Part shown: in pieces, positions 1 through 64,000 of the stretch
How the letters are laid out: each line of letters starts with the position of its first letter
How positions within the stretch are numbered: the first letter of the stretch is position 1
NCBI RefSeq assembly: GCF_020177575.1
Contig: NZ_JAHTBK010000001.1
Span: 2,849,875-2,913,874, forward strand
From: Hasllibacter sp. MH4015
GTDB taxonomy: Bacteria > Pseudomonadota > Alphaproteobacteria > Rhodobacterales > Rhodobacteraceae
Direction of reading: 5' to 3'
Length of the DNA: 64,000 nt
Notes under the pieces: model-generated
The model's database searches: none
Seen by the model: the letters and a program-made list of their open reading frames with translations, nothing else
Told to the model about the DNA's origin: nothing
Translations under genes and position numbers: made by a program

Positions 1-517
1 GATCCGGCCCGTCCACGGAAAAACCGCCCGGAACGGTGACGTAGCCATCGGGGCCTTCCCGTGGCGTAGCGATCCACCCAAGGACATCCTCGGGGATCAG
101 CTCAGGACGGCGCAGCCAGATCAGTTTGCCGTGGGATTTCGACATCACGCCGTCGACCTCGAACACGCGGCGGAGTTGCTTGAGGATCGCTTCGATCCCC
201 TCCTCCTTCTGGCCGTCGACCATCACGAGCCCGCCGGGGACGACATGGCCCATCGCCTCGGCAATCGACGACAGCGTTCCGGCGCGGGATTTCGTGATCT
301 GGACAAGCGCGGCGGGGAAATCGCCCTCCGCATCCACCGAAACGTCCAGCCCGCGCGCGGCAAGCCGGTCGTGGTCCGGCGCAAAGCCTTGGACGCACGT
401 CACCTGTCCCAGCGCCGAAAAATCGCTATCGGCCCGCGCGCGCAGGACCAGCACCGGGGTGCCGGGCGGATCAATCTCTCCGCCCTCGATCGCGAGGGTC
501 CATCTGTCGGGGGTCAT
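1..517 (-). CDS. RsmC-like 16S rRNA guanine-N2 methyltransferase, N-terminal part (runs off the window)
   Basis: The reading frame opens at an ATG at 515-517, 15 nt after the clpS stop, and stays open to base 1, giving 172 codons. The protein begins MTPDRWTLAIEGGEIDPPG. It resembles the substrate-recognition N-terminal domain of RsmC: a LVQITKSRAGT stretch, a VVPGGLVMVDGQKEEG segment, and near the window edge GGFSVDGPD, which matches the GVFSRDGLD of E. coli RsmC just before its catalytic SAM domain. That catalytic domain, with its NPPF motif, lies outside the window. RsmC methylates G1207 of 16S rRNA. The exact target here is inferred from family resemblance. Confidence 0.75.
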   Translation of the reverse strand, partial: MTPDRWTLAIEGGEIDPPGTPVLVLRARADSDFSALGQVTCVQGFAPDHDRLAARGLDVSVDAEGDFPAALVQITKSRAGTLSSIAEAMGHVVPGGLVMVDGQKEEGIEAILKQLRRVFEVDGVMSKSHGKLIWLRRPELIPEDVLGWIATPREGPDGYVTVPGGFSVDGPD

Positions 518-532
518 GGATCAGGCAGAGGA

Positions 533-886
533 TTACTCCTCTTTCTCCATCGTGCATTGCAGCGGATGCTGGTTGCGGCGCGCGAAATCCATCACCTGCG
601 CAACCTTCGTCTCCGCAATCTCGTGGGAGAAGACGCCAACCACGGCCAGGCCCTTCTTGTGGACCGTCAGCATGATCTCCACCGCCTGGGAATGCGTGAT
701 GCCAAAGAACCGCTCCAGCACGTGCACGACGAATTCCATCGGCGTGTAGTCATCGTTGAGAAGCAGCACCTTGTACATCGGTGGCTTCTGCGTCTTGGGC
801 TTTGTCTTGGTCAGGATGGAGGTATCCGCATCGCCCCCATCGGGACCCATCGGATCATCCGCCATCATGTGCAAGCTCTGGATCAT
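533..886 (-). CDS. clpS: ATP-dependent Clp protease adaptor ClpS
   Basis: ClpS delivers N-end-rule substrates to the ClpAP protease. The 117-residue product has the disordered N-terminal tail followed by the ClpS fold, which starts at about residue 37 ([17 protein letters not shown]). The NDD loop and the later [16 protein letters not shown] helix supply the residues that bind the N-degron amino acid. A second possible start is MMADD, six codons in, and neither start has a clear ribosome binding site. The gene lies head to head with the HAD gene across an 80-bp spacer and is followed closely by the rsmC-like gene, probably in one transcript. Confidence 0.95.
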
Positions 887-966
887 AGGCCATTGTCCCG
901 GTTACAACGCGCGAACGCTTGGGACGCAGTATATAGGAGCGAAACCGATTCCGAAAAGAGGGGCCG

Positions 967-1671
967 ATGGGTGAAAGGTTAAGCGTGGTCGGATTCGATG
1001 CCGATGACACGCTCTGGCAGAACGAAAGCTTCTTCCGCCTGACCGAGGATCGGTTCGCGGACCTCTTGCGCGATTTCGTGGATGGCGATCACCTGATGGA
1101 GCGGCTTCTGGCCGCCGAGCGCAAGAATATCGGCCATTACGGCTTCGGGATCAAAGGCTTCATGCTGTCGATGATCGAAACCGCGATCGAGGTGACGGAA
1201 AACCGTGTCCCCGCCCAGATCATCGGCCAAATTCTCGACATGGGGCAGGAGATGCTGCGCCACCCGATCGAGCTTCTGCCCCATGTGGAAGACACCCTTG
1301 CCACGCTCTCTGACACCCATCCCCTGATCCTGATTACCAAGGGCGATCTTCTGCATCAGGAACAGAAACTGGCGGCCAGCGGTCTGGGCGATCTGTTCCA
1401 CGGGGTCGAGATCGTGTCGGAGAAACACCCCGAAACCTATCGCCGGGCCTTCACCGATCACGGGGCGGGACCAGACCGCGCCATGATGATCGGCAATTCA
1501 ATGAAATCCGACATCGTCCCCGCGTTGGAGGCCGGCGCATGGGCCGTCTACGTCCCCCACGGTCTCACCTGGGCACTGGAGGCGGCGGAGGCGCCCGAAG
1601 GTCACCCGCGCTTCCGCGAGATGCCGGATCTGGGCGGCGTTCCCGATCACATTGCCCGGATCGAGGGATGA
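967..1671 (+). CDS. HAD-superfamily hydrolase (phosphatase-like)
   Basis: This 234-residue protein carries the four HAD motifs. Motif I is GFDADDTLW at residues 9-17, with the nucleophile and general acid aspartates. Motif II is the T of ILITKGD near residue 125. Motif III is the lysine of SEKHPETY near 157, and motif IV is MIGNSMKSDI near 177. The helical cap between motifs I and II fits a C1-type phosphatase of the phosphoglycolate phosphatase/YjjG group. The substrate is unknown. An AGAGGGG sequence lies just before the ATG. The MFS gene starts downstream with no room for a promoter, so the two are probably cotranscribed. Confidence 0.85.
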   Translation: MGERLSVVGFDADDTLWQNESFFRLTEDRFADLLRDFVDGDHLMERLLAAERKNIGHYGFGIKGFMLSMIETAIEVTENRVPAQIIGQILDMGQEMLRHPIELLPHVEDTLATLSDTHPLILITKGDLLHQEQKLAASGLGDLFHGVEIVSEKHPETYRRAFTDHGAGPDRAMMIGNSMKSDIVPALEAGAWAVYVPHGLTWALEAAEAPEGHPRFREMPDLGGVPDHIARIEG

Positions 1672-1705
1672 GCCCGCCGCCACGCCCCCCCGGCACGCCG
1701 CTCCG

Positions 1706-2872
1706 ATGATTGTCCCCGCGCGCCCCGCCCCAATCGTCGCGGCCCTTGGGATCGTCCAGATCCTCACATGGGGCAGCAGCTTCTACCTCGTTGCCGTGCT
1801 TAGCTCTCCGATTGCCTTGGAGACCGGCTGGTCCTTGCGCGCAATCTCCGGCGGGGTGTCCCTTGCACTTCTGATCGCGGGCCTGTGTGCGCCCCGGGTC
1901 GGGCACCTGATCCGCAGCCACGGCGGAAGACCCGTCCTGCTCGGGGGCATCGGGCTTCTGATGATCGGGCAGATCCTGCTCGCCTCCGCCACCAATCTGC
2001 CGCTCTATTTCCTCGCATGGGTGGTGCTTGGCGCGGGCATGGCCGGGGCGCTCTACAACGCGGCCTTCTCCGCGCTTGGCGTGATCTACGGGGCAGGCGC
2101 GCGGGGCGCGATTACACGGCTGACGCTGTGGGGCGGGTTCGCCAGCACGATATGTTGGCCGCTCACGGCGTTTTTCGTGGAGCATCTGGGCTGGCGCGGC
2201 GCGGTCCTGTGTTACGTCGGGATCAACCTGTTCGTGACGGTGCCGCTTGTCTGGTTCGTCCTGCCGCGCCACACAATCGACGCAGCCCCCGACACGGCAA
2301 CCGAATTGCCGCCCGTGATCTCCGCCTTTGATCCGCGCTTCGCTTGCATGGCGGTCGCCGGGATCAGCCTTTCGCTGGTGGGTGCAACCGTGTCCGTGCA
2401 TCTGATAACGCTCCTGACCGCCACGGGGATCAGCGTGGCCGCGGCCGTGGGGCTTGGCGCGTTGATCGGACCCGCGCAGGTCGGCGCGCGTCTGTTGGAG
2501 CTTCTCGGACGGGAACGCCACCATCCCGTTGTCACCCTGATCGCGGCAGCGGCCTTCATTTGCGCGGGGTTCGCCATATTGCGGTTCAACCTGCCCGCGG
2601 CGGCGGGGTTGATTGCCTATGGCGCGGGCAACGGGCTCTTCTCCATCGCCCGGGGCACCGTACCCTTGGCCGTATTCGGTGTGCGCGACTACGCGCCGAT
2701 CATGGGTCGGCTCGCGCGTCCGATCCTCCTGGCCTCCGCTGCCGGACCGTTTCTGGGCGCCTTCGTGATCGAGGCTTTGGGGCCGCAAACAACCCTCACC
2801 CTCCTTTTGATCCTGACGGCCCTGCCGCTTCTGTCCGCCCTGGTGCTCGCCGCGCTGATCCGGCGCGGATAA
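1706..2872 (+). CDS. MFS transporter
   Basis: The product has 388 residues and about twelve hydrophobic segments of major facilitator type, starting with the helix around IVAALGIVQILTWGSSFYLVAV. The loop after helix 2 contains GHLIRSHGGRPVLLGG, a variant of the MFS motif A (GxxxDxxGRR) in which the aspartate is replaced. The frame is open back to a TTG at 1652 inside the HAD gene, but the ATG at 1706 precedes the first helix directly and is the better start. The cargo cannot be read from sequence. The gene lies in line with the HAD and CDP-alcohol phosphatidyltransferase genes. Confidence 0.85.
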   Translation: MIVPARPAPIVAALGIVQILTWGSSFYLVAVLSSPIALETGWSLRAISGGVSLALLIAGLCAPRVGHLIRSHGGRPVLLGGIGLLMIGQILLASATNLPLYFLAWVVLGAGMAGALYNAAFSALGVIYGAGARGAITRLTLWGGFASTICWPLTAFFVEHLGWRGAVLCYVGINLFVTVPLVWFVLPRHTIDAAPDTATELPPVISAFDPRFACMAVAGISLSLVGATVSVHLITLLTATGISVAAAVGLGALIGPAQVGARLLELLGRERHHPVVTLIAAAAFICAGFAILRFNLPAAAGLIAYGAGNGLFSIARGTVPLAVFGVRDYAPIMGRLARPILLASAAGPFLGAFVIEALGPQTTLTLLLILTALPLLSALVLAALIRRG

Positions 2873-2932
2873 CGCAAAGGTCAGCGGCGTCAGGATTGAC
2901 GGGCCTATCCCACCACGCCAAAGCATCCCCCC

Positions 2933-3541
2933 ATGATCGACGCCCGCCTCCTTCCGCTTCAGCGCGCCCTGATGGCACCGCCCGCGCGGTTTCTGGTGGC
3001 GCGCGGCGTCACCGCCGATCAGATCACTATCGCCGGTTGCGGCATCGGCCTGCTGGCCGCGCTCGCCGCCGCGATGCAGCTTTACTGGCTGGCGCTGATC
3101 GGTCTGGCGCTCAACCGTCTGGCCGATGGTCTGGACGGGCCGGTCGCGCGCCGGACGCAGGTCACGGATCGCGGTGCGTTTCTCGACATCGCGCTCGACT
3201 TCGTGTTCTACGCGGCGTTTCCCCTGGGCTTCATCTTTGCCGATCCCGCGGCCAACGGCCTTGCCGGGGCCAGCCTGATCGCCAGCTTCGTGCTGACTGG
3301 CACATCGTTCCTGGCCTTTTCGATCATCGCCGAACGTCGCGGGCTGACGACGGACGATTTTCCGAACAAGGGCATCTACTACCTTGGCGGCCTGGCCGAA
3401 GGGGCCGAGACGATTGCCGTCTTCGTTGCCTTTTGCCTGTTCCCGGCGGCGTTTGCGTGGATCGCATGGGGGTTCGCGGCGATCTGCGTGATCACCGGTT
3501 TCACCCGCTACATGGCGGCGTGGATCATGTTCGGCGACTGA
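2933..3541 (+). CDS. CDP-alcohol phosphatidyltransferase family membrane protein
   Basis: The 202-residue membrane protein contains the family signature D-x2-DG-x2-AR-x8-G-x3-D-x3-D as DGLDGPVAR followed by the spaced G, D and D in RGAFLDIALD (residues about 65-88). These residues bind the metal and the CDP moiety when the phosphatidyl or other phosphoryl-alcohol group is transferred. Five to six hydrophobic segments are visible. It is clearly distinct from pgsA, which is present at 31,986-32,678. The acceptor alcohol is unknown, and the family includes inositol, serine and choline variants. It ends 5 bp from the convergent quinone oxidoreductase gene. Confidence 0.85.
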   Translation: MIDARLLPLQRALMAPPARFLVARGVTADQITIAGCGIGLLAALAAAMQLYWLALIGLALNRLADGLDGPVARRTQVTDRGAFLDIALDFVFYAAFPLGFIFADPAANGLAGASLIASFVLTGTSFLAFSIIAERRGLTTDDFPNKGIYYLGGLAEGAETIAVFVAFCLFPAAFAWIAWGFAAICVITGFTRYMAAWIMFGD

Positions 3542-3546
3542 CCCGG

Positions 3547-4530
3547 TCAGGCGATCTTGAGGATGATCTTGCCGATATGCTGGCTTGATTCCATCCTCCT
3601 ATGGGCCTCGGCCGCCTGATCCAGGGCGAAAGTCTGATCCATCACAGGCGCCACCCGCCCCGCATCTATCAACGGCCAGACATGGTTTCGCAGGACCTCG
3701 GCGATGGCGGCCTTCGCGCCGTCGGATTGCGGGCGCAACGTGGAGCCCGAGATCGTCAGCCGCCGCGTCATCACTTGGGCGAAGTTCATCTCGACCTTCG
3801 GGCCTTGCAGGAAGGCGATCTGCTGGAGCCGTCCGTCATCGGCCAAAGCCTTCACGTTGCGCGGCAGGTAATCGCCCCCCACCATGTCGAGGATCAGGTC
3901 CGCACCACCGACCCCGCGCATCACCTCCACGAAATCTTCGTCCTGGTAATTGATCGCGCGCTCCGCACCAAGGCGCAGGCAGGCCGCGCATTTCTCATCT
4001 GACCCGGCCGTGGTGAAGACCCGCGCGCCAAGCGTGCTGGCCAGTTGGATCGCCGTCGTGCCGATCCCGCTGGACCCGCCATGGACAAGGAAACGTTGCC
4101 CGGCGGCCAATCCCGACCGCATGAACACATTGGACCAGACCGTGAAGAAGGTCTCCGGCAGGACGCAGGCCTCCGCCATGGACAGGCCGTCCGGGACGCG
4201 AAGGGCGTGGTCCTGGTGGGTGACGGCATATTCCGCATATCCACCGCCCGGCAGCAACGCGCAGACGGTATCACCCGCCGACCAGCGCGTGACGCCGGGG
4301 CCGATCGCCTCCACCACGCCCGCCGCTTCCAGACCGGGCAGATCCGAGGCACCCTTGGGCGGCGCATAATTGCCCGCCCGTTGCAGCGCGTCGGGGCGGT
4401 TCACCCCGGCATGGTCGATGCGGATCAGGATCTGTTCCGCCCCCGGGGAGGGCACCGGACGCTCGCATAGGCGCAGAACCTCCGGCCCGCCGGGTTTCGT
4501 GATCTCGACCGCGCGCATCATTTCCGCCAT
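3547..4530 (-). CDS. NAD(P)H-quinone oxidoreductase of the zinc-independent MDR (PIG3/QOR) family
   Basis: This is a 327-residue medium-chain dehydrogenase/reductase. It has the GroES-like N-terminal domain (HAGVNRPDALQRAGNY near residues 40-55) and a Rossmann cofactor domain opening with FLVHGGSSGIGTTAIQLA near 145-160. GGSSGIG with a downstream TTAGSDEK is typical of NADPH-using quinone reductases of the PIG3 (TP53I3) type. The zinc-ligand cysteines of alcohol dehydrogenases are absent. It would reduce quinones or enoyl/quinone-like xenobiotics in the cytosol. It runs in the same direction as the COQ9 gene, 71 bp downstream of that gene, and may be coexpressed. Confidence 0.88.
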   Translation of the reverse strand: MAEMMRAVEITKPGGPEVLRLCERPVPSPGAEQILIRIDHAGVNRPDALQRAGNYAPPKGASDLPGLEAAGVVEAIGPGVTRWSAGDTVCALLPGGGYAEYAVTHQDHALRVPDGLSMAEACVLPETFFTVWSNVFMRSGLAAGQRFLVHGGSSGIGTTAIQLASTLGARVFTTAGSDEKCAACLRLGAERAINYQDEDFVEVMRGVGGADLILDMVGGDYLPRNVKALADDGRLQQIAFLQGPKVEMNFAQVMTRRLTISGSTLRPQSDGAKAAIAEVLRNHVWPLIDAGRVAPVMDQTFALDQAAEAHRRMESSQHIGKIILKIA

Positions 4531-4601
4531 ATCCGTGCCTCCGTCCGAATGGGTCGCGCCACATCACGCGGAAAACGGGGGGATGACAAGCCGGTCAGGG
4601 G

Positions 4602-5291
4602 TCAGGTCCGGGGCGGCCAATGTCCGGGCAGGTCCTGCGCCCCGCCCCGTGCGGTGGGGGCCTTGATCCCGGCGGTAAGACGCTCGAAGCCCTCCGCGAG
4701 CGGTCTCAGGATCGCGTTTTCGCGCACCTTCGCCTTCACCCGCTCGATCCGCATCACGTCGTCGATCCGCCGATCCAGGAACGCCCAGGTGGCCGAGTGG
4801 TCGCCCGACTGGTCCCCGAGCCAATACAGGACGACGGAGGAATAGACCCCCGAAAGCGTCGCGCGTTTGGTGTACCAGTTCAGATCCTGCGACGTATCGC
4901 CAAGCCCGGTCCAGATCACGTCCGCCGTTTCCCAGACCAGCTTCGCCCCGTCCGCGGCATAGATCGGCAGCGCAAACAGCGTGGCGCCCCGGCGCACGGC
5001 TTCCTTGTCGTCCTCCACCATCTCCAGCCGCAGACGCACCGCGTGGGCCACCCTGTCGCGGAACCGCATCGCGCTCAGATCCGCCTCCGCCAAAAGGGCC
5101 GCAAGCCGCCGGTCGCCGCGCCTATGAAATGCGATTGCAAGGTCCACCGCCCCGCGCGGAAAATGCGCGCGCGCCTCTGCCGTCGTTGCCCCGACATCGG
5201 CGGCGGCGGCCTTGAAACTCGTTTCCGTCCAGCCGTCGAACGGCACATGCATCAGGCTTGCATCCAGGATCTCTTCCGCGCGCGCATCCAT
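4602..5291 (-). CDS. COQ9 family protein (ubiquinone biosynthesis accessory)
   Basis: COQ9 proteins bind polyprenyl quinone intermediates and support COQ7-type hydroxylation in ubiquinone synthesis. The 229-residue product has a TetR-like helical N-terminus (ILDASLMHVPFDGWTETSFKAAAADVG) and then the COQ9 core with an YSSVVLYWLGDQSGDHSATWAFLDRRID segment near residues 150-178. The frame extends upstream to 5321, but MDARAEEIL at 5291 matches the usual start. It is divergent from rpsU across about 100 bp, an arrangement I associate with Rhodobacteraceae. Confidence 0.88.
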   Translation of the reverse strand: MDARAEEILDASLMHVPFDGWTETSFKAAAADVGATTAEARAHFPRGAVDLAIAFHRRGDRRLAALLAEADLSAMRFRDRVAHAVRLRLEMVEDDKEAVRRGATLFALPIYAADGAKLVWETADVIWTGLGDTSQDLNWYTKRATLSGVYSSVVLYWLGDQSGDHSATWAFLDRRIDDVMRIERVKAKVRENAILRPLAEGFERLTAGIKAPTARGGAQDLPGHWPPRT

Positions 5292-5310
5292 CTCAAATCT
5301 CCATTTCCCG

Positions 5311-5340
5311 TTGCTGGACAAGATAGGGGGCCTTTGCTAT
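5311..5340 (+). promoter_or_regulatory. Possible rpsU promoter
   Basis: TTGCTG at 5311-5316 and TGCTAT at 5335-5340 are separated by 18 bp and lie about 55 bp before the rpsU ATG. The -35 half is reasonable. The -10 half matches the consensus only partly, and a shifted TATAGC overlaps it. This is a pattern match only. Confidence 0.3.
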
Positions 5341-5395
5341 AGCGCCACTTCCTGCAGTTCCTTGCAATTCTAACCTAGAAAGGTGGTGACACCAC

Positions 5396-5602
5396 ATGCA
5401 GGTCAGTGTTCGCGACAACAATGTCGATCAGGCGCTCCGTGCTCTGAAAAAGAAACTTCAGCGTGAAGGCGTTTTTCGTGAGATGAAGCTCAAGCAGCAT
5501 TACGAAAAACCGTCGGAGAAGCGCGCGCGTGAAAAGGCGGAAGCTATCCGCCGTGCCCGCAAGCTGGCGCGCAAAAAGGCGCAGCGCGAAGGGATGCTCT
5601 GA
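5396..5602 (+). CDS. rpsU: 30S ribosomal protein S21
   Basis: The 68-residue basic protein is S21 throughout: [20 protein letters not shown] at the start, then an arginine/lysine-rich helical tail. S21 sits on the 30S platform near the anti-Shine-Dalgarno region. A good ribosome binding site (AAAGGTGG) lies 9-16 nt before the ATG. It is a single-gene unit with its own strong terminator at 5648-5686. Confidence 0.98.
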
Positions 5603-5647
5603 GCATCGCTTCCGTCCAGATCGCATCCGCGAGACGAGAGAATCAAG

Positions 5648-5686
5648 AAACCCCCGAAGGCCTAGCCTGCGGGGGTTTTGTTTTTG
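5648..5686 (+). terminator. Rho-independent terminator of rpsU
   Basis: CCCCCG at 5651-5656 pairs with CGGGGG at 5670-5675 around a 13-nt loop that can itself pair partly (AGGCCT). A TTTTGTTTTT tract at 5676-5685 follows. It lies about 50 nt after the rpsU stop. Confidence 0.9.
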
Positions 5687-5726
5687 CGACGCTGCGCGGT
5701 ATGGCCGTGACTTAAGACGCGCCCAG

Positions 5727-6350
5727 TCAGTTCGCCGCCGTCACCTGCTCGGCCAGAACCGCATCGCTGCCGTCCTCTTCCTCGCCGAGCGTGCCGACGA
5801 AGTACTCCTCCCTCACGCCGGGAATGGCTGCGAATTGCTCCATGGTGTTGAGCGGGAAGAAGGTCTGTTCGATCTGCGCGAAGGCGGGCGTGTTGCCAAG
5901 GATCTCCGTGATCGAGCGGGAGCAATAGGCCGGCGCAACCGCACCGTAGGCCTGCACCGCCTGGCTTAATTGCTGCGCTGTCTGGGCGGACACCTCGACG
6001 GTTTGCGTCCGCACCTCGAATATGCCGTTGGACTGGAACGCGATGTAGAGGTCCATGTAACCGGGCGACATGCCGAACAGGACGTCATTACGCTCCGGAA
6101 TACCGGGATTGTGCCAGCTGCCCGCGGGGTCGAACAGCAGCCGCTGCGCCCCGTCGATCAGAAGCGCGGAATGCGCGCCGGAATTGTTGCGGGTGTTGAT
6201 CGACGTGATCAGCGTGACGGTTGCAGGACCGGACGGCACATAGGTCGCGCGCGCCACGGCGTCATCGGGCGCCCAGACGGACTCCCCGGCACAGCCCGCA
6301 AGGGCCAGCGCCACAAGGCCCGCAGCCGCCAGTCGTACCGCACGGATCAT
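5727..6350 (-). CDS. Putative outer- or inner-membrane lipoprotein of unknown function
   Basis: The 207-residue product has a lipoprotein signal peptide ending in the lipobox LALAGC, so Cys19 would be lipidated. The mature part contains NNSGAHSALLID near residue 57 and AYCSRSITEIL near 142. A histidine and a cysteine in these settings recall papain-fold (NlpC/P60 or DUF4105-like) hydrolases, but I cannot confirm a catalytic role. Its ATG overlaps the stop of the oxidase subunit IV gene by 4 nt, so the two are translationally coupled. Confidence 0.75.
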   Translation of the reverse strand: MIRAVRLAAAGLVALALAGCAGESVWAPDDAVARATYVPSGPATVTLITSINTRNNSGAHSALLIDGAQRLLFDPAGSWHNPGIPERNDVLFGMSPGYMDLYIAFQSNGIFEVRTQTVEVSAQTAQQLSQAVQAYGAVAPAYCSRSITEILGNTPAFAQIEQTFFPLNTMEQFAAIPGVREEYFVGTLGEEEDGSDAVLAEQVTAAN

Positions 6351-6490
6351 GTGGCGAAGATCGCAAGGCCGATGAGGATCACGATGCAGACGATCGCCAC
6401 ATTCGTGGACATCCGCATGAAGCCGTCAAATGTCTTTTCCTGGGTCGAGACATCCATCTCGCCGTGCTTGTAATCGTCCTGGTCGGCCAT
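6347..6490 (-). CDS. aa3-type cytochrome c oxidase subunit IV
   Basis: This 47-residue protein is read directly from the sequence: MADQDDYKHGEMDVSTQEKT, then FDGFMRMSTNVAIVCIVIL and one transmembrane helix to IGLAIFAT. An acidic N-terminus, the TxxGF(M)-like helix start and a single C-terminal helix identify the small subunit IV of alphaproteobacterial aa3 oxidase. It packs against the catalytic subunits in the inner membrane. Its stop overlaps the start of the lipoprotein gene (ATGA). The catalytic oxidase genes are not in this window. Confidence 0.9.
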   Translation of the reverse strand: MADQDDYKHGEMDVSTQEKTFDGFMRMSTNVAIVCIVILIGLAIFAT

Positions 6491-6574
6491 GGTCGTATCC
6501 TCTGGTCCGGTTGCGCTTGTTGCGGGTGAAATACCGCAGAATTTCGCCAGTGTCAGCCCCGCGGGGGCGCGGCA

Positions 6575-7618
6575 TCACATCGCGATGGAATAGGCGTAGG
6601 CCCCGTCCTCTCGCCGCCGCCGCGTCACATCCCCTAGCCTGTGCAGGTGGTTGAGGTGCGCGACCGCCTCGACCAGGGCCAGGCCATAGGTCCCCTCGTC
6701 GATCTTGCGCTTGAAGAGCGGCGCAAAGCACTCCGCCGCGCTGCACTCCCCCTTTGCGATATGCGTGCGCAACCGATCCAGCGCGCCGTGGTGATTCTCG
6801 ATCAATTGCCGCATCCGCGACGGCAGGCCGGTGAAGGGCAGCTTGTGGCCGGGCAATACCAGCTGGCTGTCGCGCGCGTGCGGTTGCAGCGCCTCGCAGG
6901 CCGCCATCCAATCGCCCACCGGATCGGCACCGGGTTCGGTCGCGTAGACCCCTATATTGGGCGAAATCGTCGCCAGCAACTGATCGCCGCCGATCACCAG
7001 CGCGCCATCGCGGCTCCAGAAGGTTGCATGGTCGGGCGCGTGGCCGTGGCCGAAGCGGATGTCCCACACCCGACCGCCCATCTCGACCGTCTCCCCCTCG
7101 ATCAGGCGGGTGAAGCCGAGCGGCATGGGATGCACGATATCCGCGAAGTTGAACGGCCGCTCCGACAGGCGTTTGTCGAGCACATCCTTGTCCATCCCGG
7201 CATCGACCCAGAATTGCACCTGTTCGGGCGTGGGCGTCGCCTGCTCGTCCAGCATCAGCATCCGCGCGAACAGCCAGGCGGTGCGCGTCATGCAAAGCTC
7301 CACCCCTCGCCCCTGGAACCACCCGGCAAGGCCCACATGGTCAGGATGGTGGTGGGTGACGATCAATCGCTTCACCGGCACACCCGCCAGGGGGCCCGCG
7401 ATGATCTTTTCCCATAGCGCAATCGTGCGGCGTGAATTGAGGCCGGTATCAATCAGCGTCCAGCCATCGTCGTCGCGCAACGCGTAGGCGTTCACATGGT
7501 CCAATGCCATCGGCAGCGGGATACGGAACCACAAAACGCCCGGGGCGACCTCCACCGCTTCGCCTTCGGGGGCCGCTTCGGCGAACGGCGTGCGGATCGG
7601 GTTCGCACCATCAGGCAT
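6575..7618 (-). CDS. MBL-fold metallo-hydrolase
   Basis: This is a 347-residue metallo-beta-lactamase-fold enzyme. The metal-binding set is visible: THHHPDHVG near residues 89-97, the histidine in FGHGHAPDHATF near 200, an aspartate in GGDQL near 215, and the histidine of VLPGHKLPF near 257. The C-terminal half is a helical extension (LACTB2/glyoxalase II-like winged-helix type). The start overlaps the end of the small upstream gene by 8 nt, and that gene overlaps the acyl-CoA dehydrogenase gene. The operon suggests a thioesterase-like step on an acyl-CoA, which is inference. Confidence 0.9.
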   Translation of the reverse strand: MPDGANPIRTPFAEAAPEGEAVEVAPGVLWFRIPLPMALDHVNAYALRDDDGWTLIDTGLNSRRTIALWEKIIAGPLAGVPVKRLIVTHHHPDHVGLAGWFQGRGVELCMTRTAWLFARMLMLDEQATPTPEQVQFWVDAGMDKDVLDKRLSERPFNFADIVHPMPLGFTRLIEGETVEMGGRVWDIRFGHGHAPDHATFWSRDGALVIGGDQLLATISPNIGVYATEPGADPVGDWMAACEALQPHARDSQLVLPGHKLPFTGLPSRMRQLIENHHGALDRLRTHIAKGECSAAECFAPLFKRKIDEGTYGLALVEAVAHLNHLHRLGDVTRRRREDGAYAYSIAM

Positions 7619-7841
7619 TTCTTGGATGTCCCTTCGCGTGCCGCTCGTTGCCGCGTTTGTAGTTACCGGTCAGGCGCGCCAGCTCTTGCTGAACGGCATC
7701 CCCATCGCCACTTTCAGCAAGGTCCAGAAAATCCGAAGCCTTGCCGCCCCGCAAGGTCGTGGCGCGCTTGCCGCGATGAAGGATCACGACGTCACCGTTC
7801 TTTCGGATCTCCCAGGAGAAGCCCAGATCCGCCACGCTCAC
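7611..7841 (-). CDS. Small conserved-looking protein of unknown function between acyl-CoA dehydrogenase and MBL hydrolase genes
   Basis: The 76-residue protein uses a GTG start at 7839-7841 that overlaps the stop of the acyl-CoA dehydrogenase gene as GTGA, and its own stop lies inside the start of the MBL gene. The overlaps on both sides are the main evidence that it is real. It begins VSVADLGFSWEIRKNGDVVI and has a beta-rich front half (HRGKRATTLRG). The second half is helical and ends KRGNERHAKGHPRNA. I recognise no domain. The frame runs farther upstream to 7889, but that part shadows the neighbour. Confidence 0.7.
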   Translation of the reverse strand: MSVADLGFSWEIRKNGDVVILHRGKRATTLRGGKASDFLDLAESGDGDAVQQELARLTGNYKRGNERHAKGHPRNA

Positions 7842-9517
7842 GCCGCCAGTTCGTCGGGCGTCAGATCGTGCAGCCCCGCCGACCCGCACCGCGCCTGCGC
7901 CATCATGGCGTGGGCCTCGGGCAGCAGGCGGGTGATGTGATACTGCGCCATTGCCTTGCGCGCCTTGTCGCCGGTCGCCGCGGCTTTCGCGTGGTAATGC
8001 GCGCCCAGGACGCGCGCGAATGCCATCAGATAGGGAACGGCGCCGCCGAAGCGGTCTTCCATGTCAAGCGCCAGGATATCCTCGGTCGTTTTGCGCAGGG
8101 CCTTTGCCATGGGACGGATCACATCGGCGAATTCACCGCCGGCGGCTTCGACCTCATCAAGCAGCGCGAATGCCGCGTCCCCGCCATCCATCAGCTTGCG
8201 GCCCACAAGGTCCATCGCCTGGATACCGTTCGTGCCCTCGTAGATCGCCGCAACACGGACGTCGCGGGCATATTGCGCGGCGCCGGTTTCTTCGATGTAT
8301 CCCATGCCGCCGTGGATCTGGATGCCGATATTGGCGACCTTGATCCCCGTCTCCGTGCCATAGGCCTTGGCGATGGGCGTCAGGAACGCGGCGCGCGCAT
8401 CGGCGGCCCCATCGCCGGTCGTGGCAAGGTCAATCGCCACGGCAAGATCCAGCGCCATCGCGCGGGCGGCGAAGGTCTCCGCCTTCATTTCCATCAGCAT
8501 CCGGCGCACATCGGCGTGGTCGATGATCGTGCCGGTCTCGCCCTTGGTGCGGCCCTGCTTGCGCTCCACCGCGTAGGCCAGCGCGTGTTGGTAGGCCGCG
8601 TCGGCCACGCTGACGCCCTGCACCGCCACACCGAGGCGCGCGTTGTTCATCATGGTGAACATGGCGGCCATGCCCTTGTTCTCCTGCCCGATCAGCCAGC
8701 CGGTCGCATTGTCGTACTGCATCACGCAGGTGGGAGAGCCGTGGAGGCCCAGCTTATGTTCAAGGCTCACCACCTTGAGGCTGTTGGCCACACCGGGATT
8801 GCCATCGGCATCGGGTATTTTCTTGGGCACGAGGAACAGGCTGATCCCCTTGGTGCCCGCCGGCGCGTCGGGCAGGCGCGCGAGAACCAGGTGCACGACA
8901 TTCTCGGTAAAGTCGTTGTCGCCCCAGGAGATATAGATTTTCTGCCCGCTGACCGCGTAGGTCCCATCGCCGTTATCGACGGCCTTGGTCGTCAGCGCCC
9001 CCACATCCGATCCCGCCTGCGGTTCGGTCAGGTTCATCGTGCCGGACCATTCGCCGGAAGTCAGCTTGGGCAGGTACAGGTCCTTGATCGCGTCGGGCGC
9101 ATGATGCTCCAGCGCTTCGATCTGGCCTTGCGTCATCAGCGGGCTCAGTTCCAGCGCCAGGCACGCGCCGCCGATCATCTCGTTCACCGCCGTCGTGATC
9201 GTGTGGGGCAGGCCCAGCCCGCCATACTCAGGATCGGCGGAAATCGCCATGAACCCGGCCTCCGCCAGCGCATGATAGCCGTCGCCATAACCCGGCGACG
9301 TACGCACGACCCCGTTTTCGAGCTTTGCGGGATGCAGATCGCCCGCCCGGTTCAGCGGCGCGATCACATCTTCGCAGATGCGCCCGGCCTCCGTCAGGAT
9401 GGCGGTGACGACATCGCCCGTCGCCTCCGCGAACCGGTCGTGGGCGGTGACACGGTCAAACCCCACCACGTGATCGAGGCAGAAGGTGATGTCGGATACA
9501 GGGGCACGATAGGGCAT
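7838..9517 (-). CDS. Acyl-CoA dehydrogenase, DmdC-like (3-methylmercaptopropionyl-CoA dehydrogenase family)
   Basis: The 559-residue FAD enzyme begins MPYRAPVSDITFCLDHVV, the short N-terminal module of the long acyl-CoA dehydrogenases. The core contains LTEPQAGSDVGALTTKA near residues 160-176, the FAD-binding GSPTCVMQYDNATG, and the catalytic glutamate in VAAIYEGTNGIQAMDLVGRKL near 430. A C-terminal acyl-CoA dehydrogenase extension follows. Length and N-terminus fit the family of DmdC, which acts in DMSP demethylation, but many paralogues act on other acyl-CoAs. The frame is open to 9595, but the MPYRAP start is standard. Confidence 0.88.
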   Translation of the reverse strand: MPYRAPVSDITFCLDHVVGFDRVTAHDRFAEATGDVVTAILTEAGRICEDVIAPLNRAGDLHPAKLENGVVRTSPGYGDGYHALAEAGFMAISADPEYGGLGLPHTITTAVNEMIGGACLALELSPLMTQGQIEALEHHAPDAIKDLYLPKLTSGEWSGTMNLTEPQAGSDVGALTTKAVDNGDGTYAVSGQKIYISWGDNDFTENVVHLVLARLPDAPAGTKGISLFLVPKKIPDADGNPGVANSLKVVSLEHKLGLHGSPTCVMQYDNATGWLIGQENKGMAAMFTMMNNARLGVAVQGVSVADAAYQHALAYAVERKQGRTKGETGTIIDHADVRRMLMEMKAETFAARAMALDLAVAIDLATTGDGAADARAAFLTPIAKAYGTETGIKVANIGIQIHGGMGYIEETGAAQYARDVRVAAIYEGTNGIQAMDLVGRKLMDGGDAAFALLDEVEAAGGEFADVIRPMAKALRKTTEDILALDMEDRFGGAVPYLMAFARVLGAHYHAKAAATGDKARKAMAQYHITRLLPEAHAMMAQARCGSAGLHDLTPDELAA

Positions 9518-9643
9518 GGCAGCCTCCCTCAACCAAAGGTCCGTTTGCGCGCAAGTGCGTTTCGCGCTAGGGCCAACGTCTGTTGCAGGTCGCACGTTAA
9601 GCGTCTGGCTTGCGGTTTGCGCAATCTCAACGTTACGTCACGG
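9518..9643. promoter_or_regulatory. Divergent promoter region between acyl-CoA dehydrogenase and threonylcarbamoyl-AMP synthase genes
   Basis: These 126 bp separate two head-to-head genes and must hold both promoters if each has one. TTGCGC and TTGCAG elements are present, but I cannot assign a convincing -35/-10 pair. Confidence 0.4.
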
Positions 9644-10600
9644 ATGCCCGCTTCTCACCCCGAAATGTTACACGATGATGTCCACTCTGTCGCCCGCGCG
9701 GTGGCGCTGCTGTCGGCGGGCGGGTTGGTCGCCATGCCGACGGAAACCGTCTACGGGCTGGCCGCCGATGCGCGCAATCCCCGCGCCGTGGCCCGTGTGT
9801 TCGAGGCAAAGGGCCGACCCACCTTCAACCCGCTGATCGTCCACGTCCCGGATATGGAGGCGGTGGCCGAGATCGCGGAGGTGTCGCCCCTTGCCCGTCA
9901 ATTGGCCGATGCGTTCTGGCCCGGCGCCCTGACGCTGGTTCTGCCGTCCCTCGGGACAGTTGCGGATCTGGTGACGGGCGGGCTTTCGACGATTGCCGTG
10001 CGCATCCCCGCCCATGATTTGTCCCAAAGGCTTCTGCGTGCGTTCGACGGCCCGCTTGCGGCCCCGTCCGCCAACCCGTCGGGGCAGATCAGCCCGACGC
10101 GCGCCGCCCATGTGGCAGCGGGCCTTGGCGGGCAGGTCAATGCGATCCTGGATGGCGGTCCCTGCGCGGTCGGGCTGGAATCGACGATCCTTGCCCCCAG
10201 CCCCGACGGCGTGCGCCTGCTGCGCGAAGGCGGCATCCCGCGCGAGCGGGTGGAGGCGCTTCTCGGCACGCCCCTGATCGCGGACCTCACCCCGGGCCGC
10301 GTCGAAGCTCCGGGCCAGATGGAGCGGCACTACGCCCCCGCCACCCGCCTCGTGATGGCGGACACCCCCCGTCCCAACGCGGTCGTGATCGGGTTCGGAG
10401 ACCATATCGGCGATCTGAACCTGTCGGCGGCGGGCGACCTGGTGGAGGCGGCGGCCAACCTTTTCGCAACGCTACACGCTGCCGACGCCCTGGCGAAGGG
10501 GCAGGGCAAATCCCTGATCTGCGTCGCACCCATCCCCGATACGGGGCTTGGCCGTGCGATCAATGACAGGTTGCGGAGGGCTGCTGCGCCTCAGGCATGA
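9644..10600 (+). CDS. L-threonylcarbamoyladenylate synthase (Sua5/TsaC)
   Basis: The enzyme makes threonylcarbamoyl-AMP from threonine, bicarbonate and ATP for the t6A37 modification of ANN-decoding tRNAs. The product has 318 residues. The YrdC domain has the signature GGLVAMPTETVYGLAADARN near residues 26-45, then FEAKGRPTFNPLIVHVP and APSANPSGQISPT. The C-terminal Sua5 domain follows a linker near PGQMERHYAP (about residue 225). I take ATG 9644 as the start, and the next ATG (9665) is possible. The frame stays open far upstream through the antisense of the dehydrogenase gene, which is not coding. Its stop overlaps the convergent yqgE gene. Confidence 0.93.
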   Translation: MPASHPEMLHDDVHSVARAVALLSAGGLVAMPTETVYGLAADARNPRAVARVFEAKGRPTFNPLIVHVPDMEAVAEIAEVSPLARQLADAFWPGALTLVLPSLGTVADLVTGGLSTIAVRIPAHDLSQRLLRAFDGPLAAPSANPSGQISPTRAAHVAAGLGGQVNAILDGGPCAVGLESTILAPSPDGVRLLREGGIPRERVEALLGTPLIADLTPGRVEAPGQMERHYAPATRLVMADTPRPNAVVIGFGDHIGDLNLSAAGDLVEAAANLFATLHAADALAKGQGKSLICVAPIPDTGLGRAINDRLRRAAAPQA

Positions 10601-11169
10601 CCGGCCTCTGATGACAGCATCAGCGGATTGATCCCGAGGCTTTCCACCGCCGCGTTCCACTTCCGCTCCATCGGCAGATCGAAGACCAGCTCCGGCGTGG
10701 CATCGACAGTCAGCCAATCGTTGCGCTGGATTTCCGCATCCAGCTGGCCTTCGCCCCAGCCGGCATAACCAAGCGCAAGGATCGCGCGGTGTGGCCCTTT
10801 CGCGGCGGCGATATCTTCAAGGATTTCGAGCGTCCCGGTCATCGAAAACCGATGGTCGATCCGCATCCCTTCCTCGCCCCTTGCGCGGTAATCGGAGGAA
10901 TGGAGGACAAAACCGCGCTGCATTTCCACGGGGCCGCCGAAACAGACCGGCACCCTCGGGATCGCACCGCGCCGTGAAATCTCCAACTGCTCCATCATCT
11001 CCGCGAAGGTGATGTCCTCCATCACCTTGTTGACGATCAACCCCATGGATTGCGACGGCGCATGGGCGCAGACGAACACGACTGCGCCCGCGAAACGGGG
11101 ATCTTCCATCGCGGGCATCGCGATCAGAAGCTTGCCGGTCAGATCGACGGAAAGGTCGGGCATGGCCAT
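10591..11169 (-). CDS. YqgE/AlgH family protein (DUF179)
   Basis: The 192-residue product has the family layout: LTGKLLIAMPAMEDPRFAGAVVFVCAH near residues 10-36, GLIVNKVMEDI, VCFGGPVEMQRGFVLHS and a C-terminal LALGYAGWGEGQLDAEI. Members are small alpha/beta proteins of unclear biochemical role, reported near alginate regulation and often beside Holliday-junction resolvase YqgF genes, which are not seen here. The stop overlaps the convergent Sua5 gene by 10 bp. Confidence 0.93.
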   Translation of the reverse strand: MAMPDLSVDLTGKLLIAMPAMEDPRFAGAVVFVCAHAPSQSMGLIVNKVMEDITFAEMMEQLEISRRGAIPRVPVCFGGPVEMQRGFVLHSSDYRARGEEGMRIDHRFSMTGTLEILEDIAAAKGPHRAILALGYAGWGEGQLDAEIQRNDWLTVDATPELVFDLPMERKWNAAVESLGINPLMLSSEAGHA

Positions 11170-11276
11170 GGCGCCAGCATGGGCCTGTTGCAGAATTCAA
11201 TCAATCGCGTTTCTCCTGCGCGCTGTCTCGCAAACGTGACTTTTCATTTCGGGCGCAAATTTCTACCTCCATACGG

Positions 11277-12086
11277 ATGACGTTTCTTGCCCGCACCCTT
11301 GGCACGTTGGCCCTTGGCCTTCTGACTGCCCTGCCCGCCTCGGCGCAGTTCTTTTCCGCCGACGAGGTGGTGGAGGTCAGCCTGATGCCCGGCTACCGGC
11401 TGGACGGCGACCGGCACATGGCGGCGATCCGTATCCGGCTGGCCCCGGGGTGGAAGACCTACTGGCGCGCGCCGGGTGAAGGGGGCGTGCCGACGATCCT
11501 GCGCCTGACCCAGGCCGAAGGCGTGTCGGGCATGGCCATCCACTGGCCCCGTCCGCAGGTCTTCTTCACCAACGGCCTGCGTTCCATCGGGTATGAGGGC
11601 GACGTGATCCTTCCCGTGGAATTCGCGATGTCCACCGATGGCACGGCGGAAGTGGCCGGGCATCTTGATTTGGGCGTATGTCAGGATGTCTGCATGCCGA
11701 TCTCGGTCGACCTGGGCGGGCTTTTGCCCGCGCAGACGCTGCGCGACGGGGCCATTGCCGCCGCGCTGTCCGACCGTCCCCTCACGGCGGCGGAAGCCGG
11801 GGCAGGCCCCGTGACCTGCGCGGTGGAACCGATCAGTGACGGTCTGCGCGTCACCGTGCGCGCCCAGGTCCCCGATACCGGCAATGACGAGACGATGGTG
11901 GTCGAACACCGTGATCCGATGATCTGGGTGTCTGAAGCCGTGGGCCAGCGGCAGGGCGGCTGGTTGATTGCCGTGGCCGATGTGATCCCCGCAGACCATG
12001 GCCCGTTCGCGCTCAACCGGTCCGATCTGCGCATCACCGTGATCGGCTCCCGCCAAGCGGTGGAGCTGAACAGCTGCACCGGGTGA
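11277..12086 (+). CDS. Periplasmic DsbD N-terminal-domain protein (disulfide-reductase related)
   Basis: This is a 269-residue secreted protein with a clear signal peptide (LARTLGTLALGLLTALPASA). The mature part matches the periplasmic alpha domain of DsbD/ScsB: RLAPGWKTYWRAPGEGG near residue 45, and a paired-cysteine site LGVCQDVCMPISVDL near 131-145. The membrane and thioredoxin domains of full DsbD are absent, so it would need a partner for electrons. An ATG directly at 11,277 follows an AT-richer upstream segment. It ends 1 bp from the convergent RND permease gene. Confidence 0.85.
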   Translation: MTFLARTLGTLALGLLTALPASAQFFSADEVVEVSLMPGYRLDGDRHMAAIRIRLAPGWKTYWRAPGEGGVPTILRLTQAEGVSGMAIHWPRPQVFFTNGLRSIGYEGDVILPVEFAMSTDGTAEVAGHLDLGVCQDVCMPISVDLGGLLPAQTLRDGAIAAALSDRPLTAAEAGAGPVTCAVEPISDGLRVTVRAQVPDTGNDETMVVEHRDPMIWVSEAVGQRQGGWLIAVADVIPADHGPFALNRSDLRITVIGSRQAVELNSCTG

Positions 12087-12087
12087 T

Positions 12088-15000
12088 CTAGCCCGCCGAC
12101 CGCGCCCGGCGTCCGCCACCCGTGGCCACCGCCACCGCGATGGCAACAAGCCACGCCAGCACACACAGCACCGCCGTCCCCACAAGGAACACACCCAAGG
12201 CCGCGGGCGCGCTGCTGCCCAACGCGGCGAATGGCCCCCACATCGCCCCGCCCGCGATCACCGCCCCAAGGGTCGCGGCAAAGATTGCGGCGCTGGCCAG
12301 GGTCAGCCCCAAAAGGCTCAGCGAGAAACCCGGGCGCAGGCCCATGCTGCCAAGGCCCCGGCGGAACCCGCGCATCTGCTGGCCGAAATCCTGCCCGATC
12401 GCCAGAAGCGCGGGCACGACCAGCAGAACGACCACCATGCCGAAGCCAAGTCCGTAGACCAGCGTGATCACCGTGGGCTTCAGGAACTGCGCATCCTGGG
12501 AGCTTTCGTAGAGAAGCGGCATCAGCCCCAGAACCGTCGTCAGTGTCGTCAGCAAGACGGGCCGCAAGCGGTCGCACGCCCCGTCCACGATGGCCGGGAA
12601 AAGGCCGCGCTGTTCCGAATACTCATCCACCGTCGTCACCAGAACGATGGAATCGTTGATGATGATCCCGGTCATGCCGATCAGGCCCACCACCGTGAAC
12701 ATGCTCAAGGGGACATCCCACGCGACATGGCCAAAGATCGTGCCCACCAGACCGAAGGGGATGATCGCCATCACCACCATCGGGCGCATCCAGCTTGCGA
12801 AAATCCACGCCAGCACAAGGTGTATGCCGACAAGGCATAACAGGAAGCCGGTCAGTGCTTCCGTCAGGAAGGCGCGCTCCTGTTCCGCCAATCCCGCAAG
12901 GCGCGTGGCGACGCCGAAATTCTCCTCGATCTGCGGAATGATGACGTCGCGCAATTCCTCCATCACCAATTCCGCGCGGGCCGGATCATCCTCGCTCAGA
13001 TCGCCGGACAAGGTGATCAGCCGCACCCCATTTTCCCGCTGGATGGAGGAGAATCCCTGCCGGGACGTCACCGTCACGATATCGGCCAGCGGCACATATT
13101 GCCCGCTCTCGGCGCGCAGCAATGTCCGGTCGAGGAAATCGGCCGTCAGCTCGCCCTCGGGCAATTCCACGCGGATCGCCGCGGTGCGTGCGCCATCGGG
13201 ATAGGTCGCCGCCTCGATCCCGCCCAGCCGGTCACGCAAGGTCCGCCCAAGCTCCGAGATACCGAACCCCAGCGCTTCGCCCTGCGGCGTCAGCTCCAAG
13301 CTCAACTCCTCCCGGTCATAGGCCATGCTGTCTTCAAGGCCGGTCACTTCGGGATAGACGACCAACGCGGCCTGCAAGGCCTCCGACGCGGCTTTCAGCG
13401 TTTCGGTATCGGCGCCGAAGATCTGTACGTCGATCGCGTCACCCCCCGGCCCGCCGCGCCAGCCGCGGAACGACAACGCCTCGGTCAGCGGCAATTGCCG
13501 CACCTCGTCTTGCAGGGCGGAGGCGAAGGCAAAGCTGGAATAGGGCCGCAAATCCGCGCTGATCAACTCAATATCGAGCGAGCCCAGAAGATCGGTGTCC
13601 TTGTTATCGGTTCCACTCAGGCCGCGTCCCGTCGTGCCGCCGACCTGCGCCAGCGCATAGGCCAGCGGGTTCACCCCGTGCTCCTCCTCGAATTGTGCGG
13701 CCACGGCCTCCGCCGCGCGTTGCAGCTCGGCCATCTGCACCAGCGTATCGGCACGCGTCGCCCCGTCGACCATGGCGAAATTGCCCGTGACTGACCCCGT
13801 CTCAGGCGCGTTGAAGAAGCGGAAGATCACATCGCCCCGGATGAATTGCGCCGTCTGCGTCGACAGGATCACGATCACCGCGGCAATCACCGGATATCTC
13901 GCCCAGACCACGAAGCGCATCAACGGGCGGAACAACCGCTCCTTCACCCAATCGAAGCCCTTGTTCACCACGCGGCTCGGCAGGTCGTACCAATGGGTCT
14001 TGGCGGAGTGGGCCAGCGCATGGGCCATGTGGTTGGGCAGGATCAGGAAGCACTCCACCAATGACGCGACCAGCACAACGATCACGGTGAACGGAATATC
14101 CGCAATCAGGTCCCCGAACCGCCCCCCGATGGCCACAAGACCCGTGAAGGCAAGGATCGTGGTGATCGTGGCGCTGAAAACGGGGGCCGCCATGCGCCGC
14201 GCGGCGTTTTCGGCGGCGATCACCGGGGGCTCGCCCAAGGTCCGCGCGCGGTAATCGGCATGTTCGCCAACCACAATCGCATCGTCCACCACGATCCCCA
14301 GCGTGATGATCAGCGCGAAGAGAGAGATCATGTTGATCGTGATCCCGGCCACGAACATCAGCGCAATCGCCGCCGTCATGGCCACCGGAATGCCCATCGC
14401 CACCCAGAACGCCGTGCGCGCATTAAGGAACAGGAACAGCAGCGCCACGACCAGCCCGAGGCCCAGAAGCGCATTGTCGAGAAGGATGTTGAGGCGGCCC
14501 GAAATCGCCTCCGCCCGCGTATTGATAAGGTCGATGGTGGTGCCTTCCGGCAGCGTAACCTCAAGGGCCTCCGTCACCCGCTCCACCGCCGCTTGCATGG
14601 CGATGGCGTCACCTTCTTCGGTGCGGTCGACGCGGATCGCGATGGCCGGGTCGTCGCCGACGAAATACGCACGCTCCCGGTCGATCCCATTCACCTCGAT
14701 CCGGGCAATGTCGCCGACGGTCAGGGCCGATCCGTCGGCATTGATCCTCAGGGTCAGGGCGGAAATCGCCTCGGCCGAGCGGGCCTCCGACCCCGTCCTG
14801 ATCCGTGCATTGGCCGCATCCACGTCGCCCGCGGGTGCCGTCACCGCCGCCGCCCCGATTACCGCTGCGATCTCGGACATGGAGATGTCGTAGCGGATCA
14901 GATTGGCGGAGGGGACTTCGACAATCGTCTCGGGCGCCGCCACACCCCGGATCGTCGTGTTCGTCACCCCCACGTCGAAGAGCCGCGCGACCAACTCGTC

Positions 15001-15486
15001 GGCGAACCGACCCAATTGTTCCGGGGCCACGGGGCCGGTGATCACCACATCCGTCACGCGGTCGAACCAATTGCCGCGCCGGACCTGTCCTTCCTCGGCG
15101 TCGTCCGGCAGGTCGGTGATCGTGTCTAGGGCGGCCTGCACATCGTCGGCGGCGCGGTCCATGTCCCAGCTCGGCTCGAATTCCAGCCCGATATAGGCGC
15201 GCCCTTCGTTCGACACGGCCTCAGAGGAGGTCACACCGGGCACCGCCAGAAGCGTCGGTTCCACGATGGCGACGATGCCGATATCGACATCCTCCGCACC
15301 CGCCCCGTCCCAGACGAAGCGCAATTCCACCGTGTCGGAGACGACGTCGGGGAAGAATTGCGCCCGCATCTGCGGGAACGCCGCCAGCCCCGCCACCACC
15401 ATCATCACCAGAAGCAGGTTCGCCGCCGTGCGGTGGCGCGTGAAGTAGCTCAGGATACCGCTGGCGGGACCGGGCAGGCTGCGCAT
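12088..15486 (-). CDS. RND efflux transporter permease subunit
   Basis: This is a 1132-residue HAE/AcrB-type inner-membrane pump. The RND layout is visible: TM1 after the amphipathic start, a large periplasmic loop, TM2-6 with the proton-relay motif TLGIVVDDAIVVGEHAD near residues 400-416, a second periplasmic loop, and TM8-12 with GIIINDSIVLVTTVDE. Unlike most family members it continues for roughly 90 residues after TM12 with about three further hydrophobic segments (SLSLLGLTLASAAIFAATLG onward). It is downstream of, and separated by 1 bp from, its adaptor gene. No outer-membrane channel gene is present. Confidence 0.93.
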   Translation of the reverse strand: MRSLPGPASGILSYFTRHRTAANLLLVMMVVAGLAAFPQMRAQFFPDVVSDTVELRFVWDGAGAEDVDIGIVAIVEPTLLAVPGVTSSEAVSNEGRAYIGLEFEPSWDMDRAADDVQAALDTITDLPDDAEEGQVRRGNWFDRVTDVVITGPVAPEQLGRFADELVARLFDVGVTNTTIRGVAAPETIVEVPSANLIRYDISMSEIAAVIGAAAVTAPAGDVDAANARIRTGSEARSAEAISALTLRINADGSALTVGDIARIEVNGIDRERAYFVGDDPAIAIRVDRTEEGDAIAMQAAVERVTEALEVTLPEGTTIDLINTRAEAISGRLNILLDNALLGLGLVVALLFLFLNARTAFWVAMGIPVAMTAAIALMFVAGITINMISLFALIITLGIVVDDAIVVGEHADYRARTLGEPPVIAAENAARRMAAPVFSATITTILAFTGLVAIGGRFGDLIADIPFTVIVVLVASLVECFLILPNHMAHALAHSAKTHWYDLPSRVVNKGFDWVKERLFRPLMRFVVWARYPVIAAVIVILSTQTAQFIRGDVIFRFFNAPETGSVTGNFAMVDGATRADTLVQMAELQRAAEAVAAQFEEEHGVNPLAYALAQVGGTTGRGLSGTDNKDTDLLGSLDIELISADLRPYSSFAFASALQDEVRQLPLTEALSFRGWRGGPGGDAIDVQIFGADTETLKAASEALQAALVVYPEVTGLEDSMAYDREELSLELTPQGEALGFGISELGRTLRDRLGGIEAATYPDGARTAAIRVELPEGELTADFLDRTLLRAESGQYVPLADIVTVTSRQGFSSIQRENGVRLITLSGDLSEDDPARAELVMEELRDVIIPQIEENFGVATRLAGLAEQERAFLTEALTGFLLCLVGIHLVLAWIFASWMRPMVVMAIIPFGLVGTIFGHVAWDVPLSMFTVVGLIGMTGIIINDSIVLVTTVDEYSEQRGLFPAIVDGACDRLRPVLLTTLTTVLGLMPLLYESSQDAQFLKPTVITLVYGLGFGMVVVLLVVPALLAIGQDFGQQMRGFRRGLGSMGLRPGFSLSLLGLTLASAAIFAATLGAVIAGGAMWGPFAALGSSAPAALGVFLVGTAVLCVLAWLVAIAVAVATGGGRRARSAG

Positions 15487-15487
15487 C

Positions 15488-16945
15488 TCAGCTGCCCATC
15501 CGCGCTTCGAGGCGGTTGACCATGCGCAGGGGGACTTCTTCCTCGTTCAGCTGCCGCAGCAGCCGCTCGCGAACATCGGACGGGATGAAATTGTTACCCT
15601 CCACGAACGCGATCAGCCGCGCGCGGCGGTCGGGATCAAGGGCGATCGTATCGGGTTCTTCGGGCGCGTCGGCGGCTTCGGGGCGGATCGGGTTGATGCG
15701 GATACCGTCCCCCAGAACCGGCGTCCGGGTCAGCACCACGTCGCGCCCGTTCAGGCCTGGCCCGCGGATCAGGACGTCATCGCCCTGTCGGCGCAGCAGC
15801 TCGACCTCTACCGCCTCCAGCACGTTGTCTTCCCCTAGGGCAAGCACTTGACCGTCCGATCCCAGGGCCGTCGCCGGAATGCGCGCCACGCCCGTCAGGG
15901 GCGCTTCCTCCACCTCCACGCGGACGAAATCGCCCACGCGCAGGCCCCGGAACGTGTCGATCCGCGCGAACAGCAGGCGGCCCGATTGCCCCTCCTCCAC
16001 CGCGCCGCTTTCGCGGGTTAGGGTCGCCTCCGCCTGCACGTCAAGGCCGAAGACATCCAGAACCACCTGCACCGGCAGGCGCGGCAGCGTGCCGTCCTCG
16101 TCTAAAAGGCGGATGTATTGGGCGGTGGAGATGCGGAACGCCACTTCCAGCGCATCGGCGTCGATCAGGGCGGCAAGGCGCTCGTTGCGGTTCAGCAGGC
16201 GACCGGCGGCCACGTCCACATCGGTCAGCACCCCGTCGAATTCGGCGCGTAACTCCGTCTGGGCAAGCCGTCGCTCCGCCTCGGCCAGCGCGATGCGGCG
16301 ACGTTCCAGTGCCGTGCCGGCACTGTCTACCCGCGCCTCGGCTTGGGCCAGCGCGCGGCGTTGCGCCAGGATTTGCTGGTTCGCCGTCGCCTCGGCCAGT
16401 TCCGCCGTCTCCACGGCAGCGGTCGATCCGACGCCGCGCTCCGCCAGGTCCTGCGCCCTGTCCAGTGCGCGGGCGCGCAACTCCGCCTGCATCCGGGCGG
16501 CGTCGACTTCTTCCTCGGCCAGTTCAAGTGCCCGGGTGGCCTCCGCCAATTCGTTCTCCGCATCCCGCAGATCGGCCGCCGCCGTGTCGCGTGCCGATTG
16601 CGCCTCCGCCGGGTCGATACGCAGCAAAAGCTCGCCCGCCTCCACCGCGCCGCCCTCCTCGAAGACCTCCGCCAATTCCACGACCGTCCCCTCCGCCGGG
16701 GCGCGCAATTCAAGCGTCCGGCGGGACCGGATTTCGCCAAATGCCGTCAGAACCGGCGTTTCCTGACCGAAGACCAAGGGCGCAACTTCGGCGGCGAACA
16801 CACGCTCGCGCCCCTGCGCGGGGCGGCCTTCATCGGCCCACCGCGCCTGCAACGCGCCGTAGGTCGTGTATCCGGCAAGCGCAAGCAGCCCGACAGTCGC
16901 GGCTGTCAGGAACAATCCGATCAATGCGCGGCCTAAGAACCTCAT
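15488..16945 (-). CDS. RND efflux periplasmic adaptor subunit (membrane fusion protein)
   Basis: The 485-residue product has an N-terminal membrane anchor (LIGLFLTAATVGLLALAGY), a lipoyl half-motif ELRAPAEGTVVELAEVFEEGGAVEAGELLLRID near residues 79-111, and a long alanine/glutamate-rich coiled-coil hairpin to about residue 215. A second half-lipoyl region is at TELRAEFDGVLTDVDVAAGRLL, and beta-barrel and membrane-proximal domains follow. A C-terminal extension of about 50 residues (after ALDPDRRARLIAF) resembles a small helical domain and is uncommon. It is the first gene of the pump operon. Confidence 0.92.
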   Translation of the reverse strand: MRFLGRALIGLFLTAATVGLLALAGYTTYGALQARWADEGRPAQGRERVFAAEVAPLVFGQETPVLTAFGEIRSRRTLELRAPAEGTVVELAEVFEEGGAVEAGELLLRIDPAEAQSARDTAAADLRDAENELAEATRALELAEEEVDAARMQAELRARALDRAQDLAERGVGSTAAVETAELAEATANQQILAQRRALAQAEARVDSAGTALERRRIALAEAERRLAQTELRAEFDGVLTDVDVAAGRLLNRNERLAALIDADALEVAFRISTAQYIRLLDEDGTLPRLPVQVVLDVFGLDVQAEATLTRESGAVEEGQSGRLLFARIDTFRGLRVGDFVRVEVEEAPLTGVARIPATALGSDGQVLALGEDNVLEAVEVELLRRQGDDVLIRGPGLNGRDVVLTRTPVLGDGIRINPIRPEAADAPEEPDTIALDPDRRARLIAFVEGNNFIPSDVRERLLRQLNEEEVPLRMVNRLEARMGS

Positions 16946-17031
16946 GGAATGTTCCCGGGTAAAGAAGCGTTCAACGTTATGTAGCGGTGTGGCCCGAAAC
17001 GTCCAAGTCGGGGGTTACACGAAGCCGTGGG

Positions 17032-17574
17032 TCATTTCCGTCGCTTGTGCTCATCGAGCCGGGGCAGGATTTCCACGAAATTGCAGGGCCGGTGCCGGTA
17101 GTCGAGCTGGTAGACCAGGATTTCGTCCCAGGCATCCCGGCACGCCCCCGACGATCCGGGCAGCGCGAAAAGGTACGTTCCGTTGGCAACGCCCCCCGTC
17201 GCACGCGATTGCACGGCGGAGGTGCCAATCTTGGCCATGGAGACGTGGGTGAAGACGGTGCTGAAGGCCTCGATCTCCTTCTCGTAGACGTCGCGATGCG
17301 CCTCCACCGTCACATCGCGGCCGGTCAGCCCCGTGCCGCCCGTGGTGAGGATCACGTCAATCTCCGGGTCGGCACACCACCCGCGCAATTGATCTACGAT
17401 TGATATACGGTCATCGGGCAGAATGTGACGCGCGGCGAGTGTGTGGCCCGCCTCCGTCAGACGCTGCACCAACGTATCGCCGGACGTATCCTCCGCCAGG
17501 GTGCGCGTGTCGCTCACGGCCAGCACGGCAATGCGGATCGGGATGAAATCCCGGGTCTCGTCGATGCGGCTCAT
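17032..17574 (-). CDS. moaB: Molybdenum cofactor biosynthesis protein MoaB
   Basis: The 180-residue MoaB/MogA-fold protein adenylylates molybdopterin before molybdate insertion. It starts MSRIDETRDFIPIRIAVLAV, with SDTRTLAEDTSGDTLVQRL following. The nucleotide-binding loop is LTTGGTGLTGRDVTVEA near residues 80-96, and the acidic SMAKIGTSAVQSRATGG and ALPGSSGACRDAW segments also match. The open frame reaches 17,727, but the ATG at 17,574 is the standard start. The other moa genes in the window, moaD and moaE, lie 14 kb away. Confidence 0.92.
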   Translation of the reverse strand: MSRIDETRDFIPIRIAVLAVSDTRTLAEDTSGDTLVQRLTEAGHTLAARHILPDDRISIVDQLRGWCADPEIDVILTTGGTGLTGRDVTVEAHRDVYEKEIEAFSTVFTHVSMAKIGTSAVQSRATGGVANGTYLFALPGSSGACRDAWDEILVYQLDYRHRPCNFVEILPRLDEHKRRK

Positions 17575-17611
17575 TCGCGGCCCTCCCGGCGATCGTTGAC
17601 CGTGACCCGCT

Positions 17612-18397
17612 TCACCGCAAACGCCCCTTGATCGCAAGCAGATCGGCCCACGCCTCCCGCTTCGCCGCCGGGTTTCGCAGAAGGTAAGCAGGGTGGAACA
17701 TCGGCATGGCGGGCTTGCCCAGCACATCCTCCCAGTTCCCCCGCATCCGCGTGATCCCGCGCCTGCCCAGAAGGCCCGCGCAGGCGTGATTGCCCATCAG
17801 CACGACCACATCCGGCTCTGCCAGCTCAATATGCCGCCGCGTGAACGGCCCCATCATCGCCAGCTCCTCCGGCTTGGGGTCGCGGTTCTGCGGCGGACGC
17901 CACGGCAGCATGTTGGTGATGTAGAGGCCCCCATCCCCGTCCACGTTCCGGTCAAGCCCGATCGCCGCGAACATCTTGTCGAGCAATTGGCCCGCGCGGC
18001 CCACGAACGGCTTGCCCTGCTGATCCTCGTCCCGGCCCGGCGCCTCCCCCACGACCATCACGCGGGCGCTGGGATGCCCGTCGCTGAACACGAAGTTCCG
18101 CGCCCCGCGCTTCAGGTCGCAATGCTCGAACCCCTCCATCGCGGCGCGCAACGTCTCCAGTGATCCGGCGCTTTCGGCCAGTTGGCGGGCGATCGTCACC
18201 TTGTCCACCTCTGGCGTGGCGGGTGTGACAGGGGCGGACACGGTGACAGGCGCGGGCGCCGGTTTTGTCACCGGCACCGGCGCAGGCAAATCGAAACGGT
18301 CGACCGGCAGGTCCAGGATCGCCTCGTCAGCGCCCAGTTCCACTTGCCAGTCGAGCGCCGCCAGGGCGTCCCAATATCCCAGTGAGTCTTCCATCAT
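17612..18397 (-). CDS. Uracil-DNA glycosylase, family 4 type, with most Fe-S ligands missing
   Basis: The enzyme would excise uracil from DNA. The 261-residue product has an N-terminal proline/valine-rich linker, then the glycosylase fold with motif A GEAPGRDEDQQGKPFVGRAG near residues 127-146 and motif B MFHPAYLLRNP near 229-239. Family 4 enzymes such as Thermotoga UDG carry four cysteines for a 4Fe-4S cluster. Aligned by eye, only one remains here (EHCDLK). The others appear as F, W (MLPWRPPQNR) and M (AMMGPF). Upstream frame extension is ignored in favour of MMEDSLGYWDAL. Confidence 0.85.
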   Translation of the reverse strand: MMEDSLGYWDALAALDWQVELGADEAILDLPVDRFDLPAPVPVTKPAPAPVTVSAPVTPATPEVDKVTIARQLAESAGSLETLRAAMEGFEHCDLKRGARNFVFSDGHPSARVMVVGEAPGRDEDQQGKPFVGRAGQLLDKMFAAIGLDRNVDGDGGLYITNMLPWRPPQNRDPKPEELAMMGPFTRRHIELAEPDVVVLMGNHACAGLLGRRGITRMRGNWEDVLGKPAMPMFHPAYLLRNPAAKREAWADLLAIKGRLR

Positions 18398-18540
18398 CGT
18401 CAAGCTAGGCGGGATTGCCCGGGGCCGAAAGGCCCCGCATATGCCAAAGGGCGCGGCGTGCGGATCACACTGGGCCGCCGGGTCCCTTCTAAAACCAGCT
18501 TTGCCTTGCCCGCGTGACGCCGCCCTGCCACGCAAGCAGA

Positions 18541-18999
18541 ATGCAAACCGCCCGTGTCCTGACCGTTTCCGCCACCTATTCGCGCGACCCCGGCACCGTG
18601 TTCGCCGAAGCGATCGACTTTGACGCGATGGTTGATGCCACCAAGGGCCTTGCGACCTACAAAGGCCTGCCCGCTGGCAGCTTCGAGGAGGGCAAGACCT
18701 ACGAGACCTATGTGACGGTCTGGGGTTGGATGCATAACCCGCATTACCGCATCCATGTGGAGCGGCTGGATCACGATGCGCGCCTGGTGCAAAGCCGCGA
18801 ACAGGGGCGCGCGATCCGGCAATGGGACCACACGCTGACGGTGGAGGATCACCCGACCGGCAGCATCTGGACCGACCGGATCGTGATAGATAGCGGGCTT
18901 CTGACCGGCTACATGGTCCGCGTCGGGCGCTACCTCTACCAATATCGGCACCGCAATCGTGATGCCGTGGCGATCACGGCCAGCATCACGCGCCCCTGA
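18541..18999 (+). CDS. SRPBCC (START-like) family protein
   Basis: The 152-residue protein begins MQTARVLTVSATYSRDPGTV. It has the alternating strand pattern of the SRPBCC fold: TYETYVTVWGWMHNPHYRIHVERLD, then VQSREQGRAIRQWDHTLTVEDHPTG and a final long helix (GYMVRVGRYLYQYRHRNR). Such proteins bind hydrophobic ligands in a deep cavity, and no ligand can be named. It is divergent from the UDG gene and upstream of pyrB, with 55 bp to the next start. Confidence 0.75.
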   Translation: MQTARVLTVSATYSRDPGTVFAEAIDFDAMVDATKGLATYKGLPAGSFEEGKTYETYVTVWGWMHNPHYRIHVERLDHDARLVQSREQGRAIRQWDHTLTVEDHPTGSIWTDRIVIDSGLLTGYMVRVGRYLYQYRHRNRDAVAITASITRP

Positions 19000-19054
19000 C
19001 CTTGCCGCGCGCCCGTCCCCGCCCCTATAACCGCCCAAATCGCGGGAGGGTTTG

Positions 19055-19999
19055 ATGGCATTCGACAAAGCGCATCTTCTGGGGATCGAGGAGCTGTCCC
19101 CGGTTGAGATCACCGCCCTTCTGGACCGCGCCGATATCCATGCCGAGGCCGAGCGCGGAAGCCGCGACCATGGCAGCCCGCTCAAGGGCCTGACACTCAT
19201 CAACATGTTCTTCGAGAATTCGACCCGCACCCAGGCGAGTTTCGAGATCGCGGGCAAACGCCTTGGCGCGGACGTGATGAACATGGCGATGCAGACGTCT
19301 TCGGTGAAGAAGGGGGAATCGCTGATCGACACGGCGCTGACGCTCAACGCCATGCACCCGGACCTTCTGGTGGTCCGCCACCCCCATTCCGGCGCGGTCA
19401 AGTTGTTGGCCGACAAGGTGAATTGCGCGGTCCTGAATGCCGGCGACGGGCGGCACGAACACCCCACGCAGGCGCTTCTGGACGCGCTCACGATCCGCCG
19501 CGCCAAGGGGCGGCTCCACCGGCTCAACATCGCGATCTGTGGCGACATCGCCCATTCCCGCGTCGCGCGGTCGAACATTCACCTTCTGGGCAAAATGGAA
19601 AACCGTATTCGCCTGATCGGCCCGCCGACACTGATGCCCTCGGGCGTTGCGGATTGGGGCGTGGAGGTGTTCGAGGATATGGAGGAGGGCCTGCAAGGCT
19701 GCGACGTGGTCATGATGCTGCGCCTGCAACGCGAACGCATGGACGGCGCGTTCATCCCGTCGGAACGGGAATACTACCACCGCTTCGGGCTCGATGCCGC
19801 GAAGCTTTCCGCCGCCAAGGACGACGCGATCATCATGCATCCCGGCCCGATGAACCGCGGGGTGGAGATCGACGGCGTGCTGGCCGACGACATCAACCGG
19901 TCCGTCATTCAGGAACAGGTGGAGATGGGCGTCGCGGTGCGCATGGCCGCGATGGAGCTTCTGGCGGAGAACCTGCGGGAAAGGCGTGCGGCGGCGTGA
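19055..19999 (+). CDS. pyrB: Aspartate carbamoyltransferase catalytic subunit
   Basis: PyrB condenses carbamoyl phosphate with aspartate in pyrimidine synthesis. The 314-residue product carries the carbamoyl-phosphate signature [19 protein letters not shown] near residues 48-66, then [12 protein letters not shown] with the catalytic lysine loop, LVVRHPHSG, and the aspartate-loop [10 protein letters not shown] near residues 220-230. GGGAGGG lies 6 nt before the ATG. A TTG one codon upstream is not the start. A pyrI regulatory gene is absent. The dihydroorotase-like gene downstream may instead provide a structural partner. Confidence 0.97.
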
Positions 20000-20065
20000 A
20001 GGAACCGTTTTGAAGTCTGAAAACTTGGTCCACAAAGCCATCGAAATGAAAGTTCACCTCAGCCC

Positions 20066-20578
20066 ATGACCCAACTCCACATCTTCGCCCTCAACGAACC
20101 CACCACAATCTCCCACACGGACCTCACCCGCCAGAAGGGGGAGGTTCCGGACCTGCCGCCACTCGCCCAATGGCTCGGGCTGGACGCGCTCGACACTGAT
20201 CGGATCGAGCTTTTCCCGGTCTCCGACCTCGGCGGCATGGCCCTTTCCGACTACATCCAACTGGCCTTCACGCCCGACCCCGCCATTCCGCTCGACACGC
20301 AATCGCGGCTCAATGCGCTGAGTGGGGCGGTGCTTCTGGTCCCCGACGCCGCCATGACCGGCACCCCGACGCCCTCGTCCCACGTCACCGAAATCGCGAC
20401 CATCCCGCTGGCGCAGGCCGATCATACCGCGCGCTTGCCCAAGGCGGATGCAACACCGACGGAGACGTCACCGCCTCCCGCCGCGCAGGACCGCGAGCGC
20501 ACGCCGCCGATCGCGCTCTACGCCTTCCTCGGGATGCTCGTCTTTGCCGTTCTCGTGTTGTTCATCGGGTGGTCCTGA
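20066..20578 (+). CDS. Tail-anchored protein of unknown function between pyrB and pyrC
   Basis: This 170-residue protein has a soluble N-terminal domain (MTQLHIFALNEPTTISHTDL, with a LPPLAQWLGLDALDTDRIELF stretch). A proline/threonine-rich linker follows at about residues 120-150, and one C-terminal membrane helix (IALYAFLGMLVFAVLVLFIGW) ends the protein. The topology suggests an inner-membrane tail anchor. I recognise no family. It lies 66 bp after pyrB and 48 bp before the dihydroorotase gene, so it is probably part of the pyrimidine/phospholipid operon. Confidence 0.7.
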   Translation: MTQLHIFALNEPTTISHTDLTRQKGEVPDLPPLAQWLGLDALDTDRIELFPVSDLGGMALSDYIQLAFTPDPAIPLDTQSRLNALSGAVLLVPDAAMTGTPTPSSHVTEIATIPLAQADHTARLPKADATPTETSPPPAAQDRERTPPIALYAFLGMLVFAVLVLFIGWS

Positions 20579-20626
20579 CCCACTGACCCCTTGATATTTC
20601 CGGGCGACCGAGACAGGGGTTGAGCC

Positions 20627-21898
20627 ATGACGAACACGCTTCTGCACAATGCGCGCTTGATCGACCCCGAAGCCGGGACCGAGGCGCTTGGCTGGGTCCG
20701 GATCGAAGGCGGCCTGATCGCGGAAGTGGGGGACGGTCCCCGTGCGGGCGGCGTGGATTGCGGGGGGGCCTGCCTTGCACCGGGCATCGTCGATGTGGGC
20801 GTCAAGGTGGGGGAGCCGGGCGAGCGCCACAAGGAAAGCTTCCGGACCGCAGGGCTGGCGGCGGCGGCGGGCGGTGTGACGACGATCATTACTCGGCCCG
20901 ATACGACCACCGCGATCGACACGCCGGAAGTCCTCGAATTCGCAATCCGCCGCGCGCGGGACGAGGCGCGGGTGAACGTGGCCCCCATGGCCGCCCTGAC
21001 CCGCGACCGTGCGGGGCGCGAAATGGTGGAGATCGGGTTTCTGCGCGATGCGGGCGCGGTGGCGTTTTCTGACGGCGATAACGTGTTGTCGAACGCCAAG
21101 GTCCTGTCCCGCTGCATGACCTATGCCCGTTCGCTTGACGCCCTGATCGTGGGCCATCCACAGGACCCGGTGTTGAGCGACGGGGCCGCCGTAACGTCCG
21201 GCAAATTCGCCGCGCTGAAGGGCCTGCCCGCCGTGTCACCAATGGCCGAGCGGATGGGGCTGGAACGGGACCTTGCGCTGGTGGAGATGACGGGCGTGTC
21301 CTACCACGCCGACCAGCTATCCACCGCCGTCGCCCTGCCCGCGCTGAAGCGCGCCAAGGCCGCCGGGCTGGACGTGTCGGCGGGCGTGTCGATCCATCAC
21401 CTGACGCTCAACGAATTCGACGTGAGCGATTACCGCACGTTCTTCAAGCTCAAGCCGCCGCTGCGCTCCGAAACCGACCGGCTGGAGATGATCGAGGCCG
21501 TGCGCGATGGCACGATCGACATCATCTGCTCCATGCACACGCCGCAGGACGAGGAAAGCAAACGCCTGCCGTTCGAGGCCGCGGCCAGCGGGGCCGTTGG
21601 GTTGGAGACGCTTCTTCCCGCGGCCTTGCGCCTCTACCACGCGGGCCAACTGAGCCTGCCGGAGTTGTTTCGCGCCATGTCCCTCAACCCCGCGCGGCGC
21701 TTCGGCCAGGGGTCGGGTCGCCTTGCCCAGGGTGCGCCTGCGGACCTCGTGCTGTTCGATCCCGATGCGCCCTTCATCCTGGACCGCGCGAAACTACAAT
21801 CGAAGTCGAAGAACACACCGTTCGACGAGGCGCGGATGCAGGGCCGGGTTTTGGGCACCTGGGTCGGCGGCGCGCGCATATTCGGCGGTGCATCGTGA
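20627..21898 (+). CDS. Dihydroorotase-like protein lacking key metal ligands (probable non-catalytic PyrC/PyrX type)
   Basis: This 423-residue amidohydrolase-fold protein aligns with dihydroorotase from end to end: GEPGERHKESFRTAGLAAAAGG, then THR-type and SIHHL segments, and FKLKPPLRSETDR. The metal-binding HxH after strand 1 is GVKV (IVDVGVKVGEPG, about residues 54-65), and the catalytic DHAPH is SMHTP (IICSMHTPQDEE near 302). Loss of both suggests it cannot hydrolyse dihydroorotate. It may instead assemble with PyrB, as described for Pseudomonas pseudo-dihydroorotase. Its stop overlaps the plsY start by 4 nt. Confidence 0.9.
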   Translation: MTNTLLHNARLIDPEAGTEALGWVRIEGGLIAEVGDGPRAGGVDCGGACLAPGIVDVGVKVGEPGERHKESFRTAGLAAAAGGVTTIITRPDTTTAIDTPEVLEFAIRRARDEARVNVAPMAALTRDRAGREMVEIGFLRDAGAVAFSDGDNVLSNAKVLSRCMTYARSLDALIVGHPQDPVLSDGAAVTSGKFAALKGLPAVSPMAERMGLERDLALVEMTGVSYHADQLSTAVALPALKRAKAAGLDVSAGVSIHHLTLNEFDVSDYRTFFKLKPPLRSETDRLEMIEAVRDGTIDIICSMHTPQDEESKRLPFEAAASGAVGLETLLPAALRLYHAGQLSLPELFRAMSLNPARRFGQGSGRLAQGAPADLVLFDPDAPFILDRAKLQSKSKNTPFDEARMQGRVLGTWVGGARIFGGAS

Positions 21899-22506
21899 TC
21901 CCGGTGATCGAAACCGCCGCGCCCCTTCTCGTGGCAACGGCGCTGTCGGCCTACGCGCTTGGGTCAGTGCCCTTTGGCCTTGTCATGGCGCGCCTGTTCG
22001 GCTTGGGCGACCTGCGGCAGGTGGGGTCCGGCAATATCGGGGCGACGAATGTCCTGCGCACCGGCAACAGGCTTGCGGCCTTCCTGACGCTTGTTCTGGA
22101 TGCCGGGAAAGGTGCGATTGCCGTTCTGGTTGCGCGCTGGCTGCTGGCCGAAGATGCCGCGCAGATTGCCGGGGTCGCGGCGTTTCTGGGCCATTGCTAC
22201 CCCATCTATCTGAGGTTCCGGGGCGGCAAGGGTGTGGCGACATTCCTCGGGACGCTTCTGGCATTGGCTTGGCCCGTGGGCATGGCGGCCTGCGCGATTT
22301 GGGCCGTGACGGCGGGCCTGTTCCGCATCTCGTCCCTCGCGGCGCTGGTGGCGGCGATCCTGAGCCCGGTTGCGGCCATCGTTCTCGGCCGCCCCGAGAC
22401 CGCGATCTTCTGCATCGCGCTCGCGATCGTCATCCTCGCGCGCCACCGTACCAACATCGCACGGCTGATGCAGGGCGATGAGCCGCGGATCGGCAAGAAG
22501 AGCTGA
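21895..22506 (+). CDS. plsY: Acyl-phosphate:glycerol-3-phosphate acyltransferase PlsY
   Basis: PlsY makes lysophosphatidic acid from acyl-phosphate and glycerol-3-phosphate in the inner membrane. The 203-residue product has the three cytoplasmic motifs: GSGNIGATNVLRTGN near residues 43-57, GHCYPIYLRFRGGKGVATFLGT near 99-120, and the C-terminal RHRTNIARLMQGDEPRIGKK. Five or so membrane helices alternate with them. It starts at GTG 21,895, overlapping the upstream stop (GTGA). Confidence 0.95.
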   Translation: MIPVIETAAPLLVATALSAYALGSVPFGLVMARLFGLGDLRQVGSGNIGATNVLRTGNRLAAFLTLVLDAGKGAIAVLVARWLLAEDAAQIAGVAAFLGHCYPIYLRFRGGKGVATFLGTLLALAWPVGMAACAIWAVTAGLFRISSLAALVAAILSPVAAIVLGRPETAIFCIALAIVILARHRTNIARLMQGDEPRIGKKS

Positions 22507-22581
22507 TAATCTCGGCAAAGAGCCAAAGTTCTGCCGCGTTCACCTGATGAAACTGGGGGCCGATTTGAACAAGGGTTCGCA

Positions 22582-23067
22582 ATGCCCCCGGGTCAGGCGC
22601 TGACGCGCAACATCTCTTTCATGTTCACCAGTCGCGGGCGCACCGGGCGGGCGGAGTTCTGGTGGTTCGCGGCGGCCATTGCGCTGGGATTTGCATGCTG
22701 CGTTAGGATGCCGCTCTGGATGGAAGACTATGCCGATGCCTTTCCGCAGGATTACCTGATCCTGCGCGTCGTGGCCGCGGGCGTGTTGAGTATCGCTCTT
22801 CTGACCGCGTGTTGCCGCCGCCTCCATGACAGCGGGCATCGCACCGGATGGATCCTGCTGGTGCTGGTGCCGGTTATCGGCTGGCTGGCGCTTGTGGCGC
22901 TTTTGCTGATGCGGGGGACCCATGGGCCCAATCAGCACGGGGACGATCCCGCCCCCTGGCGAGGTGTGCCGCGCGGCGATCACCCGGCGCTGGAGGAGGC
23001 CGCCGATGCGGAGCGCAGGCGCGTCAGCGACGTGCAGCGGTATTACCGCGAAATGGTGCGAAAATAG
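22582..23067 (+). CDS. DUF805 membrane protein, copy 1 of 3
   Basis: This 161-residue protein has the DUF805 pattern: RTGRAEFWWFAAAIALGF near residues 18-35, then LTACCRRLHDSGHRTGWILLVLVPVIGW with the invariant RRLHD, and a terminal LMRGTHGPNQHGDDP. It has four membrane segments and a cytoplasmic tail of about 50 residues. The function of DUF805 is unknown. Two further copies follow at 23,272 and 23,812. Confidence 0.85.
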   Translation: MPPGQALTRNISFMFTSRGRTGRAEFWWFAAAIALGFACCVRMPLWMEDYADAFPQDYLILRVVAAGVLSIALLTACCRRLHDSGHRTGWILLVLVPVIGWLALVALLLMRGTHGPNQHGDDPAPWRGVPRGDHPALEEAADAERRRVSDVQRYYREMVRK

Positions 23068-23271
23068 GCATCCGGGCGCGCCGTTCGTGCCGTGTTGCGC
23101 AAGGGGATCACACCAACCGGAGGGTTTCCTTACCCGCGCGTTAATTTCGTTGATTTCGCAAGGACCTCACGCAATTGTGTCGCCGAACGGAGGCACCGGG
23201 CGCCCTTTCGCGCCGTTTGACGTGCCGCCGTCGAAGCAAAGAGAAGACCGGACCCTGAAAGGACATTATCC

Positions 23272-23637
23272 ATGGATTTTATGACGGCTGTTAAGCATGT
23301 CTTTGCGAATTACGCCAACTTCTCCGGACGCGCGCGCCGCTCGGAATACTGGTGGTTCTACCTCTTCAACATCATCGTCAATGTCGTGGCGTCCGTCGTC
23401 GACGGGGCCATCGGAATGCCGATCGTGTCCATCGTCGCCTTCCTTGCCCTGATCGTACCCGGTATCGCCGTGGCCGTGCGCCGGATGCATGACGTGGGCC
23501 GGTCCGGCTGGTGGCTGCTGATCCTGTTCGTGCCGCTCGTCGGTATCATCCTCGTCATCTACTGGTTCGTCCAGCGTGGCACGGTTGGACCGAACGAATA
23601 CGGCGCTGATCCCTACGACGCGGCCCCCGCCGTCTGA
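23272..23637 (+). CDS. DUF805 membrane protein, copy 2 of 3
   Basis: The 121-residue minimal DUF805 protein has FSGRARRSEYWWFYLFNIIVN near residues 14-34, VAVRRMHDVGRSGWWLLILFVPLVG near 64-88, and RGTVGPNEYGADPY at the C-terminus, with no long tail. AAAGGA precedes the ATG by 9 nt. A strong terminator at 23,666 ends its transcript, and about 200 bp of apparently non-coding sequence precedes it, so it may have its own promoter. Confidence 0.88.
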   Translation: MDFMTAVKHVFANYANFSGRARRSEYWWFYLFNIIVNVVASVVDGAIGMPIVSIVAFLALIVPGIAVAVRRMHDVGRSGWWLLILFVPLVGIILVIYWFVQRGTVGPNEYGADPYDAAPAV

Positions 23638-23665
23638 GCCATCGCCGACAGCACGACACCTTGAA

Positions 23666-23696
23666 CGACCCGCCCCAAACGGCGGGTCGTTTTTCT
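23666..23696 (+). terminator. Rho-independent terminator after DUF805 copy 2
   Basis: CGACCCGCC at 23,666-23,674 pairs perfectly with GGCGGGTCG at 23,681-23,689 around a 6-nt loop and is followed by TTTTTCTTT. It lies 29 bp after the copy 2 stop. Confidence 0.9.
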
Positions 23697-23811
23697 TTGG
23701 GTCGAAAAACCCCAAAGATTGGCCCGCTCTTGCCCCACGAAGGGCACAATTCGGAACGACCGTGTCCCGGACGCTGATCATTCAGCACTGCTAGTCACGG
23801 GGTTTGACGTC

Positions 23812-24393
23812 ATGGGTTTCGCACGGGCCGTTGGGCGGGGTTACGTCCACATGTTCAATGTCGGCGGTCGCGCGCGCCGCTCGGAATACTGGTGGTTCTT
23901 CGTCTGGCAATTGCTGGCCGGTGCCGCGATCGGTGCAGCCTTCGGATTCTACGCGGCAACCAATCCCGAACAGGTCCAGTCCTGGATCCGGCAGATCGAG
24001 CTCAGCGGTTCCGTCCCCGGGGAACTCTGGACCTATTGGGCCTATTACATGGCCGCCAATTTCATCTTGTTCTGGGTTCCGGGCATGACGGTTCTGGTCC
24101 GTCGCCTGCACGACACCGACCGGTCGGGCTTTTGGTACTTCATCTCGCTTGTGCCGTTCATCGGCTTCATCTGGCTGATTGTCCTGCTGTGCCTGCCGGG
24201 GACCCACGGCAACAACCGGTTCGGGCCCGACAGCGCACCGGATCGCAAAGTTCCGCCGCCCGCGCATCCCGCCTTCGCCGCTGAATTGCAGGGCGAGGAG
24301 CGTGACCGCGCGGAGATCGCCCGCCGGGCCGCCGCGCGCGATTACTACAAGCGCCGCGTGCTTCCGTCGATCCACGGCGCCGAGGGCACCTGA
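23812..24393 (+). CDS. DUF805 membrane protein, copy 3 of 3
   Basis: This 193-residue DUF805 protein starts MGFARAVGRGYVHMFNVGGR and continues ARRSEYWWFFVWQLLAG. The RRLHDTDRSGFWYFISLVPFIG motif is near residues 100-121, then CLPGTHGNNRFGPD. It differs from the others by an insertion between the first two helices (NPEQVQSWIRQIELSGSVPGE). Its charged helical tail resembles that of copy 1. The frame is open upstream to 23,719 across the terminator, but ATG 23,812 is the likely start. Confidence 0.87.
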   Translation: MGFARAVGRGYVHMFNVGGRARRSEYWWFFVWQLLAGAAIGAAFGFYAATNPEQVQSWIRQIELSGSVPGELWTYWAYYMAANFILFWVPGMTVLVRRLHDTDRSGFWYFISLVPFIGFIWLIVLLCLPGTHGNNRFGPDSAPDRKVPPPAHPAFAAELQGEERDRAEIARRAAARDYYKRRVLPSIHGAEGT

Positions 24394-24406
24394 GACCGGC
24401 GATCCT

Positions 24407-25777
24407 TCAGTAGGAGTATTCCGCGTAAATCCGGCTCAGATCACCGGCCCATTCGCCGCTGTATTTCTCCAGCAATTCGTCGGCGGGGACCTGGCCCGTC
24501 TCCACTGAATCCCGCAAGGCGTTGAGGAAATGGGTCTCATCCGGGACCAATCCCCCGGCCCCGGGCATGGCGCGGGCCGCAAGCCCGGCCTCGGAAATCG
24601 CCAGAACCTCGCGCGCAAGGTCGATCATCTTGTACTTGCCGGCAACCGCATCCAGCCCCCGGACCGAGGCCTGCACTCGCATCTCGTCGCGCGTTTCGGC
24701 ATCGAAGCCGCGGCACAGGTCCCACGCCGCGTCCAACGCCCCCTGATTGTAGGTCAACCCGACCCAGAAAGCGGGCAATGCGCAAAGCCGCCGCCACGGG
24801 CCGCCATCGGCGCCGCGCATCTCGATGAACTTCTTCACGCGCGCCTCGGGGAAGAGGGTCGTCAGGTGATCCGCCCAATCCGACAGCGTCGGCTTCTCGC
24901 CGGGCAGGGCGGGCAATACCCCCTTCAGGAAATCGCGAAACGATTGGCCAAGCGCGTTGTGGTACGTGCCATCGCGGTAGACGAAATACATCGGCACATC
25001 GAGGGCGTATTGCACCCAGGCCTCGAACCCGAAGCCGTCGTCGAACACGAACGGCACCGTGCCTGTGCGGTCCGGATCGAGGTCGCGCCATACCCGGCTG
25101 CGCCAGGATTTGTGGCCGTTGGGTGCGCCGTCGATGAACGGGGAATTGGCAAAAAGCGCCGTGGCCACGGGTTGCAACGCAATCGCCACGCGCATCTTCT
25201 GGACCATATCGGCCTCGGACGCGAAATCGAGGTTGACCTGAACCGTGCAGGTCCGCCGCATCATGGTTCGGCCCATCGTACCGACCTTCTGCATATAGGC
25301 ATCCATGAGCTTGTAGCGGCCCTTGGGCATCAGCGGCATGTCTTCGTGTTTCCAGATCGGGGCGGCGCCCAGACCGATGAAATCGACACCGATGATGTCG
25401 GCCACCTCGCGCACTTGCCGCAGATGCTCGTTCACCTCGTCACAGGTCTGGTGGATCGTCTCCAGCGGTGCGCCGCTCAGCTCGAGCTGACCACCGGGTT
25501 CGAGGGAGACATTGGCGCCGTCCTTCTCCAGCCCGATGATGTTGCCGCCTTCCATGACGGGCGACCAATTGAACCGGTCGCGCAGGCCCTCCAGCACCGC
25601 CTTCACGGATCGCGCGCCCTCGTAGGGGATGGGTTGCAACGTATCGCGGCAGAAGCCGAATTTCTCGTGCTCGGTCCCGATGCGCCAATCGGCCTTCGGT
25701 TTGCAGCCATCGGCAAGGTATTGCGCCAGTTGATCGTGGTGTTCGATCGGGCCGCCGCCGGATTGGGGGATGGACAT
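24407..25777 (-). CDS. gshA: Glutamate-cysteine ligase (alphaproteobacterial/plant type)
   Basis: The enzyme makes gamma-glutamylcysteine, the first step to glutathione. The 456-residue protein shows the plant/alphaproteobacterial GCL features: RIGTEHEKFGF near residues 32-42, ISLEPGGQLELSGAPLETIHQT-type segment (VSLEPGGQLELSG near 90), GRYKLMDAYMQKVGTMGR, and MMRRTCTVQVNLDF near 170-183. Length is normal for this group. It is the last gene of a minus-strand run beginning with rsmE, 51 bp after an unknown membrane protein gene. Confidence 0.94.
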   Translation of the reverse strand: MSIPQSGGGPIEHHDQLAQYLADGCKPKADWRIGTEHEKFGFCRDTLQPIPYEGARSVKAVLEGLRDRFNWSPVMEGGNIIGLEKDGANVSLEPGGQLELSGAPLETIHQTCDEVNEHLRQVREVADIIGVDFIGLGAAPIWKHEDMPLMPKGRYKLMDAYMQKVGTMGRTMMRRTCTVQVNLDFASEADMVQKMRVAIALQPVATALFANSPFIDGAPNGHKSWRSRVWRDLDPDRTGTVPFVFDDGFGFEAWVQYALDVPMYFVYRDGTYHNALGQSFRDFLKGVLPALPGEKPTLSDWADHLTTLFPEARVKKFIEMRGADGGPWRRLCALPAFWVGLTYNQGALDAAWDLCRGFDAETRDEMRVQASVRGLDAVAGKYKMIDLAREVLAISEAGLAARAMPGAGGLVPDETHFLNALRDSVETGQVPADELLEKYSGEWAGDLSRIYAEYSY

Positions 25778-25828
25778 CTTGGCTTTCCTTCGCCGGTCGC
25801 GTTCGGCCTAAGGCGTGGCCTCTGGGCC

Positions 25829-26353
25829 TCAGGGTGTCAAGGCCAGCGGATGATCGCGGACCCAAAGCCGCTGCGACCCCTTTGTGCGGCTTTGCACAGC
25901 CTGGATCAGCCTGTCGATATTGACGCCCGGCAAGGCCGAGAATGCGTCGAAAAGCGCGTCCGCCCCTGCGGCATCGACCGGGATCACCAGAAGTTGCGAC
26001 GGATCGGCCAGAACCCAGGTCGTCTGATCGTTGCCATCCCGGCGGACCGACAGCACCTTGAGGTCGTCCAGCGCCATCGACCCGCCCGTCACCGGCCCCA
26101 TGTAGAGGATCCGCCCCTCATCCACCTTCACGACGCCTGGCCCATCGCTGCCAGTGAAGAAGCGCGCGCGGCGCAGGGCGGGGACGAGAATGATCGCCGC
26201 GATCGCGATCAGCACGTAACCGAAACCCGTCATCACCATGCCGCCGGGCCGCGTGGCGATCCACAGGCCGAGGGCGGCGACGATGCAGGCCGCGATCACC
26301 TCGCGCCAGCGGGACAGGGCGGCCATGGCCTCTGGTCGGAAAAACCCGCTCAT
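25829..26353 (-). CDS. Two-helix membrane protein of unknown function, between rsmE operon and gshA
   Basis: This 174-residue protein has two hydrophobic helices in its first 60 residues (VIAACIVAALGLWIATRPGG and MTGFGYVLIAIAAIILVPAL), followed by a soluble domain of about 115 residues beginning GVVKVDEGRILYMGPVTGG. The soluble part looks like a small beta barrel (PH-like or YcxB-like), which is a guess. Its ATG overlaps the stop of the preceding gene by 4 nt. I recognise no specific family. Confidence 0.75.
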   Translation of the reverse strand: MSGFFRPEAMAALSRWREVIAACIVAALGLWIATRPGGMVMTGFGYVLIAIAAIILVPALRRARFFTGSDGPGVVKVDEGRILYMGPVTGGSMALDDLKVLSVRRDGNDQTTWVLADPSQLLVIPVDAAGADALFDAFSALPGVNIDRLIQAVQSRTKGSQRLWVRDHPLALTP

Positions 26354-27150
26354 GCGCGAATACCTTCATACGGGGCTTGGCGCGGTTCGAACGTCATATC
26401 GTTGAAATCGTGCAAGCGAACCTCGTCGCTGAGACCATTGCGCCCGAGCTTCATGCCGTAGAGCCCGCCCATCCTGGCCACCTGTATGCCGTCGTCCCAC
26501 GGCTCCGCCCATTCCCAATCCGGCATCTCCACCGCCGCGTCGCCCCGCACCAGGGTGTAAACCGGATTGCTGAGCGAACCCTTGGTCCGGAAGCCATGTT
26601 CGAAGCGCAGGCGCAGGGACCAGTGGCCGCGCAAGGGTTTTTCAAGGGTGACATCATAGCGTTCGCCACCCGTGATCCGCCAGCCGCGCGCCTCCAGCAT
26701 GGCGGGGAAGAACAGCCCCATGTGGAACCCGTCCGTCCCGCTGGGATAGGCATCTTCCGGAGCCGGGTGGAGGCCATCGGGCAAAGGTTTCGGCACTGCA
26801 AATCCGTTGCCGAACACCAATCCATCCCGCGTGAAGGCGCCGCCGCCGAACCACGTCTCGTCAAAGGGCCAATAGGCGATGGCACTCAGCCACGGCGCGC
26901 GGCTGATCGCGGTCCAGTACCTGCCGCCCTGCCCCGCAAAAACGATCATGTGCCGCCCGTCCGGTGACAGATCGCTTTTGTGGACGTAGATCGTTCCCTT
27001 CAACCACTGGCCCATCTCGATCGCGCCGCTGCGCCGGTCCCAGAGCATAGACGCCACCTGCCGTGTCGGGCCGCGCCGCAGGATCAGCGCCTTGTCACAG
27101 GCAATAGCCGGGATCACATGGAGCCGCGCGGGCGGAGCAGTGCCGCTCAT
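26350..27150 (-). CDS. Protein of unknown function, translationally coupled to rsmE
   Basis: The 266-residue soluble protein starts MSGTAPPARLHVIPAIACDK. It is rich in aromatic residues and beta strands (GTIYVHKSDLSPDGRHMIVFAGQGGRY, SAIAYWPFDETWFGGGAFT), suggesting a beta-propeller or similar all-beta fold. No catalytic motif stands out. Its ATG overlaps the rsmE stop, and its stop overlaps the next start, each by 4 nt, so it belongs to the rsmE-orf-orf-gshA operon. Function unknown. Confidence 0.72.
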   Translation of the reverse strand: MSGTAPPARLHVIPAIACDKALILRRGPTRQVASMLWDRRSGAIEMGQWLKGTIYVHKSDLSPDGRHMIVFAGQGGRYWTAISRAPWLSAIAYWPFDETWFGGGAFTRDGLVFGNGFAVPKPLPDGLHPAPEDAYPSGTDGFHMGLFFPAMLEARGWRITGGERYDVTLEKPLRGHWSLRLRFEHGFRTKGSLSNPVYTLVRGDAAVEMPDWEWAEPWDDGIQVARMGGLYGMKLGRNGLSDEVRLHDFNDMTFEPRQAPYEGIRA

Positions 27151-27881
27151 CCCCAATCCCCCTGCGCCATCTGCCACAGGGTCAGGGCCGCGACCGCCGC
27201 GGTGTCGGCCCGCAGGATGCGGGGGCCAAGCGGGATCGGCACCACGAAGGGCAGACCACGCAACCGCGACCGCTCCGCGTCGGAAAATCCGCCCTCCGGC
27301 CCGATCAGGATGGCCGCCGGGGCGGGGGCATCGGCACGCAATGTGCTCCCCGCCTCAGAATGCGCCAGCGCCTCATCGGCGAAAACCAGCGCGCGCTCCG
27401 CATCCCACTCTTCCAGCACCTGCGCCAGGGGGCGCAGCGCGGCGACGTCGGGCACAAACGTGCCGCCGCATTGCTCCGCCGCTTCAATCGCATGGGCCTG
27501 CAAACGGTCCTGGCGGATGCGGTCGGAATTGGTGAAGTCGGTCTGCACGGGCAGGATGCGGGACGCCCCCATCTCGGCGGCCTTTTCCACGATGAAATCG
27601 GTACGCGCCTTCTTGATCGGCGCGAAGAGCAGCCAAAGGTCGGGCGGGTTCACTTGGGCTCCGCTTTGCGCACCGCATACCAGCACACCGCCGCGCTTGC
27701 CGGCCTGTGCCACCTCCGCCCGCCACTCGCCATCCTTGCCGTTGAACAGCGCCACCTCGGCCCCGACCCCCAGCCGCATCACATTGAACAGGTAATTCGC
27801 GTGGTCCCGCGACACGGGAACGCTTTGCCCCTTGCCCAAGGGGTGATCTACATAGAGGCGGATTTTCGGCCGACCGGACAT
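27147..27881 (-). CDS. rsmE: 16S rRNA (uracil-1498-N3)-methyltransferase RsmE
   Basis: RsmE methylates U1498 in the decoding region of 16S rRNA. The 244-residue SPOUT enzyme has a PUA-like N-terminal domain (IRLYVDHPLGKGQSVPVSRDH) and the SAM-binding trefoil knot: QCGGTFVPDV near residue 137, AAILIGPEGGFSDAE near 195 and PLGPRILRADTAAVAAL near 220. The frame is open far upstream, but the ATG at 27,881 is the standard start. It is divergent from ubiA with only 12 bp between the ATGs, so the promoters must lie inside or overlap the genes. Confidence 0.95.
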   Translation of the reverse strand: MSGRPKIRLYVDHPLGKGQSVPVSRDHANYLFNVMRLGVGAEVALFNGKDGEWRAEVAQAGKRGGVLVCGAQSGAQVNPPDLWLLFAPIKKARTDFIVEKAAEMGASRILPVQTDFTNSDRIRQDRLQAHAIEAAEQCGGTFVPDVAALRPLAQVLEEWDAERALVFADEALAHSEAGSTLRADAPAPAAILIGPEGGFSDAERSRLRGLPFVVPIPLGPRILRADTAAVAALTLWQMAQGDWG

Positions 27882-27893
27882 GGAATGATAGGT

Positions 27894-28868
27894 ATGAGCA
27901 ACGCGCCACAGGAACAAGCCAATGCCGCGGGCGAAGTGGCCGATGCGGTGCGTGGTAATTGGGTGGATCGCTATGCGCCTGCCGCGACCCGCCCCTACCT
28001 GCGCCTCAGCCGGGCGGACCGTCCCATCGGCACTTGGCTTTTGCTTCTTCCCTGTTGGTGGGGTCTGTTTCTGGCCATTGCCGCGAACCCCGCCACCGCG
28101 ACATGGTATGATGGATGGATCTTTGCGGGGTGTGCCATCGGCGCTTTCCTGATGCGCGGCGCGGGCTGCACCTGGAACGACATCACCGACCGCGAATTCG
28201 ACGGCGCCGTGGCGCGCACCGCGTCCCGCCCGATCCCCTCGGGACAGGTCAGCGTGAAAGGGGCCGTGATCTGGATGGCGGTGCAGGCACTTCTGGCCTT
28301 TGGCATCTTGCTCACATTCAACGTGCCCGCGATCCTTCTGGGTATCGCCTCGCTGGTGCTGGTCTGTATCTACCCGTTTGCCAAGCGCGTGACCTGGTGG
28401 CCGCAGGTCTTCCTGGGGCTCGCCTTCAACTGGGGTGCACTCTTGGCGTGGACGGCCCATACCGGCAGCCTGTCGCTTGCGCCTGTCCTGCTCTATCTCG
28501 GCGGTATTGCGTGGACCCTGTTCTATGACACGATCTATGCCCACCAGGATCGGGAGGATGACGCGCTGATCGGCATCAAATCCACCGCCCGCCTGTTCGG
28601 GGACAAGACCCGCCTTTGGCTTCGTGGCTTCCTGATCCTGACCGTCCTGTTCATCGGCGCCGGTGTTCTTGTGGCGCTGGTGCCCGGCGGCAATGTCTTC
28701 GCGCTTCTCCTGGCCTTCGTGGGGGTGTGGGCGATGGGTTGGCACCTGTCGTGGCAGCTTCTGCGACTGGACATCAACGACGGCGCGCTCTGCTTGCGGC
28801 TTTTCCGGTCGAACCGGGATGCCGGGCTGATCCCCGTGCTGTTTTTCGCCGCCGCCACACTCGTTTGA
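27894..28868 (+). CDS. ubiA: 4-hydroxybenzoate octaprenyltransferase
   Basis: UbiA attaches the polyprenyl tail to 4-hydroxybenzoate in ubiquinone synthesis at the inner membrane. The 324-residue product has both aspartate-rich motifs that bind the polyprenyl diphosphate: GAGCTWNDITDREFDGAVAR near residues 83-102 and YDTIYAHQDREDDALIGIKST near 210-230. Several transmembrane helices surround them. The ATG 27,894 start is chosen because the upstream extension lies inside the oppositely oriented rsmE. Confidence 0.96.
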   Translation: MSNAPQEQANAAGEVADAVRGNWVDRYAPAATRPYLRLSRADRPIGTWLLLLPCWWGLFLAIAANPATATWYDGWIFAGCAIGAFLMRGAGCTWNDITDREFDGAVARTASRPIPSGQVSVKGAVIWMAVQALLAFGILLTFNVPAILLGIASLVLVCIYPFAKRVTWWPQVFLGLAFNWGALLAWTAHTGSLSLAPVLLYLGGIAWTLFYDTIYAHQDREDDALIGIKSTARLFGDKTRLWLRGFLILTVLFIGAGVLVALVPGGNVFALLLAFVGVWAMGWHLSWQLLRLDINDGALCLRLFRSNRDAGLIPVLFFAAATLV

Positions 28869-28953
28869 TTGAAAGCCCCCGCCGGACAGGGTAATCCGGT
28901 CGGACAAGGCCCCCAGAAGGCACCATCGAGCAGGCAAACCGGGTCACATCCCA

Positions 28954-30912
28954 ATGTCGATATCTGAGCGTATCTCTGCCCTCGTCGGCCCCGCCTCTTT
29001 CGTTGTGGCGGGCGGTCTTTCAGTGGCCGTGGCGATCTTCGCCGCGATCACGATCGAGCGTCGGACAATCGAAGATGTCGAAACCGTGCTGGCCGCCGAT
29101 GGCATAGACTGGGTTCTGGTGTCGGCCAACGGATTGCAGGTGTTTCTTGACGGGACGGCCCCGAACGAAGTGGCCCGGTTCCGCGCGCAGACGGGTGCGT
29201 CCGCCATCATCGACCCGGATCGCGTTATCAATCGCCTCGACGTGGCCGCCGCCGACACCGCCGCACCGCCGCGCTTTTCCCTCGATCTTCTGCGCAACGG
29301 TGACGGCATTCAGCTGATCGGCCTGATCCCCGGCCCGGGTGGGGACGAAGCCTTCGCCATCGCGGAAGCCATCGCCGACATCGCGGGGGAGGCAGAGGTC
29401 GTTAACATGATCGAAAGCGCAGAGCTTGCCGCGCCGGAGACGTGGGACGCCGCCCTTGCCTATGGTCTGCGCGCGCTGGAAACACTGCCGCGATCCAAGG
29501 TGACGGTCTTCGCGGACCGGGTGGAAGTTGAAGCGGTGGGAGAGACCCGCGAACAACGCGCCGAATTCATCGCCCAGTTGCAGCAAGACCAGCCCGAGGG
29601 CGTTGAAGTCGTGCTCGACATTTCCGCGCCCCGCCCGGTCATCACGCCCTTCACCCTGCGCTTCGTGCGCGACGCGGAGGGGGGGCGCTTCGAGACTTGT
29701 ACCGCCGACACCGCACCGGCACGCGACCGCATCGTGGCCGCCGGTCTTGCGGCTGGGGCCACCGGGGTAATCCCCTGCACCATCGGCCTCGGCGTCCCAT
29801 CACCCTCGTGGGGCGAAGCGGTGGAAACCGCCCTCGAAGCTCTTGCGCGATTGGGTCAGGGCACCGTCACGTTTTCCGACGCCGACGTGACCCTGATCGC
29901 GGCGCAGGGTACGGCACAGGTGGATTTCGATACCGTCGTGGGAGAATTGGACGCCGACCTGCCCGACGTCTTCTCCCTCCAGGCCATTCTACCGGAGCCG
30001 GAGACGCTGGCGAGCACCGGTCCCGCGCGCTTCACGGCCACCTTCGACGCCGAGGATGGCGCGCGTCTGCGGGGGCGGCTGCCGCCCGGCTCCATCGGGC
30101 AATCGGTCCAGACCTATGCCTCCGCGCTGTTCGGCGCGGACGCCACCGATATCGCCACGCGAGAAGTTGCGGACCTGCCCCAAGGGTGGTCGGTGCGGGT
30201 CATGGCGGGCCTGACCGCGCTTTCGGAACTCAATGACGGCCAACTGGTCGTGGAGCCCGATCTGCTGCGCCTGACCGGCAATACCGGCGATACGGAACTT
30301 GTGTCCCGCCTGACCCGCCTGCTGACGGAGGAGCTTGGCCCGGGGGAGAATTACGACCTCGACGTGCGCTACGTGGAAGCGCTCGACCCCGTCGCCTCCC
30401 AACCGACGCCCGAGCAATGCGAAAGCCGCATTCGCGCGATCCAGGAAGAAACGAAGATCACCTTCGATCCCGGCTCCACTGAAATCAACGACACGGCTGG
30501 TGAGGTGCTCGACGCCATCGCGGAGGTTTTGCCAGATTGCCTCCATGTGCGCATGGAAATCGGCGGCCATACCGATGCGCAGGGGGGCGAAGGCATGAAC
30601 CTGAACCTCAGTCAGCGCCGGGCCGACGCGGTGCTCAACGGGCTTCTGGCGCGCGGCGTGCTCGTGACCAACCTGACCGCGCAGGGCTATGGCGAAAGCC
30701 AGCCCATCGCCTCCAACGATGACGAGGACGGCCGCGAACAGAACCGTCGCATCGAATTTCGCCTTCTGGCCAGTGCGGAGGTCGCCGCAGCCGCCGGGGA
30801 CATCGATGACCAGCCGCGCACGCGGGGCGGCATCCTTGCCCAGGGTGAGATCGCCGATTGGCCGTTCGAAATTCGCCCCCTCCCCCGCCCGATCAATCCC
30901 GACGGCGAATAG
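28954..30912 (+). CDS. OmpA-family cell-envelope protein with BON-like repeats
   Basis: The 652-residue protein has one N-terminal membrane helix (ASFVVAGGLSVAVAIFAAI) acting as signal anchor. A periplasmic region of about 450 residues follows, built of repeated alpha/beta units such as SKVTVFADRVEVEAVG and GTVTFSDADVTLIAAQG that look like BON domains. The C-terminal OmpA peptidoglycan-binding domain spans about residues 505-620 (ITFDPGSTEIND, MEIGGHTDAQGGEGMNLNLSQRRAD, GYGESQPIASNDDEDGREQNRRIEF). It probably links inner membrane to cell wall. A small coiled-coil gene follows after 20 bp. Confidence 0.87.
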   Translation: MSISERISALVGPASFVVAGGLSVAVAIFAAITIERRTIEDVETVLAADGIDWVLVSANGLQVFLDGTAPNEVARFRAQTGASAIIDPDRVINRLDVAAADTAAPPRFSLDLLRNGDGIQLIGLIPGPGGDEAFAIAEAIADIAGEAEVVNMIESAELAAPETWDAALAYGLRALETLPRSKVTVFADRVEVEAVGETREQRAEFIAQLQQDQPEGVEVVLDISAPRPVITPFTLRFVRDAEGGRFETCTADTAPARDRIVAAGLAAGATGVIPCTIGLGVPSPSWGEAVETALEALARLGQGTVTFSDADVTLIAAQGTAQVDFDTVVGELDADLPDVFSLQAILPEPETLASTGPARFTATFDAEDGARLRGRLPPGSIGQSVQTYASALFGADATDIATREVADLPQGWSVRVMAGLTALSELNDGQLVVEPDLLRLTGNTGDTELVSRLTRLLTEELGPGENYDLDVRYVEALDPVASQPTPEQCESRIRAIQEETKITFDPGSTEINDTAGEVLDAIAEVLPDCLHVRMEIGGHTDAQGGEGMNLNLSQRRADAVLNGLLARGVLVTNLTAQGYGESQPIASNDDEDGREQNRRIEFRLLASAEVAAAAGDIDDQPRTRGGILAQGEIADWPFEIRPLPRPINPDGE

Positions 30913-30932
30913 ATGAAAGACGCTGACGCACC

Positions 30933-31262
30933 ATGAACCGCCTGGAATTCATCATCGCAATCGCCATCATCCTGTTCGTGGCCTTCGCCCTGGGGTGGCT
31001 GGCCCATTGGCTCGTGACGCGCTTCAACCAGGTGTCGTCCGCCGATCTGGGGGAAATGGAAAATCTCGCCCGCGCGCTCCACGATGCCGAGGAAACGCGG
31101 GATCAGGCCATCGCTTACCTGCAACAGCGTGAGGGCGAGTTGACCAACCAGCTGAGCCAGACGGAGGCGGAATTGCGCGCGGCGATGGACGGCCTGCGCG
31201 AGGCCCGCACCGAAGCCGAGGAACTGCGCGTCTACATTGAGGAAACCAACAAGGGTAATTGA
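30933..31262 (+). CDS. Small membrane-anchored coiled-coil protein
   Basis: The 109-residue product has one N-terminal helix (FIIAIAIILFVAFALGWLAHWLV) followed by a long helical stretch with heptads (ALHDAEETRDQAIAYLQQRE to EAELRAAMDGLREARTEAEE). It follows the OmpA/BON gene by 20 bp and probably acts with it in the envelope. Function unknown. Confidence 0.78.
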   Translation: MNRLEFIIAIAIILFVAFALGWLAHWLVTRFNQVSSADLGEMENLARALHDAEETRDQAIAYLQQREGELTNQLSQTEAELRAAMDGLREARTEAEELRVYIEETNKGN

Positions 31263-31292
31263 CCGCGACGCTTTGGTGCGCGGGCATTGCAC

Positions 31293-31736
31293 CTACCAGC
31301 GGCTCAGCGCGTCCTCATCCTCATCCTTGGCCGCGACCCATTCCGCACCCCGGGCGGTGACTTCACTTTTCCAGAACGGCGCGCGGGACTTCAGGTAATC
31401 CATCAGGAAATCTGCCCCCTTGAACGCATCGGCGCGGTGCGGGGCGGCGGTGGCGACCATCATGATGACCTCGCCCGGGTCAAGCCGTCCGTGGCGGTGG
31501 ATGATCATCGCGTCGGTCAGCGAGAAACGCTCGACCGCCTGGAGCCGCATTTCGCCGAGCGCCTTTTCGGTCATGCCGGGATAGTGCTCGATCACCAGGG
31601 CTTGAAGGTCGCCTTCGGCCACGTCGCGGGTCAGACCGGTGAAACTGACGATGGCACCAGCACCTGCGACGCGCTCGGAAAAAGCGTTGAGGGCCGCGCC
31701 CGGATCGAAGCGGTCTTCCCGCACCTCCACGGACAT
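31293..31736 (-). CDS. moaE: Molybdopterin synthase catalytic subunit MoaE
   Basis: MoaE with thiocarboxylated MoaD converts cyclic pyranopterin monophosphate to molybdopterin. The 147-residue protein has FTGLTRDVAEGDLQALVIEHYPGM near residues 38-61, IIHRHGRLDPGEVIMMVATAAPHR near 79-102, and the active-site lysine region YLKSRAPFWKSE near 115-126. It starts 4 bp after the moaD stop. Confidence 0.96.
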   Translation of the reverse strand: MSVEVREDRFDPGAALNAFSERVAGAGAIVSFTGLTRDVAEGDLQALVIEHYPGMTEKALGEMRLQAVERFSLTDAMIIHRHGRLDPGEVIMMVATAAPHRADAFKGADFLMDYLKSRAPFWKSEVTARGAEWVAAKDEDEDALSRW

Positions 31737-31740
31737 GGGC

Positions 31741-31986
31741 TCACCCCCCCGTCATGGGCGGAAAGAACGCCACTTCGCGGGCCTCGCGCAGGGGGGTGTC
31801 AAGGTCGACCAATTCCTGATCCACCGCGGCCCGGATCGCCTTGAGGTCGGAAAAGGCATAGGCGTGGGCGTCGGACCGGGTCTTCAATTCCTCGATCAGC
31901 GCGGAGACGGTCGGGGCGTCGGTCTCGACCACCTCGTGTCCGGTGCCAATCCGTTCCCGCAACCATGCGAAATACCTCAACTCCAT
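31741..31986 (-). CDS. moaD: Molybdopterin synthase sulfur carrier subunit MoaD
   Basis: This is an 81-residue ubiquitin-fold protein, MELRYFAWLRERIGTGHEVV onward, ending PPMTGG. The terminal GG is the site that is adenylylated and thiocarboxylated. The start at 31,986 shares its first base with the pgsA stop (TGATG), so translation is coupled. Confidence 0.95.
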   Translation of the reverse strand: MELRYFAWLRERIGTGHEVVETDAPTVSALIEELKTRSDAHAYAFSDLKAIRAAVDQELVDLDTPLREAREVAFFPPMTGG

Positions 31987-32678
31987 CACTCGGGCTCCGT
32001 CAGGTAGGGGCGCGCCTTGCGGAAATAGTCGATACCGGTGATCGCGGTCAGGGCCGCGGAGAGCCACAGCAGGGCGATGCCCAGAAGCTCGCTCCACTGA
32101 TATCCGAACAAGATCCAGCGCAGGTTGAATTCATCCTCGACCTCCCCTGCCATGATGCCGTCGATCAGCGCCGCGTCCATCCCGATGGTCAACGCCCAAA
32201 GGTAGTGGGCGAAAAGGCCCCAGCAAAACAGCAGGCCGATGGCGAACATCTGCACCGTGGTTTTCCACTTGGCGAGCTTCGTGACCTTCAGCTTGCTGGC
32301 ATTGGCCCCCAGGAATTCTCGCAGGCCCGAAACGAAAATCTCGCGCAAGAGGATCACGATGATGGGGATCAGGAAGACCGGGTTCAGGGACAGGCTGCCC
32401 GCGCTGATGGTAACGCCGTAAAGCGCCAGAACGACCGTCAACGCGATCACGACCATCGCCTTGTCGGCAATCGGATCAAGCATCGCGCCGAACTTGGTTT
32501 CCTGCTTCCATGCGCGGGCCAGAACGCCGTCAACGTAATCGGTGAAAGCCGCTGACATGAACAGCAAAAGCGCCACCCAATCGGCGAAGGGGCGAGGCAG
32601 CAGAATGAACACGAACGCCACCATCGGCGCCGCGACAAGGCGCACGAGGGTCAGGCTGTTTGGCAGGTTCAGGCGCAT
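31986..32678 (-). CDS. pgsA: CDP-diacylglycerol-glycerol-3-phosphate 3-phosphatidyltransferase
   Basis: PgsA makes phosphatidylglycerol phosphate in the inner membrane. The 230-residue product carries the CDP-alcohol signature as DYVDGVLAR then KFGAMLDPIADK (about residues 43-70), and starts MRLNLPNSLTLVRLVAAPMV, typical of PgsA. Between helices it has an expanded region (AALIDGIMAGEVEDEFNLRW), making it somewhat longer than the usual 185-200 residues. It is the first gene of pgsA-moaD-moaE. Confidence 0.95.
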   Translation of the reverse strand: MRLNLPNSLTLVRLVAAPMVAFVFILLPRPFADWVALLLFMSAAFTDYVDGVLARAWKQETKFGAMLDPIADKAMVVIALTVVLALYGVTISAGSLSLNPVFLIPIIVILLREIFVSGLREFLGANASKLKVTKLAKWKTTVQMFAIGLLFCWGLFAHYLWALTIGMDAALIDGIMAGEVEDEFNLRWILFGYQWSELLGIALLWLSAALTAITGIDYFRKARPYLTEPE

Positions 32679-32979
32679 GGGCCCTTGTTAGCCGGGATGC
32701 GGGGCCGGGGCCAGAGGGGGTGGGTTTGCGGTGCAGGTTGCAAGGTTGCAACCGGGGGTTAAGATATTGAAACAGAACGAAATTGTGAATTTTGTTAAGG
32801 TTTTGCTAAGGGGTTGGCAGGCGCTGCATTAGATCTCGAGTCGGCCACCGCACATGCTGAGACAGCCGAACTTTGCCAGCCATGGCTTTTTCAGCTTGGG
32901 TTACGCTCAGCCCGCGCTTGCTTTCGAGATAGAGTGACCGCCTAAATCCGTATTATGTTAAAGGAACATATCTCTTTCT
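32679..32979. other. AT-richer intergenic stretch upstream of pgsA
   Basis: This 300-bp stretch has visibly lower GC than its surroundings (for example TTGAAACAGAACGAAATTGTGAAT-type sequence near 32,766-32,800). The pgsA promoter should lie here. On the minus strand, around 32,816-32,945, a short frame without its own start reads SLYLESKRGLSVTQAEKAMA. It could be a remnant of a coding sequence, but I recognise no family. Nothing else is supported. Confidence 0.4.
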
Positions 32980-33432
32980 TTAGTGTCCGCCCATGCAGTC
33001 CCTAGGGCTTCCTAAACAGATGCCTAGCGTATCAGTTATGGCCGGTACAATCTCTTGAAATTGATCGCCTCCAATTATGCCTCCTCCCGCTCCGGCGATA
33101 TCTGGAGGACTGGTATGGCACCGAAGTCCAGTCGGAACAGTAGTTCTACCGCTGTAATGAGGATCATTCTCTAACTCTTCCACTAGCGCAGTGATTTCTT
33201 CTTCGGTCATTGGCCGTCCCAACTGCTCTTGGTTTTCGCGAATTTGGTGGTACGTGTCATGCCCGATGACGCCAAGTACCATTCCGGCACCTTCAGCGGC
33301 CAAACTTGGCTCTGGGATCAATATACCTGCTAACGCCGCACCAACCCAGGGCGCTAGTGCTGCTCCCATTTCACAGGAAGATGCCTGAACCGGAAATGCG
33401 AGAAGGCCAATGGCGACTACCATCGCGCGCAT
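32980..33432 (-). CDS. Secreted cysteine-containing orphan protein in an AT-richer insertion
   Basis: The 150-residue protein has a signal peptide (MRAMVVAIGLLAFPVQASSC), with cleavage predicted after VQA or lipid attachment less likely. A hydrophobic glycine/alanine stretch follows (ALAPWVGAALAGILIP), then a helical acidic middle (QEQLGRPMTEEEITALVEEL). The C-terminal part has cysteines at LRCHTS, GICLGS and RDCMGGH that could form disulfides. Codon use and base composition differ from neighbouring genes, suggesting acquisition. No family recognised. Confidence 0.6.
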   Translation of the reverse strand: MRAMVVAIGLLAFPVQASSCEMGAALAPWVGAALAGILIPEPSLAAEGAGMVLGVIGHDTYHQIRENQEQLGRPMTEEEITALVEELENDPHYSGRTTVPTGLRCHTSPPDIAGAGGGIIGGDQFQEIVPAITDTLGICLGSPRDCMGGH

Positions 33433-33713
33433 AATACCTGTCTCCTTCGCCGTGCACCGGGATAATAGCTACGTCTCATTTTGCGATCAGGTTGGTTCCA
33501 AGACAATGTATCTTTTGTACCAATCCGTGGTTCGACTTGGTCGCCAAAACATTCGTTTTCACCGAAATTTGTTCTGAGACAGATGACTGCTCTACTCCGA
33601 TGTGCCAGAACCGGTCGTTTTTGTCATCGATAGCCATTACACTGAAAGACACGCTGTCGGCATGGACAAAAACCCTGGGCATAACCTTGGAGGTTTTGGG
33701 ACGGTTTTGCCCC
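33433..33713. other. AT-richer stretch between the orphan gene and uvrC
   Basis: These 281 bp have the same low-GC character as the orphan gene. A minus-strand frame (33,476-33,727, possible protein beginning MPRVFVHADSVSFSVMAIDD) and a plus-strand frame (33,492 onward) overlap here. Neither has a recognisable domain or a convincing ribosome binding site, so I do not call a gene. The promoter of the orphan gene is expected here. Confidence 0.35.
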
Positions 33714-35585
33714 TCACCCCCCCTCATGGAAGTGATCGTAGATCTTCTGGGCCAGCCCCTCGCTGACCCCCTCCACCGCTTTCAAATCCGCCAAATTCGC
33801 CCGCGTCACCGCCTTGGCCGAGCCGAAATGTGACAGCAGCGCCCGCTTGCGCGCTGCACCGACGCCGGGGACGTCATCGAGCGGCGTGGCGCTAACAGCC
33901 TTCGACCGCTTGTTGCGATGCGCGCCGATGGCGAACCGGTGCGCCTCGTCCCGCATCCGCTGGATGAAGTAGAGGACGGGATCGTTGCGCTTGAGGGCGA
34001 AGACGGTCTTCCCGGGGCGGTGGAATTCTTCCTTGCCCTGGTCACGGTCGATGCCCTTGGCAACGCCGATGAATGGCACATCCTCGACCCCGAGGTCGTC
34101 CATGATTTCCTTCACGGCGCTGACCTGCCCCGCGCCGCCGTCGATCAGCAGAAGGTCGGGCCAGGCCTCGGACTCGCGGTCCGGGTCTTCCTTGAGCAGT
34201 CGTTTGAAGCGTCGCTTCAGAACTTCCTTCATCATGCCGAAATCGTCACCAGGCGTCAGCTCCTCCCCCCGGATATTGAACTTGCGGTATTGGCTTTTGG
34301 TGAAGCCGTCCGGTCCTGCCACGATCATCGCACCGACGGCATGGGCCCCCTGGATGTGGGAGTTGTCGTAGACCTCGATCCGTTTCGGCGGCGCGTCCAG
34401 ATCGAAAGCCTCCGCCAACCCCTTCAACAATTTGCCCTGTGCCTGGCTTTCGGCCATCTGCCGGCCAAGGCTTTCGCGGGCATTGCGGCGGGCGCCTTCG
34501 ACAAGCTCCATCTTTTCGCCGCGCTGGGGCACGAGGATTTCGACACGAGTGCCGCGCTTGGTGCTGAGCGCATCGGCCATCAGGTCCATGTTCTCGACCG
34601 GGTGGGAAAGGATGATCTGACGCGGCACATCTTTGCTGTCGTAGAATTGGCCCAAGAAGGCCTCCAGTACTTCGGGCTCCTCGATGTCGGGGCCGACGCG
34701 CGGGTAGTAATCCTTGTTGCCCCAATTCTGGTTGGCACGGATGAAGAAGACCTGCACGCAGGCCTGGCCCCCTTCCATATGCAGCGCGATCACGTCGGCC
34801 TCGCGCACGCCACGCGGGTTGATGCCCTGGGCGGATTGTACATTGGTGAGCGCGCGAATGCGGTCGCGCAAGGCGGCGGCGCGCTCGAATTCCATCTCCT
34901 TCGACGCCTCCGCCATTTGCTCGGCCAAGTTGGCCTGCAAATCCGTGCTGTCGCCCTTGAGGAAGCGGACAGCATCGGCGACGGAGGCGGCGTAATCCGC
35001 CTCGCTTATATGACCGACGCAGGGGCCGGAGCATCGCTTGATCTGGTAGAGCAGGCAGGGCCGCGTGCGGGTCTCGAACGTCGCATCGGTGCAGTTGCGC
35101 AGAAGGAAGACCTTTTGCAGCTGGTTGAGCGTGCGGTTGACGGCACCGGCCGAGGCGAAGGGGCCGAAATACTCCCCCTTTTCCTTCTTAGCGCCGCGAT
35201 GCTTCTTGATCTGGGGGAAGGCATGGGTGCGGCTGACGACGATGTTGGGGAAGCTCTTGTCGTCGCGCAGCAGCACGTTGAATTTCGGCTTGAGCTGCTT
35301 GATGAGGTTCTGTTCCAGCAGCAGCGCCTCCGTCTCCGTCCTTGTGGTCAGGAACATCATGGAGGCGGTATCACGGATCATCCGCGCGATGCGGGGCGAA
35401 TGGCCGGAGGGCTTGGCGTAATTGGCGACGCGGCGCTTGAGGGCGCGGGCCTTGCCGACATAGAGCACCCGGCTTTGGGCATCGAGCATGCGGTAGACGC
35501 CGGGCGACATGTCGAGCGTCCGGACGTAGTCGGCAATTACCTCGTGGCCCGATTTGGCCCCTTTGTCGGTCTCAATTTTCGTCAT
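33714..35585 (-). CDS. uvrC: Excinuclease ABC subunit C
   Basis: UvrC makes both incisions in nucleotide excision repair. The 623-residue product has an N-terminal GIY-YIG nuclease domain (SPGVYRMLDAQSRVLYVGKA near residues 28-47), a cysteine-containing UvrBC segment (CLLYQIKRCSGPCVGHISE near 175), a UVR motif (MAEASKEMEFERAAALRDRI near 224), the RNase H-like domain (RIEVYDNSHIQGAHAVGAMI, LLIDGGAGQVSAV) and a C-terminal double helix-hairpin-helix (DDVPGVGAARKRALLSHFG). All parts are intact. Confidence 0.97.
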   Translation of the reverse strand: MTKIETDKGAKSGHEVIADYVRTLDMSPGVYRMLDAQSRVLYVGKARALKRRVANYAKPSGHSPRIARMIRDTASMMFLTTRTETEALLLEQNLIKQLKPKFNVLLRDDKSFPNIVVSRTHAFPQIKKHRGAKKEKGEYFGPFASAGAVNRTLNQLQKVFLLRNCTDATFETRTRPCLLYQIKRCSGPCVGHISEADYAASVADAVRFLKGDSTDLQANLAEQMAEASKEMEFERAAALRDRIRALTNVQSAQGINPRGVREADVIALHMEGGQACVQVFFIRANQNWGNKDYYPRVGPDIEEPEVLEAFLGQFYDSKDVPRQIILSHPVENMDLMADALSTKRGTRVEILVPQRGEKMELVEGARRNARESLGRQMAESQAQGKLLKGLAEAFDLDAPPKRIEVYDNSHIQGAHAVGAMIVAGPDGFTKSQYRKFNIRGEELTPGDDFGMMKEVLKRRFKRLLKEDPDRESEAWPDLLLIDGGAGQVSAVKEIMDDLGVEDVPFIGVAKGIDRDQGKEEFHRPGKTVFALKRNDPVLYFIQRMRDEAHRFAIGAHRNKRSKAVSATPLDDVPGVGAARKRALLSHFGSAKAVTRANLADLKAVEGVSEGLAQKIYDHFHEGG

Positions 35586-35874
35586 CTGTCACAAATCTGT
35601 GATTCTTCGCTGCGCTGCAACGGCGCGCGGTGCAGATCAAGGCCCGACCTCTCCACCGCTTCTGTGGATAACCTTGCGGACAACTCTTGGGCATCCGGAA
35701 TTTTCCTTTGTTTTCGGCAGACTTCTGCGATTTGCCTCTTTTTTAAGCAATTACATAAGTCGCTGTTTTCAAACGAAATATATAATGTCGCGGAGGGTGA
35801 AATGTTGCAGAACGCGCACATCTTTTCATTCGTGAAGGATTTGTGACGTCGGTGGACAAGCCCCTTCCGCGGCG
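35586..35874. promoter_or_regulatory. AT-rich intergenic region upstream of uvrC with a consensus DnaA box and a micro-ORF
   Basis: This 289-bp gap holds the uvrC promoter. It contains a perfect DnaA-box consensus, TGTGGATAA at 35,663-35,671. An interrupted palindrome, TCACA-AATC-TGTGA, lies at about 35,588-35,601 beside the uvrC start, and the related inverted copy GATTTGTGAC is near 35,839. On the plus strand GGAGG at 35,792-35,796 precedes an ATG at 35,802 opening a 14-codon frame (MLQNAHIFSFVKDL). The role of each element is unproven. Confidence 0.4.
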
Positions 35875-36648
35875 TCACTCCACCCCGAGCACATCGGGCG
35901 TCTCCCACGCCAGGTGCTGACCGCCATCCACGCAGATCAGTTGCCCCGTGACGGCCCGCGCGGTCAGGAAGTAGCGCAGAGCATCACAGATCGCGGCTGG
36001 ATCCGCGCCGCGTTCCAGAATGGTGGCATCGCGCTGCGCCTGGAAGTGTTCCGCCGATTGCCGGGCGCCTTGCATGGTGGGGCCGGGGCCGATCCCGTTC
36101 ACGCGGCAGCGCGGGGCCAGCGCCTGAGCGGCGGTGCGGGTGAAGGCCCAAAGGCCCATCTTGGCGAGTGTGTAGGTCATGAATTCGGGCGTCAGCTTGC
36201 GCACGCGCTGGTCGATCATGTTGACCACAAGGCCGCGCGCCACAGGCTCCCCATCCTCGCCCGTATCGGGGTCGGGCAGTTGCGCGGCGAAGGCCTGGGT
36301 CAGGACGAAGGGCGCGCGCAGGTTGGACATCATGCTGCGGTCCCAGCTGTCCCGCGTGGCGCTTTGCAGATTGTCGTAGTCGAAGATGGAGGCGTTGTTG
36401 ACGAGGACCTGCACGGGACCCAGGGCGTCGACAACCCGCGGCAGAAGGCTTTGGACCGCGTCCTCGTCCAGAAGATCGGCCTGAAGCGCCACGGCACGGA
36501 CGCCGAGGGCACGGGCATCCGCCGCCGTCTCCTCCGCCGCGTCCGCGCTGCCGTTGTAGTGGATTGCCACATCGTGGCCGGCGCGGGCCAGTTCCAGTGC
36601 CATCGCGCGGCCCAGCCGCTTGGCGGCGCCCGTTACCAATGCCGTCAT
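35875..36648 (-). CDS. SDR family oxidoreductase, pteridine-reductase-like
   Basis: The 257-residue short-chain dehydrogenase begins MTALVTGAAKRLGRAMALEL. The TGxxxRxG-like cofactor motif (TGAAKRLG) with a basic residue is typical of NADPH-dependent pteridine reductases (PTR1/FolM). NNASIFDYDN near residue 85 and the catalytic YTLAK near 158-162 are present, and the C-terminal GQLICVDGGQHL is standard. It could reduce dihydropterins, relevant beside moa genes, but the substrate is inferred. It lies upstream of uvrC in the same direction. Confidence 0.85.
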   Translation of the reverse strand: MTALVTGAAKRLGRAMALELARAGHDVAIHYNGSADAAEETAADARALGVRAVALQADLLDEDAVQSLLPRVVDALGPVQVLVNNASIFDYDNLQSATRDSWDRSMMSNLRAPFVLTQAFAAQLPDPDTGEDGEPVARGLVVNMIDQRVRKLTPEFMTYTLAKMGLWAFTRTAAQALAPRCRVNGIGPGPTMQGARQSAEHFQAQRDATILERGADPAAICDALRYFLTARAVTGQLICVDGGQHLAWETPDVLGVE

Positions 36649-36661
36649 GCCCGTCCCCTTC

Positions 36662-37612
36662 TTACACCAGGAGCAGGACGATATAGCCCGCATAGAGCGC
36701 GGAAAAGGCCAGGCCGACCGGGCGGCCCATGGGCCAGCGGAAAAACACGAATGGCGCGATCACGATGGAGGCGGCGAGCATCACCCAAAGGTCGAAGCGC
36801 AGGATCTCCGCATCGACGGGGATGGGGCCCACGAAAACCGCGACGCCAATGATCGCCAGAAGGTTGAAGACGTTGGAGCCGATGACATTGCCGATGGCCA
36901 CGTCCGCCTGTCTGCGCAGGGCCGCCATGACGGTGGTTGCCAGTTCCGGGAGCGACGTGCCGACCGCCACGAGGGTCAGGCCGATCACCGTGTCGCTGAC
37001 GCCGTAGGCCGTTGCGATCTCCGTCGCGCTGTCGATCAGGAGGCTGGCCCCCAGCGGCAGGCCGAGCAGACCAAGCACGAGGTAAAGCCCGATCTTCCAG
37101 CTTTCCATGTTCGGATCGGCTTCCTCCAGCTCGTCACCGACATCGGCGCCGTTGGCGTCGTTGCGGTGGGCGCGGGCCTTGCGCACGGCGTCGCCCAAAA
37201 CCAGCGCCAGACCGGTAAGCAGGATGATGCCGTGCCACCAGGTCAAGGGGCCGAGAAAGCACAGGACGATGAACAGGAACGTCGCGACGATCATGAACAT
37301 GTATTCGCGCCGCGTGTCGCTGGTCGCCGCAAGCCCGGCCATGAGGGCGGGAACACCAAGGACAAGCAAGATATTGGCGGTGTTGGAGCCCACCACGTTG
37401 CCAAGCGCCAGGCCCGGCACGCCGTTCAGGATCGACTGGATGGAGATCAGCAACTCCGGCGCGGAGGTGCCGAAGGCCACAACGGTCAGCGACACGATCA
37501 GCGCGGGTATGCCGAGGCGCAAGGCAAGGTTCACCGCGCCCTTTACCAGCACGTCACCGGCCAGGAGCAGGATCACCAATCCCAGGATGGCAAAGCCGAA
37601 TTCGTCAGCCAT
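36662..37612 (-). CDS. CaCA-family calcium/sodium antiporter (YrbG-like)
   Basis: This is a 316-residue cation exchanger with the two inverted alpha-repeats of the CaCA superfamily: FGTSAPELLISIQSILNGVPG then ALGNVVGSNTANI near residues 46-80, and VGTSLPELATTVMAALRRQ then AIGNVIGSNVFN near 215-250. Ten membrane helices are expected. The first codons overlap the end of the small zinc-ribbon gene by 8 nt, so it is in one operon with that gene and sppA. Confidence 0.92.
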   Translation of the reverse strand: MADEFGFAILGLVILLLAGDVLVKGAVNLALRLGIPALIVSLTVVAFGTSAPELLISIQSILNGVPGLALGNVVGSNTANILLVLGVPALMAGLAATSDTRREYMFMIVATFLFIVLCFLGPLTWWHGIILLTGLALVLGDAVRKARAHRNDANGADVGDELEEADPNMESWKIGLYLVLGLLGLPLGASLLIDSATEIATAYGVSDTVIGLTLVAVGTSLPELATTVMAALRRQADVAIGNVIGSNVFNLLAIIGVAVFVGPIPVDAEILRFDLWVMLAASIVIAPFVFFRWPMGRPVGLAFSALYAGYIVLLLV

Positions 37613-37805
37613 TCGGCCCGCCCCGGCAGATGCGGCATTCGCCGCCGCGCAAGTTCATCCGCCCGCAGGTCGGGCAGGTGCGCGGTTTGGGCAGGGGGGA
37701 CTTGTCCTTGTTGCGACCGATCTTTCCCAGACCGAGCCAGCGCAATTTTCCGAACATGGCCAGAACCGCCATGAAGATCAGGAACAAGGTAACGATCTTG
37801 AGCAT
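37605..37805 (-). CDS. Small membrane-anchored zinc-ribbon protein
   Basis: This 66-residue protein has one N-terminal helix (MLKIVTLFLIFMAVLAMFGK) and a C-terminal pair of CxxC knuckles, TCPTCGRMNLRGG and ECRICRGG, which would bind one zinc. The start is the ATG at 37,805, which shares a base with the sppA stop (TGATG). The stop lies inside the antiporter start. The tight packing on both sides supports a real gene. Function unknown. Confidence 0.8.
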   Translation of the reverse strand: MLKIVTLFLIFMAVLAMFGKLRWLGLGKIGRNKDKSPLPKPRTCPTCGRMNLRGGECRICRGGPNG

Positions 37806-38608
37806 CACGTCAGGCCATAGCGTGCGTAAAGCGCCCGCTCCTCCAGCCCCTGATCGAGGTCGGTGAGGACCTGCGCCCCAAGACGCGGCAGAAGGCCCCG
37901 CTTGGGCCCATGCTTGGTAAAGCGCGCCTTGTCGCCGTAAAGCTCTTTCATCTTGGGTACGAGATGCGCGATCCCGTCGGCCAGACCCAAATCGACCCCC
38001 CGCGTCCCGGCCCAGAACGCGCCGGTGAAGAGGTCCTTGTCGTCGCTAAGGCGATCGCCCCGGCTGGTTTTGACGTGGTCGATGAAGACGTCGTGGACCT
38101 GCTGTTGCAGGTCCTTGAGCCGATCCACGTCTTCGGCCCGTTCGGGACGGAACGGGTCCAGAATGGATTTGTCCTTGCCGGCCGTGTAAACGCGCCGCTC
38201 CACCCCGATCTTCTGCATCGCCTCCACGAAACCGAACGTGGTGGAGATCACGCCGATGGACCCGATGATGGAGCTTGGATCGACCCAGATGTCGTCACCT
38301 GCGCAAGCGAGCCAATAGCCGCCGGAGGCGGCCACGTCCTCCACGAAGGCGTGAACGGGGATATCCTTTTCCTTCGCCAGCCGCCGGATGCGCGCGGCCA
38401 CGAGCGCCGATTGCACGGGCGAGCCGCCGGGGGAATTTATCGCAAGGGCCACCGCCACCGGCTTGCCTTTGGAAAACGCCTTCTCGATCACCGGCCCGTA
38501 GGTGGCATCATTGATCCCCTGACCGCGCGGGCTGGCGGTGATCGCGCCTTGCAGACGGATTACGGCAATGGTCGGGTCGGAATTCAGGAACGGAATGAAG
38601 CGCTTCAT
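37805..38608 (-). CDS. S49-family peptidase (SppA/SohB-like)
   Basis: The 267-residue protease has the ClpP-like fold of signal peptide peptidases: AVALAINSPGGSPVQSALVA near residues 52-71, the nucleophile in EDVAASGGYWLACAGDD near 89-105, SIIGSIGVI, and the lysine-containing YTAGKDKSILDPF near 141-153. It lacks an obvious membrane segment and has a single S49 domain, so it is the short type. It would degrade cleaved signal peptides or membrane-protein fragments. Confidence 0.9.
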   Translation of the reverse strand: MKRFIPFLNSDPTIAVIRLQGAITASPRGQGINDATYGPVIEKAFSKGKPVAVALAINSPGGSPVQSALVAARIRRLAKEKDIPVHAFVEDVAASGGYWLACAGDDIWVDPSSIIGSIGVISTTFGFVEAMQKIGVERRVYTAGKDKSILDPFRPERAEDVDRLKDLQQQVHDVFIDHVKTSRGDRLSDDKDLFTGAFWAGTRGVDLGLADGIAHLVPKMKELYGDKARFTKHGPKRGLLPRLGAQVLTDLDQGLEERALYARYGLT

Positions 38609-38727
38609 GCAACGCGATGTAGGCCCCTAGGGGGCAGGCAACAAGGCGGCGCTTACGCTTTTCACGCAAGGCTGTTGCGGAAGTCACCCGCCGCCCCGAA
38701 CCACGCCCGCGATCCTGTGCCGCCGAC

Positions 38728-39552
38728 CTACCCCGCGCGGACCGGAAGGCGCTGCTCGCCCAGCCCGTCGATGCCCAGGCGCATCTCCTGCCCATCACGG
38801 AGGAAGACTTGCGGCCTGCGTCCCATGCCGACGCCAGGTGGCGTGCCGGTGGTGATGACGTCTCCCGGTTCCAGCGTCATGAACCGGCTGACATATTCCA
38901 CGATGAACGCGGGGCCGAAGATCATCGTGTCGGTATTGCCGTCCTGCATCCGCTGCCCATCAACCTCGAGCCAGATGGCGCGGCCCGACGGATCGCCGAC
39001 CTCGTCCGCCGTGACCATCCAAGGGCCGAGGGGCGCAAAGGTGTCGCAGGATTTCCCCTTGGTCCATTGCCCCCCCATTTCCTGTTGGAAGGCGCGTTCG
39101 CTGATGTCGTTGACCACGCAATAGCCTGCGATGTGATCGGCTCCCTGCCCTTCGCTGAGGTTCTTGGCGCGCTGGCCGATCACGACGCCCAGCTCCACCT
39201 CCCAATCGGTCTTTTCGCTGCCGGGGGGCAGGATCACGGGGTCGGTCGGGCCGGAGATCGCGGTGGTCGCCTTCATGAAGAGGACCGGTTCGGTCGGCAC
39301 GTCCCAGCCGCCTTCCGCCGCGTGGTCGGCATAGTTCAGTCCGACGCAGACGAGCTTGCCGACATCGCCGACGCAGGCGCCCAGCCGCACGTCACCGGCC
39401 AAGGGCAAGCCGTCGATGTCGAAGGACGGCATCTTGGAGAGGCTCGCCCCGTTGATGTCCTCCACCACGCCCGACAGATCGCGCACCTGCCCATCGGCGC
39501 CCAAGACGCCCGGCTTCTCCTGCCCCTTGTCGCCCCATCTGACCAGTTTCAT
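38728..39552 (-). CDS. Fumarylacetoacetate hydrolase family protein
   Basis: The 274-residue enzyme has the FAH fold with metal ligands in SEKTDWEVELGVVIG near residues 112-126 and IAGYCVVNDISERAFQ near 141-156, and the C-terminal LEPGDVITTGTPPGVGMG. Members cleave C-C bonds in 3-oxo acids or hydrolyse acylpyruvates. Bacterial relatives include ureidoglycolate lyase and sugar-acid diketo hydrolases. It is divergent from the ribokinase gene, which hints at sugar catabolism, but the substrate is unknown. Confidence 0.9.
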   Translation of the reverse strand: MKLVRWGDKGQEKPGVLGADGQVRDLSGVVEDINGASLSKMPSFDIDGLPLAGDVRLGACVGDVGKLVCVGLNYADHAAEGGWDVPTEPVLFMKATTAISGPTDPVILPPGSEKTDWEVELGVVIGQRAKNLSEGQGADHIAGYCVVNDISERAFQQEMGGQWTKGKSCDTFAPLGPWMVTADEVGDPSGRAIWLEVDGQRMQDGNTDTMIFGPAFIVEYVSRFMTLEPGDVITTGTPPGVGMGRRPQVFLRDGQEMRLGIDGLGEQRLPVRAG

Positions 39553-39626
39553 CGCGCGTCCCTCCCTTGCCTATGTGGCGCGCATCATGCTTCGCTCCGC
39601 CGACAAGTCCAAGGGGGCGCCTACAT

Positions 39627-40541
39627 ATGGCCGACATCATCGTTTTGGGGATCTACGCCGCCGACGCAGCCTATCGCACGGCGAAGATGCCGGTTGTGGG
39701 GCAGACGCTTCTGGGGACCGGGTTTCAGCTTGGACCCGGGGGCAAGGGGTCCAATCAGGCGGTTGCGGCGGCCAAGGCGGGCGGGGACGTGGCGTTCCTG
39801 AGCCGGATCGGAGCGGACACGTTCGGGCAGATGGGCCGCGATGTCTGGACCTCCGCCGGGGTGGAGGCGCTGGTGATCGAGGATGCGGACCTGCCCACCG
39901 GGTCCGCGGGAATCTTCATCGAAGACGCGACAGGCCGGAATGCCATCGTTGTGGTGCCGGGGGCCGCGGGCGCGATTGGGCCGGAGGATGTCGAGGCCAG
40001 GGCGGACCGGATTGGGGCCGCGAAAGTGGCCCTGACCCAGCTGGAGCAACCGATGGCGGCGGCGGAGCATTTCCTGCGGATCGCGCACGGGGCCGGCGTG
40101 ACCACCATCCTCAACCCCGCCCCTGCCGCCGATTTGCCGGAGGGGATGCTTGCCTTGTGCGATTACGTCACGCCGAACGAGACGGAGGCCGAGGAATTGA
40201 CCGGACTGCCCGTCACGGGGCCGGATGATGCCCTGCCCGCCGCGAAGGCGCTGATGGCCCAGGGCGTCCGCAAAGGGGCGCTGATCACGTTGGGGGAAAA
40301 CGGTTCGCTCTTCTGGGACGGAACCGACGCGATCCACACGCCGCCGATGTCTGCCGGGCCGACCCTGGATACGACCGGCGCGGGCGATGCATTCAATGGC
40401 GGCTTCGCGACGGCGCTCGCCGATGGGCTGGATATGCGCCGCGCCTTGCGCTTTGCGACCGCAACCGCCGCCTTGTCGGTCACGAAACACGGCACGGCGG
40501 CGTCGATGCCCGTGCGTGCGGATATCGACGCGCTGCTTTAG
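39627..40541 (+). CDS. Ribokinase-like PfkB family sugar kinase
   Basis: The 304-residue product has the ribokinase layout: an N-terminal substrate site GPGGKGSNQAVAAAKAGGDV near residues 37-56, NPAPAADLPEG near 154, VTPNETEAEELTG near 171, and the ATP/catalytic motif TLDTTGAGDAFNGGFATAL near 249-267 with the general-base aspartate. These fit ribokinase better than fructokinase, but specificity is not certain. Start at ATG 39,627. The frame upstream to 39,567 is not supported. Confidence 0.88.
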   Translation: MADIIVLGIYAADAAYRTAKMPVVGQTLLGTGFQLGPGGKGSNQAVAAAKAGGDVAFLSRIGADTFGQMGRDVWTSAGVEALVIEDADLPTGSAGIFIEDATGRNAIVVVPGAAGAIGPEDVEARADRIGAAKVALTQLEQPMAAAEHFLRIAHGAGVTTILNPAPAADLPEGMLALCDYVTPNETEAEELTGLPVTGPDDALPAAKALMAQGVRKGALITLGENGSLFWDGTDAIHTPPMSAGPTLDTTGAGDAFNGGFATALADGLDMRRALRFATATAALSVTKHGTAASMPVRADIDALL

Positions 40542-41491
40542 CCCTCCGCCTCCTTGGCCGCCTTTTCCGCCGCTTGCTCCTCCTCAAACCTCTGAAGGGA
40601 GGTCTCGATCGTGGCGATGTGATCCTCCAGCCGCGCGTGGAACGGCACCGGGACCATGTCGCGCATCATGTCGCGCAGGCCCGGCCATTGGGGCGCGGGG
40701 TAGAGGAAACGTTGCCGATGATAATGCAGAATCGTGGCGTCGGGGATGTTGGAGTAATTGCCGCGATGGGACAGGGAGTAATTGTGCATCTCGTCCAGCA
40801 CGCGGGTCTTGTAGCCGAAGCGCTTCATAGTGAGCGGCAGGGTGATCTGGTCGAGCCACGGGCGCTTGTTGGCAATCGCGCAACCGAAGTCGAAATCAAG
40901 CGCGGTTTCGATCCAGTGCTCGCCAAACCGTTTGCCGTCCATGGGGTGCCTGGCCTCGGGAAAGGCGATGAAACCCGCGTTGAAATAGGGGACGAATTCG
41001 TGACGTCGCCCGCGCAGCAGCCGGACCCGTTCGGTGGGCACGGTCATCCCGAAATGCGCGTAGGCCCGTTCCCAGCGGTCCGTGCCCGCGCCCCAGGTCG
41101 GGCGGCCCTCCGGCGCGGCGGCCGTCGTGTCGGGCGGCAGGTCCATGAATTCCGCAAGCGAGCCCATGCAGGCCATGTCGGTGTCGAGGAAAATGGAATG
41201 GGTGGTGCCGCGATCGTCGCGGGCGGCCACCAGCTTGTTGCCATGGGGATAGCCGCCCTTCCACTTCGGCGGGTTTGGCAGGGTCCGAAGCTCCACCCCG
41301 CAGACCTCGTAGATCGCGTGGGTCATGTCGGTGATCTCGGGGCGGTGCGCCTCTCCGACATAGGCGATCTGGCGGATCCGGTCATCGCCGTCATGGGCGC
41401 GCTTGAGCGACATGGCGAGGAGCCAGGACTGCTCCTCCAGCCGGGGGCCGTCGGCAACGTAGAATAACGCGAGGGAGGGATCTTGGGTCAC
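40538..41491 (-). CDS. Glycosyltransferase-like protein (GT-A type DxD)
   Basis: The 317-residue protein begins MTQDPSLALFYVADGPRLEE. It has a nucleotide-sugar transferase look: THSIFLDTDMACMGSL near residues 95-110 with the DTD metal site, GYPHGNKLVAAR near 80, FVPYFNAGFIAF near 167-178 and PWLDQITLPLTMKRF near 215. The C-terminal 35 residues are a charged helix (EEEQAAEKAAKEAEG). The target glycan is unknown. It overlaps the kinase gene by 4 bp, tail to tail. Confidence 0.65.
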   Translation of the reverse strand: MTQDPSLALFYVADGPRLEEQSWLLAMSLKRAHDGDDRIRQIAYVGEAHRPEITDMTHAIYEVCGVELRTLPNPPKWKGGYPHGNKLVAARDDRGTTHSIFLDTDMACMGSLAEFMDLPPDTTAAAPEGRPTWGAGTDRWERAYAHFGMTVPTERVRLLRGRRHEFVPYFNAGFIAFPEARHPMDGKRFGEHWIETALDFDFGCAIANKRPWLDQITLPLTMKRFGYKTRVLDEMHNYSLSHRGNYSNIPDATILHYHRQRFLYPAPQWPGLRDMMRDMVPVPFHARLEDHIATIETSLQRFEEEQAAEKAAKEAEG

Positions 41492-41549
41492 GGGGTTTTC
41501 CGCTTATGGCTGCTCTGCGCGGAGTGTAGCCTTGAAACGCCCCGCGCGC

Positions 41550-41858
41550 CTAGACCTCCAGGTCGGCCACGAAAATCCCGTTCGCGCCACCTTTGCAAGA
41601 GGCGACCAGTTGCGCGCCTGCGGCTTGGTGGTCGGGATCGGCGGCGTAAGCCTCCAACGCTGCGCGGTCGGTGAAGGTGCAGCAAAACCCGTAGGGATAG
41701 CGTTGGGATTTTCCCTCGAAATCGCGGTTCGGACCATGGTCGAAGCGCGTCAGCCCCGGCAGTTTTTCGGCAACCGCGGCAAGGTCGGCCATCGTGGACT
41801 TGATCCGGGTCAGGCCCGCATCGTCGGCGGGATCGAGAAGGACGATGTGTAACAGCAT
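41550..41858 (-). CDS. Dabb-domain (dimeric alpha/beta barrel) protein
   Basis: This 102-residue small protein has the Dabb pattern: MLLHIVLLDPADDAGLTRI at the start, a central PGLTRFDHGPNRDFEGKSQR and a closing CTFTDRAALEAYAADPDHQA. Such proteins form dimeric barrels. Some are enzymes on polyketide-like or olivetol-like substrates, and many are of unknown function. It lies 41 bp after the glycerate kinase stop and is probably the last gene of the GMC/DUF993 operon. Confidence 0.82.
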   Translation of the reverse strand: MLLHIVLLDPADDAGLTRIKSTMADLAAVAEKLPGLTRFDHGPNRDFEGKSQRYPYGFCCTFTDRAALEAYAADPDHQAAGAQLVASCKGGANGIFVADLEV

Positions 41859-41899
41859 GTTGCGTCTCGCTATTGGGTGGGGTGACGGGTGCGGGATGC

Positions 41900-43129
41900 T
41901 CAGGTGACGAGGATCGCGCGGAAATCGTTGACGTTGGTGAGCGTCGGGCCGGGGATTACCTGATCGCCGATGGCTGCGAAGAAGCTATGGGCGTCGTTGC
42001 GGTCGAGCGCATCGGACGGGTCGATGCCTTTGGCGGCGGCCTTGGCGAGCGTATCGGGGTCGATCACGGCCCCGGCCACTTCGGCAGCCCCGTCGACACC
42101 GTCGGTATCACAGGCGATGGCGTGGATATTGTCCGCACCGTTCAAGGCCAGCGCCAGGGCGAGGGCGTATTCCGCATTTGGTCCGCCGATCCCGTCACCG
42201 CGCCGGGTGACAGTGAGTTCGCCGCCGGAGAGGATCAGCGTCCCCGGGGCGGCCTTACAGGCCAGCGCGGCGTGGGCGGCGGCGATATCGCGGGCTTCGC
42301 CTTCGATGGAATCGCCCAGCATCTCGACCGTGTAGCCCTGCGCCTTTGCCAGATCAGCGGCAGCGGCAAGGGATTGGGACGGCGCGGCGTAGATCACGTT
42401 TTCGGTCCGAGACAGGCGCGGATCGTCTGGCGTCACCGTATCGCCGCCCCGCAACAAATATTCCGCGATGGAGGCAGCGGGGGTGACGTTCCACGTCTGC
42501 AAGGCTTCCAACGCCCGGCCCGCGTCGCCGGAATGGCCGACCGTGGGTCCGCTTGCGATATCGCCCGGATCATCGCCCGGTACATCGGAGATCATCAGGG
42601 CCAGCATCCGCGCTGGATACGCCGCCGCCGCCAGCTTGCCGCCCTTGACCGCAGAGATCTGCTTGCGGATGCCGTTGATCTCTCCAATCGGGGCGCCGGA
42701 GGCGAGCAGCGCCTGGGTCAGCGCCTGCTTTTCCGCCAAGGTGATACCGCCTGCGGGCGCGGTCAGCAGCGCGGAGCCGCCGCCGGAGATCAGCGCGAGG
42801 ACGAAATCGCCTTCGCCCGCCGTCGCAAGCAGGGCAAGCAGTCGCTTCGTGGCCGCCTCCCCCGCCGCGTCCGGCACCGGATGGGCGGCCTCCACGATTT
42901 CGATTCCCTGGCAGGGGCGCGCATAGCCGTAACGGGTGATGACGAGCCCCTCACACGGGCCCCACTCGGCCTCCACCGCTTCGGCCATGCGCGCGCTGGC
43001 CTTGCCCGCGCCGACCACAAGCACCCCGCCCGCGGGTTTGGGCGGCAGGGCGGCGGCGAGGCTTTGCATCGGGTCGGCGACCTCCACCGCGCGGGCGAAG
43101 AGAGACCGGAGGAAGGTGTTGGGCGTCAA
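41900..43129 (-). CDS. Glycerate 2-kinase / MOFRL family protein (GckA/TtuD-like)
   Basis: This 409-residue protein belongs to the DUF4147-MOFRL family of glycerate 2-kinases, often labelled hydroxypyruvate reductase. Visible motifs are GVLVVGAGKASARMAEA near residues 34-50, LALISGGGSALL near 108, INGIRKQISAVKGGKLA, LMISDVPGDDPGDIASGPT near 188 and the C-terminal MOFRL part (LILSGGELTVTRRGDGIGGPN). The start is TTG at 43,127-43,129, overlapping the lacI stop as TTGA, which fits the coupled packing. The longer frame to 43,216 shadows lacI. It would channel glycerate into central metabolism. Confidence 0.9.
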   Translation of the reverse strand: MTPNTFLRSLFARAVEVADPMQSLAAALPPKPAGGVLVVGAGKASARMAEAVEAEWGPCEGLVITRYGYARPCQGIEIVEAAHPVPDAAGEAATKRLLALLATAGEGDFVLALISGGGSALLTAPAGGITLAEKQALTQALLASGAPIGEINGIRKQISAVKGGKLAAAAYPARMLALMISDVPGDDPGDIASGPTVGHSGDAGRALEALQTWNVTPAASIAEYLLRGGDTVTPDDPRLSRTENVIYAAPSQSLAAAADLAKAQGYTVEMLGDSIEGEARDIAAAHAALACKAAPGTLILSGGELTVTRRGDGIGGPNAEYALALALALNGADNIHAIACDTDGVDGAAEVAGAVIDPDTLAKAAAKGIDPSDALDRNDAHSFFAAIGDQVIPGPTLTNVNDFRAILVT

Positions 43130-44133
43130 GGAAATCGTCCTGTGCTGGAGGTGCGAGCGACCAGATCGACGGGCGCGCGGTGATCCGGGGGTGGCGTTTC
43201 GCCGTCCTGCATCCATGCCAGAAGCCGGTCAGCGGTGGCGCGCGCGAAGCCGTCGATGTCACAGGCGACAGAGGAAAGCTGCGGCCAGACCAGCGCGCAA
43301 TCCTCGATGTCGTCGAAGCCCACGATCCGGAAATCGGTGCCGAGGGTCTTGCCGGCCTTGGCGAAGCCTGCATGGAGGCCCAAGGCCACGAGGTCGTTGA
43401 AGCAGACAGCGGCATCTGCGCCAGCGTCGATGAGGGGTTGCGCAGCTTCAACGCCGAACGCGCGTGTGGAGCGGCCATGGAAGGTGAGCGGTTCGGCCGC
43501 GGCGCGCTTCATCTCGGCGAGGTAGCCGGATTTGCGTTCCTCGGTGATCTCGCGGCCCTCAACACCGCCGACAAAGGCGATGTTCTGTGCGCCCTGGTTC
43601 ATCAAATGCCGCGTGGCACGGGCCGAGCCTGCGGCATAGTCGAAGCTGGCAAAGGGAAAGAGGCCGGTGCGCGGATCGGTCTTGCGCAGGACCTGAATGG
43701 CCGGAAGGCCCGCGCGTTCGATCTGGTCGAAGGCCGCGCCGCCATCGCCGTAGGCGGGCGAGACGACAAGCGCGGAGACGCCGTGTTCAATCATGGAGCC
43801 CACCAGTTTAGCTTGCAGGTCGGCGTCTTCATCGCTGTTGGCGATGACGGTGGCGTAACCTTTGGCGGCGAGGGTCATCTGAAGGACGGTGGCGAATTCG
43901 GTGAAGAACGGGTTGCGCAGGTCGTTGATGACGAGGCCCACAAGACCGGCGGATTGCGACCGCATCTGGGCCGCGGCACGGTTATAGACATAGCCGATGT
44001 CCGCCATGGCGGCGCGGACGGCCTGCCGCGTTTCGGCCTTCACCTGCTTGGAATTCTGCAAGACGAGAGAGACGGTTGATTTCGACACGCCCGCCTTGGC
44101 GGCCACGTCGAGGATGGTGGGGCGTCGGGTCAC
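43126..44133 (-). CDS. LacI-family transcriptional regulator, inside the GMC/DUF993 operon
   Basis: The 335-residue regulator has an N-terminal helix-turn-helix, PTILDVAAKAGVSKSTVSLV (residues 4-23), then a hinge region AAAQMRSQSAGLVG and a periplasmic-binding-protein-like sensor domain with LVGLVINDLRNPFF and CFNDLVALGLH. The specificity pair in the recognition helix is K-S. It lies in the operon headed by the GMC gene at 49,063, overlapping both neighbours by 4 nt. It is the local candidate to bind the GGAACGTTCC sites at 49,083 and 59,536-59,573, which is inference. Confidence 0.93.
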   Translation of the reverse strand: MTRRPTILDVAAKAGVSKSTVSLVLQNSKQVKAETRQAVRAAMADIGYVYNRAAAQMRSQSAGLVGLVINDLRNPFFTEFATVLQMTLAAKGYATVIANSDEDADLQAKLVGSMIEHGVSALVVSPAYGDGGAAFDQIERAGLPAIQVLRKTDPRTGLFPFASFDYAAGSARATRHLMNQGAQNIAFVGGVEGREITEERKSGYLAEMKRAAAEPLTFHGRSTRAFGVEAAQPLIDAGADAAVCFNDLVALGLHAGFAKAGKTLGTDFRIVGFDDIEDCALVWPQLSSVACDIDGFARATADRLLAWMQDGETPPPDHRAPVDLVARTSSTGRFP

Positions 44134-45293
44134 GGGTCGATCCCGTGGAGCGCCAGAAGCTGGGTCATGCGCTGTGTCGCGAGGTCCGGGTCGGAGAGGA
44201 GCCGCGCCTGATCGGCGAGACGGAAAACCTGCGCGTAATGCGTGATCTCGCGGGAAGATTGGAAGCCTGCGGGCATGATGAAATGGGACTGCGCGCCGTT
44301 CAGCCAGGCGAGGAACGCGATCCCCGCCTTGTAGTATTGCGTGGGGGATTTGAAGATTTCGCGGCTGAGCGGAACGGTCGGGGTTAGAAGCGCGTGGTAG
44401 GTCTCAAGATCGTCTTGCGCGAGGGCTTCGAGGGCTTGGGACGCGGCGGGGGCGATGGCGGCGAAGATACCCAAAAGCGCGTGGGAATGATGCGTCCCGT
44501 CGCCTGCGATCAGGGGCGCATAGTTGAAATCGTCGCCGGTATAGAGGCGGACACCTTCGGGGAGGCGGGCGCGGAAGGCCTCCTCGTGGGTCTGATCGAG
44601 CAGGCTGATCTTGATGCCGTCGATCTTTGCCGCGTTGCGGTTGATGAGGTCGACGACGATCTGGTTCGTCTCCTCGATGGACGCGCCGCCCCAATAGCCA
44701 TTGAGCGCCGGGTCGAACATCTCGCCCAGCCAATGGAGGATGACGGGCTGCGATGCCTGCGCGATGAGGTCGTCATAGACGCGGGCATAGGTCTCGGGTC
44801 CCGCGCCGATGGCAGGCAGCGCGCGAGTGGCCATGAGGATGATCTGCCCTCCAGCGGCTTCAATGGCCTCCATCTGATCCGAATAGGCGGCTTTGATGCG
44901 GACGGGGTCAGTGAGGTCGCCCGGCGGCACATGGTCCGTGCCTGCCCCGCACGCGACGCGGGGACTCGCGCTGTGGACCTTGGCGGCACGCATCGTGCGC
45001 TCGATCAACTCCTTCGCCGTCTCCCAGTCCACACCCATGCCACGCTGCGCGGTGTCCATGGCCTCGGCCAAACCAAGACCCTGATCCCATAGGTTTTCGC
45101 GGAAACGCAGGGTGGCGTCCCAATCCACCGCCGGGCGGCCCTGCCACGGGTCGCGTTCGGCCAGCGGGTCACTGACGACATGGGCGGCTGCGAAAGCGGT
45201 GCGGGTGAGTGGGACGGAAGGCGCGCGAGGTGTGAGCGGGTCGCCTTGCAGCGCATAATCCTCCAGCGTTCCGGCGTAGGTGGGGAGTTTCAT
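44130..45293 (-). CDS. DUF993 family protein, dihydrodipicolinate-synthase-like TIM barrel
   Basis: The 387-residue protein begins MKLPTYAGTLEDYALQGDPL. The barrel part contains ACGAGTDHVPPGDL near residue 117, AAGGQIILMATRALPAIG near 146, VILHWLGEMFDPALNGYWGG near 186 and AKIDGIKISLLDQ near 222. The lysine in GIKIS followed by LYTGDDFNYAPLIAGDG mirrors the Schiff-base lysine segment GIKEATG...LLSGDD of DHDPS, while the YNxPxxT tyrosine motif is missing. A class I aldolase or dehydratase acting on a sugar acid is plausible. The reaction is not known to me. Confidence 0.82.
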   Translation of the reverse strand: MKLPTYAGTLEDYALQGDPLTPRAPSVPLTRTAFAAAHVVSDPLAERDPWQGRPAVDWDATLRFRENLWDQGLGLAEAMDTAQRGMGVDWETAKELIERTMRAAKVHSASPRVACGAGTDHVPPGDLTDPVRIKAAYSDQMEAIEAAGGQIILMATRALPAIGAGPETYARVYDDLIAQASQPVILHWLGEMFDPALNGYWGGASIEETNQIVVDLINRNAAKIDGIKISLLDQTHEEAFRARLPEGVRLYTGDDFNYAPLIAGDGTHHSHALLGIFAAIAPAASQALEALAQDDLETYHALLTPTVPLSREIFKSPTQYYKAGIAFLAWLNGAQSHFIMPAGFQSSREITHYAQVFRLADQARLLSDPDLATQRMTQLLALHGIDP

Positions 45294-45296
45294 GGC

Positions 45297-46883
45297 CTAT
45301 ATCCCGTGATCTTCGCGGATCATGTCGGCGGCTTTTTCGCCGATCATGATCGTGGGCGCGTTGGTGTTGGAGGAGACAACGTTCGGCATAATGGATGCAT
45401 CGGCGACGCGGAGGTTTTCGATCCCGTTGAAGCGCAGACGCGGCGTGACCACGGCGCTGTCGCCCGGCCCCATGGCGCAGGTGCCCGCGCAATGGTGCGA
45501 GGTCTTGGAATGCTGGCAGATGAAGTGGAAGTAATCGTCGTCGGTTTTGACATCGGGGCCGGGGAGTCGCTCGGCCTTGATGAAGGGTTTCAGCGCGTCT
45601 TGGGACAGGATTTCCTGCGTCAGCTTGAGGCCGCGAATGGACATCTCCCGGTCTTGCGGGTCGGCGCAATAGTTCGGGTCGATCAGCGGGGCCTTACGCG
45701 GATCGGCGGATTGCAGGCGCACGCTGCCGCGCGACCGGGGGCGGAGGTAGCACGAGTTCAGGGTCACACCGCCTTCGGGCATTGCTGCAACCCCCGCCTC
45801 GATCCCCGTGCCGAGGCCTAGGTGGAATTGCAGATCGGGGGAACGGGCGTCGGGGTCGGCGTACCAGAAGCCGCCCGTCTCGAAGAGGGAGGATGCGACG
45901 GGGCCTTTGCGCGTGAACATGTATTGCAGACCGGCGAGCGCGCTCAGGTGCGGCTTGGCGAAGCGGTCATAGGTGTGGGGGCCTGAAACCTCGGCAATGC
46001 AATAGAGGTCGAGATGGTCTTGCAGGTTGCCACCCACTTGAGGTTGGTCGAGCAGAACGTCGATACCAAGCGCGCGAAGGTCGTCGGCGGGACCGATGCC
46101 GCTGAGTTGCAGGAGGCGGGGCGAGCCGATGGCCCCTGAAGACAGAATGACCTCGGTTCCCGCGTGGATTAGAGAGCGGTCGAGCATTTCGACACCAACG
46201 GCCCTGCCCCTGTCTAACAGCATGCGCCGCACTTGCGCGCCGAGTTTCACGGTGAGGTTCGGGCGGCGTTTGTTCGGGTGAAGGAACGCCATCGCGGCGG
46301 AGGACCGGCGGGCGTTCTTCTGGGTCAGCTGGTAATAGGCGGCGCCTTCCTGCACGTCGCCTGTGACGTCTTCGTTGAACGGAATGCCGACCTCTTTAGC
46401 GGCCTCAAAGTAAGCCTCGCAGATCGGAAGGGGGGCGGCGGGTTTTGAGACGCCGAGGGGGCCGTCTTGGCCGTGATATCGGCCCGAGTAAGTGTCGTTG
46501 CCCTCGGATTTTCGGAAGTAGGGGAGCACGTCTTCATAGCTCCACCCCTCGCATCCCTTCTGTCGCCATTCGTCATAATCGAGCGGATGGCCGCGCGTGT
46601 AGATCTGTGCGTTGATGGCCGATCCGCCGCCGATCACTTTCGCCTGAGTGTAGGTGAAGACTTTGTTTTGCATATGCTTTTGGGGCGTCGTGCTCCAACC
46701 CCAAGACGCGATGCCCTTGGTCATCTTCGCAAAGCCCGCGGGCAGGTGGAAGAACGGATGGCGGTCGGAGCCGCCGGCCTCCAACAGGCAGACGGAGACG
46801 TTCGGATTTTCGCTCAGGCGCGAGGCGATCACGGACCCTGCGGACCCGCCGCCGATGATGAGGAAATCGTAGGATTCGGACAT
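45297..46883 (-). CDS. GMC family oxidoreductase (choline dehydrogenase-like)
   Basis: The 528-residue FAD enzyme has the Rossmann FAD motif YDFLIIGGGSAGSVIASRLSE near residues 5-25, the GMC signature KVIGGGSAINAQIYTRGHPLDY near 80-101, SSGAIGSPRLLQLSGIG near 251 and the active-site histidine/asparagine pair in SKTSHHCAGTCAMG near 462 and SNTNAPTIMIGEKAAD near 503. It most resembles choline/alcohol dehydrogenases. The substrate is unknown. It lies between an SDR gene and the DUF993 gene with 3-9 bp gaps. Confidence 0.93.
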   Translation of the reverse strand: MSESYDFLIIGGGSAGSVIASRLSENPNVSVCLLEAGGSDRHPFFHLPAGFAKMTKGIASWGWSTTPQKHMQNKVFTYTQAKVIGGGSAINAQIYTRGHPLDYDEWRQKGCEGWSYEDVLPYFRKSEGNDTYSGRYHGQDGPLGVSKPAAPLPICEAYFEAAKEVGIPFNEDVTGDVQEGAAYYQLTQKNARRSSAAMAFLHPNKRRPNLTVKLGAQVRRMLLDRGRAVGVEMLDRSLIHAGTEVILSSGAIGSPRLLQLSGIGPADDLRALGIDVLLDQPQVGGNLQDHLDLYCIAEVSGPHTYDRFAKPHLSALAGLQYMFTRKGPVASSLFETGGFWYADPDARSPDLQFHLGLGTGIEAGVAAMPEGGVTLNSCYLRPRSRGSVRLQSADPRKAPLIDPNYCADPQDREMSIRGLKLTQEILSQDALKPFIKAERLPGPDVKTDDDYFHFICQHSKTSHHCAGTCAMGPGDSAVVTPRLRFNGIENLRVADASIMPNVVSSNTNAPTIMIGEKAADMIREDHGI

Positions 46884-46892
46884 GGGCGCTTT

Positions 46893-47603
46893 CTACAGGC
46901 GGTGGATCGACAGACCGCCATCGACGGGGATCTGCGCGCCGGTCGCGAAGGCGAAATCGCCGCGCGCAAGGGGGACGATGACTTGGCCGATATCGGCGGG
47001 CTGGCCCCAGCGGGCGGCGGGCACGATCTGCGGGATACGGTCGGTGTAGCTTTCGGCGACGGGCGCGGTCAGGGGCGTTTCGATGATGCCGGGGCGGATG
47101 TCGAACACGCCGATATTCTCGGGCGCGAGGCGGGCGGCGAAGGCCTGGGCCAGCATCGCGGTGGCGGCCTTGGAAGTGCAATACTCGGCACGGTCGGGGC
47201 TCACCATGGTGGCGCTGACGGAGGTGATGAACGTCAGAGAACCGTAGCTGTCGGACGGATCGGCCAGCATCCGGCGGGCAACTTCTTGTGCAAGAAAGAA
47301 CGCGCCGCGCGTGTTCACGGCCATGCAACGGTCGAAGCTTTCGGGGCTCATGTCGAGGAGGTCGCCGCTGTGAAGCGCGCCGACGCCGGCGTTGGAAACG
47401 AAGGTGGTGATGGGGCCTGTTGCGTCGAGAAGTGCAGGGATCGCGTCGAGGTCGCGGACGTCGTGCTGGTGGTAGGTGGCAGGGAACGGCATCGCGGCCT
47501 CGGGTTGTTCGGAGGCCACGGCAACCTCCCACCCCGCCGCGTGGAGCGCCTGCGCGATGCCAAGGCCGATGCCTTGCTGGCCGCCGGTGATGAGGGCTTT
47601 CAT
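46893..47603 (-). CDS. SDR family oxidoreductase
   Basis: This is a 236-residue classical short-chain dehydrogenase. The N-terminus MKALITGGQQGIGLGIAQAL has the TGxxxGIG cofactor loop, then FVSNAGVG near residue 70, SVSATMVS near 130 and the catalytic YCTSKAATAML near 145. The end (PVDGGLSIHRL) is standard. The start overlaps the stop of the upstream GMC gene as ATGA. The operon suggests oxidation or reduction of a keto-sugar intermediate, which is inference. Confidence 0.92.
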   Translation of the reverse strand: MKALITGGQQGIGLGIAQALHAAGWEVAVASEQPEAAMPFPATYHQHDVRDLDAIPALLDATGPITTFVSNAGVGALHSGDLLDMSPESFDRCMAVNTRGAFFLAQEVARRMLADPSDSYGSLTFITSVSATMVSPDRAEYCTSKAATAMLAQAFAARLAPENIGVFDIRPGIIETPLTAPVAESYTDRIPQIVPAARWGQPADIGQVIVPLARGDFAFATGAQIPVDGGLSIHRL

Positions 47604-49063
47604 TGCACCAGTTCCTTTTGTTCTGCTGCTTGGCTGCTTGATGTCTCCTTGAGGTGGTCCGCCTGCCGGAGTGCCAGCGCGGCGATGGTCAGCGACGGGT
47701 TCACGGCGGCGGAAGTGGGCAGGAGCGAGGCGTCGCAGATATAGAGGTTCTCGAGGTCATGCGCCTTACCGATCGGGTCGCAGACCGAGGTTGTCGGATC
47801 GTCCCCAAGACGCGCCGTGCCGCATTGGTGGGAGGGCGTGCGGCGATCAAAGGCCTTGGAGAGGACGATGGGGAAGCCTGCCTTCCTGAGCGTTGTCTTG
47901 AACTTGGCGACCAGGGCGAGGTGCGCATCCCAGTTGGAGCGTTTCCAGTCGAGCACGATGTCATCGCCCCGGATGGTCACGCGGCTGTCGGGGTCGGGAA
48001 AGTCCTCGGACATGGCATAGAAGTCGATGGATCGGTTGGCGATCACGGCCGCAACGGGCTTTGGCAGACCGGTTTGCGCGGCGAGGATGGGGGTGGAGAC
48101 ACGGCCCAGAAGTTGCACGTTACCGAGGCCATCGAGATACCAATCGTTGATCTGGAGCGTCTTCTGGTAGACCGCGCGGTTGCGCCGGTGGCTGAGCGCC
48201 AAGACGGCGCTGGCATTGTGGTTCATGAAATTGCGGCCCACCTGATCTGAGCGGTTGGCGAGGCCATTGGGATGCGCTTCGGTCGCGGAGGTCAGCAGAA
48301 GCGCGGCCGTGTGGACGGCCCCGGCGGCAATGACGATCCGCGGCGCGGTGAACCGACCGGCGGAGGTGAGGAGGCCGGTGACACGGGTGCCATCGGATTC
48401 GATCCGGCGGACAGTGACGCCGGTGCGCAGGGTGATGTTCGGGTCGTCGAGGGCCGCTACGAGGGCCGCGCTTTCGGCATCGAGTTTGCCGCCATTGGTG
48501 TCGGGATGCGCATCCCAAGGGGTCTGGCCGCGGCTGAGCCAACGGTCGAGATCGACGGCAAGCGGAAGGGGCGATGGGGTCAGGCCCGCGCGTTTCAGGC
48601 GTCGGGCAAGGTCGGCTATGTCAGCCTCGTGGGGGATGGGCGGGTGCGGATAGGGGGCGTCGTGGGGCGGCTCCGTCGGGTCGATACTGGCATCGCCACG
48701 CACCTGGAACAGCCCCTCAGCCCGCGTGTAGAAGGGCGCAAGCGTGGCGTGGTCGATGGGCCAGTGCCGCGCGAAATCAGCCTCCCGATAGCGCATCATG
48801 ACCGCGCCGTAGAACTTGGAATTGCCACCGACATAGGCGTAGTTGCCGGGGTTGAACCGGGTGCCATCGGGGGTCAGCCACGTCTCGTCCGGGCGGAAAT
48901 GGCCGCGCTTGAAAATGGCGTCGGGGTCGCGCGCCTCCGGGCTGTCATGCAGAAGCTGGCCGCGCTCAATGATCAGCACGCGCAGGCCCGATCCCGCCAG
49001 CCCTGCGGCCAGCGTCGCGCCCCCCATGCCGGAACCGACGATGATGATATCTGCGTCGCTCAT
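47600..49063 (-). CDS. GMC family oxidoreductase, first gene of the DUF993 operon
   Basis: The 487-residue FAD oxidoreductase starts MSDADIIIVGSGMGGATLAA, with the FAD loop. YVGGNSKFYGAVMMRYREADF near residue 77 replaces the classic GMC loop, and the end carries SHQCGTARLGDDPTTSVCD near 418 and AAVNPSLTIAALALR near 455, the histidine/asparagine active-site pair. This shorter type, with a plain C-terminus, is related to the sugar 3-dehydrogenase and gluconate dehydrogenase large subunits. No small or cytochrome subunit gene is adjacent. The operator at 49,083 lies 20 bp upstream. Confidence 0.92.
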   Translation of the reverse strand: MSDADIIIVGSGMGGATLAAGLAGSGLRVLIIERGQLLHDSPEARDPDAIFKRGHFRPDETWLTPDGTRFNPGNYAYVGGNSKFYGAVMMRYREADFARHWPIDHATLAPFYTRAEGLFQVRGDASIDPTEPPHDAPYPHPPIPHEADIADLARRLKRAGLTPSPLPLAVDLDRWLSRGQTPWDAHPDTNGGKLDAESAALVAALDDPNITLRTGVTVRRIESDGTRVTGLLTSAGRFTAPRIVIAAGAVHTAALLLTSATEAHPNGLANRSDQVGRNFMNHNASAVLALSHRRNRAVYQKTLQINDWYLDGLGNVQLLGRVSTPILAAQTGLPKPVAAVIANRSIDFYAMSEDFPDPDSRVTIRGDDIVLDWKRSNWDAHLALVAKFKTTLRKAGFPIVLSKAFDRRTPSHQCGTARLGDDPTTSVCDPIGKAHDLENLYICDASLLPTSAAVNPSLTIAALALRQADHLKETSSSQAAEQKELVQ

Positions 49064-49082
49064 TACCCACTCTGCGTATAAC

Positions 49083-49094
49083 TGGAACGTTCCA
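49083..49094. promoter_or_regulatory. LacI-type operator palindrome before the GMC/DUF993 operon
   Basis: TGGAACGTTCCA is a perfect 12-bp palindrome with the central CG typical of LacI-family operators. It lies 20 bp upstream of the ATG at 49,063, between a possible -35 (TTGGAA) and a possible -10 (TATACG) on the minus strand. That position would let a bound repressor block RNA polymerase. The same core occurs twice before the Gfo/Idh gene. Confidence 0.75.
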
Positions 49095-49142
49095 ATTCCA
49101 AGCGAAAAATCAGCCCGGACACTGCTGCGCCCGGGCCGATGG

Positions 49143-50258
49143 TCAGGCGATACGGTCTTCGGTCTTGGGATCGAACAGAACCGCCTTGTCCATGTTCACC
49201 GCGAATTCAAAGGGTTGGTTCGGGTGGACATCGGCGTCCGCGCGCATTCGTGCGATGCAATCCTTGCCCGAGAGCGTGGTGCTGACGAAGGTGTCGGCGC
49301 CCGCGGGTTCGGTCACGCTGACGGTGTTGGTCAGCATCTGGATGTTGCGCGCGTTGCGGTCGGCCCCTTCGGGGTCTGTGATCGCCTCGGGCCGGATGCC
49401 GAGCATCACCTCCTTGTTGAGGTAGGCGCGATAGGCCTCCGGTGCGCTTTCGATGCGCAGAAGTTGGTCCTGCCCCTCGGCCCCGGTGATCTGGGCGTGG
49501 ATCGCGCCGTTCATCTCCACCAGTTTGGCGGAGAGGACGTTCATCGCCGGGCTGCCCATGAAAGTGGCCACGAACAGGTTGGAGGGGTTGTCGTAGATCT
49601 CCTTCGGCGTGCCGAGCTGCTGGACGTAGCCGTCATACATGACCGCGATGCGGGTGGAGAGAGTCATCGCCTCGATCTGGTCGTGGGTGACGTAGACGAT
49701 GGTGGTGCCGAGCTTCTGGTGCAGCTTCTTGATCTCGGTCCGCATGTCGACGCGCAACTTTGCGTCGAGGTTCGAGAGCGGCTCATCGAAGAGGAACACG
49801 TCGGGGTCGCGGACCAGCGCGCGGCCCATGGCGACGCGCTGACGCTGACCGCCCGAGAGCTGACCAGGTTTGCGATCCAGCAGGTTCTCGATCTGGAGCA
49901 GTTGGGCGACATCGGCCATGGCCCTGTCGCGCTCGGCCTTGGGGGTGCCCTGCATCTCTAGCCCGAAGGTGATGTTCTTGCCCACGGTCATGTTGGGGTA
50001 GAGGGCGTAGGACTGGAACACCATGGCGATGTTGCGCTTGGCGGGGGCGATGTTGTTCACGACCCGGTCCTTGATCGCGATCTCGCCGGAAGAAATCCCC
50101 TCAAGCCCCGCGATCATGTTCAGAAGCGTGGACTTGCCGCAGCCGGACGGGCCGACGAGGACGAGGAACTCCCCCTCCTCCACCTGGATGTCGACCTTAT
50201 GGAGAACCTCCACCGCGCCGTAGGATTTTGTGACGTTGTTGATGTCGAGAAATCCCAT
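49143..50258 (-). CDS. CUT1 sugar ABC transporter ATP-binding protein (UgpC/MalK-type), cassette 1
   Basis: The 371-residue ATPase begins [20 protein letters not shown]. It has Walker [10 protein letters not shown] near residues 38-46, signature [19 protein letters not shown] near 135-153, Walker [15 protein letters not shown], the H-loop [12 protein letters not shown], and the C-terminal MalK-type regulatory barrel (about residues 240-371). It is the last gene of the binding protein-permease-permease-ATPase cassette. The longer frame upstream overlaps the permease gene and is not used. Confidence 0.95.
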
Positions 50259-50263
50259 GGGAC

Positions 50264-51148
50264 TTATCCTTTTACGCTGCCGGCCATCAGACCGCGCACG
50301 AAATAGCGGCCCGCGACGATGTAGACGAGGAGTGTGGGGCCGGCGGCCATGATGGCGCCGGCGAAATGGACGTTGTATTCCCGCACCCCGGTGGAGGAGT
50401 TGACGAGGTTGTTCAAAGCCACCGTCATCGGGGCCGCACCGCCGGAGGCAAAGGACGCGCCGAACAGGAAGTCGTTCCAGATATTGGTGAACTGCCAGAT
50501 GCAACAAACCGCGATGATCGGGCCGGACGACGGCAGCATGATGCGCCAGAAGATCTGGAAGAACCCGGCCCCGTCGATCTGGGCCGCGCGCACAAGCTCC
50601 GTCGGGAAGGCGGCGTAGTAGTTGCGGAAATAGAGCGTGGAGAAGCCGATGCCGTAGACCACGTGAACCAACACCAGGCCGGTCGTGGTGCCCGCGATGT
50701 CGAGAATGCCGAGGATGCGCGCCATCGGGATCAGGACGATCTGGAACGGGATGAAGCAAGAAAAGAGCAGCAGGCCGAAGATCCAGGTCGCGCCCCGGAA
50801 GTGCCACTTGGTCAGGACATATCCGTTCAATGCCCCCAGCACGGTGGAGATGGCCACCGCTGGCACCGCCATGGCGATGGAGTTTATGAAGTAGGGACGC
50901 AGGCCCGTGGGCTCCACCCCGATCTGGGCGGTGGACCAGGCGGAAAGCCACGGCTCGATCGTCCATTCGCGGGGCAGCGCGATCATGTTGCCCTCGGTGA
51001 TTTCGGACAGGGGTTTCAGCGAATTCACCAGCATGATCCCGAAGGGCAGCAGGTAGAACAGCGCGAACAGCAGCAGCACGAGGTAGATGAACATCCGCGT
51101 GACGTTGGAAGAGCGCATCGCGTTATCGGAGGAGGCAATGGCCATCAC
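50264..51148 (-). CDS. CUT1 sugar ABC transporter permease (MalG-type), cassette 1
   Basis: The 294-residue inner-membrane protein has six helices and the EAA loop [26 protein letters not shown] near residues 195-220. A N-terminal helix ([22 protein letters not shown]) is followed by a moderate periplasmic loop, normal for MalG. Its start overlaps the upstream permease stop by 4 nt, and it ends 5 bp before the ATPase start. Confidence 0.94.
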
Positions 51149-52053
51149 TTCTTCTCCCGCAATTCGGCGTAAAGGTAGGGCACCATGATCGCGGCGATGG
51201 TCATCAGCATGATGACGGCGGACGCCGCGCCGATGCCCATCTGATCGCGCGTGAAGGTGTAGGAATACATGAAGGTCGCGGGCATCGCCGTGGCATTGCC
51301 GGGCCCGCCGCCGGTCAGCGCGATCACAAGGTCATAGGACTTGATCGCGAGGTGGCTGAGGATGACGAAGGCGCTCAGGAAGGCCGGGCGCAGCTGCGGC
51401 AGGATGATCCGGCGATACATCTGGAAGTTCGACGCTCCGTCCATCTGGGCCGCTTTCAGGATCTCGTTGTCGATCCCGCGCAGGCCCGCCAGGAACATCG
51501 CCATCACGAAGCCCGACGATTGCCAGACCGCGGCGATGACGATGGTATAGACCGCCATGTCGCGATCCTTGATCCAGTCGAATTCGAAATTCTCGAACCC
51601 CCAGAGATGCATGGAGTGTTCGATCCCGATGCCGGGGTCGAGGAACCATTTCCACGCCGTGCCCGTCACGATGAAGCTGAGCGCCATGGGATAGAGGAAG
51701 ATCGGGCGCAGGATGCCTTCGCCGCGGATCTTCTGATCGAGGAAGATCGCCAATGTCAGCCCGATGATTGTGGAGATCACGATATAGAGCGACGCGAAGA
51801 CGAAGAGGTTGGAGACCGCGATGTCCCATTCTCGGATGCGGAACAGGCGGTCGTAATTCTGCCAGCCCACCAGATCGAAGCTCGGCAACATGCGGCTTCC
51901 GGTGAAGCTGAGATAGACAGTGAAGGCGATGAAGCCGTAGACGAAGATGACCATGATCGCGAAAGACGGCGCGAGGACGATCTTCGGCAGCCATGTCTGT
52001 AAACGCGTGCGGAAATCCGCACCGCTGTCCAGCATCGGATCGGTGGCGGCCAT
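51145..52053 (-). CDS. CUT1 sugar ABC transporter permease (MalF/UgpA-type), cassette 1
   Basis: The 302-residue permease has about six helices, beginning PKIVLAPSFAIMVIFVYGFI near residue 29. The EAA loop is LKAAQMDGASNFQMYRRIILPQLRPA near residues 199-224. It is 87 bp downstream of the binding-protein gene, a gap that holds a strong hairpin. It pairs with the MalG-type subunit encoded next. Confidence 0.94.
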   Translation of the reverse strand: MAATDPMLDSGADFRTRLQTWLPKIVLAPSFAIMVIFVYGFIAFTVYLSFTGSRMLPSFDLVGWQNYDRLFRIREWDIAVSNLFVFASLYIVISTIIGLTLAIFLDQKIRGEGILRPIFLYPMALSFIVTGTAWKWFLDPGIGIEHSMHLWGFENFEFDWIKDRDMAVYTIVIAAVWQSSGFVMAMFLAGLRGIDNEILKAAQMDGASNFQMYRRIILPQLRPAFLSAFVILSHLAIKSYDLVIALTGGGPGNATAMPATFMYSYTFTRDQMGIGAASAVIMLMTIAAIMVPYLYAELREKK

Positions 52054-52110
52054 GGGGCCTCTCCTTCACTCGGGGTGGATTTGGCGCGGGCGGACCCGCA
52101 AGGGTGGACC

Positions 52111-52126
52111 GGCCCCGATCGGGGCC
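52111..52126. repeat. Intercistronic hairpin between binding-protein and permease genes
   Basis: GGCCCCGATCGGGGCC is a perfect 16-bp palindrome just after the binding-protein stop, able to form a 6-bp GC stem with a GATC loop. No T tract follows. Such hairpins after binding-protein genes commonly stabilise the upstream mRNA and lower downstream expression, giving excess binding protein. That role here is inferred. Confidence 0.6.
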
Positions 52127-52140
52127 GATCCGGGAGGACG

Positions 52141-53391
52141 TTACTGGGCCAGTTCGACCGCGGTGACCATTTCGGCCGCGGCGGTTTCGGCATCGTACTC
52201 ACCGTTGAAGTGCGCGGTGATCACATCATACATCGCGTTCTGCACGGACGGCGGGTTCGCGTGGCCATGGGCCATGGAACCGAACAGGGTGCCGTTTTCA
52301 CCGGCAGCCGCCAGATCGGCCATTGCTGCCTGACCGCATGCGTCGAAGGCAGACGGGTCGATGTCGGTCCGCGCGGGGGCGGAGCCTTTGACCACGTTGA
52401 ACGCGATCTGGAATTCCGGGCTCATCACGGCGGATGCCATGGCAAGCTGCGATTCCTGATCGGATTCATCTTCGACGTTGAACATCGCGAACTGGTCGGA
52501 GTTGAAGGTCACGGTGCCCTCGGAGCCCGGGACGCGGAAGCACTGGAATTCCTCGCCAGCCGTCAGGCCCGCATTGACGAATTCGCCCTTCGCCCAGTCA
52601 CCCATGATCTGGAACAGCGCCTCGCCGTTGATGACCATCGCCGTGGCGAGGTTCCAGTCACGACCGGAGAAGTTGTCATCCACGAAACCGCGCAGGGTTT
52701 CCATGCGGTTGAACGCTTCGACCATTTCCGCGCCACCCAGCGCCTCCGGGTCGAGGTCGACGAAGGCCGCTTGGTAGAATTCCGGGCCACCGGCGCCCAT
52801 GGCGACCGAGTCGAAGATCGTGGCGTCCTGCCAGGCCTGACCACCGTGGGCGAGCGGCGTGTAGCCAGCTTCCTGAGCGGTTTCCATCGCGGCGACGAAA
52901 TCCTCCCAGGTCTCGGGCTGTTCGATGCCAAGCTCTTCCATCAGGGCGGTGTTAGCCCAGACCCAGTTGGTGGAGTGAACGTTCACGGGTGCGGCGACCC
53001 AGTTGCCCTCATACGTGGAGAACCGCTGAAGCGCCTCGGGCACGACCTCGTTCCAGTTCTGCTCTTCGGCGAGGGCGTTCAGATCGGCCAATGCGCCTTC
53101 CTCGGCCCAGTTCTGGATCGCGAAACCGAGCATCTGCACGGCGGTCGGCGGGTCGCCTGCGGTGACGCGGGCACGCAGGACGGTCATGGCGTCGGAGCCA
53201 CCGCCACCGGCCACGGGCATGTCGGTCCAGCCGACACCGCCCCCGGCGAGGTCTTCGCGCAGGACGTTCAGGGCAGCCGCTTCACCGCCGGACGTCCACC
53301 AGTGCAGAACCTCGACTTCCTGCGCCACAGCGGCGGAGGTGCCAAGGGCCAGAACGGCCGCACCGGTGTAGAATTTTCTCATCATGGTCAT
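52141..53391 (-). CDS. Sugar ABC transporter substrate-binding protein, cassette 1 (glucose/mannose type)
   Basis: This is a 416-residue secreted protein with signal peptide [20 protein letters not shown]. The mature start [20 protein letters not shown], then [18 protein letters not shown], and [19 protein letters not shown] near residue 270 resemble the GtsA/GltB glucose-mannose binding proteins, as does the order SBP-permease-permease-ATPase. GGGAGG precedes the ATG (53,391) by 8 nt. Sugar specificity is inferred from resemblance. A LacI gene is divergent, with an operator in the probable promoter. Confidence 0.9.
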
Positions 53392-53436
53392 TTGATTTCC
53401 TCCCATTTGACCGATCCCCTTTTCGGGGCTGCAGAA

Positions 53437-53467
53437 ATTAAAACGTTATAAATCGGGTTGAAGTCAA
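53437..53467 (-). promoter_or_regulatory. Probable promoter of ABC cassette 1 with LacI-type operator
   Basis: On the minus strand TTGACT (53,462-53,467) and TTTAAT (53,437-53,442) are 19 bp apart, about 45 bp before the binding-protein ATG. Between them lies AAAACGTTAT (53,440-53,449), a near-palindrome with a central CG. A repressor bound there would cover the promoter. Confidence 0.5.
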
Positions 53468-53567
53468 CCAGAAATTGTCCTTTTCTTGCGCAACGATCGC
53501 TGCGGAACAGCATGTTTCATTGTGTATTTTCCGCAGCGCAGCATGTGCTGCGTCGAAAACAGCGCTA

Positions 53568-53582
53568 TTGAAACGTTTGAAA
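53568..53582. promoter_or_regulatory. LacI-type operator upstream of the divergent lacI gene
   Basis: TTGAAACGTTTGAA contains the palindrome AAACGTTT, the core bound by GalR-like members of the LacI family. It lies about 50 bp before the lacI ATG at 53,630 and 130 bp from the related site at 53,440. Autoregulation or looping between the two sites is plausible. Confidence 0.6.
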
Positions 53583-53629
53583 TCTCGCGCAATATGGGGC
53601 GAGATGCAACCTGAAGGCGACCTTGCGCG

Positions 53630-54670
53630 ATGACTGGCGAACCCGCGGACACCAAAACCGCGCCAAGTGGCGAGAAACCGACCTTGCGCAGCCTGGCGGA
53701 GGCGACCGGGTTCTCCGTGGCGACGATCAGCCGGGCGCTTGCCAACGATCCGCGAATCGCGGCCAAGACGCGCGCCAAGGTGTCGGAGGCAGCGAAGGCG
53801 GCCGGCTATGTCCCGGACCGGGCCGCGCGGCGCTTGCGGACGGGGCGCACCCAGGTCGTGACGCTTTTGCTGAATACCGAGCACGAATTCCTGGGCTTCA
53901 CCCACGAGTTCCTTTCGGGCATGACGGACGCTTTGCGCGGCACCGGGTATTCCGTCAATGTCGTGCCCGATCACGTGGGCGAGGATCGCCTTGCCCCGGT
54001 CCGCAACATCTTGCGCAATCATCTGGCCGACGGGATCCTGTTCACCCGGACGGAGGCGTTCGATCCCCGCGTTCGCCTGATGATGGAGGCCGATTTCCCC
54101 TTCGTCAGCCACGGCCGGACGGAATTCACCGCGCCGCATCCTTACGTCGATTTCGACAACGAGGCGTTTGCGCGGGCCGCCGTGGCGCGACTTGTTGAGA
54201 AGGGGCGCACACGCCTGTCCCTCATCTTGCCGGAGGATCGGTTCACCTTCACCCAGCACCTGCGCTACGGCTTCATGAGCGCCGCGCGGGAGGCCGGTGT
54301 GGACCACGAAATCGTGGCGGGCGTGACGCTTGACAGTTCCGCCGCCGAGATCGCGGAGGCGATGCGTCGAAGCCGCGACAGCAGCGCACCGCCCGATGGC
54401 TATGTCTGCGTGGGGGAGGTGACGGCCCTTGTCACCCTGTCCGCTCTGGCCGATAGCGGCGCGGTTCTGGGCCAGGACGCGGACATTTTCGCCAAGCGCG
54501 CCTCGCCCATCTTCGACAACATCCGGCCGCGCATCGACACGGTCTTCGAGGATCTGCGGGAGACCGGGCGCAAGATGGCCGAGATGCTTCTGCGCCGGAT
54601 GCAAGGCGAGCCGCCCGAGACCCTCACCCACATGTTGCTGCCGGATTTCGAGCGGATGCATCATGTTTGA
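53630..54670 (+). CDS. LacI-family transcriptional regulator, divergent from ABC cassette 1
   Basis: This 346-residue regulator has its helix-turn-helix at LRSLAEATGFSVATISRALA (residues 20-39) and hinge helix AARRLRTGRTQVVT. The sensor domain begins VTLLLNTEHEFLGFTHEFL. The specificity pair V-A is the same as in E. coli GalR, whose operators have an AAACGTTT core. That fits the sites at 53,440 and 53,570. It probably controls the adjacent transporter in response to sugar. Its 3' end overlaps the convergent aldehyde dehydrogenase gene by 10 bp. Confidence 0.93.
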   Translation: MTGEPADTKTAPSGEKPTLRSLAEATGFSVATISRALANDPRIAAKTRAKVSEAAKAAGYVPDRAARRLRTGRTQVVTLLLNTEHEFLGFTHEFLSGMTDALRGTGYSVNVVPDHVGEDRLAPVRNILRNHLADGILFTRTEAFDPRVRLMMEADFPFVSHGRTEFTAPHPYVDFDNEAFARAAVARLVEKGRTRLSLILPEDRFTFTQHLRYGFMSAAREAGVDHEIVAGVTLDSSAAEIAEAMRRSRDSSAPPDGYVCVGEVTALVTLSALADSGAVLGQDADIFAKRASPIFDNIRPRIDTVFEDLRETGRKMAEMLLRRMQGEPPETLTHMLLPDFERMHHV

Positions 54671-56184
54671 GCCACCCAGGGCTGGCGCGTGTCGCCGATG
54701 CGCATCTGGACGGTCTTGACCTCCAGAAATTCATCGAGTCCGTAGCGGCCCAATTCGCGCCCCTGCCCGCTTTCCTTGACGCCGCCGAAGGGCATTTCGG
54801 GAAAGCCGTCCATCCATGTGTTGGTCCAGATCGTGCCCGCCTGCGCGCGCCGCGCGAAGGTCAGGCAGGTGGACATGTCGCGCGACCACACCCCGGCGCT
54901 GAGGCCATAGGAAGCATCGTTGGTCAGGTGCAGCGCCTCGTCCATTGTACGGAAGGTCAGGACCGACAGGACCGGGCCGAAAACCTCATCACGCGCGATG
55001 GCCATGTCCGGGCGCAGGTTCGTGACGACCGTAGGCTGGTAGAATTGCGCGCCAAGGCCGTCGACGGAGAGCGTGTCGCCGCCCATTGCCACCTTGGCCC
55101 CGTCCGCAACGGCGTCCTGTACGTAGCCATCAATCTTGGACAGATGTTCGGGCGAGATGATCGCGCCCACTTGGGTTTTCGGGTCCAACGGATCGCCGAA
55201 GGGCACTTTGCGCGAGAGCGCCACAACCTTCTCGGTCAACGTGTCCGCCACGTCTTCATGCACGATAATGCGGCTGCCGGAATTGCAGCATTCGCCGGCG
55301 TTGAAATAGACGCCGAAGGTGATGGCATCGGCAGCCTGATCCAGATCGGCATCGGGGAAGACGACCTGCGGGTTCTTGCCCCCAAGCTCCAGGCTGACCT
55401 TCTTGAGCGTCCCACTGGCCGCTGCCGAAATTCGTTTTCCGACGCCAGTAGAGCCGGTGAAAGACACCATGTCGACCCGAGGATCGGTGGAGAGGATCTC
55501 GCCCACGGGATCGCCGAAGCCCAAGACAATATTGGCGACGCCCGCAGGCAGGCCTGCATCGATCAGCAACTCGCCCAGAATGCAGGTTGTCGACGGTGTC
55601 AGTTCCGACGGTTTGACCACCGCAGTGCAGCCCGCGGCCAGCGCGAAGGGCAGCTTCTGGCTGACGATCAGGAACGGGAAATTCCACGGGCAGATGATGG
55701 AGACGACGCCGATGGGTTCCTTGAGGACGACGCCGAGCATATCCGGCCCGAGACTGTTGTGGCTGTCGCCGTGGATCATCCGCGCGAGGCTGGCGGCGTA
55801 GCGCCAGAGGTCGGCAGCACCCGCAATTTCCGCCTTGGCCTGAGTGATCGGCTTGCCGGATTCGAGTGTTTCCAGAAGGGCGATGCGGTCCAGGTCCCGT
55901 TCGATCAGGTCGGCGACCTTCAGCAAGATCGCGGCGCGCGAGGCACCGCTGGAAAACGCCCAATCGCCTGTATCGAATGCCCTGCGGGCGGCGGCGATTG
56001 CGGCCTCCACCTCTGGCTTGGCGCCCTTGGCTGCGGAGCTGACCAGCGTGCCGTGCGCGGGGGAGTGACGATCCGATGTCGCGCCGTTCGCGCTGTCCAC
56101 CCACGCGCCGTCAATCAGATGCCGGGCCTTGAACGCGGCGGGGATAGTCGCGCCACTGGCGGGGATAATCGTCAGGTCATTCAT
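54661..56184 (-). CDS. NAD(P)-dependent aldehyde dehydrogenase
   Basis: The 507-residue enzyme has the NAD-binding SIICPWNFPFLIVSQKLPFAL near residues 162-182 and VKPSELTPSTTCI. The general base glutamate is in KKVSLELGGKNPQVVF near 267 and the nucleophilic cysteine in NAGECCNSGSR near 298-308. The closing PFGGVKESGQGRELGRYGLDEF is standard. It resembles betaine- or succinate-semialdehyde dehydrogenases, but the substrate is not assignable. It is the last gene of the Gfo/Idh-CoA-transferase-hydratase operon, 3 bp after the hydratase. Confidence 0.93.
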   Translation of the reverse strand: MNDLTIIPASGATIPAAFKARHLIDGAWVDSANGATSDRHSPAHGTLVSSAAKGAKPEVEAAIAAARRAFDTGDWAFSSGASRAAILLKVADLIERDLDRIALLETLESGKPITQAKAEIAGAADLWRYAASLARMIHGDSHNSLGPDMLGVVLKEPIGVVSIICPWNFPFLIVSQKLPFALAAGCTAVVKPSELTPSTTCILGELLIDAGLPAGVANIVLGFGDPVGEILSTDPRVDMVSFTGSTGVGKRISAAASGTLKKVSLELGGKNPQVVFPDADLDQAADAITFGVYFNAGECCNSGSRIIVHEDVADTLTEKVVALSRKVPFGDPLDPKTQVGAIISPEHLSKIDGYVQDAVADGAKVAMGGDTLSVDGLGAQFYQPTVVTNLRPDMAIARDEVFGPVLSVLTFRTMDEALHLTNDASYGLSAGVWSRDMSTCLTFARRAQAGTIWTNTWMDGFPEMPFGGVKESGQGRELGRYGLDEFLEVKTVQMRIGDTRQPWVAQT

Positions 56185-56187
56185 CGC

Positions 56188-56955
56188 TCAATCCCCGGAA
56201 AAATCTGGTTTGCGTTTTTCTTTGAAGGCGCTCACGCCCTCTGCCCGGTCGCCGGTCGCCCCGATCATGCCGCCGCCCAACGCCTCGATCATTGCCGACC
56301 GGTCCTCCCCAACGCTTGCGTGGATCTGGTATTTTGCAACCTCGCGGGCGCGGGGGGAGGCTGGCGTGGCGTGCTTGGCCATGGCAAACGCGGTCGCCAG
56401 CGGCGTGTCGGAGACGTCCGCCACGAAGCCCATGGCCAGCGCGCGGTCGGCAGTGAGACGGCGACCGAACAGCGCCATTTCCTTGACCACCGGTTCCGGC
56501 AAAAGGCGCAGGAGCCGCGTGTTACCGCCCCATCCCGGAACGATGCCGACCTGCGCTTCGGGCAGGGCCAGGGTGGCATCGGGGGCCATGATGCGGACAT
56601 CCGCACATGCGGCGAGTTCGAGGCCGCCGCCAAAGGCATGGGCGTGGATCACCGCGATGGTCGGTATCGAGAGGCGGGCGAAGCGATCGTAAATCCGGTG
56701 GCCTTCGCGGACCCAGTTGCGCGCGAAATCCGTGGGCGTCAGGTCGCCCCATCCCGTGATATCCGCCCCGGCGCAAAAGGCACGCTCCCCCGCGCCAGTC
56801 AAGATCACGGCACGGATATTCGGGCTGCGCTCAAGTGTGGCGCAAGCCTGTTCGAGCTGCGCCAACATCTCGACCGTCAGCGCGTTCAGCTTCGTCGGAT
56901 TGTCGAGCGTGATGCGGGCGGTGGAGCCGTCGATATTCAGGTGAACGGCACTCAT
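56188..56955 (-). CDS. Enoyl-CoA hydratase/isomerase family protein
   Basis: This 255-residue crotonase-fold enzyme has the oxyanion-hole segments GERAFCAGADITGWGD near residues 55-70 and HAFGGGLELAACADVRI near 103-119, and LALPEAQVGIVPGWGGNTRL near 126-145. Both glutamates used by enoyl-CoA hydratases are present (GLELA and LPEAQ), so hydration is plausible. Its start overlaps the CoA-transferase stop by 4 nt. Confidence 0.92.
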   Translation of the reverse strand: MSAVHLNIDGSTARITLDNPTKLNALTVEMLAQLEQACATLERSPNIRAVILTGAGERAFCAGADITGWGDLTPTDFARNWVREGHRIYDRFARLSIPTIAVIHAHAFGGGLELAACADVRIMAPDATLALPEAQVGIVPGWGGNTRLLRLLPEPVVKEMALFGRRLTADRALAMGFVADVSDTPLATAFAMAKHATPASPRAREVAKYQIHASVGEDRSAMIEALGGGMIGATGDRAEGVSAFKEKRKPDFSGD

Positions 56956-58523
56956 ATCTGAAGGCCCATCTTCGCGTCCCGGAGCAGGGAGAGTGGCATG
57001 GTTGCAGCGTCCTCTGCAATGGACACGCGGCCTTCGCTCGCCTTCACGATGTCGCGCTGCGGGTCGATGCCCGGCATGATTTCATGGGCGACGAGGCCAT
57101 TGTCGCCAAGGCGCATAACACAGCGCTCGGTGACGTAGAGGACGTCCGCCATGCGGGCTTTCGCGCGGCGGCCCGCGAAGGTGACGTGCTCCACCGCGTC
57201 GACCATCTTGGTGAACTTGCCGGGTTTGGTGACGTGCAGGCCTTGGTTGGTCAGCTCCAGCTGCGCGCCGGCCTCGAAATATCCGCTGAAGACGATCTTT
57301 TTCGCATGCGCCGTGATGTCGACGAAGCCGCCACACCCCGCCGTCAGGTAGGGCTTTTTGCCGAGCTTGGAGACGTTCACGTTGCCGTCCACGTCGACCT
57401 CCATGAAGGACAGGAACGACACGTCGAACCCTCCGCCCTGGAAATAGGCAAACTGATTGGGGGACGGCACGAAAGCGTCGGCGTTCGACGCACAGCCAAA
57501 GGCGAAGCCGGTGAGCGGCATCCCCCCAACGGCGCCTTGTTCGATGGCCCAGGTGACGGCATCGTGGGCGCCTTCTTCCAAAAGAATGCGCGGCACCATG
57601 GCGGAAATACCGAAGCCCAGATTGGCAGTCTGGCCCCGAGATAGCTCCATCGCGGCGCGACGGGCGATAATCTTTTCGACACCGTGGTCCGCGAACGTGA
57701 AAGACGACCACGGCCGCATGACTTCGCCACTGATCGCGGGGTCGTAGGGGGTTTCGGTGGTCTGCTTCTGGTCGGGGGCAATGACGATCAGGTCCACGAG
57801 ATGCCCCGGGACATGAACGTCGTGGGGGCGAAGGGAGCCCGCGGCAGTTACGCGTTTGACCTGCGCGATCACCAGCCCGCCATAGTTGCGGGTGGCGATG
57901 GCCTGGTCGAGACCGCCCAGATACGCGCCCTCATGCTCGTAGGTCAGGTTGCCGTTCTCATCGGCGGTCGTCGCGCGGATGATGGCGACGTCGGGGACAA
58001 TATTGGGGAAGTGGAGCCATGTGTCGCCCGCGAATTCGGTGCGGTGGACGATGGGGGCCTTGGCTGCGCTGTCGTTCATCGCGCAGCCTTCGCGGATCGG
58101 GTCAACGAAGGTCTCCAGCCCCACTTGCGTCAGCACACCCGGGCGGCGTGCCGCGACGTCGCGGTGCATGTCGAAGAGGATGCCGGAGGGGACGTTATAC
58201 GCCGCCACGCGGTCGTCGACGACCATCTGCCAGATCGCGGGCATGGGCAGGGAGGACGGGCCAGAGGGGTAGGAGCCGCCGATGATCCGCGCCAGCAAGC
58301 CGTCCTTGGCGATGTGGTCCACGCCTTTCACGCCATACATGTCGCCTGCCGCGATGGGGTGGATTGTGGTGAGGTTTCGCGGTGCGCCCTCCGCATCGAA
58401 GCGCTCACCCAGCGCCTGCAAGACGACATCCGGGCAGCCGAGCGCGGAGGAGCTGGAGACGGTCACAACCGCATCGTCCTTGATGCGGGCGACCGCGTCG
58501 GACGCAGAGACGATCTTCGACAT
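56952..58523 (-). CDS. Acyl-CoA:acetate/3-ketoacid CoA-transferase (fused alpha-beta, Pct-like)
   Basis: This 523-residue protein fuses both halves of a family I CoA-transferase. The N-terminal half runs from MSKIVSASDAVARIKDDAVV, with GGSYPSGPSSLPMPAIWQMV near residue 91 and NYGGLVIAQVKRVT near 224. The C-terminal half has the catalytic glutamate in VTWAIEQGAVGGMPLTGFAFG near 322-342, then PYLTAGCGGFVDITAHAKKI. The family moves CoA between carboxylic acids. Substrate unknown. It starts 1 bp after the Gfo/Idh stop. Confidence 0.9.
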   Translation of the reverse strand: MSKIVSASDAVARIKDDAVVTVSSSSALGCPDVVLQALGERFDAEGAPRNLTTIHPIAAGDMYGVKGVDHIAKDGLLARIIGGSYPSGPSSLPMPAIWQMVVDDRVAAYNVPSGILFDMHRDVAARRPGVLTQVGLETFVDPIREGCAMNDSAAKAPIVHRTEFAGDTWLHFPNIVPDVAIIRATTADENGNLTYEHEGAYLGGLDQAIATRNYGGLVIAQVKRVTAAGSLRPHDVHVPGHLVDLIVIAPDQKQTTETPYDPAISGEVMRPWSSFTFADHGVEKIIARRAAMELSRGQTANLGFGISAMVPRILLEEGAHDAVTWAIEQGAVGGMPLTGFAFGCASNADAFVPSPNQFAYFQGGGFDVSFLSFMEVDVDGNVNVSKLGKKPYLTAGCGGFVDITAHAKKIVFSGYFEAGAQLELTNQGLHVTKPGKFTKMVDAVEHVTFAGRRAKARMADVLYVTERCVMRLGDNGLVAHEIMPGIDPQRDIVKASEGRVSIAEDAATMPLSLLRDAKMGLQI

Positions 58524-58524
58524 C

Positions 58525-59517
58525 TCAGATCCCGCCATAATCGATGGTCACGCGCTGCCCGGTCTCAGCCGCTTCGCTGACGGCTGCGGCGACGGCCAGG
58601 GATTTCACCCCGTCCACACCATCGGCGGCGGGGCGGCCTTCGCTTGCGCAGGCTTTGGCGAAGAGGCTTACGGCACGGTCATAGAGGCCGTGGGTGGAAT
58701 AGCTGAGCGCTTCCTCCCCCGCGTTGCTGCGGAGCATCACGGTGCCGGTGGGCGCCTGGGTCATCACACCGCGCGCGACGATGGAGCCCTTGGTGCCGTG
58801 GACCTCAATCCCCGTTCCGGCATGGGCATGGGTGAAGCTCTCATGGGTCTGGACCATGGCGCCCGAGGGCATGGACCAGATGGACATCGCGCTGTCCTCC
58901 ACCCCCTGCCCCATCCCGCTGGCCGATTTCATCGCGACGACATCGACGGGGTCCTCGCCGAGATGAAAGCGGACGGTATCGGCATCGTGGACCGTGATGT
59001 CTGGGATCACGCCGCCGCCCGCGCCCGGATTGTCGATGCGCCAGCCTTGCAGGTGCGGTGGCAGATGGACGGCATGGAAGACGCGGACCGACAGGATATC
59101 GCCCAGACGTCCCGCGGTGATCGCATCGCGGATGGCAAGGTGGCTGCCTGCGTTGCGCAGGTGGTGGTTGGTGGCAAAGGTCACGCCTTTGGACGCGGCG
59201 GCCTGCACCATTGATACGGCGTCGGCCACGTTCATCGCCAGCGGCTTTTCGCACAGCACATGCTTGCCCGCCGCGATGGCGGCCATCGCCTGCGGCAGGT
59301 GCTTTTCGTTGGTGGTGGAGATGTAGACGGCGTCGACACCCTCCATGGCCGTGTCCAGTTCGGTGACACCGGCGTCGATGCCGTGGTCTGCGGCGTAGCT
59401 TGCGGCGCGGTCAGGGTTGGACGACAGGACAGTCGCGATATGCCCTCCCGAGGCGCGGATCGCCCCGATCATGTGCTCGGACGCGATGGTGCTGGCCCCG
59501 ATCAATCCCCAACGCAT
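58525..59517 (-). CDS. Gfo/Idh/MocA family oxidoreductase
   Basis: The 330-residue NAD(P) enzyme begins MRWGLIGASTIASEHMIGAI with the Rossmann loop. It has the family EKP motif in GKHVLCEKPLAMN near residues 89-101, and a C-terminal alpha/beta domain with GGGVIPDITVHDADTVRF near 165-182, where the D and H residues act in catalysis. Members oxidise or reduce sugars and cyclitols. The frame runs upstream through the operators to 59,586, but ATG 59,517 with GGCGGAG before it is the start. First gene of its operon. Confidence 0.92.
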   Translation of the reverse strand: MRWGLIGASTIASEHMIGAIRASGGHIATVLSSNPDRAASYAADHGIDAGVTELDTAMEGVDAVYISTTNEKHLPQAMAAIAAGKHVLCEKPLAMNVADAVSMVQAAASKGVTFATNHHLRNAGSHLAIRDAITAGRLGDILSVRVFHAVHLPPHLQGWRIDNPGAGGGVIPDITVHDADTVRFHLGEDPVDVVAMKSASGMGQGVEDSAMSIWSMPSGAMVQTHESFTHAHAGTGIEVHGTKGSIVARGVMTQAPTGTVMLRSNAGEEALSYSTHGLYDRAVSLFAKACASEGRPAADGVDGVKSLAVAAAVSEAAETGQRVTIDYGGI

Positions 59518-59535
59518 GTGCAGTCTCCGCCGAAT

Positions 59536-59547
59536 TGGAACGTTCCT
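59536..59547. promoter_or_regulatory. LacI-type operator, proximal site before Gfo/Idh operon
   Basis: TGGAACGTTCCT carries the palindrome GGAACGTTCC (59,537-59,546), identical in its core to the site at 49,084. It lies about 20 bp upstream of the Gfo/Idh ATG. Confidence 0.72.
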
Positions 59548-59561
59548 ATTGGTGTCCGTTT

Positions 59562-59573
59562 TGGAACGTTCCA
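59562..59573. promoter_or_regulatory. LacI-type operator, distal site before Gfo/Idh operon
   Basis: TGGAACGTTCCA is a perfect 12-bp palindrome identical to the site at 49,083. Its centre is 26 bp from the proximal site. Confidence 0.75.
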
Positions 59574-59601
59574 TAAGCGGAGTCAAGCGGGAGATCGCGG
59601 G

Positions 59602-60675
<1,074 letters not shown>

Positions 60676-60718
60676 GGAAGTTTTCCTTATGCGCTATCGC
60701 TTCGCTACTTGAGCGCGC

Positions 60719-62155
60719 TCATTTCATGCCGGTGTTGGCGATACCGGTGGTGATGTACTTTTGCAGGAAGACGAAGACGAGCGTCGTGGGGATCAGCGAC
60801 ACGACCGTCATCGCAAGGCGGTAATGTTCCTGGCTGATATGCTCACCCCGGAATTCGAGGAGGCAGAGTTGGATCGTGTAAGCCTCGGTGTTCGTGGCGA
60901 TGGCGACCATGGGGATGATCAGGTCGTTCCAGCGCCAGATCACGCTGAGGATGCCAAGTGCCGCGATCGCGGGAAGGGCGAGGGGCAGGACGATGCGCCA
61001 GTAGACCTTCCATTCAGACGCGGAGTCCATGCGCGCGGCCTCCAGCAACTCGTCGGGGATGGTCAGCATGTACTGGCGCAGCAGGAAGACGCCCGCCGGT
61101 GTGGCCGCGCCGGGAATGATGACGCCCCAGATGGAGCCGGAAAGGCCCGTGGCGTTGATTGCCTTGAACACCCCCACCAGCGTGATCGTGGCAGGCACCA
61201 TGAGGGTGGCGAGGATCATCACGAGGAAGAAGGTCTGCCCCCGGAACGTGTATTTCGAAAGCGCGAAGGCGGCCATGGAATTGATGAGCAGCGTCATCAG
61301 CGTGGCGATGACGGTTACAAGGACCGAATTGGTGATACAGGTCGCGAAATCGACGTTCACGCCATAGGCGGTGCCGGTCAGCGGCTCGATATAATTGCCC
61401 CAATCGGGCGCGATGTTGCGTTCGGTCACAACCGACTCACGCGGAAGGCGCACGACCCCTTCGATGGAGCCATCGACGGCCCGGCCCGGCAAAAACTCGG
61501 AGGTCGCGTTGGGGTTGGGGACGGCCCATTGCAGGACGTCGCCCGTATCCGGATGCGGGGCGGTCACAAGGGCCTGCGTGACGATGCGGTTCGGCTGGTA
61601 TGGCTCCACGCCCAGATATTCGAGGATCAGGCGTTCCTGTTCGGGCGTCAGGGTGGCCACGACGGCGTCCAGATCGAATGCCTCCCGCGCGGACGGGGTC
61701 AGCGCGCCGTAGCGGTTGAGCCAGACCGGCAGCCCCTCCGCCGCGATGACGGCCCGGGCAGCGTTGGACACCTGCCCTAGGTGGGACCGGAGCGCGTAGA
61801 GCGTGTTGCCCTCGTAATCCGCAAGGAACGCCCCCACATCGCGATCGGCCTGTTCCTGCGCGGAGAGATCGGACCAGTTCAGCACCCAATCCGGCAGGTC
61901 GGCGATCACGAATATCTCTCGCCCGTCCGGCCCGTTAACGGTGGCGCGCGCCACACGCTCGAAATCGCCGGGCAGCAGCGACAGATCCTGGCTTTCGATC
62001 TGAAACTGGGTTTTGACGGAGTTCAGGCCGAGCCATAAGACCGGCACGAGGATGATCAGGAATCCGAGCAGCAGATAAGCGTAGGAGAGCCAGTCCGTTA
62101 CGGTCAGCCGCCCCCGTCCCTGCGTCCGGGTGAAGAAATCCCAGACCCCGCTCAT
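60719..62155 (-). CDS. CUT1 sugar ABC transporter permease with large periplasmic insertion, cassette 2
   Basis: At 478 residues this MalG-type permease is far longer than the usual 280-300. The first helix lies at about 26-45. The remaining five helices begin near 272 (CITNSVLVTVIATLMTLL), and the EAA loop is LEAARMDSASEWKVYWRIVLPLALPA near 371-396. The intervening 220 residues are hydrophilic (QIESQDLSLLPGDFERVARA onward) and would be periplasmic, perhaps contacting the binding protein. The start at 62,155 overlaps the upstream permease stop by 4 nt. Confidence 0.9.
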   Translation of the reverse strand: MSGVWDFFTRTQGRGRLTVTDWLSYAYLLLGFLIILVPVLWLGLNSVKTQFQIESQDLSLLPGDFERVARATVNGPDGREIFVIADLPDWVLNWSDLSAQEQADRDVGAFLADYEGNTLYALRSHLGQVSNAARAVIAAEGLPVWLNRYGALTPSAREAFDLDAVVATLTPEQERLILEYLGVEPYQPNRIVTQALVTAPHPDTGDVLQWAVPNPNATSEFLPGRAVDGSIEGVVRLPRESVVTERNIAPDWGNYIEPLTGTAYGVNVDFATCITNSVLVTVIATLMTLLINSMAAFALSKYTFRGQTFFLVMILATLMVPATITLVGVFKAINATGLSGSIWGVIIPGAATPAGVFLLRQYMLTIPDELLEAARMDSASEWKVYWRIVLPLALPAIAALGILSVIWRWNDLIIPMVAIATNTEAYTIQLCLLEFRGEHISQEHYRLAMTVVSLIPTTLVFVFLQKYITTGIANTGMK

Positions 62156-63213
62156 CGCGCGTTCCGTCCGCTCAGGAAAATCTGTACGATAGAAAGCAGC
62201 GCCAACACGCCCGCGATGATCAGTGACGCGGTGGCCGCGATGCCAAGGCCGTTGGGTGTGGGATTGCCGCGCAGACCGGCGGTCTCGAATATGTAGGCGA
62301 CGATGGAAATCCAGCCGACCTGCATCGCGTAAAGCTCCTCGAATGCCTGGAACGCCTTGATCAGCGACAGGATCGTGACCACCAGAAGCGTTGGCATCAG
62401 CAGGGGCAGAGTGATCTTGGTGAGCACCCGCCAGGGCGACGCGCCGTCCATCTCCGCCGCCTCGTAGAGGTCGCCGGGGATCGCCTGCAGGCCCGCGAGA
62501 AGGATCAGCATGTAGAAGCCCAGATGCGCCCAGGTGTAGACGAAGATGGACCAGAACATCGTCCAGTTCGGATCGACGAGCCATTGGATCGGCTCATCTA
62601 TCCAGCCCCATTGCATGAGTGTGACCGACATCAGGCCCTGCCGCTTCAGGATCAGGGTCCAGAGGAAGCCGACGACCACGGGCGACAGCATGACGGGGTA
62701 GAAGAAGATCGACCGCCAGAGGCCGCGGGCCACGATATCACGGTTCAGGACCAAAGCGGTGATCAGAGAAAACAGCACCATGATCGGGACCTGGAAGATC
62801 ACGAAAATCGACGTGTCCATCACGGCGCGGTAGAATTGATCGTCTTCAAGGTTCGGCGCGCCGGTGTCGATCTGCGTTTCCGCCAGAAGGCGTTGCCAGT
62901 TCTCCGTTCCCGCGAAGGGACGGTCGGAAAAGTTGATGCTTTGGCCCTCGGTGACGCTGAAGCCCACATTGATGAAGAGCGGCGCGAAGGTGAAGATGCC
63001 GAAGACAAGGAGGTTGGGCAGAAGGAAGAGGTAGGGCAAAGGCCCGTGGCCCCGCATCTTCTGCGCCAGCTCCAGCGGCCAGCCGAGCACGGCCATGGCG
63101 CGGGAGCCGAAGGTGCCGGTGGGGCGGGCAACGACCGCCCCAACGATGAGATATACCAGGAACCCTAGCGGCCAGGCCGAGCCTGCGAAGGCGTTTTCAA
63201 CCGCCGTCCACAT
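62152..63213 (-). CDS. CUT1 sugar ABC transporter permease (MalF-type), cassette 2
   Basis: The 353-residue permease has an extra N-terminal helix (WPLGFLVYLIVGAVVA) before the normal set starting at LPYLFLLPNLLVFGIFTFAP. The EAA loop is YEAAEMDGASPWRVLTKITLPLLMPT near residues 250-275. A periplasmic loop after the second helix is moderately expanded. It starts 24 bp after the binding-protein stop. Confidence 0.93.
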   Translation of the reverse strand: MWTAVENAFAGSAWPLGFLVYLIVGAVVARPTGTFGSRAMAVLGWPLELAQKMRGHGPLPYLFLLPNLLVFGIFTFAPLFINVGFSVTEGQSINFSDRPFAGTENWQRLLAETQIDTGAPNLEDDQFYRAVMDTSIFVIFQVPIMVLFSLITALVLNRDIVARGLWRSIFFYPVMLSPVVVGFLWTLILKRQGLMSVTLMQWGWIDEPIQWLVDPNWTMFWSIFVYTWAHLGFYMLILLAGLQAIPGDLYEAAEMDGASPWRVLTKITLPLLMPTLLVVTILSLIKAFQAFEELYAMQVGWISIVAYIFETAGLRGNPTPNGLGIAATASLIIAGVLALLSIVQIFLSGRNAR

Positions 63214-63237
63214 GCGCCCGGCCCCGCCGCCCGGTCC

Positions 63238-64000
63238 TTATTCCGCGATCTGTGCGGCAACATCCGCGTCGATGGCCGCCAGCGCGTCATCGAGGCTCAT
63301 TTCACCCGTGATAACCTGCGTGATGTAGTCCGGCACAACGCCGTAGATCACGAAGTTCTGGGGATAGCCCTGGAACGTGAAGGCCTGGGGTGTGGATTCT
63401 GCCGCATTGCCGATGGAGGCCGCGAAGGTCGAAAGGGCTTGCGCCACGGCGGGCGAGGCGTCGCCGTAATCCACGCCGGAAGCCTGAAGCCCCGCATGGG
63501 CCGTGATCGACCGGGTCTCTGCCGCGTAACGGGCCGCGTTTTCCTCTTCCGCAAGGAATGCGATCCACGCTGCAGCTGCTTCCGGCACGTCGGTGGACTC
63601 GAACGCTACGATGCCTGCACCGCCCGGCATGGCGCCGCAGCCGCCCGGGCCGCAGGGTGCGGGAACCGCACGCCATTCGAAATCGGTGATGTTTTCGGCG
63701 TAGTTGCCGATCATCCACGACCCCGACATGTGCATGGCAACCGACCCCGACAGGAACAGCGGTGCCGCGTTGCGATAGGCAGTGCCGGTGCCAGCGGGCC
63801 AGCCATCGGCGGGCATCAGGCCGCTTTCGTGCCAGCCCACGAAGGTTTCCGCATAGGTGCGGAAGCCCTCATCGACGAGGATCGGCTCTCCATTATCATC
63901 GAAGAATGCCGCGCCGTAGGAAAACGCGGGACCCGCCCAGCGGTGGGCGGTGCGGTCCATGGCGAAGGCCGCATCGAGGCCGAGCGTCTCCTGAACTTCC
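63238..64000 (-). CDS. Sugar ABC transporter substrate-binding protein, cassette 2 (C-terminal part, runs off the window)
   Basis: The frame is open from the window edge (EVQETLGLDAAFAMDRTAHR) to the stop at 63,238, so the N-terminus and signal peptide are missing. The 253 visible residues show a typical family 1 binding-protein C-lobe: FLSGSVAMHMSGSWMIGNYAE and PGGAGIVAFESTDVPEAAAAWIAFLAEEENAARYAA. A glycine/cysteine-rich CGPGGCGAMPGG lies in between. The internal ATG at 63,960 is not the start. Sugar unknown. Confidence 0.9.
   Translation of the reverse strand, partial: EVQETLGLDAAFAMDRTAHRWAGPAFSYGAAFFDDNGEPILVDEGFRTYAETFVGWHESGLMPADGWPAGTGTAYRNAAPLFLSGSVAMHMSGSWMIGNYAENITDFEWRAVPAPCGPGGCGAMPGGAGIVAFESTDVPEAAAAWIAFLAEEENAARYAAETRSITAHAGLQASGVDYGDASPAVAQALSTFAASIGNAAESTPQAFTFQGYPQNFVIYGVVPDYITQVITGEMSLDDALAAIDADVAAQIAE

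Follow-up and report, generated by a model that had tools for sequence, protein, structure and literature searches.

Paired sites of LacI-family regulators lie at distances that peak at 13, 22 and 32 bp, a pattern read as the binding of cooperative dimers (Ravcheev et al. 2014, PMC4052901). In the available portions of that study, local regulons of the family are characterized by an even palindrome with a central CG, sites shortly upstream of the start codon, a regulator gene linked to its target operon and autoregulation. The locus described here, located in a window of 64,000 nucleotides (the whole stretch of DNA analysed), resembles them in the first three of these respects, and autoregulation is predicted for it; the regulator, its operator word and the pathway are not named in those portions of the study.

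Predicted operator sites and gene order

Exact word search returned GGAACGTTCC three times in the window (49084-49093, 59537-59546 and 59563-59572), in agreement with a preliminary description that had placed the palindrome at 49,084, 59,537 and 59,563 and seen no other copy there. Dinucleotide shuffles of the window contain 0.14 copies on average, and none of 100 held three. The 12-base form TGGAACGTTCCA is exact at two of the three sites, O1 (59562-59573) and O3 (49083-49094), and O2 (59536-59547) carries a terminal T. O1 and O2 are the distal and proximal members of a doublet spaced 26 bp centre to centre before a Gfo/Idh/MocA oxidoreductase gene, and O3 lies 20 bp before GMC oxidoreductase 1 (GMC1). 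All three are exact in the 12 other genomes of the genus; in 24 genomes of the family outside the genus, O3 was found in none, also when one mismatch was allowed. The preliminary claim that the sites directly precede the first ATG holds in that O2 ends 19 bp before the Gfo/Idh start, but the longest-frame start at 59586 is replaced by 59517, most likely the true one because orthologues align from that ATG. A sigma-70-like promoter was found neither at O1-O2 nor at O3.

The genome-wide scan proposed in the preliminary description (3,713,265 bases; 3.71 Mb) places three of four exact copies at these two promoters. The fourth (C1:1315611), about 43 bases past the first ATG of an open reading frame that spans 517 aa or more, was rejected as a regulon target since it sits within a coding frame; the word read backwards, used as control, occurs at three places, so a single stray copy matches chance expectation. 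With up to two mismatches the 12-mer matches 139 genomic places, while its backward control already matches 70. Informative copies are thus limited to exact or near-exact ones, and a wider regulon drawn from two-mismatch matches was set aside.

Behind O1-O2, on the minus strand, lie the genes for the Gfo/Idh/MocA oxidoreductase (58525-59517), a family I CoA-transferase (YdiF/FadX-like; 56952-58538), an enoyl-CoA hydratase/isomerase family protein (56188-56955) and an aldehyde dehydrogenase (54661-56184). Behind O3, on the same strand, follow GMC1 (47600-49063), a short-chain dehydrogenase (46893-47603), the choline-dehydrogenase-like GMC oxidoreductase 2 (45297-46883), a DUF993 protein with a predicted alpha/beta-barrel and a possible aldolase role (44130-45293), the LacI-family regulator LacI1 (43126-44133) and a DUF4147/MOFRL protein (41900-43216; true start uncertain, overlapping LacI1). 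The order named previously is correct, but the 'kinase' is this last protein, of the glycerate 2-kinase kind and below equivalog cut-offs. The two operons are indeed separate, but what separates them had been overlooked: a second LacI-family gene, LacI2 (53630-54670, plus strand), and, divergent from it, the four minus-strand genes (49143-53406) of ABC transporter A, which encode a solute-binding protein (SBP_bac_1; 52141-53406), permease 1 (51145-52053), permease 2 (50264-51148) and a UgpC/MalK-like ATPase (49143-50258). Candidate LacI2 boxes, TTCAAACGTTTCAA (53568-53581) and TTATAACGTTTTAA (53438-53451), occupy their intergenic region. Between the transporter and O3, an intrinsic-terminator-like hairpin with a T run (49109-49140, minus strand) has a 14-pair stem, such sites averaging 0.4 in shuffles, and region 49095-49145 folds at -26.9 kcal/mol (z -3.87).

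Conservation of the site and its predicted reader

Conservation before orthologous operons, which the preliminary description had named as a check, was confirmed. At no more than one mismatch, the site precedes all 38 testable cluster heads (39 rows, G118 being an N run) and, in a named scan, 77 of 79 heads (80 loci, 79 heads counted), with an exact copy in 40 of the 79; because the two samples overlap in part of their genomes and contain related sequences, these counts are not independent events. The two exceptions, L220 and L227, have two-mismatch sites only. Random 300-bp windows from the named-scan loci contain the site in 65 of 4570 cases (1.4%), and when all 1024 ten-base palindromes were ranked at these heads, GGAACGTTCC came first, followed by its own variants GGATCGATCC (38) and GGACCGGTCC (12). 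Enzyme clusters that are homologous but unlinked to LacI1 lack it: none of 20 heads has a site at up to one mismatch, and 298,663 bases of such loci hold no exact copy. One of these clusters, L151, harbours an acyl-CoA dehydrogenase. The 10-mer is not a specific marker in every genome: G067 contains 33 copies, apparently within unrelated coding text, and the 15 inspected share no common flanks.

The 51 head sites compiled, which were selected for differing from the word at no more than one position (two for G098 and G182), are even palindromes with a central CG in every case. In the heads listed, the first bases of the sites fall between -148 and -20, at about -55 and -29 in the genus and at -77/-51 in G202. 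Distances within pairs (n = 92) are 13 bp (1), 19-26 bp (77) or 30-34 bp (14), none being 27-29 bp, and span 24-26 bp within the genus; 18 of 110 distinct heads lack a pair. Variant half-sites number 61 on outer arms versus 14 on inner arms, which makes this a paired operator with inner half-sites less variable than outer ones.

LacI1, proposed earlier as candidate reader, contains an N-terminal LacI helix-turn-helix domain (PF00356, 60.7 bits against a cut-off of 27) and a C-terminal Peripla_BP_3 sensor domain, periplasmic-binding-protein-like (PF13377, 81.1 against 26.5), and exceeds the cut-off of none of the NCBIfam LacI groups compared (RbsR, GntR, MalI and others; best 176.5/382, RbsR NF047341). 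When genomes were picked by the operator doublet and then checked for the regulator, LacI1 was present in 14 of the 15 with an exact doublet (198 family genomes) and in all 27 with a relaxed doublet (292 order genomes), and on the doublet's contig in 14 of 16. Among genomes reached through the CoA-transferase it occurs in 67 of 69, with 11 of the 80 loci left out. LacI1 was not found in cluster-bearing G195, whose contig stops before the expected place, G229 and G274. The recognition helix SKSTVSLV is kept in 41 of 42 and in 58 of 60 LacI1 sequences, and this near invariance leaves little helix-operator covariation to test. An L-to-N change in this helix, seen in only two of the sequences read, coincides in G152 with a lone one-mismatch site and in L220 with nothing better than a two-mismatch site, which is suggestive only. 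In the sister group (L166-L171, L177), head and GMC1 sites are the same variant, GGAACGATCC, in either orientation, at 7 of 7 loci. In Mameliella sediminis (L189) a separate exact copy stands 80 bp ahead of the LacI1 gene; together with the position of LacI1 inside the operator-headed O3 unit, this supports the predicted autoregulation.

LacI2 would be a natural reader by position, as its gene lies between the operons, closer than LacI1 to both O1-O2 and O3, and occurs throughout the genus (13 of 13 genomes). Co-occurrence points the other way: in the family sample, 25 of 31 LacI1 genomes lack LacI2 at E<=1e-90, yet have the site at every head covered. At the same threshold LacI2 occurs in 16 of 198 family genomes, and the ten without LacI1 (in some of which LacI2 is only 45-50% identical) are also without an exact doublet. 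Its intergenic region carries different palindromes, TTCAAACGTTTCAA and TTATAACGTTTTAA, both present in nine and at least one in 11 of the 12 other genus genomes. Co-occurrence and palindromes of its own led us to reject LacI2, which we regard as a very improbable reader.

A global LacI-family regulator or another paralogue deserves the same low credence. The genome has at least ten LacI-type matches, and GapR, with a 20-bp palindrome, acts globally in Rhodobacteraceae (PMC4052901); against such a reader stand the single further exact genomic copy, within coding text, and the way the site follows the LacI1 cluster while missing before the 20 homologous ones. Chance or a coding by-product, to which the three backward-control copies and the 33 in G067 might point, was rejected on the shuffles and on retention before 38/38 and 77/79 heads, and has next to no probability.

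The site thus tracks the LacI1 gene and not the neighbouring LacI2, and GGAACGTTCC, with consensus TGGAACGTTCCA, is predicted with high confidence to be the LacI1 operator within an overall scheme of repression. To that scheme, sequence analysis contributes the site, its rarity, conservation, co-occurrence and gene order; LacI1 binding, repression, induction, cooperativity and promoter position are what we infer.

Cluster history, proposed control and pathway

Most relatives carry the two operons as an uninterrupted cluster headed by a double operator; LacI2 and the ABC transporter lie between the halves in 12/12 other genus genomes. The split described earlier is real, with an operator before each part, but it is a derived condition, which the genus shares with its sister group and perhaps with some Roseibium. 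The former view of two operons forming one pathway becomes one of two parts of a single cluster, very probably encoding one self-regulated pathway.

Comparison shows that the ancestral form was a single long operon headed by the double operator. Without inducer, LacI1 dimers would occupy O1-O2 near the Gfo/Idh start codon and O3 before GMC1 and keep both units from being transcribed; an inducer arising from the substrate would release LacI1 which, being encoded in the O3 unit, would limit its own synthesis. In the genus, LacI2 and the presumed promoter of the transporter, which is probably under LacI2 control, lie inside the cluster; the hairpin, on evidence from the window, may end the transporter transcript, and O3 behind it would restart transcription at 49084 as a LacI1-controlled start for the downstream part.

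Literature on DUF993 and on these enzyme combinations gave no substrate name. The DUF993 structure model has a pLDDT of 82.2. A DUF993 structure, 4dnh, may correspond to the locus tag SMc04132, which in the literature available appears in one expression table that gives no function. Oxidative deoxyribose/deoxyribonate catabolism also involves CoA chemistry and a glycerate kinase. It likewise combines sugar oxidation with cleavage (PMC6365646, as far as available), but no DUF849-type cleavage enzyme was seen in this cluster, which has DUF993 instead; as a model for this cluster it is a lead only.

More speculatively, and doubtful as a whole, LacI1 could be an obligatorily double-operator repressor dedicated to a carbohydrate-acid pathway not described so far. 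In this pathway the oxidized substrate would become a CoA thioester (CoA-transferase, enoyl-CoA hydratase and, in L151, acyl-CoA dehydrogenase) and DUF993, as a new class of Schiff-base aldolase, would perform the splitting step; inner half-sites might be fixed anchors, outer arms might tune strength, and an operator might have been gained when the second LacI gene split the operon.

Comparison with described LacI-family systems

The regulator-operator pair is sharply testable and belongs to a catabolic cluster recurring in Rhodobacterales and Rhizobiales. Since the operator can serve as a search word, it links enzymes without an assigned role, chief among them DUF993, to a single pathway. The locus also offers a plausible instance of an operon that was split and then brought back under common control by an added operator.

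Within the LacI family, operator doubling is the rule in the RafR and ScrR regulogs, as it is here (PMC4052901). In the available portions of that study, however, RafR/ScrR spacing is only 21-22 bp, in contrast to 19-26 or 30-34 bp here, and, unlike in those regulogs, degenerate half-sites here fall mostly on the pair's outer arms. The word itself recurs in the core of TGGGAACGTTCCCA, the consensus predicted for CebR2, a LacI-type regulator of a sugar-transporter cluster in Streptomyces scabiei (PMC9953190). CebR2 belongs to another phylum and to other genes, and its outer letters are TGGG, as opposed to TTGG/ATGG here; the resemblance is one of word only and does not imply homology. As far as their available text goes, PMC9953190 and PMC3377646, which hold the word, deal with actinobacterial regulator sites. 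The operator switch is of a well-known kind.

Operator copies and gene layout

The palindrome GGAACGTTCC, which the preliminary description had placed at 49,084, 59,537 and 59,563, was found at exactly those places (49084-49093, 59537-59546 and 59563-59572), and three copies were reached by none of 100 shuffles of the window. Across the genome (3,713,265 bases in two contigs) the word occurs four times (its backward control, the word read reversed, three times), with three copies at the claimed promoters and the remaining one within a coding frame. In Puniceibacterium sediminis (G067, many contigs), the exact word occurs 33 times versus once for the backward pattern; 15 sampled copies have flanks that are not alike, and the excess is a bias for this word in that genome.

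All genes of interest lie on the minus strand except the second LacI-family gene, LacI2 (53630-54670, plus). Transporter B (59602-63960) lies upstream of the operator doublet O1-O2, which is followed by genes for Gfo/Idh, CoA-transferase, an enoyl-CoA hydratase family member and aldehyde dehydrogenase. Next comes LacI2, divergent from transporter A (53.4-49.1 kb), which lies between LacI2 and the single operator O3; after O3 follow GMC1, SDR, GMC2, DUF993, LacI1 (43126-44133) and a MOFRL kinase. A terminator-like hairpin at 49140-49109 (-26.9 kcal/mol, z -3.87 in the window) is of a kind that shuffles also yield (mean 0.4). Only 28 bp separate the end of transporter B from O1, no terminator-like site was found between them, and transcription of transporter B may continue past O1-O2 to the Gfo/Idh gene and those behind it. 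In 10 of the 12 other genomes of the genus (named Roseicyclus wherever a named record matched), the transporter B ATPase also precedes the doublet; the observation on transporter B covers 113-1591 of locus L005 as well. Adjacent to the cluster, 38728-40541 encodes a protein resembling ribokinases and another with the fumarylacetoacetate-hydrolase fold, which resembles 2,4-didehydro-3-deoxy-L-rhamnonate hydrolase by a match below cut-offs.

Conservation of the site and its association with LacI1

Among 198 family genomes, the exact doublet (spacer 8-30) was detected in 15 and its backward control in one. LacI1 is present in 14 of the 15; in the other, G195, which has the cluster, LacI1 was not found, and the contig stops short of its position. 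The relaxed doublet occurred in 27 of 292 genomes of the order-level sample, all 27 encoding LacI1, and in 14 of the 16 newly added genomes doublet and LacI1 share one contig. The relaxed backward control (CCTWGCAAGG ... CCTTGCWAGG) matched eight times in G201, ten times in G198 and nowhere else among the genomes listed; these matches are probably a repeat. Conversely, 67 of 69 genomes found via the CoA-transferase encode LacI1. In two sets of LacI1 sequences its recognition letters SKSTVSLV recur 41 times out of 42 and 58 times out of 60, one of the 60 being unreadable.

The site is also conserved before orthologous operons. A site with at most one mismatch precedes all 38 testable cluster heads of a first set of 39 genomes (G118, with an N run, left out). 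A named-genome scan by CoA-transferase covered at least 80 loci of Rhodobacterales and Rhizobiales, some genomes being common to the first set; among the matches listed, 77 of 79 testable heads (L242 left out) carry such a site within 300 bp, exact in 40, and the heads of L220 and L227 have a two-mismatch site only. Random 300-bp windows of these loci contained one in 65 of 4570 cases. Twenty control genomes carry a homologous CoA-transferase (57-63% identity), mostly with relatives of the hydratase, DUF993, SDR and GMC2 nearby; LacI1 is absent from 19, and in G077 the control cluster is a second cluster. None of the 20 control heads has a site with at most one mismatch, the tested stretch being that upstream of the CoA-transferase and perhaps not the operon head; the control loci (298,663 bases) contain no exact copy of GGAACGTTCC and 11 one-mismatch copies. 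The observation is right, and its interpretation as a LacI1 operator is supported by comparison across genomes.

The rival reading, that LacI2 rather than LacI1 reads the palindrome, concerns a gene that 16 of the 198 genomes of the family carry at E<=1e-90. Six of these also have LacI1, and none of the 10 with LacI2 alone carries the exact doublet. Moreover, the LacI2/transporter intergenic region has CG-centred palindromes of its own, TTCAAACGTTTCAA and TTATAACGTTTTAA, although several of the 41 regions examined had no palindrome by that measure.

One cluster in relatives, and putative further LacI1 targets

LacI1 orthologues occur in 31 of 198 family genomes, comprising the window's own, 29 with at least 52% identity over most of the length and a partial one (G191). 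Window proteins mapped around 30 of the 31 revealed a usual order of double operator, (Gfo/Idh), CoA-transferase, hydratase, aldehyde dehydrogenase, transporter A, GMC1, (SDR), GMC2, (DUF993), LacI1 and (kinase), with gene losses and a few other arrangements as exceptions; transporter A is absent between the halves in G007, G067, G010 and G098. Because this order joins them, the two operons described as separated, as they are in the window, are parts of one cluster. Locus L141 (G057, 543955-554550) holds a related but different cluster lacking the operator; there an ABC transporter and a relative of GMC2 (72%) stand between two LacI genes with 36% identity to LacI1.

All 12 other genomes of the genus carry the exact doublet before Gfo/Idh, an exact single site before GMC1, and LacI2. 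Outside the genus, 24 genomes of the family had GMC1 within the stretch covered, and in all 24 the 150 bp before it lack a site with at most one mismatch. Of 72 named loci, such a site precedes GMC1 in 14: three of the genus, seven of a sister group (L166-L171, L177), L176 and L215 (Roseibium), plus two more (L184, L222) with flanks unlike those of an operator. In each of the seven sister-group loci the head and GMC1 sites share one variant, GGAACGATCC or its reverse complement, the pattern predicted for recognition of both by a single protein.

Sites also precede a second, different Gfo/Idh gene in G055, G086, G084, G025, G082 and G077 (family Pfam-confirmed for the G055 copy only). Such a gene with its own LacI1-type sites was seen at L058, L063, L060, L042, L051 and L081, and the main-cluster head is without the first Gfo/Idh in L058, L063, L060 and L081. 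In Mameliella sediminis (L189, 9910-19861), exact sites lie ahead of the genes for the CoA-transferase, for a DctP protein of the TRAP type and for LacI1; judged by these predicted sites, this is a re-wired regulon.

Operator spacing and the putative pathway

At both places the site lies 19-20 bp before the start codon, where bound protein would be predicted to block initiation. No sigma-70-like promoter was recognised at either place, so we can only infer the promoter positions. Operator pairs occur in 92 of 110 distinct heads, spaced by 13 bp (1), 19-26 bp (77) or 30-34 bp (14), with none at 27-29 bp. Variant half-sites fall in outer arms 61 times and inner arms 14 times, a bias whose nominal p of 4e-8 is too strong because the sequences are related; a frequent outer-arm variation is the mirror pair GGATCGTTCC ... 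GGAACGATCC (13 heads).

Nine enzymes (Gfo/Idh, CoA-transferase, hydratase, aldehyde dehydrogenase, two GMC, SDR, DUF993 and kinase) are accompanied by a sugar-type ABC transporter. They might oxidise a sugar, polyol or sugar acid, convert it to a CoA thioester and cleave it, one product perhaps entering as glycerate. A structure is solved for one relative of DUF993, the uncharacterised 4dnh; the predicted DUF993 model (pLDDT 82.2) alternates strands and helices and places K228, invariant in 12 of 12 sequences, in a strand, a position that would suit a Schiff-base aldolase. A homologous cluster unlinked to LacI1 (L151) additionally encodes an acyl-CoA dehydrogenase, a zinc alcohol dehydrogenase, two aldo/keto reductases and a ribose-type permease.

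Ravcheev et al. 2014 (PMC4052901) give tandem-site distance peaks at 13, 22 and 32 bp, interpreted as cooperative dimers. The distances of 24-26 bp within the genus (26 bp in the window) count against strict phasing. Overall, the system is a LacI regulon of an ordinary type, serving a putative pathway.
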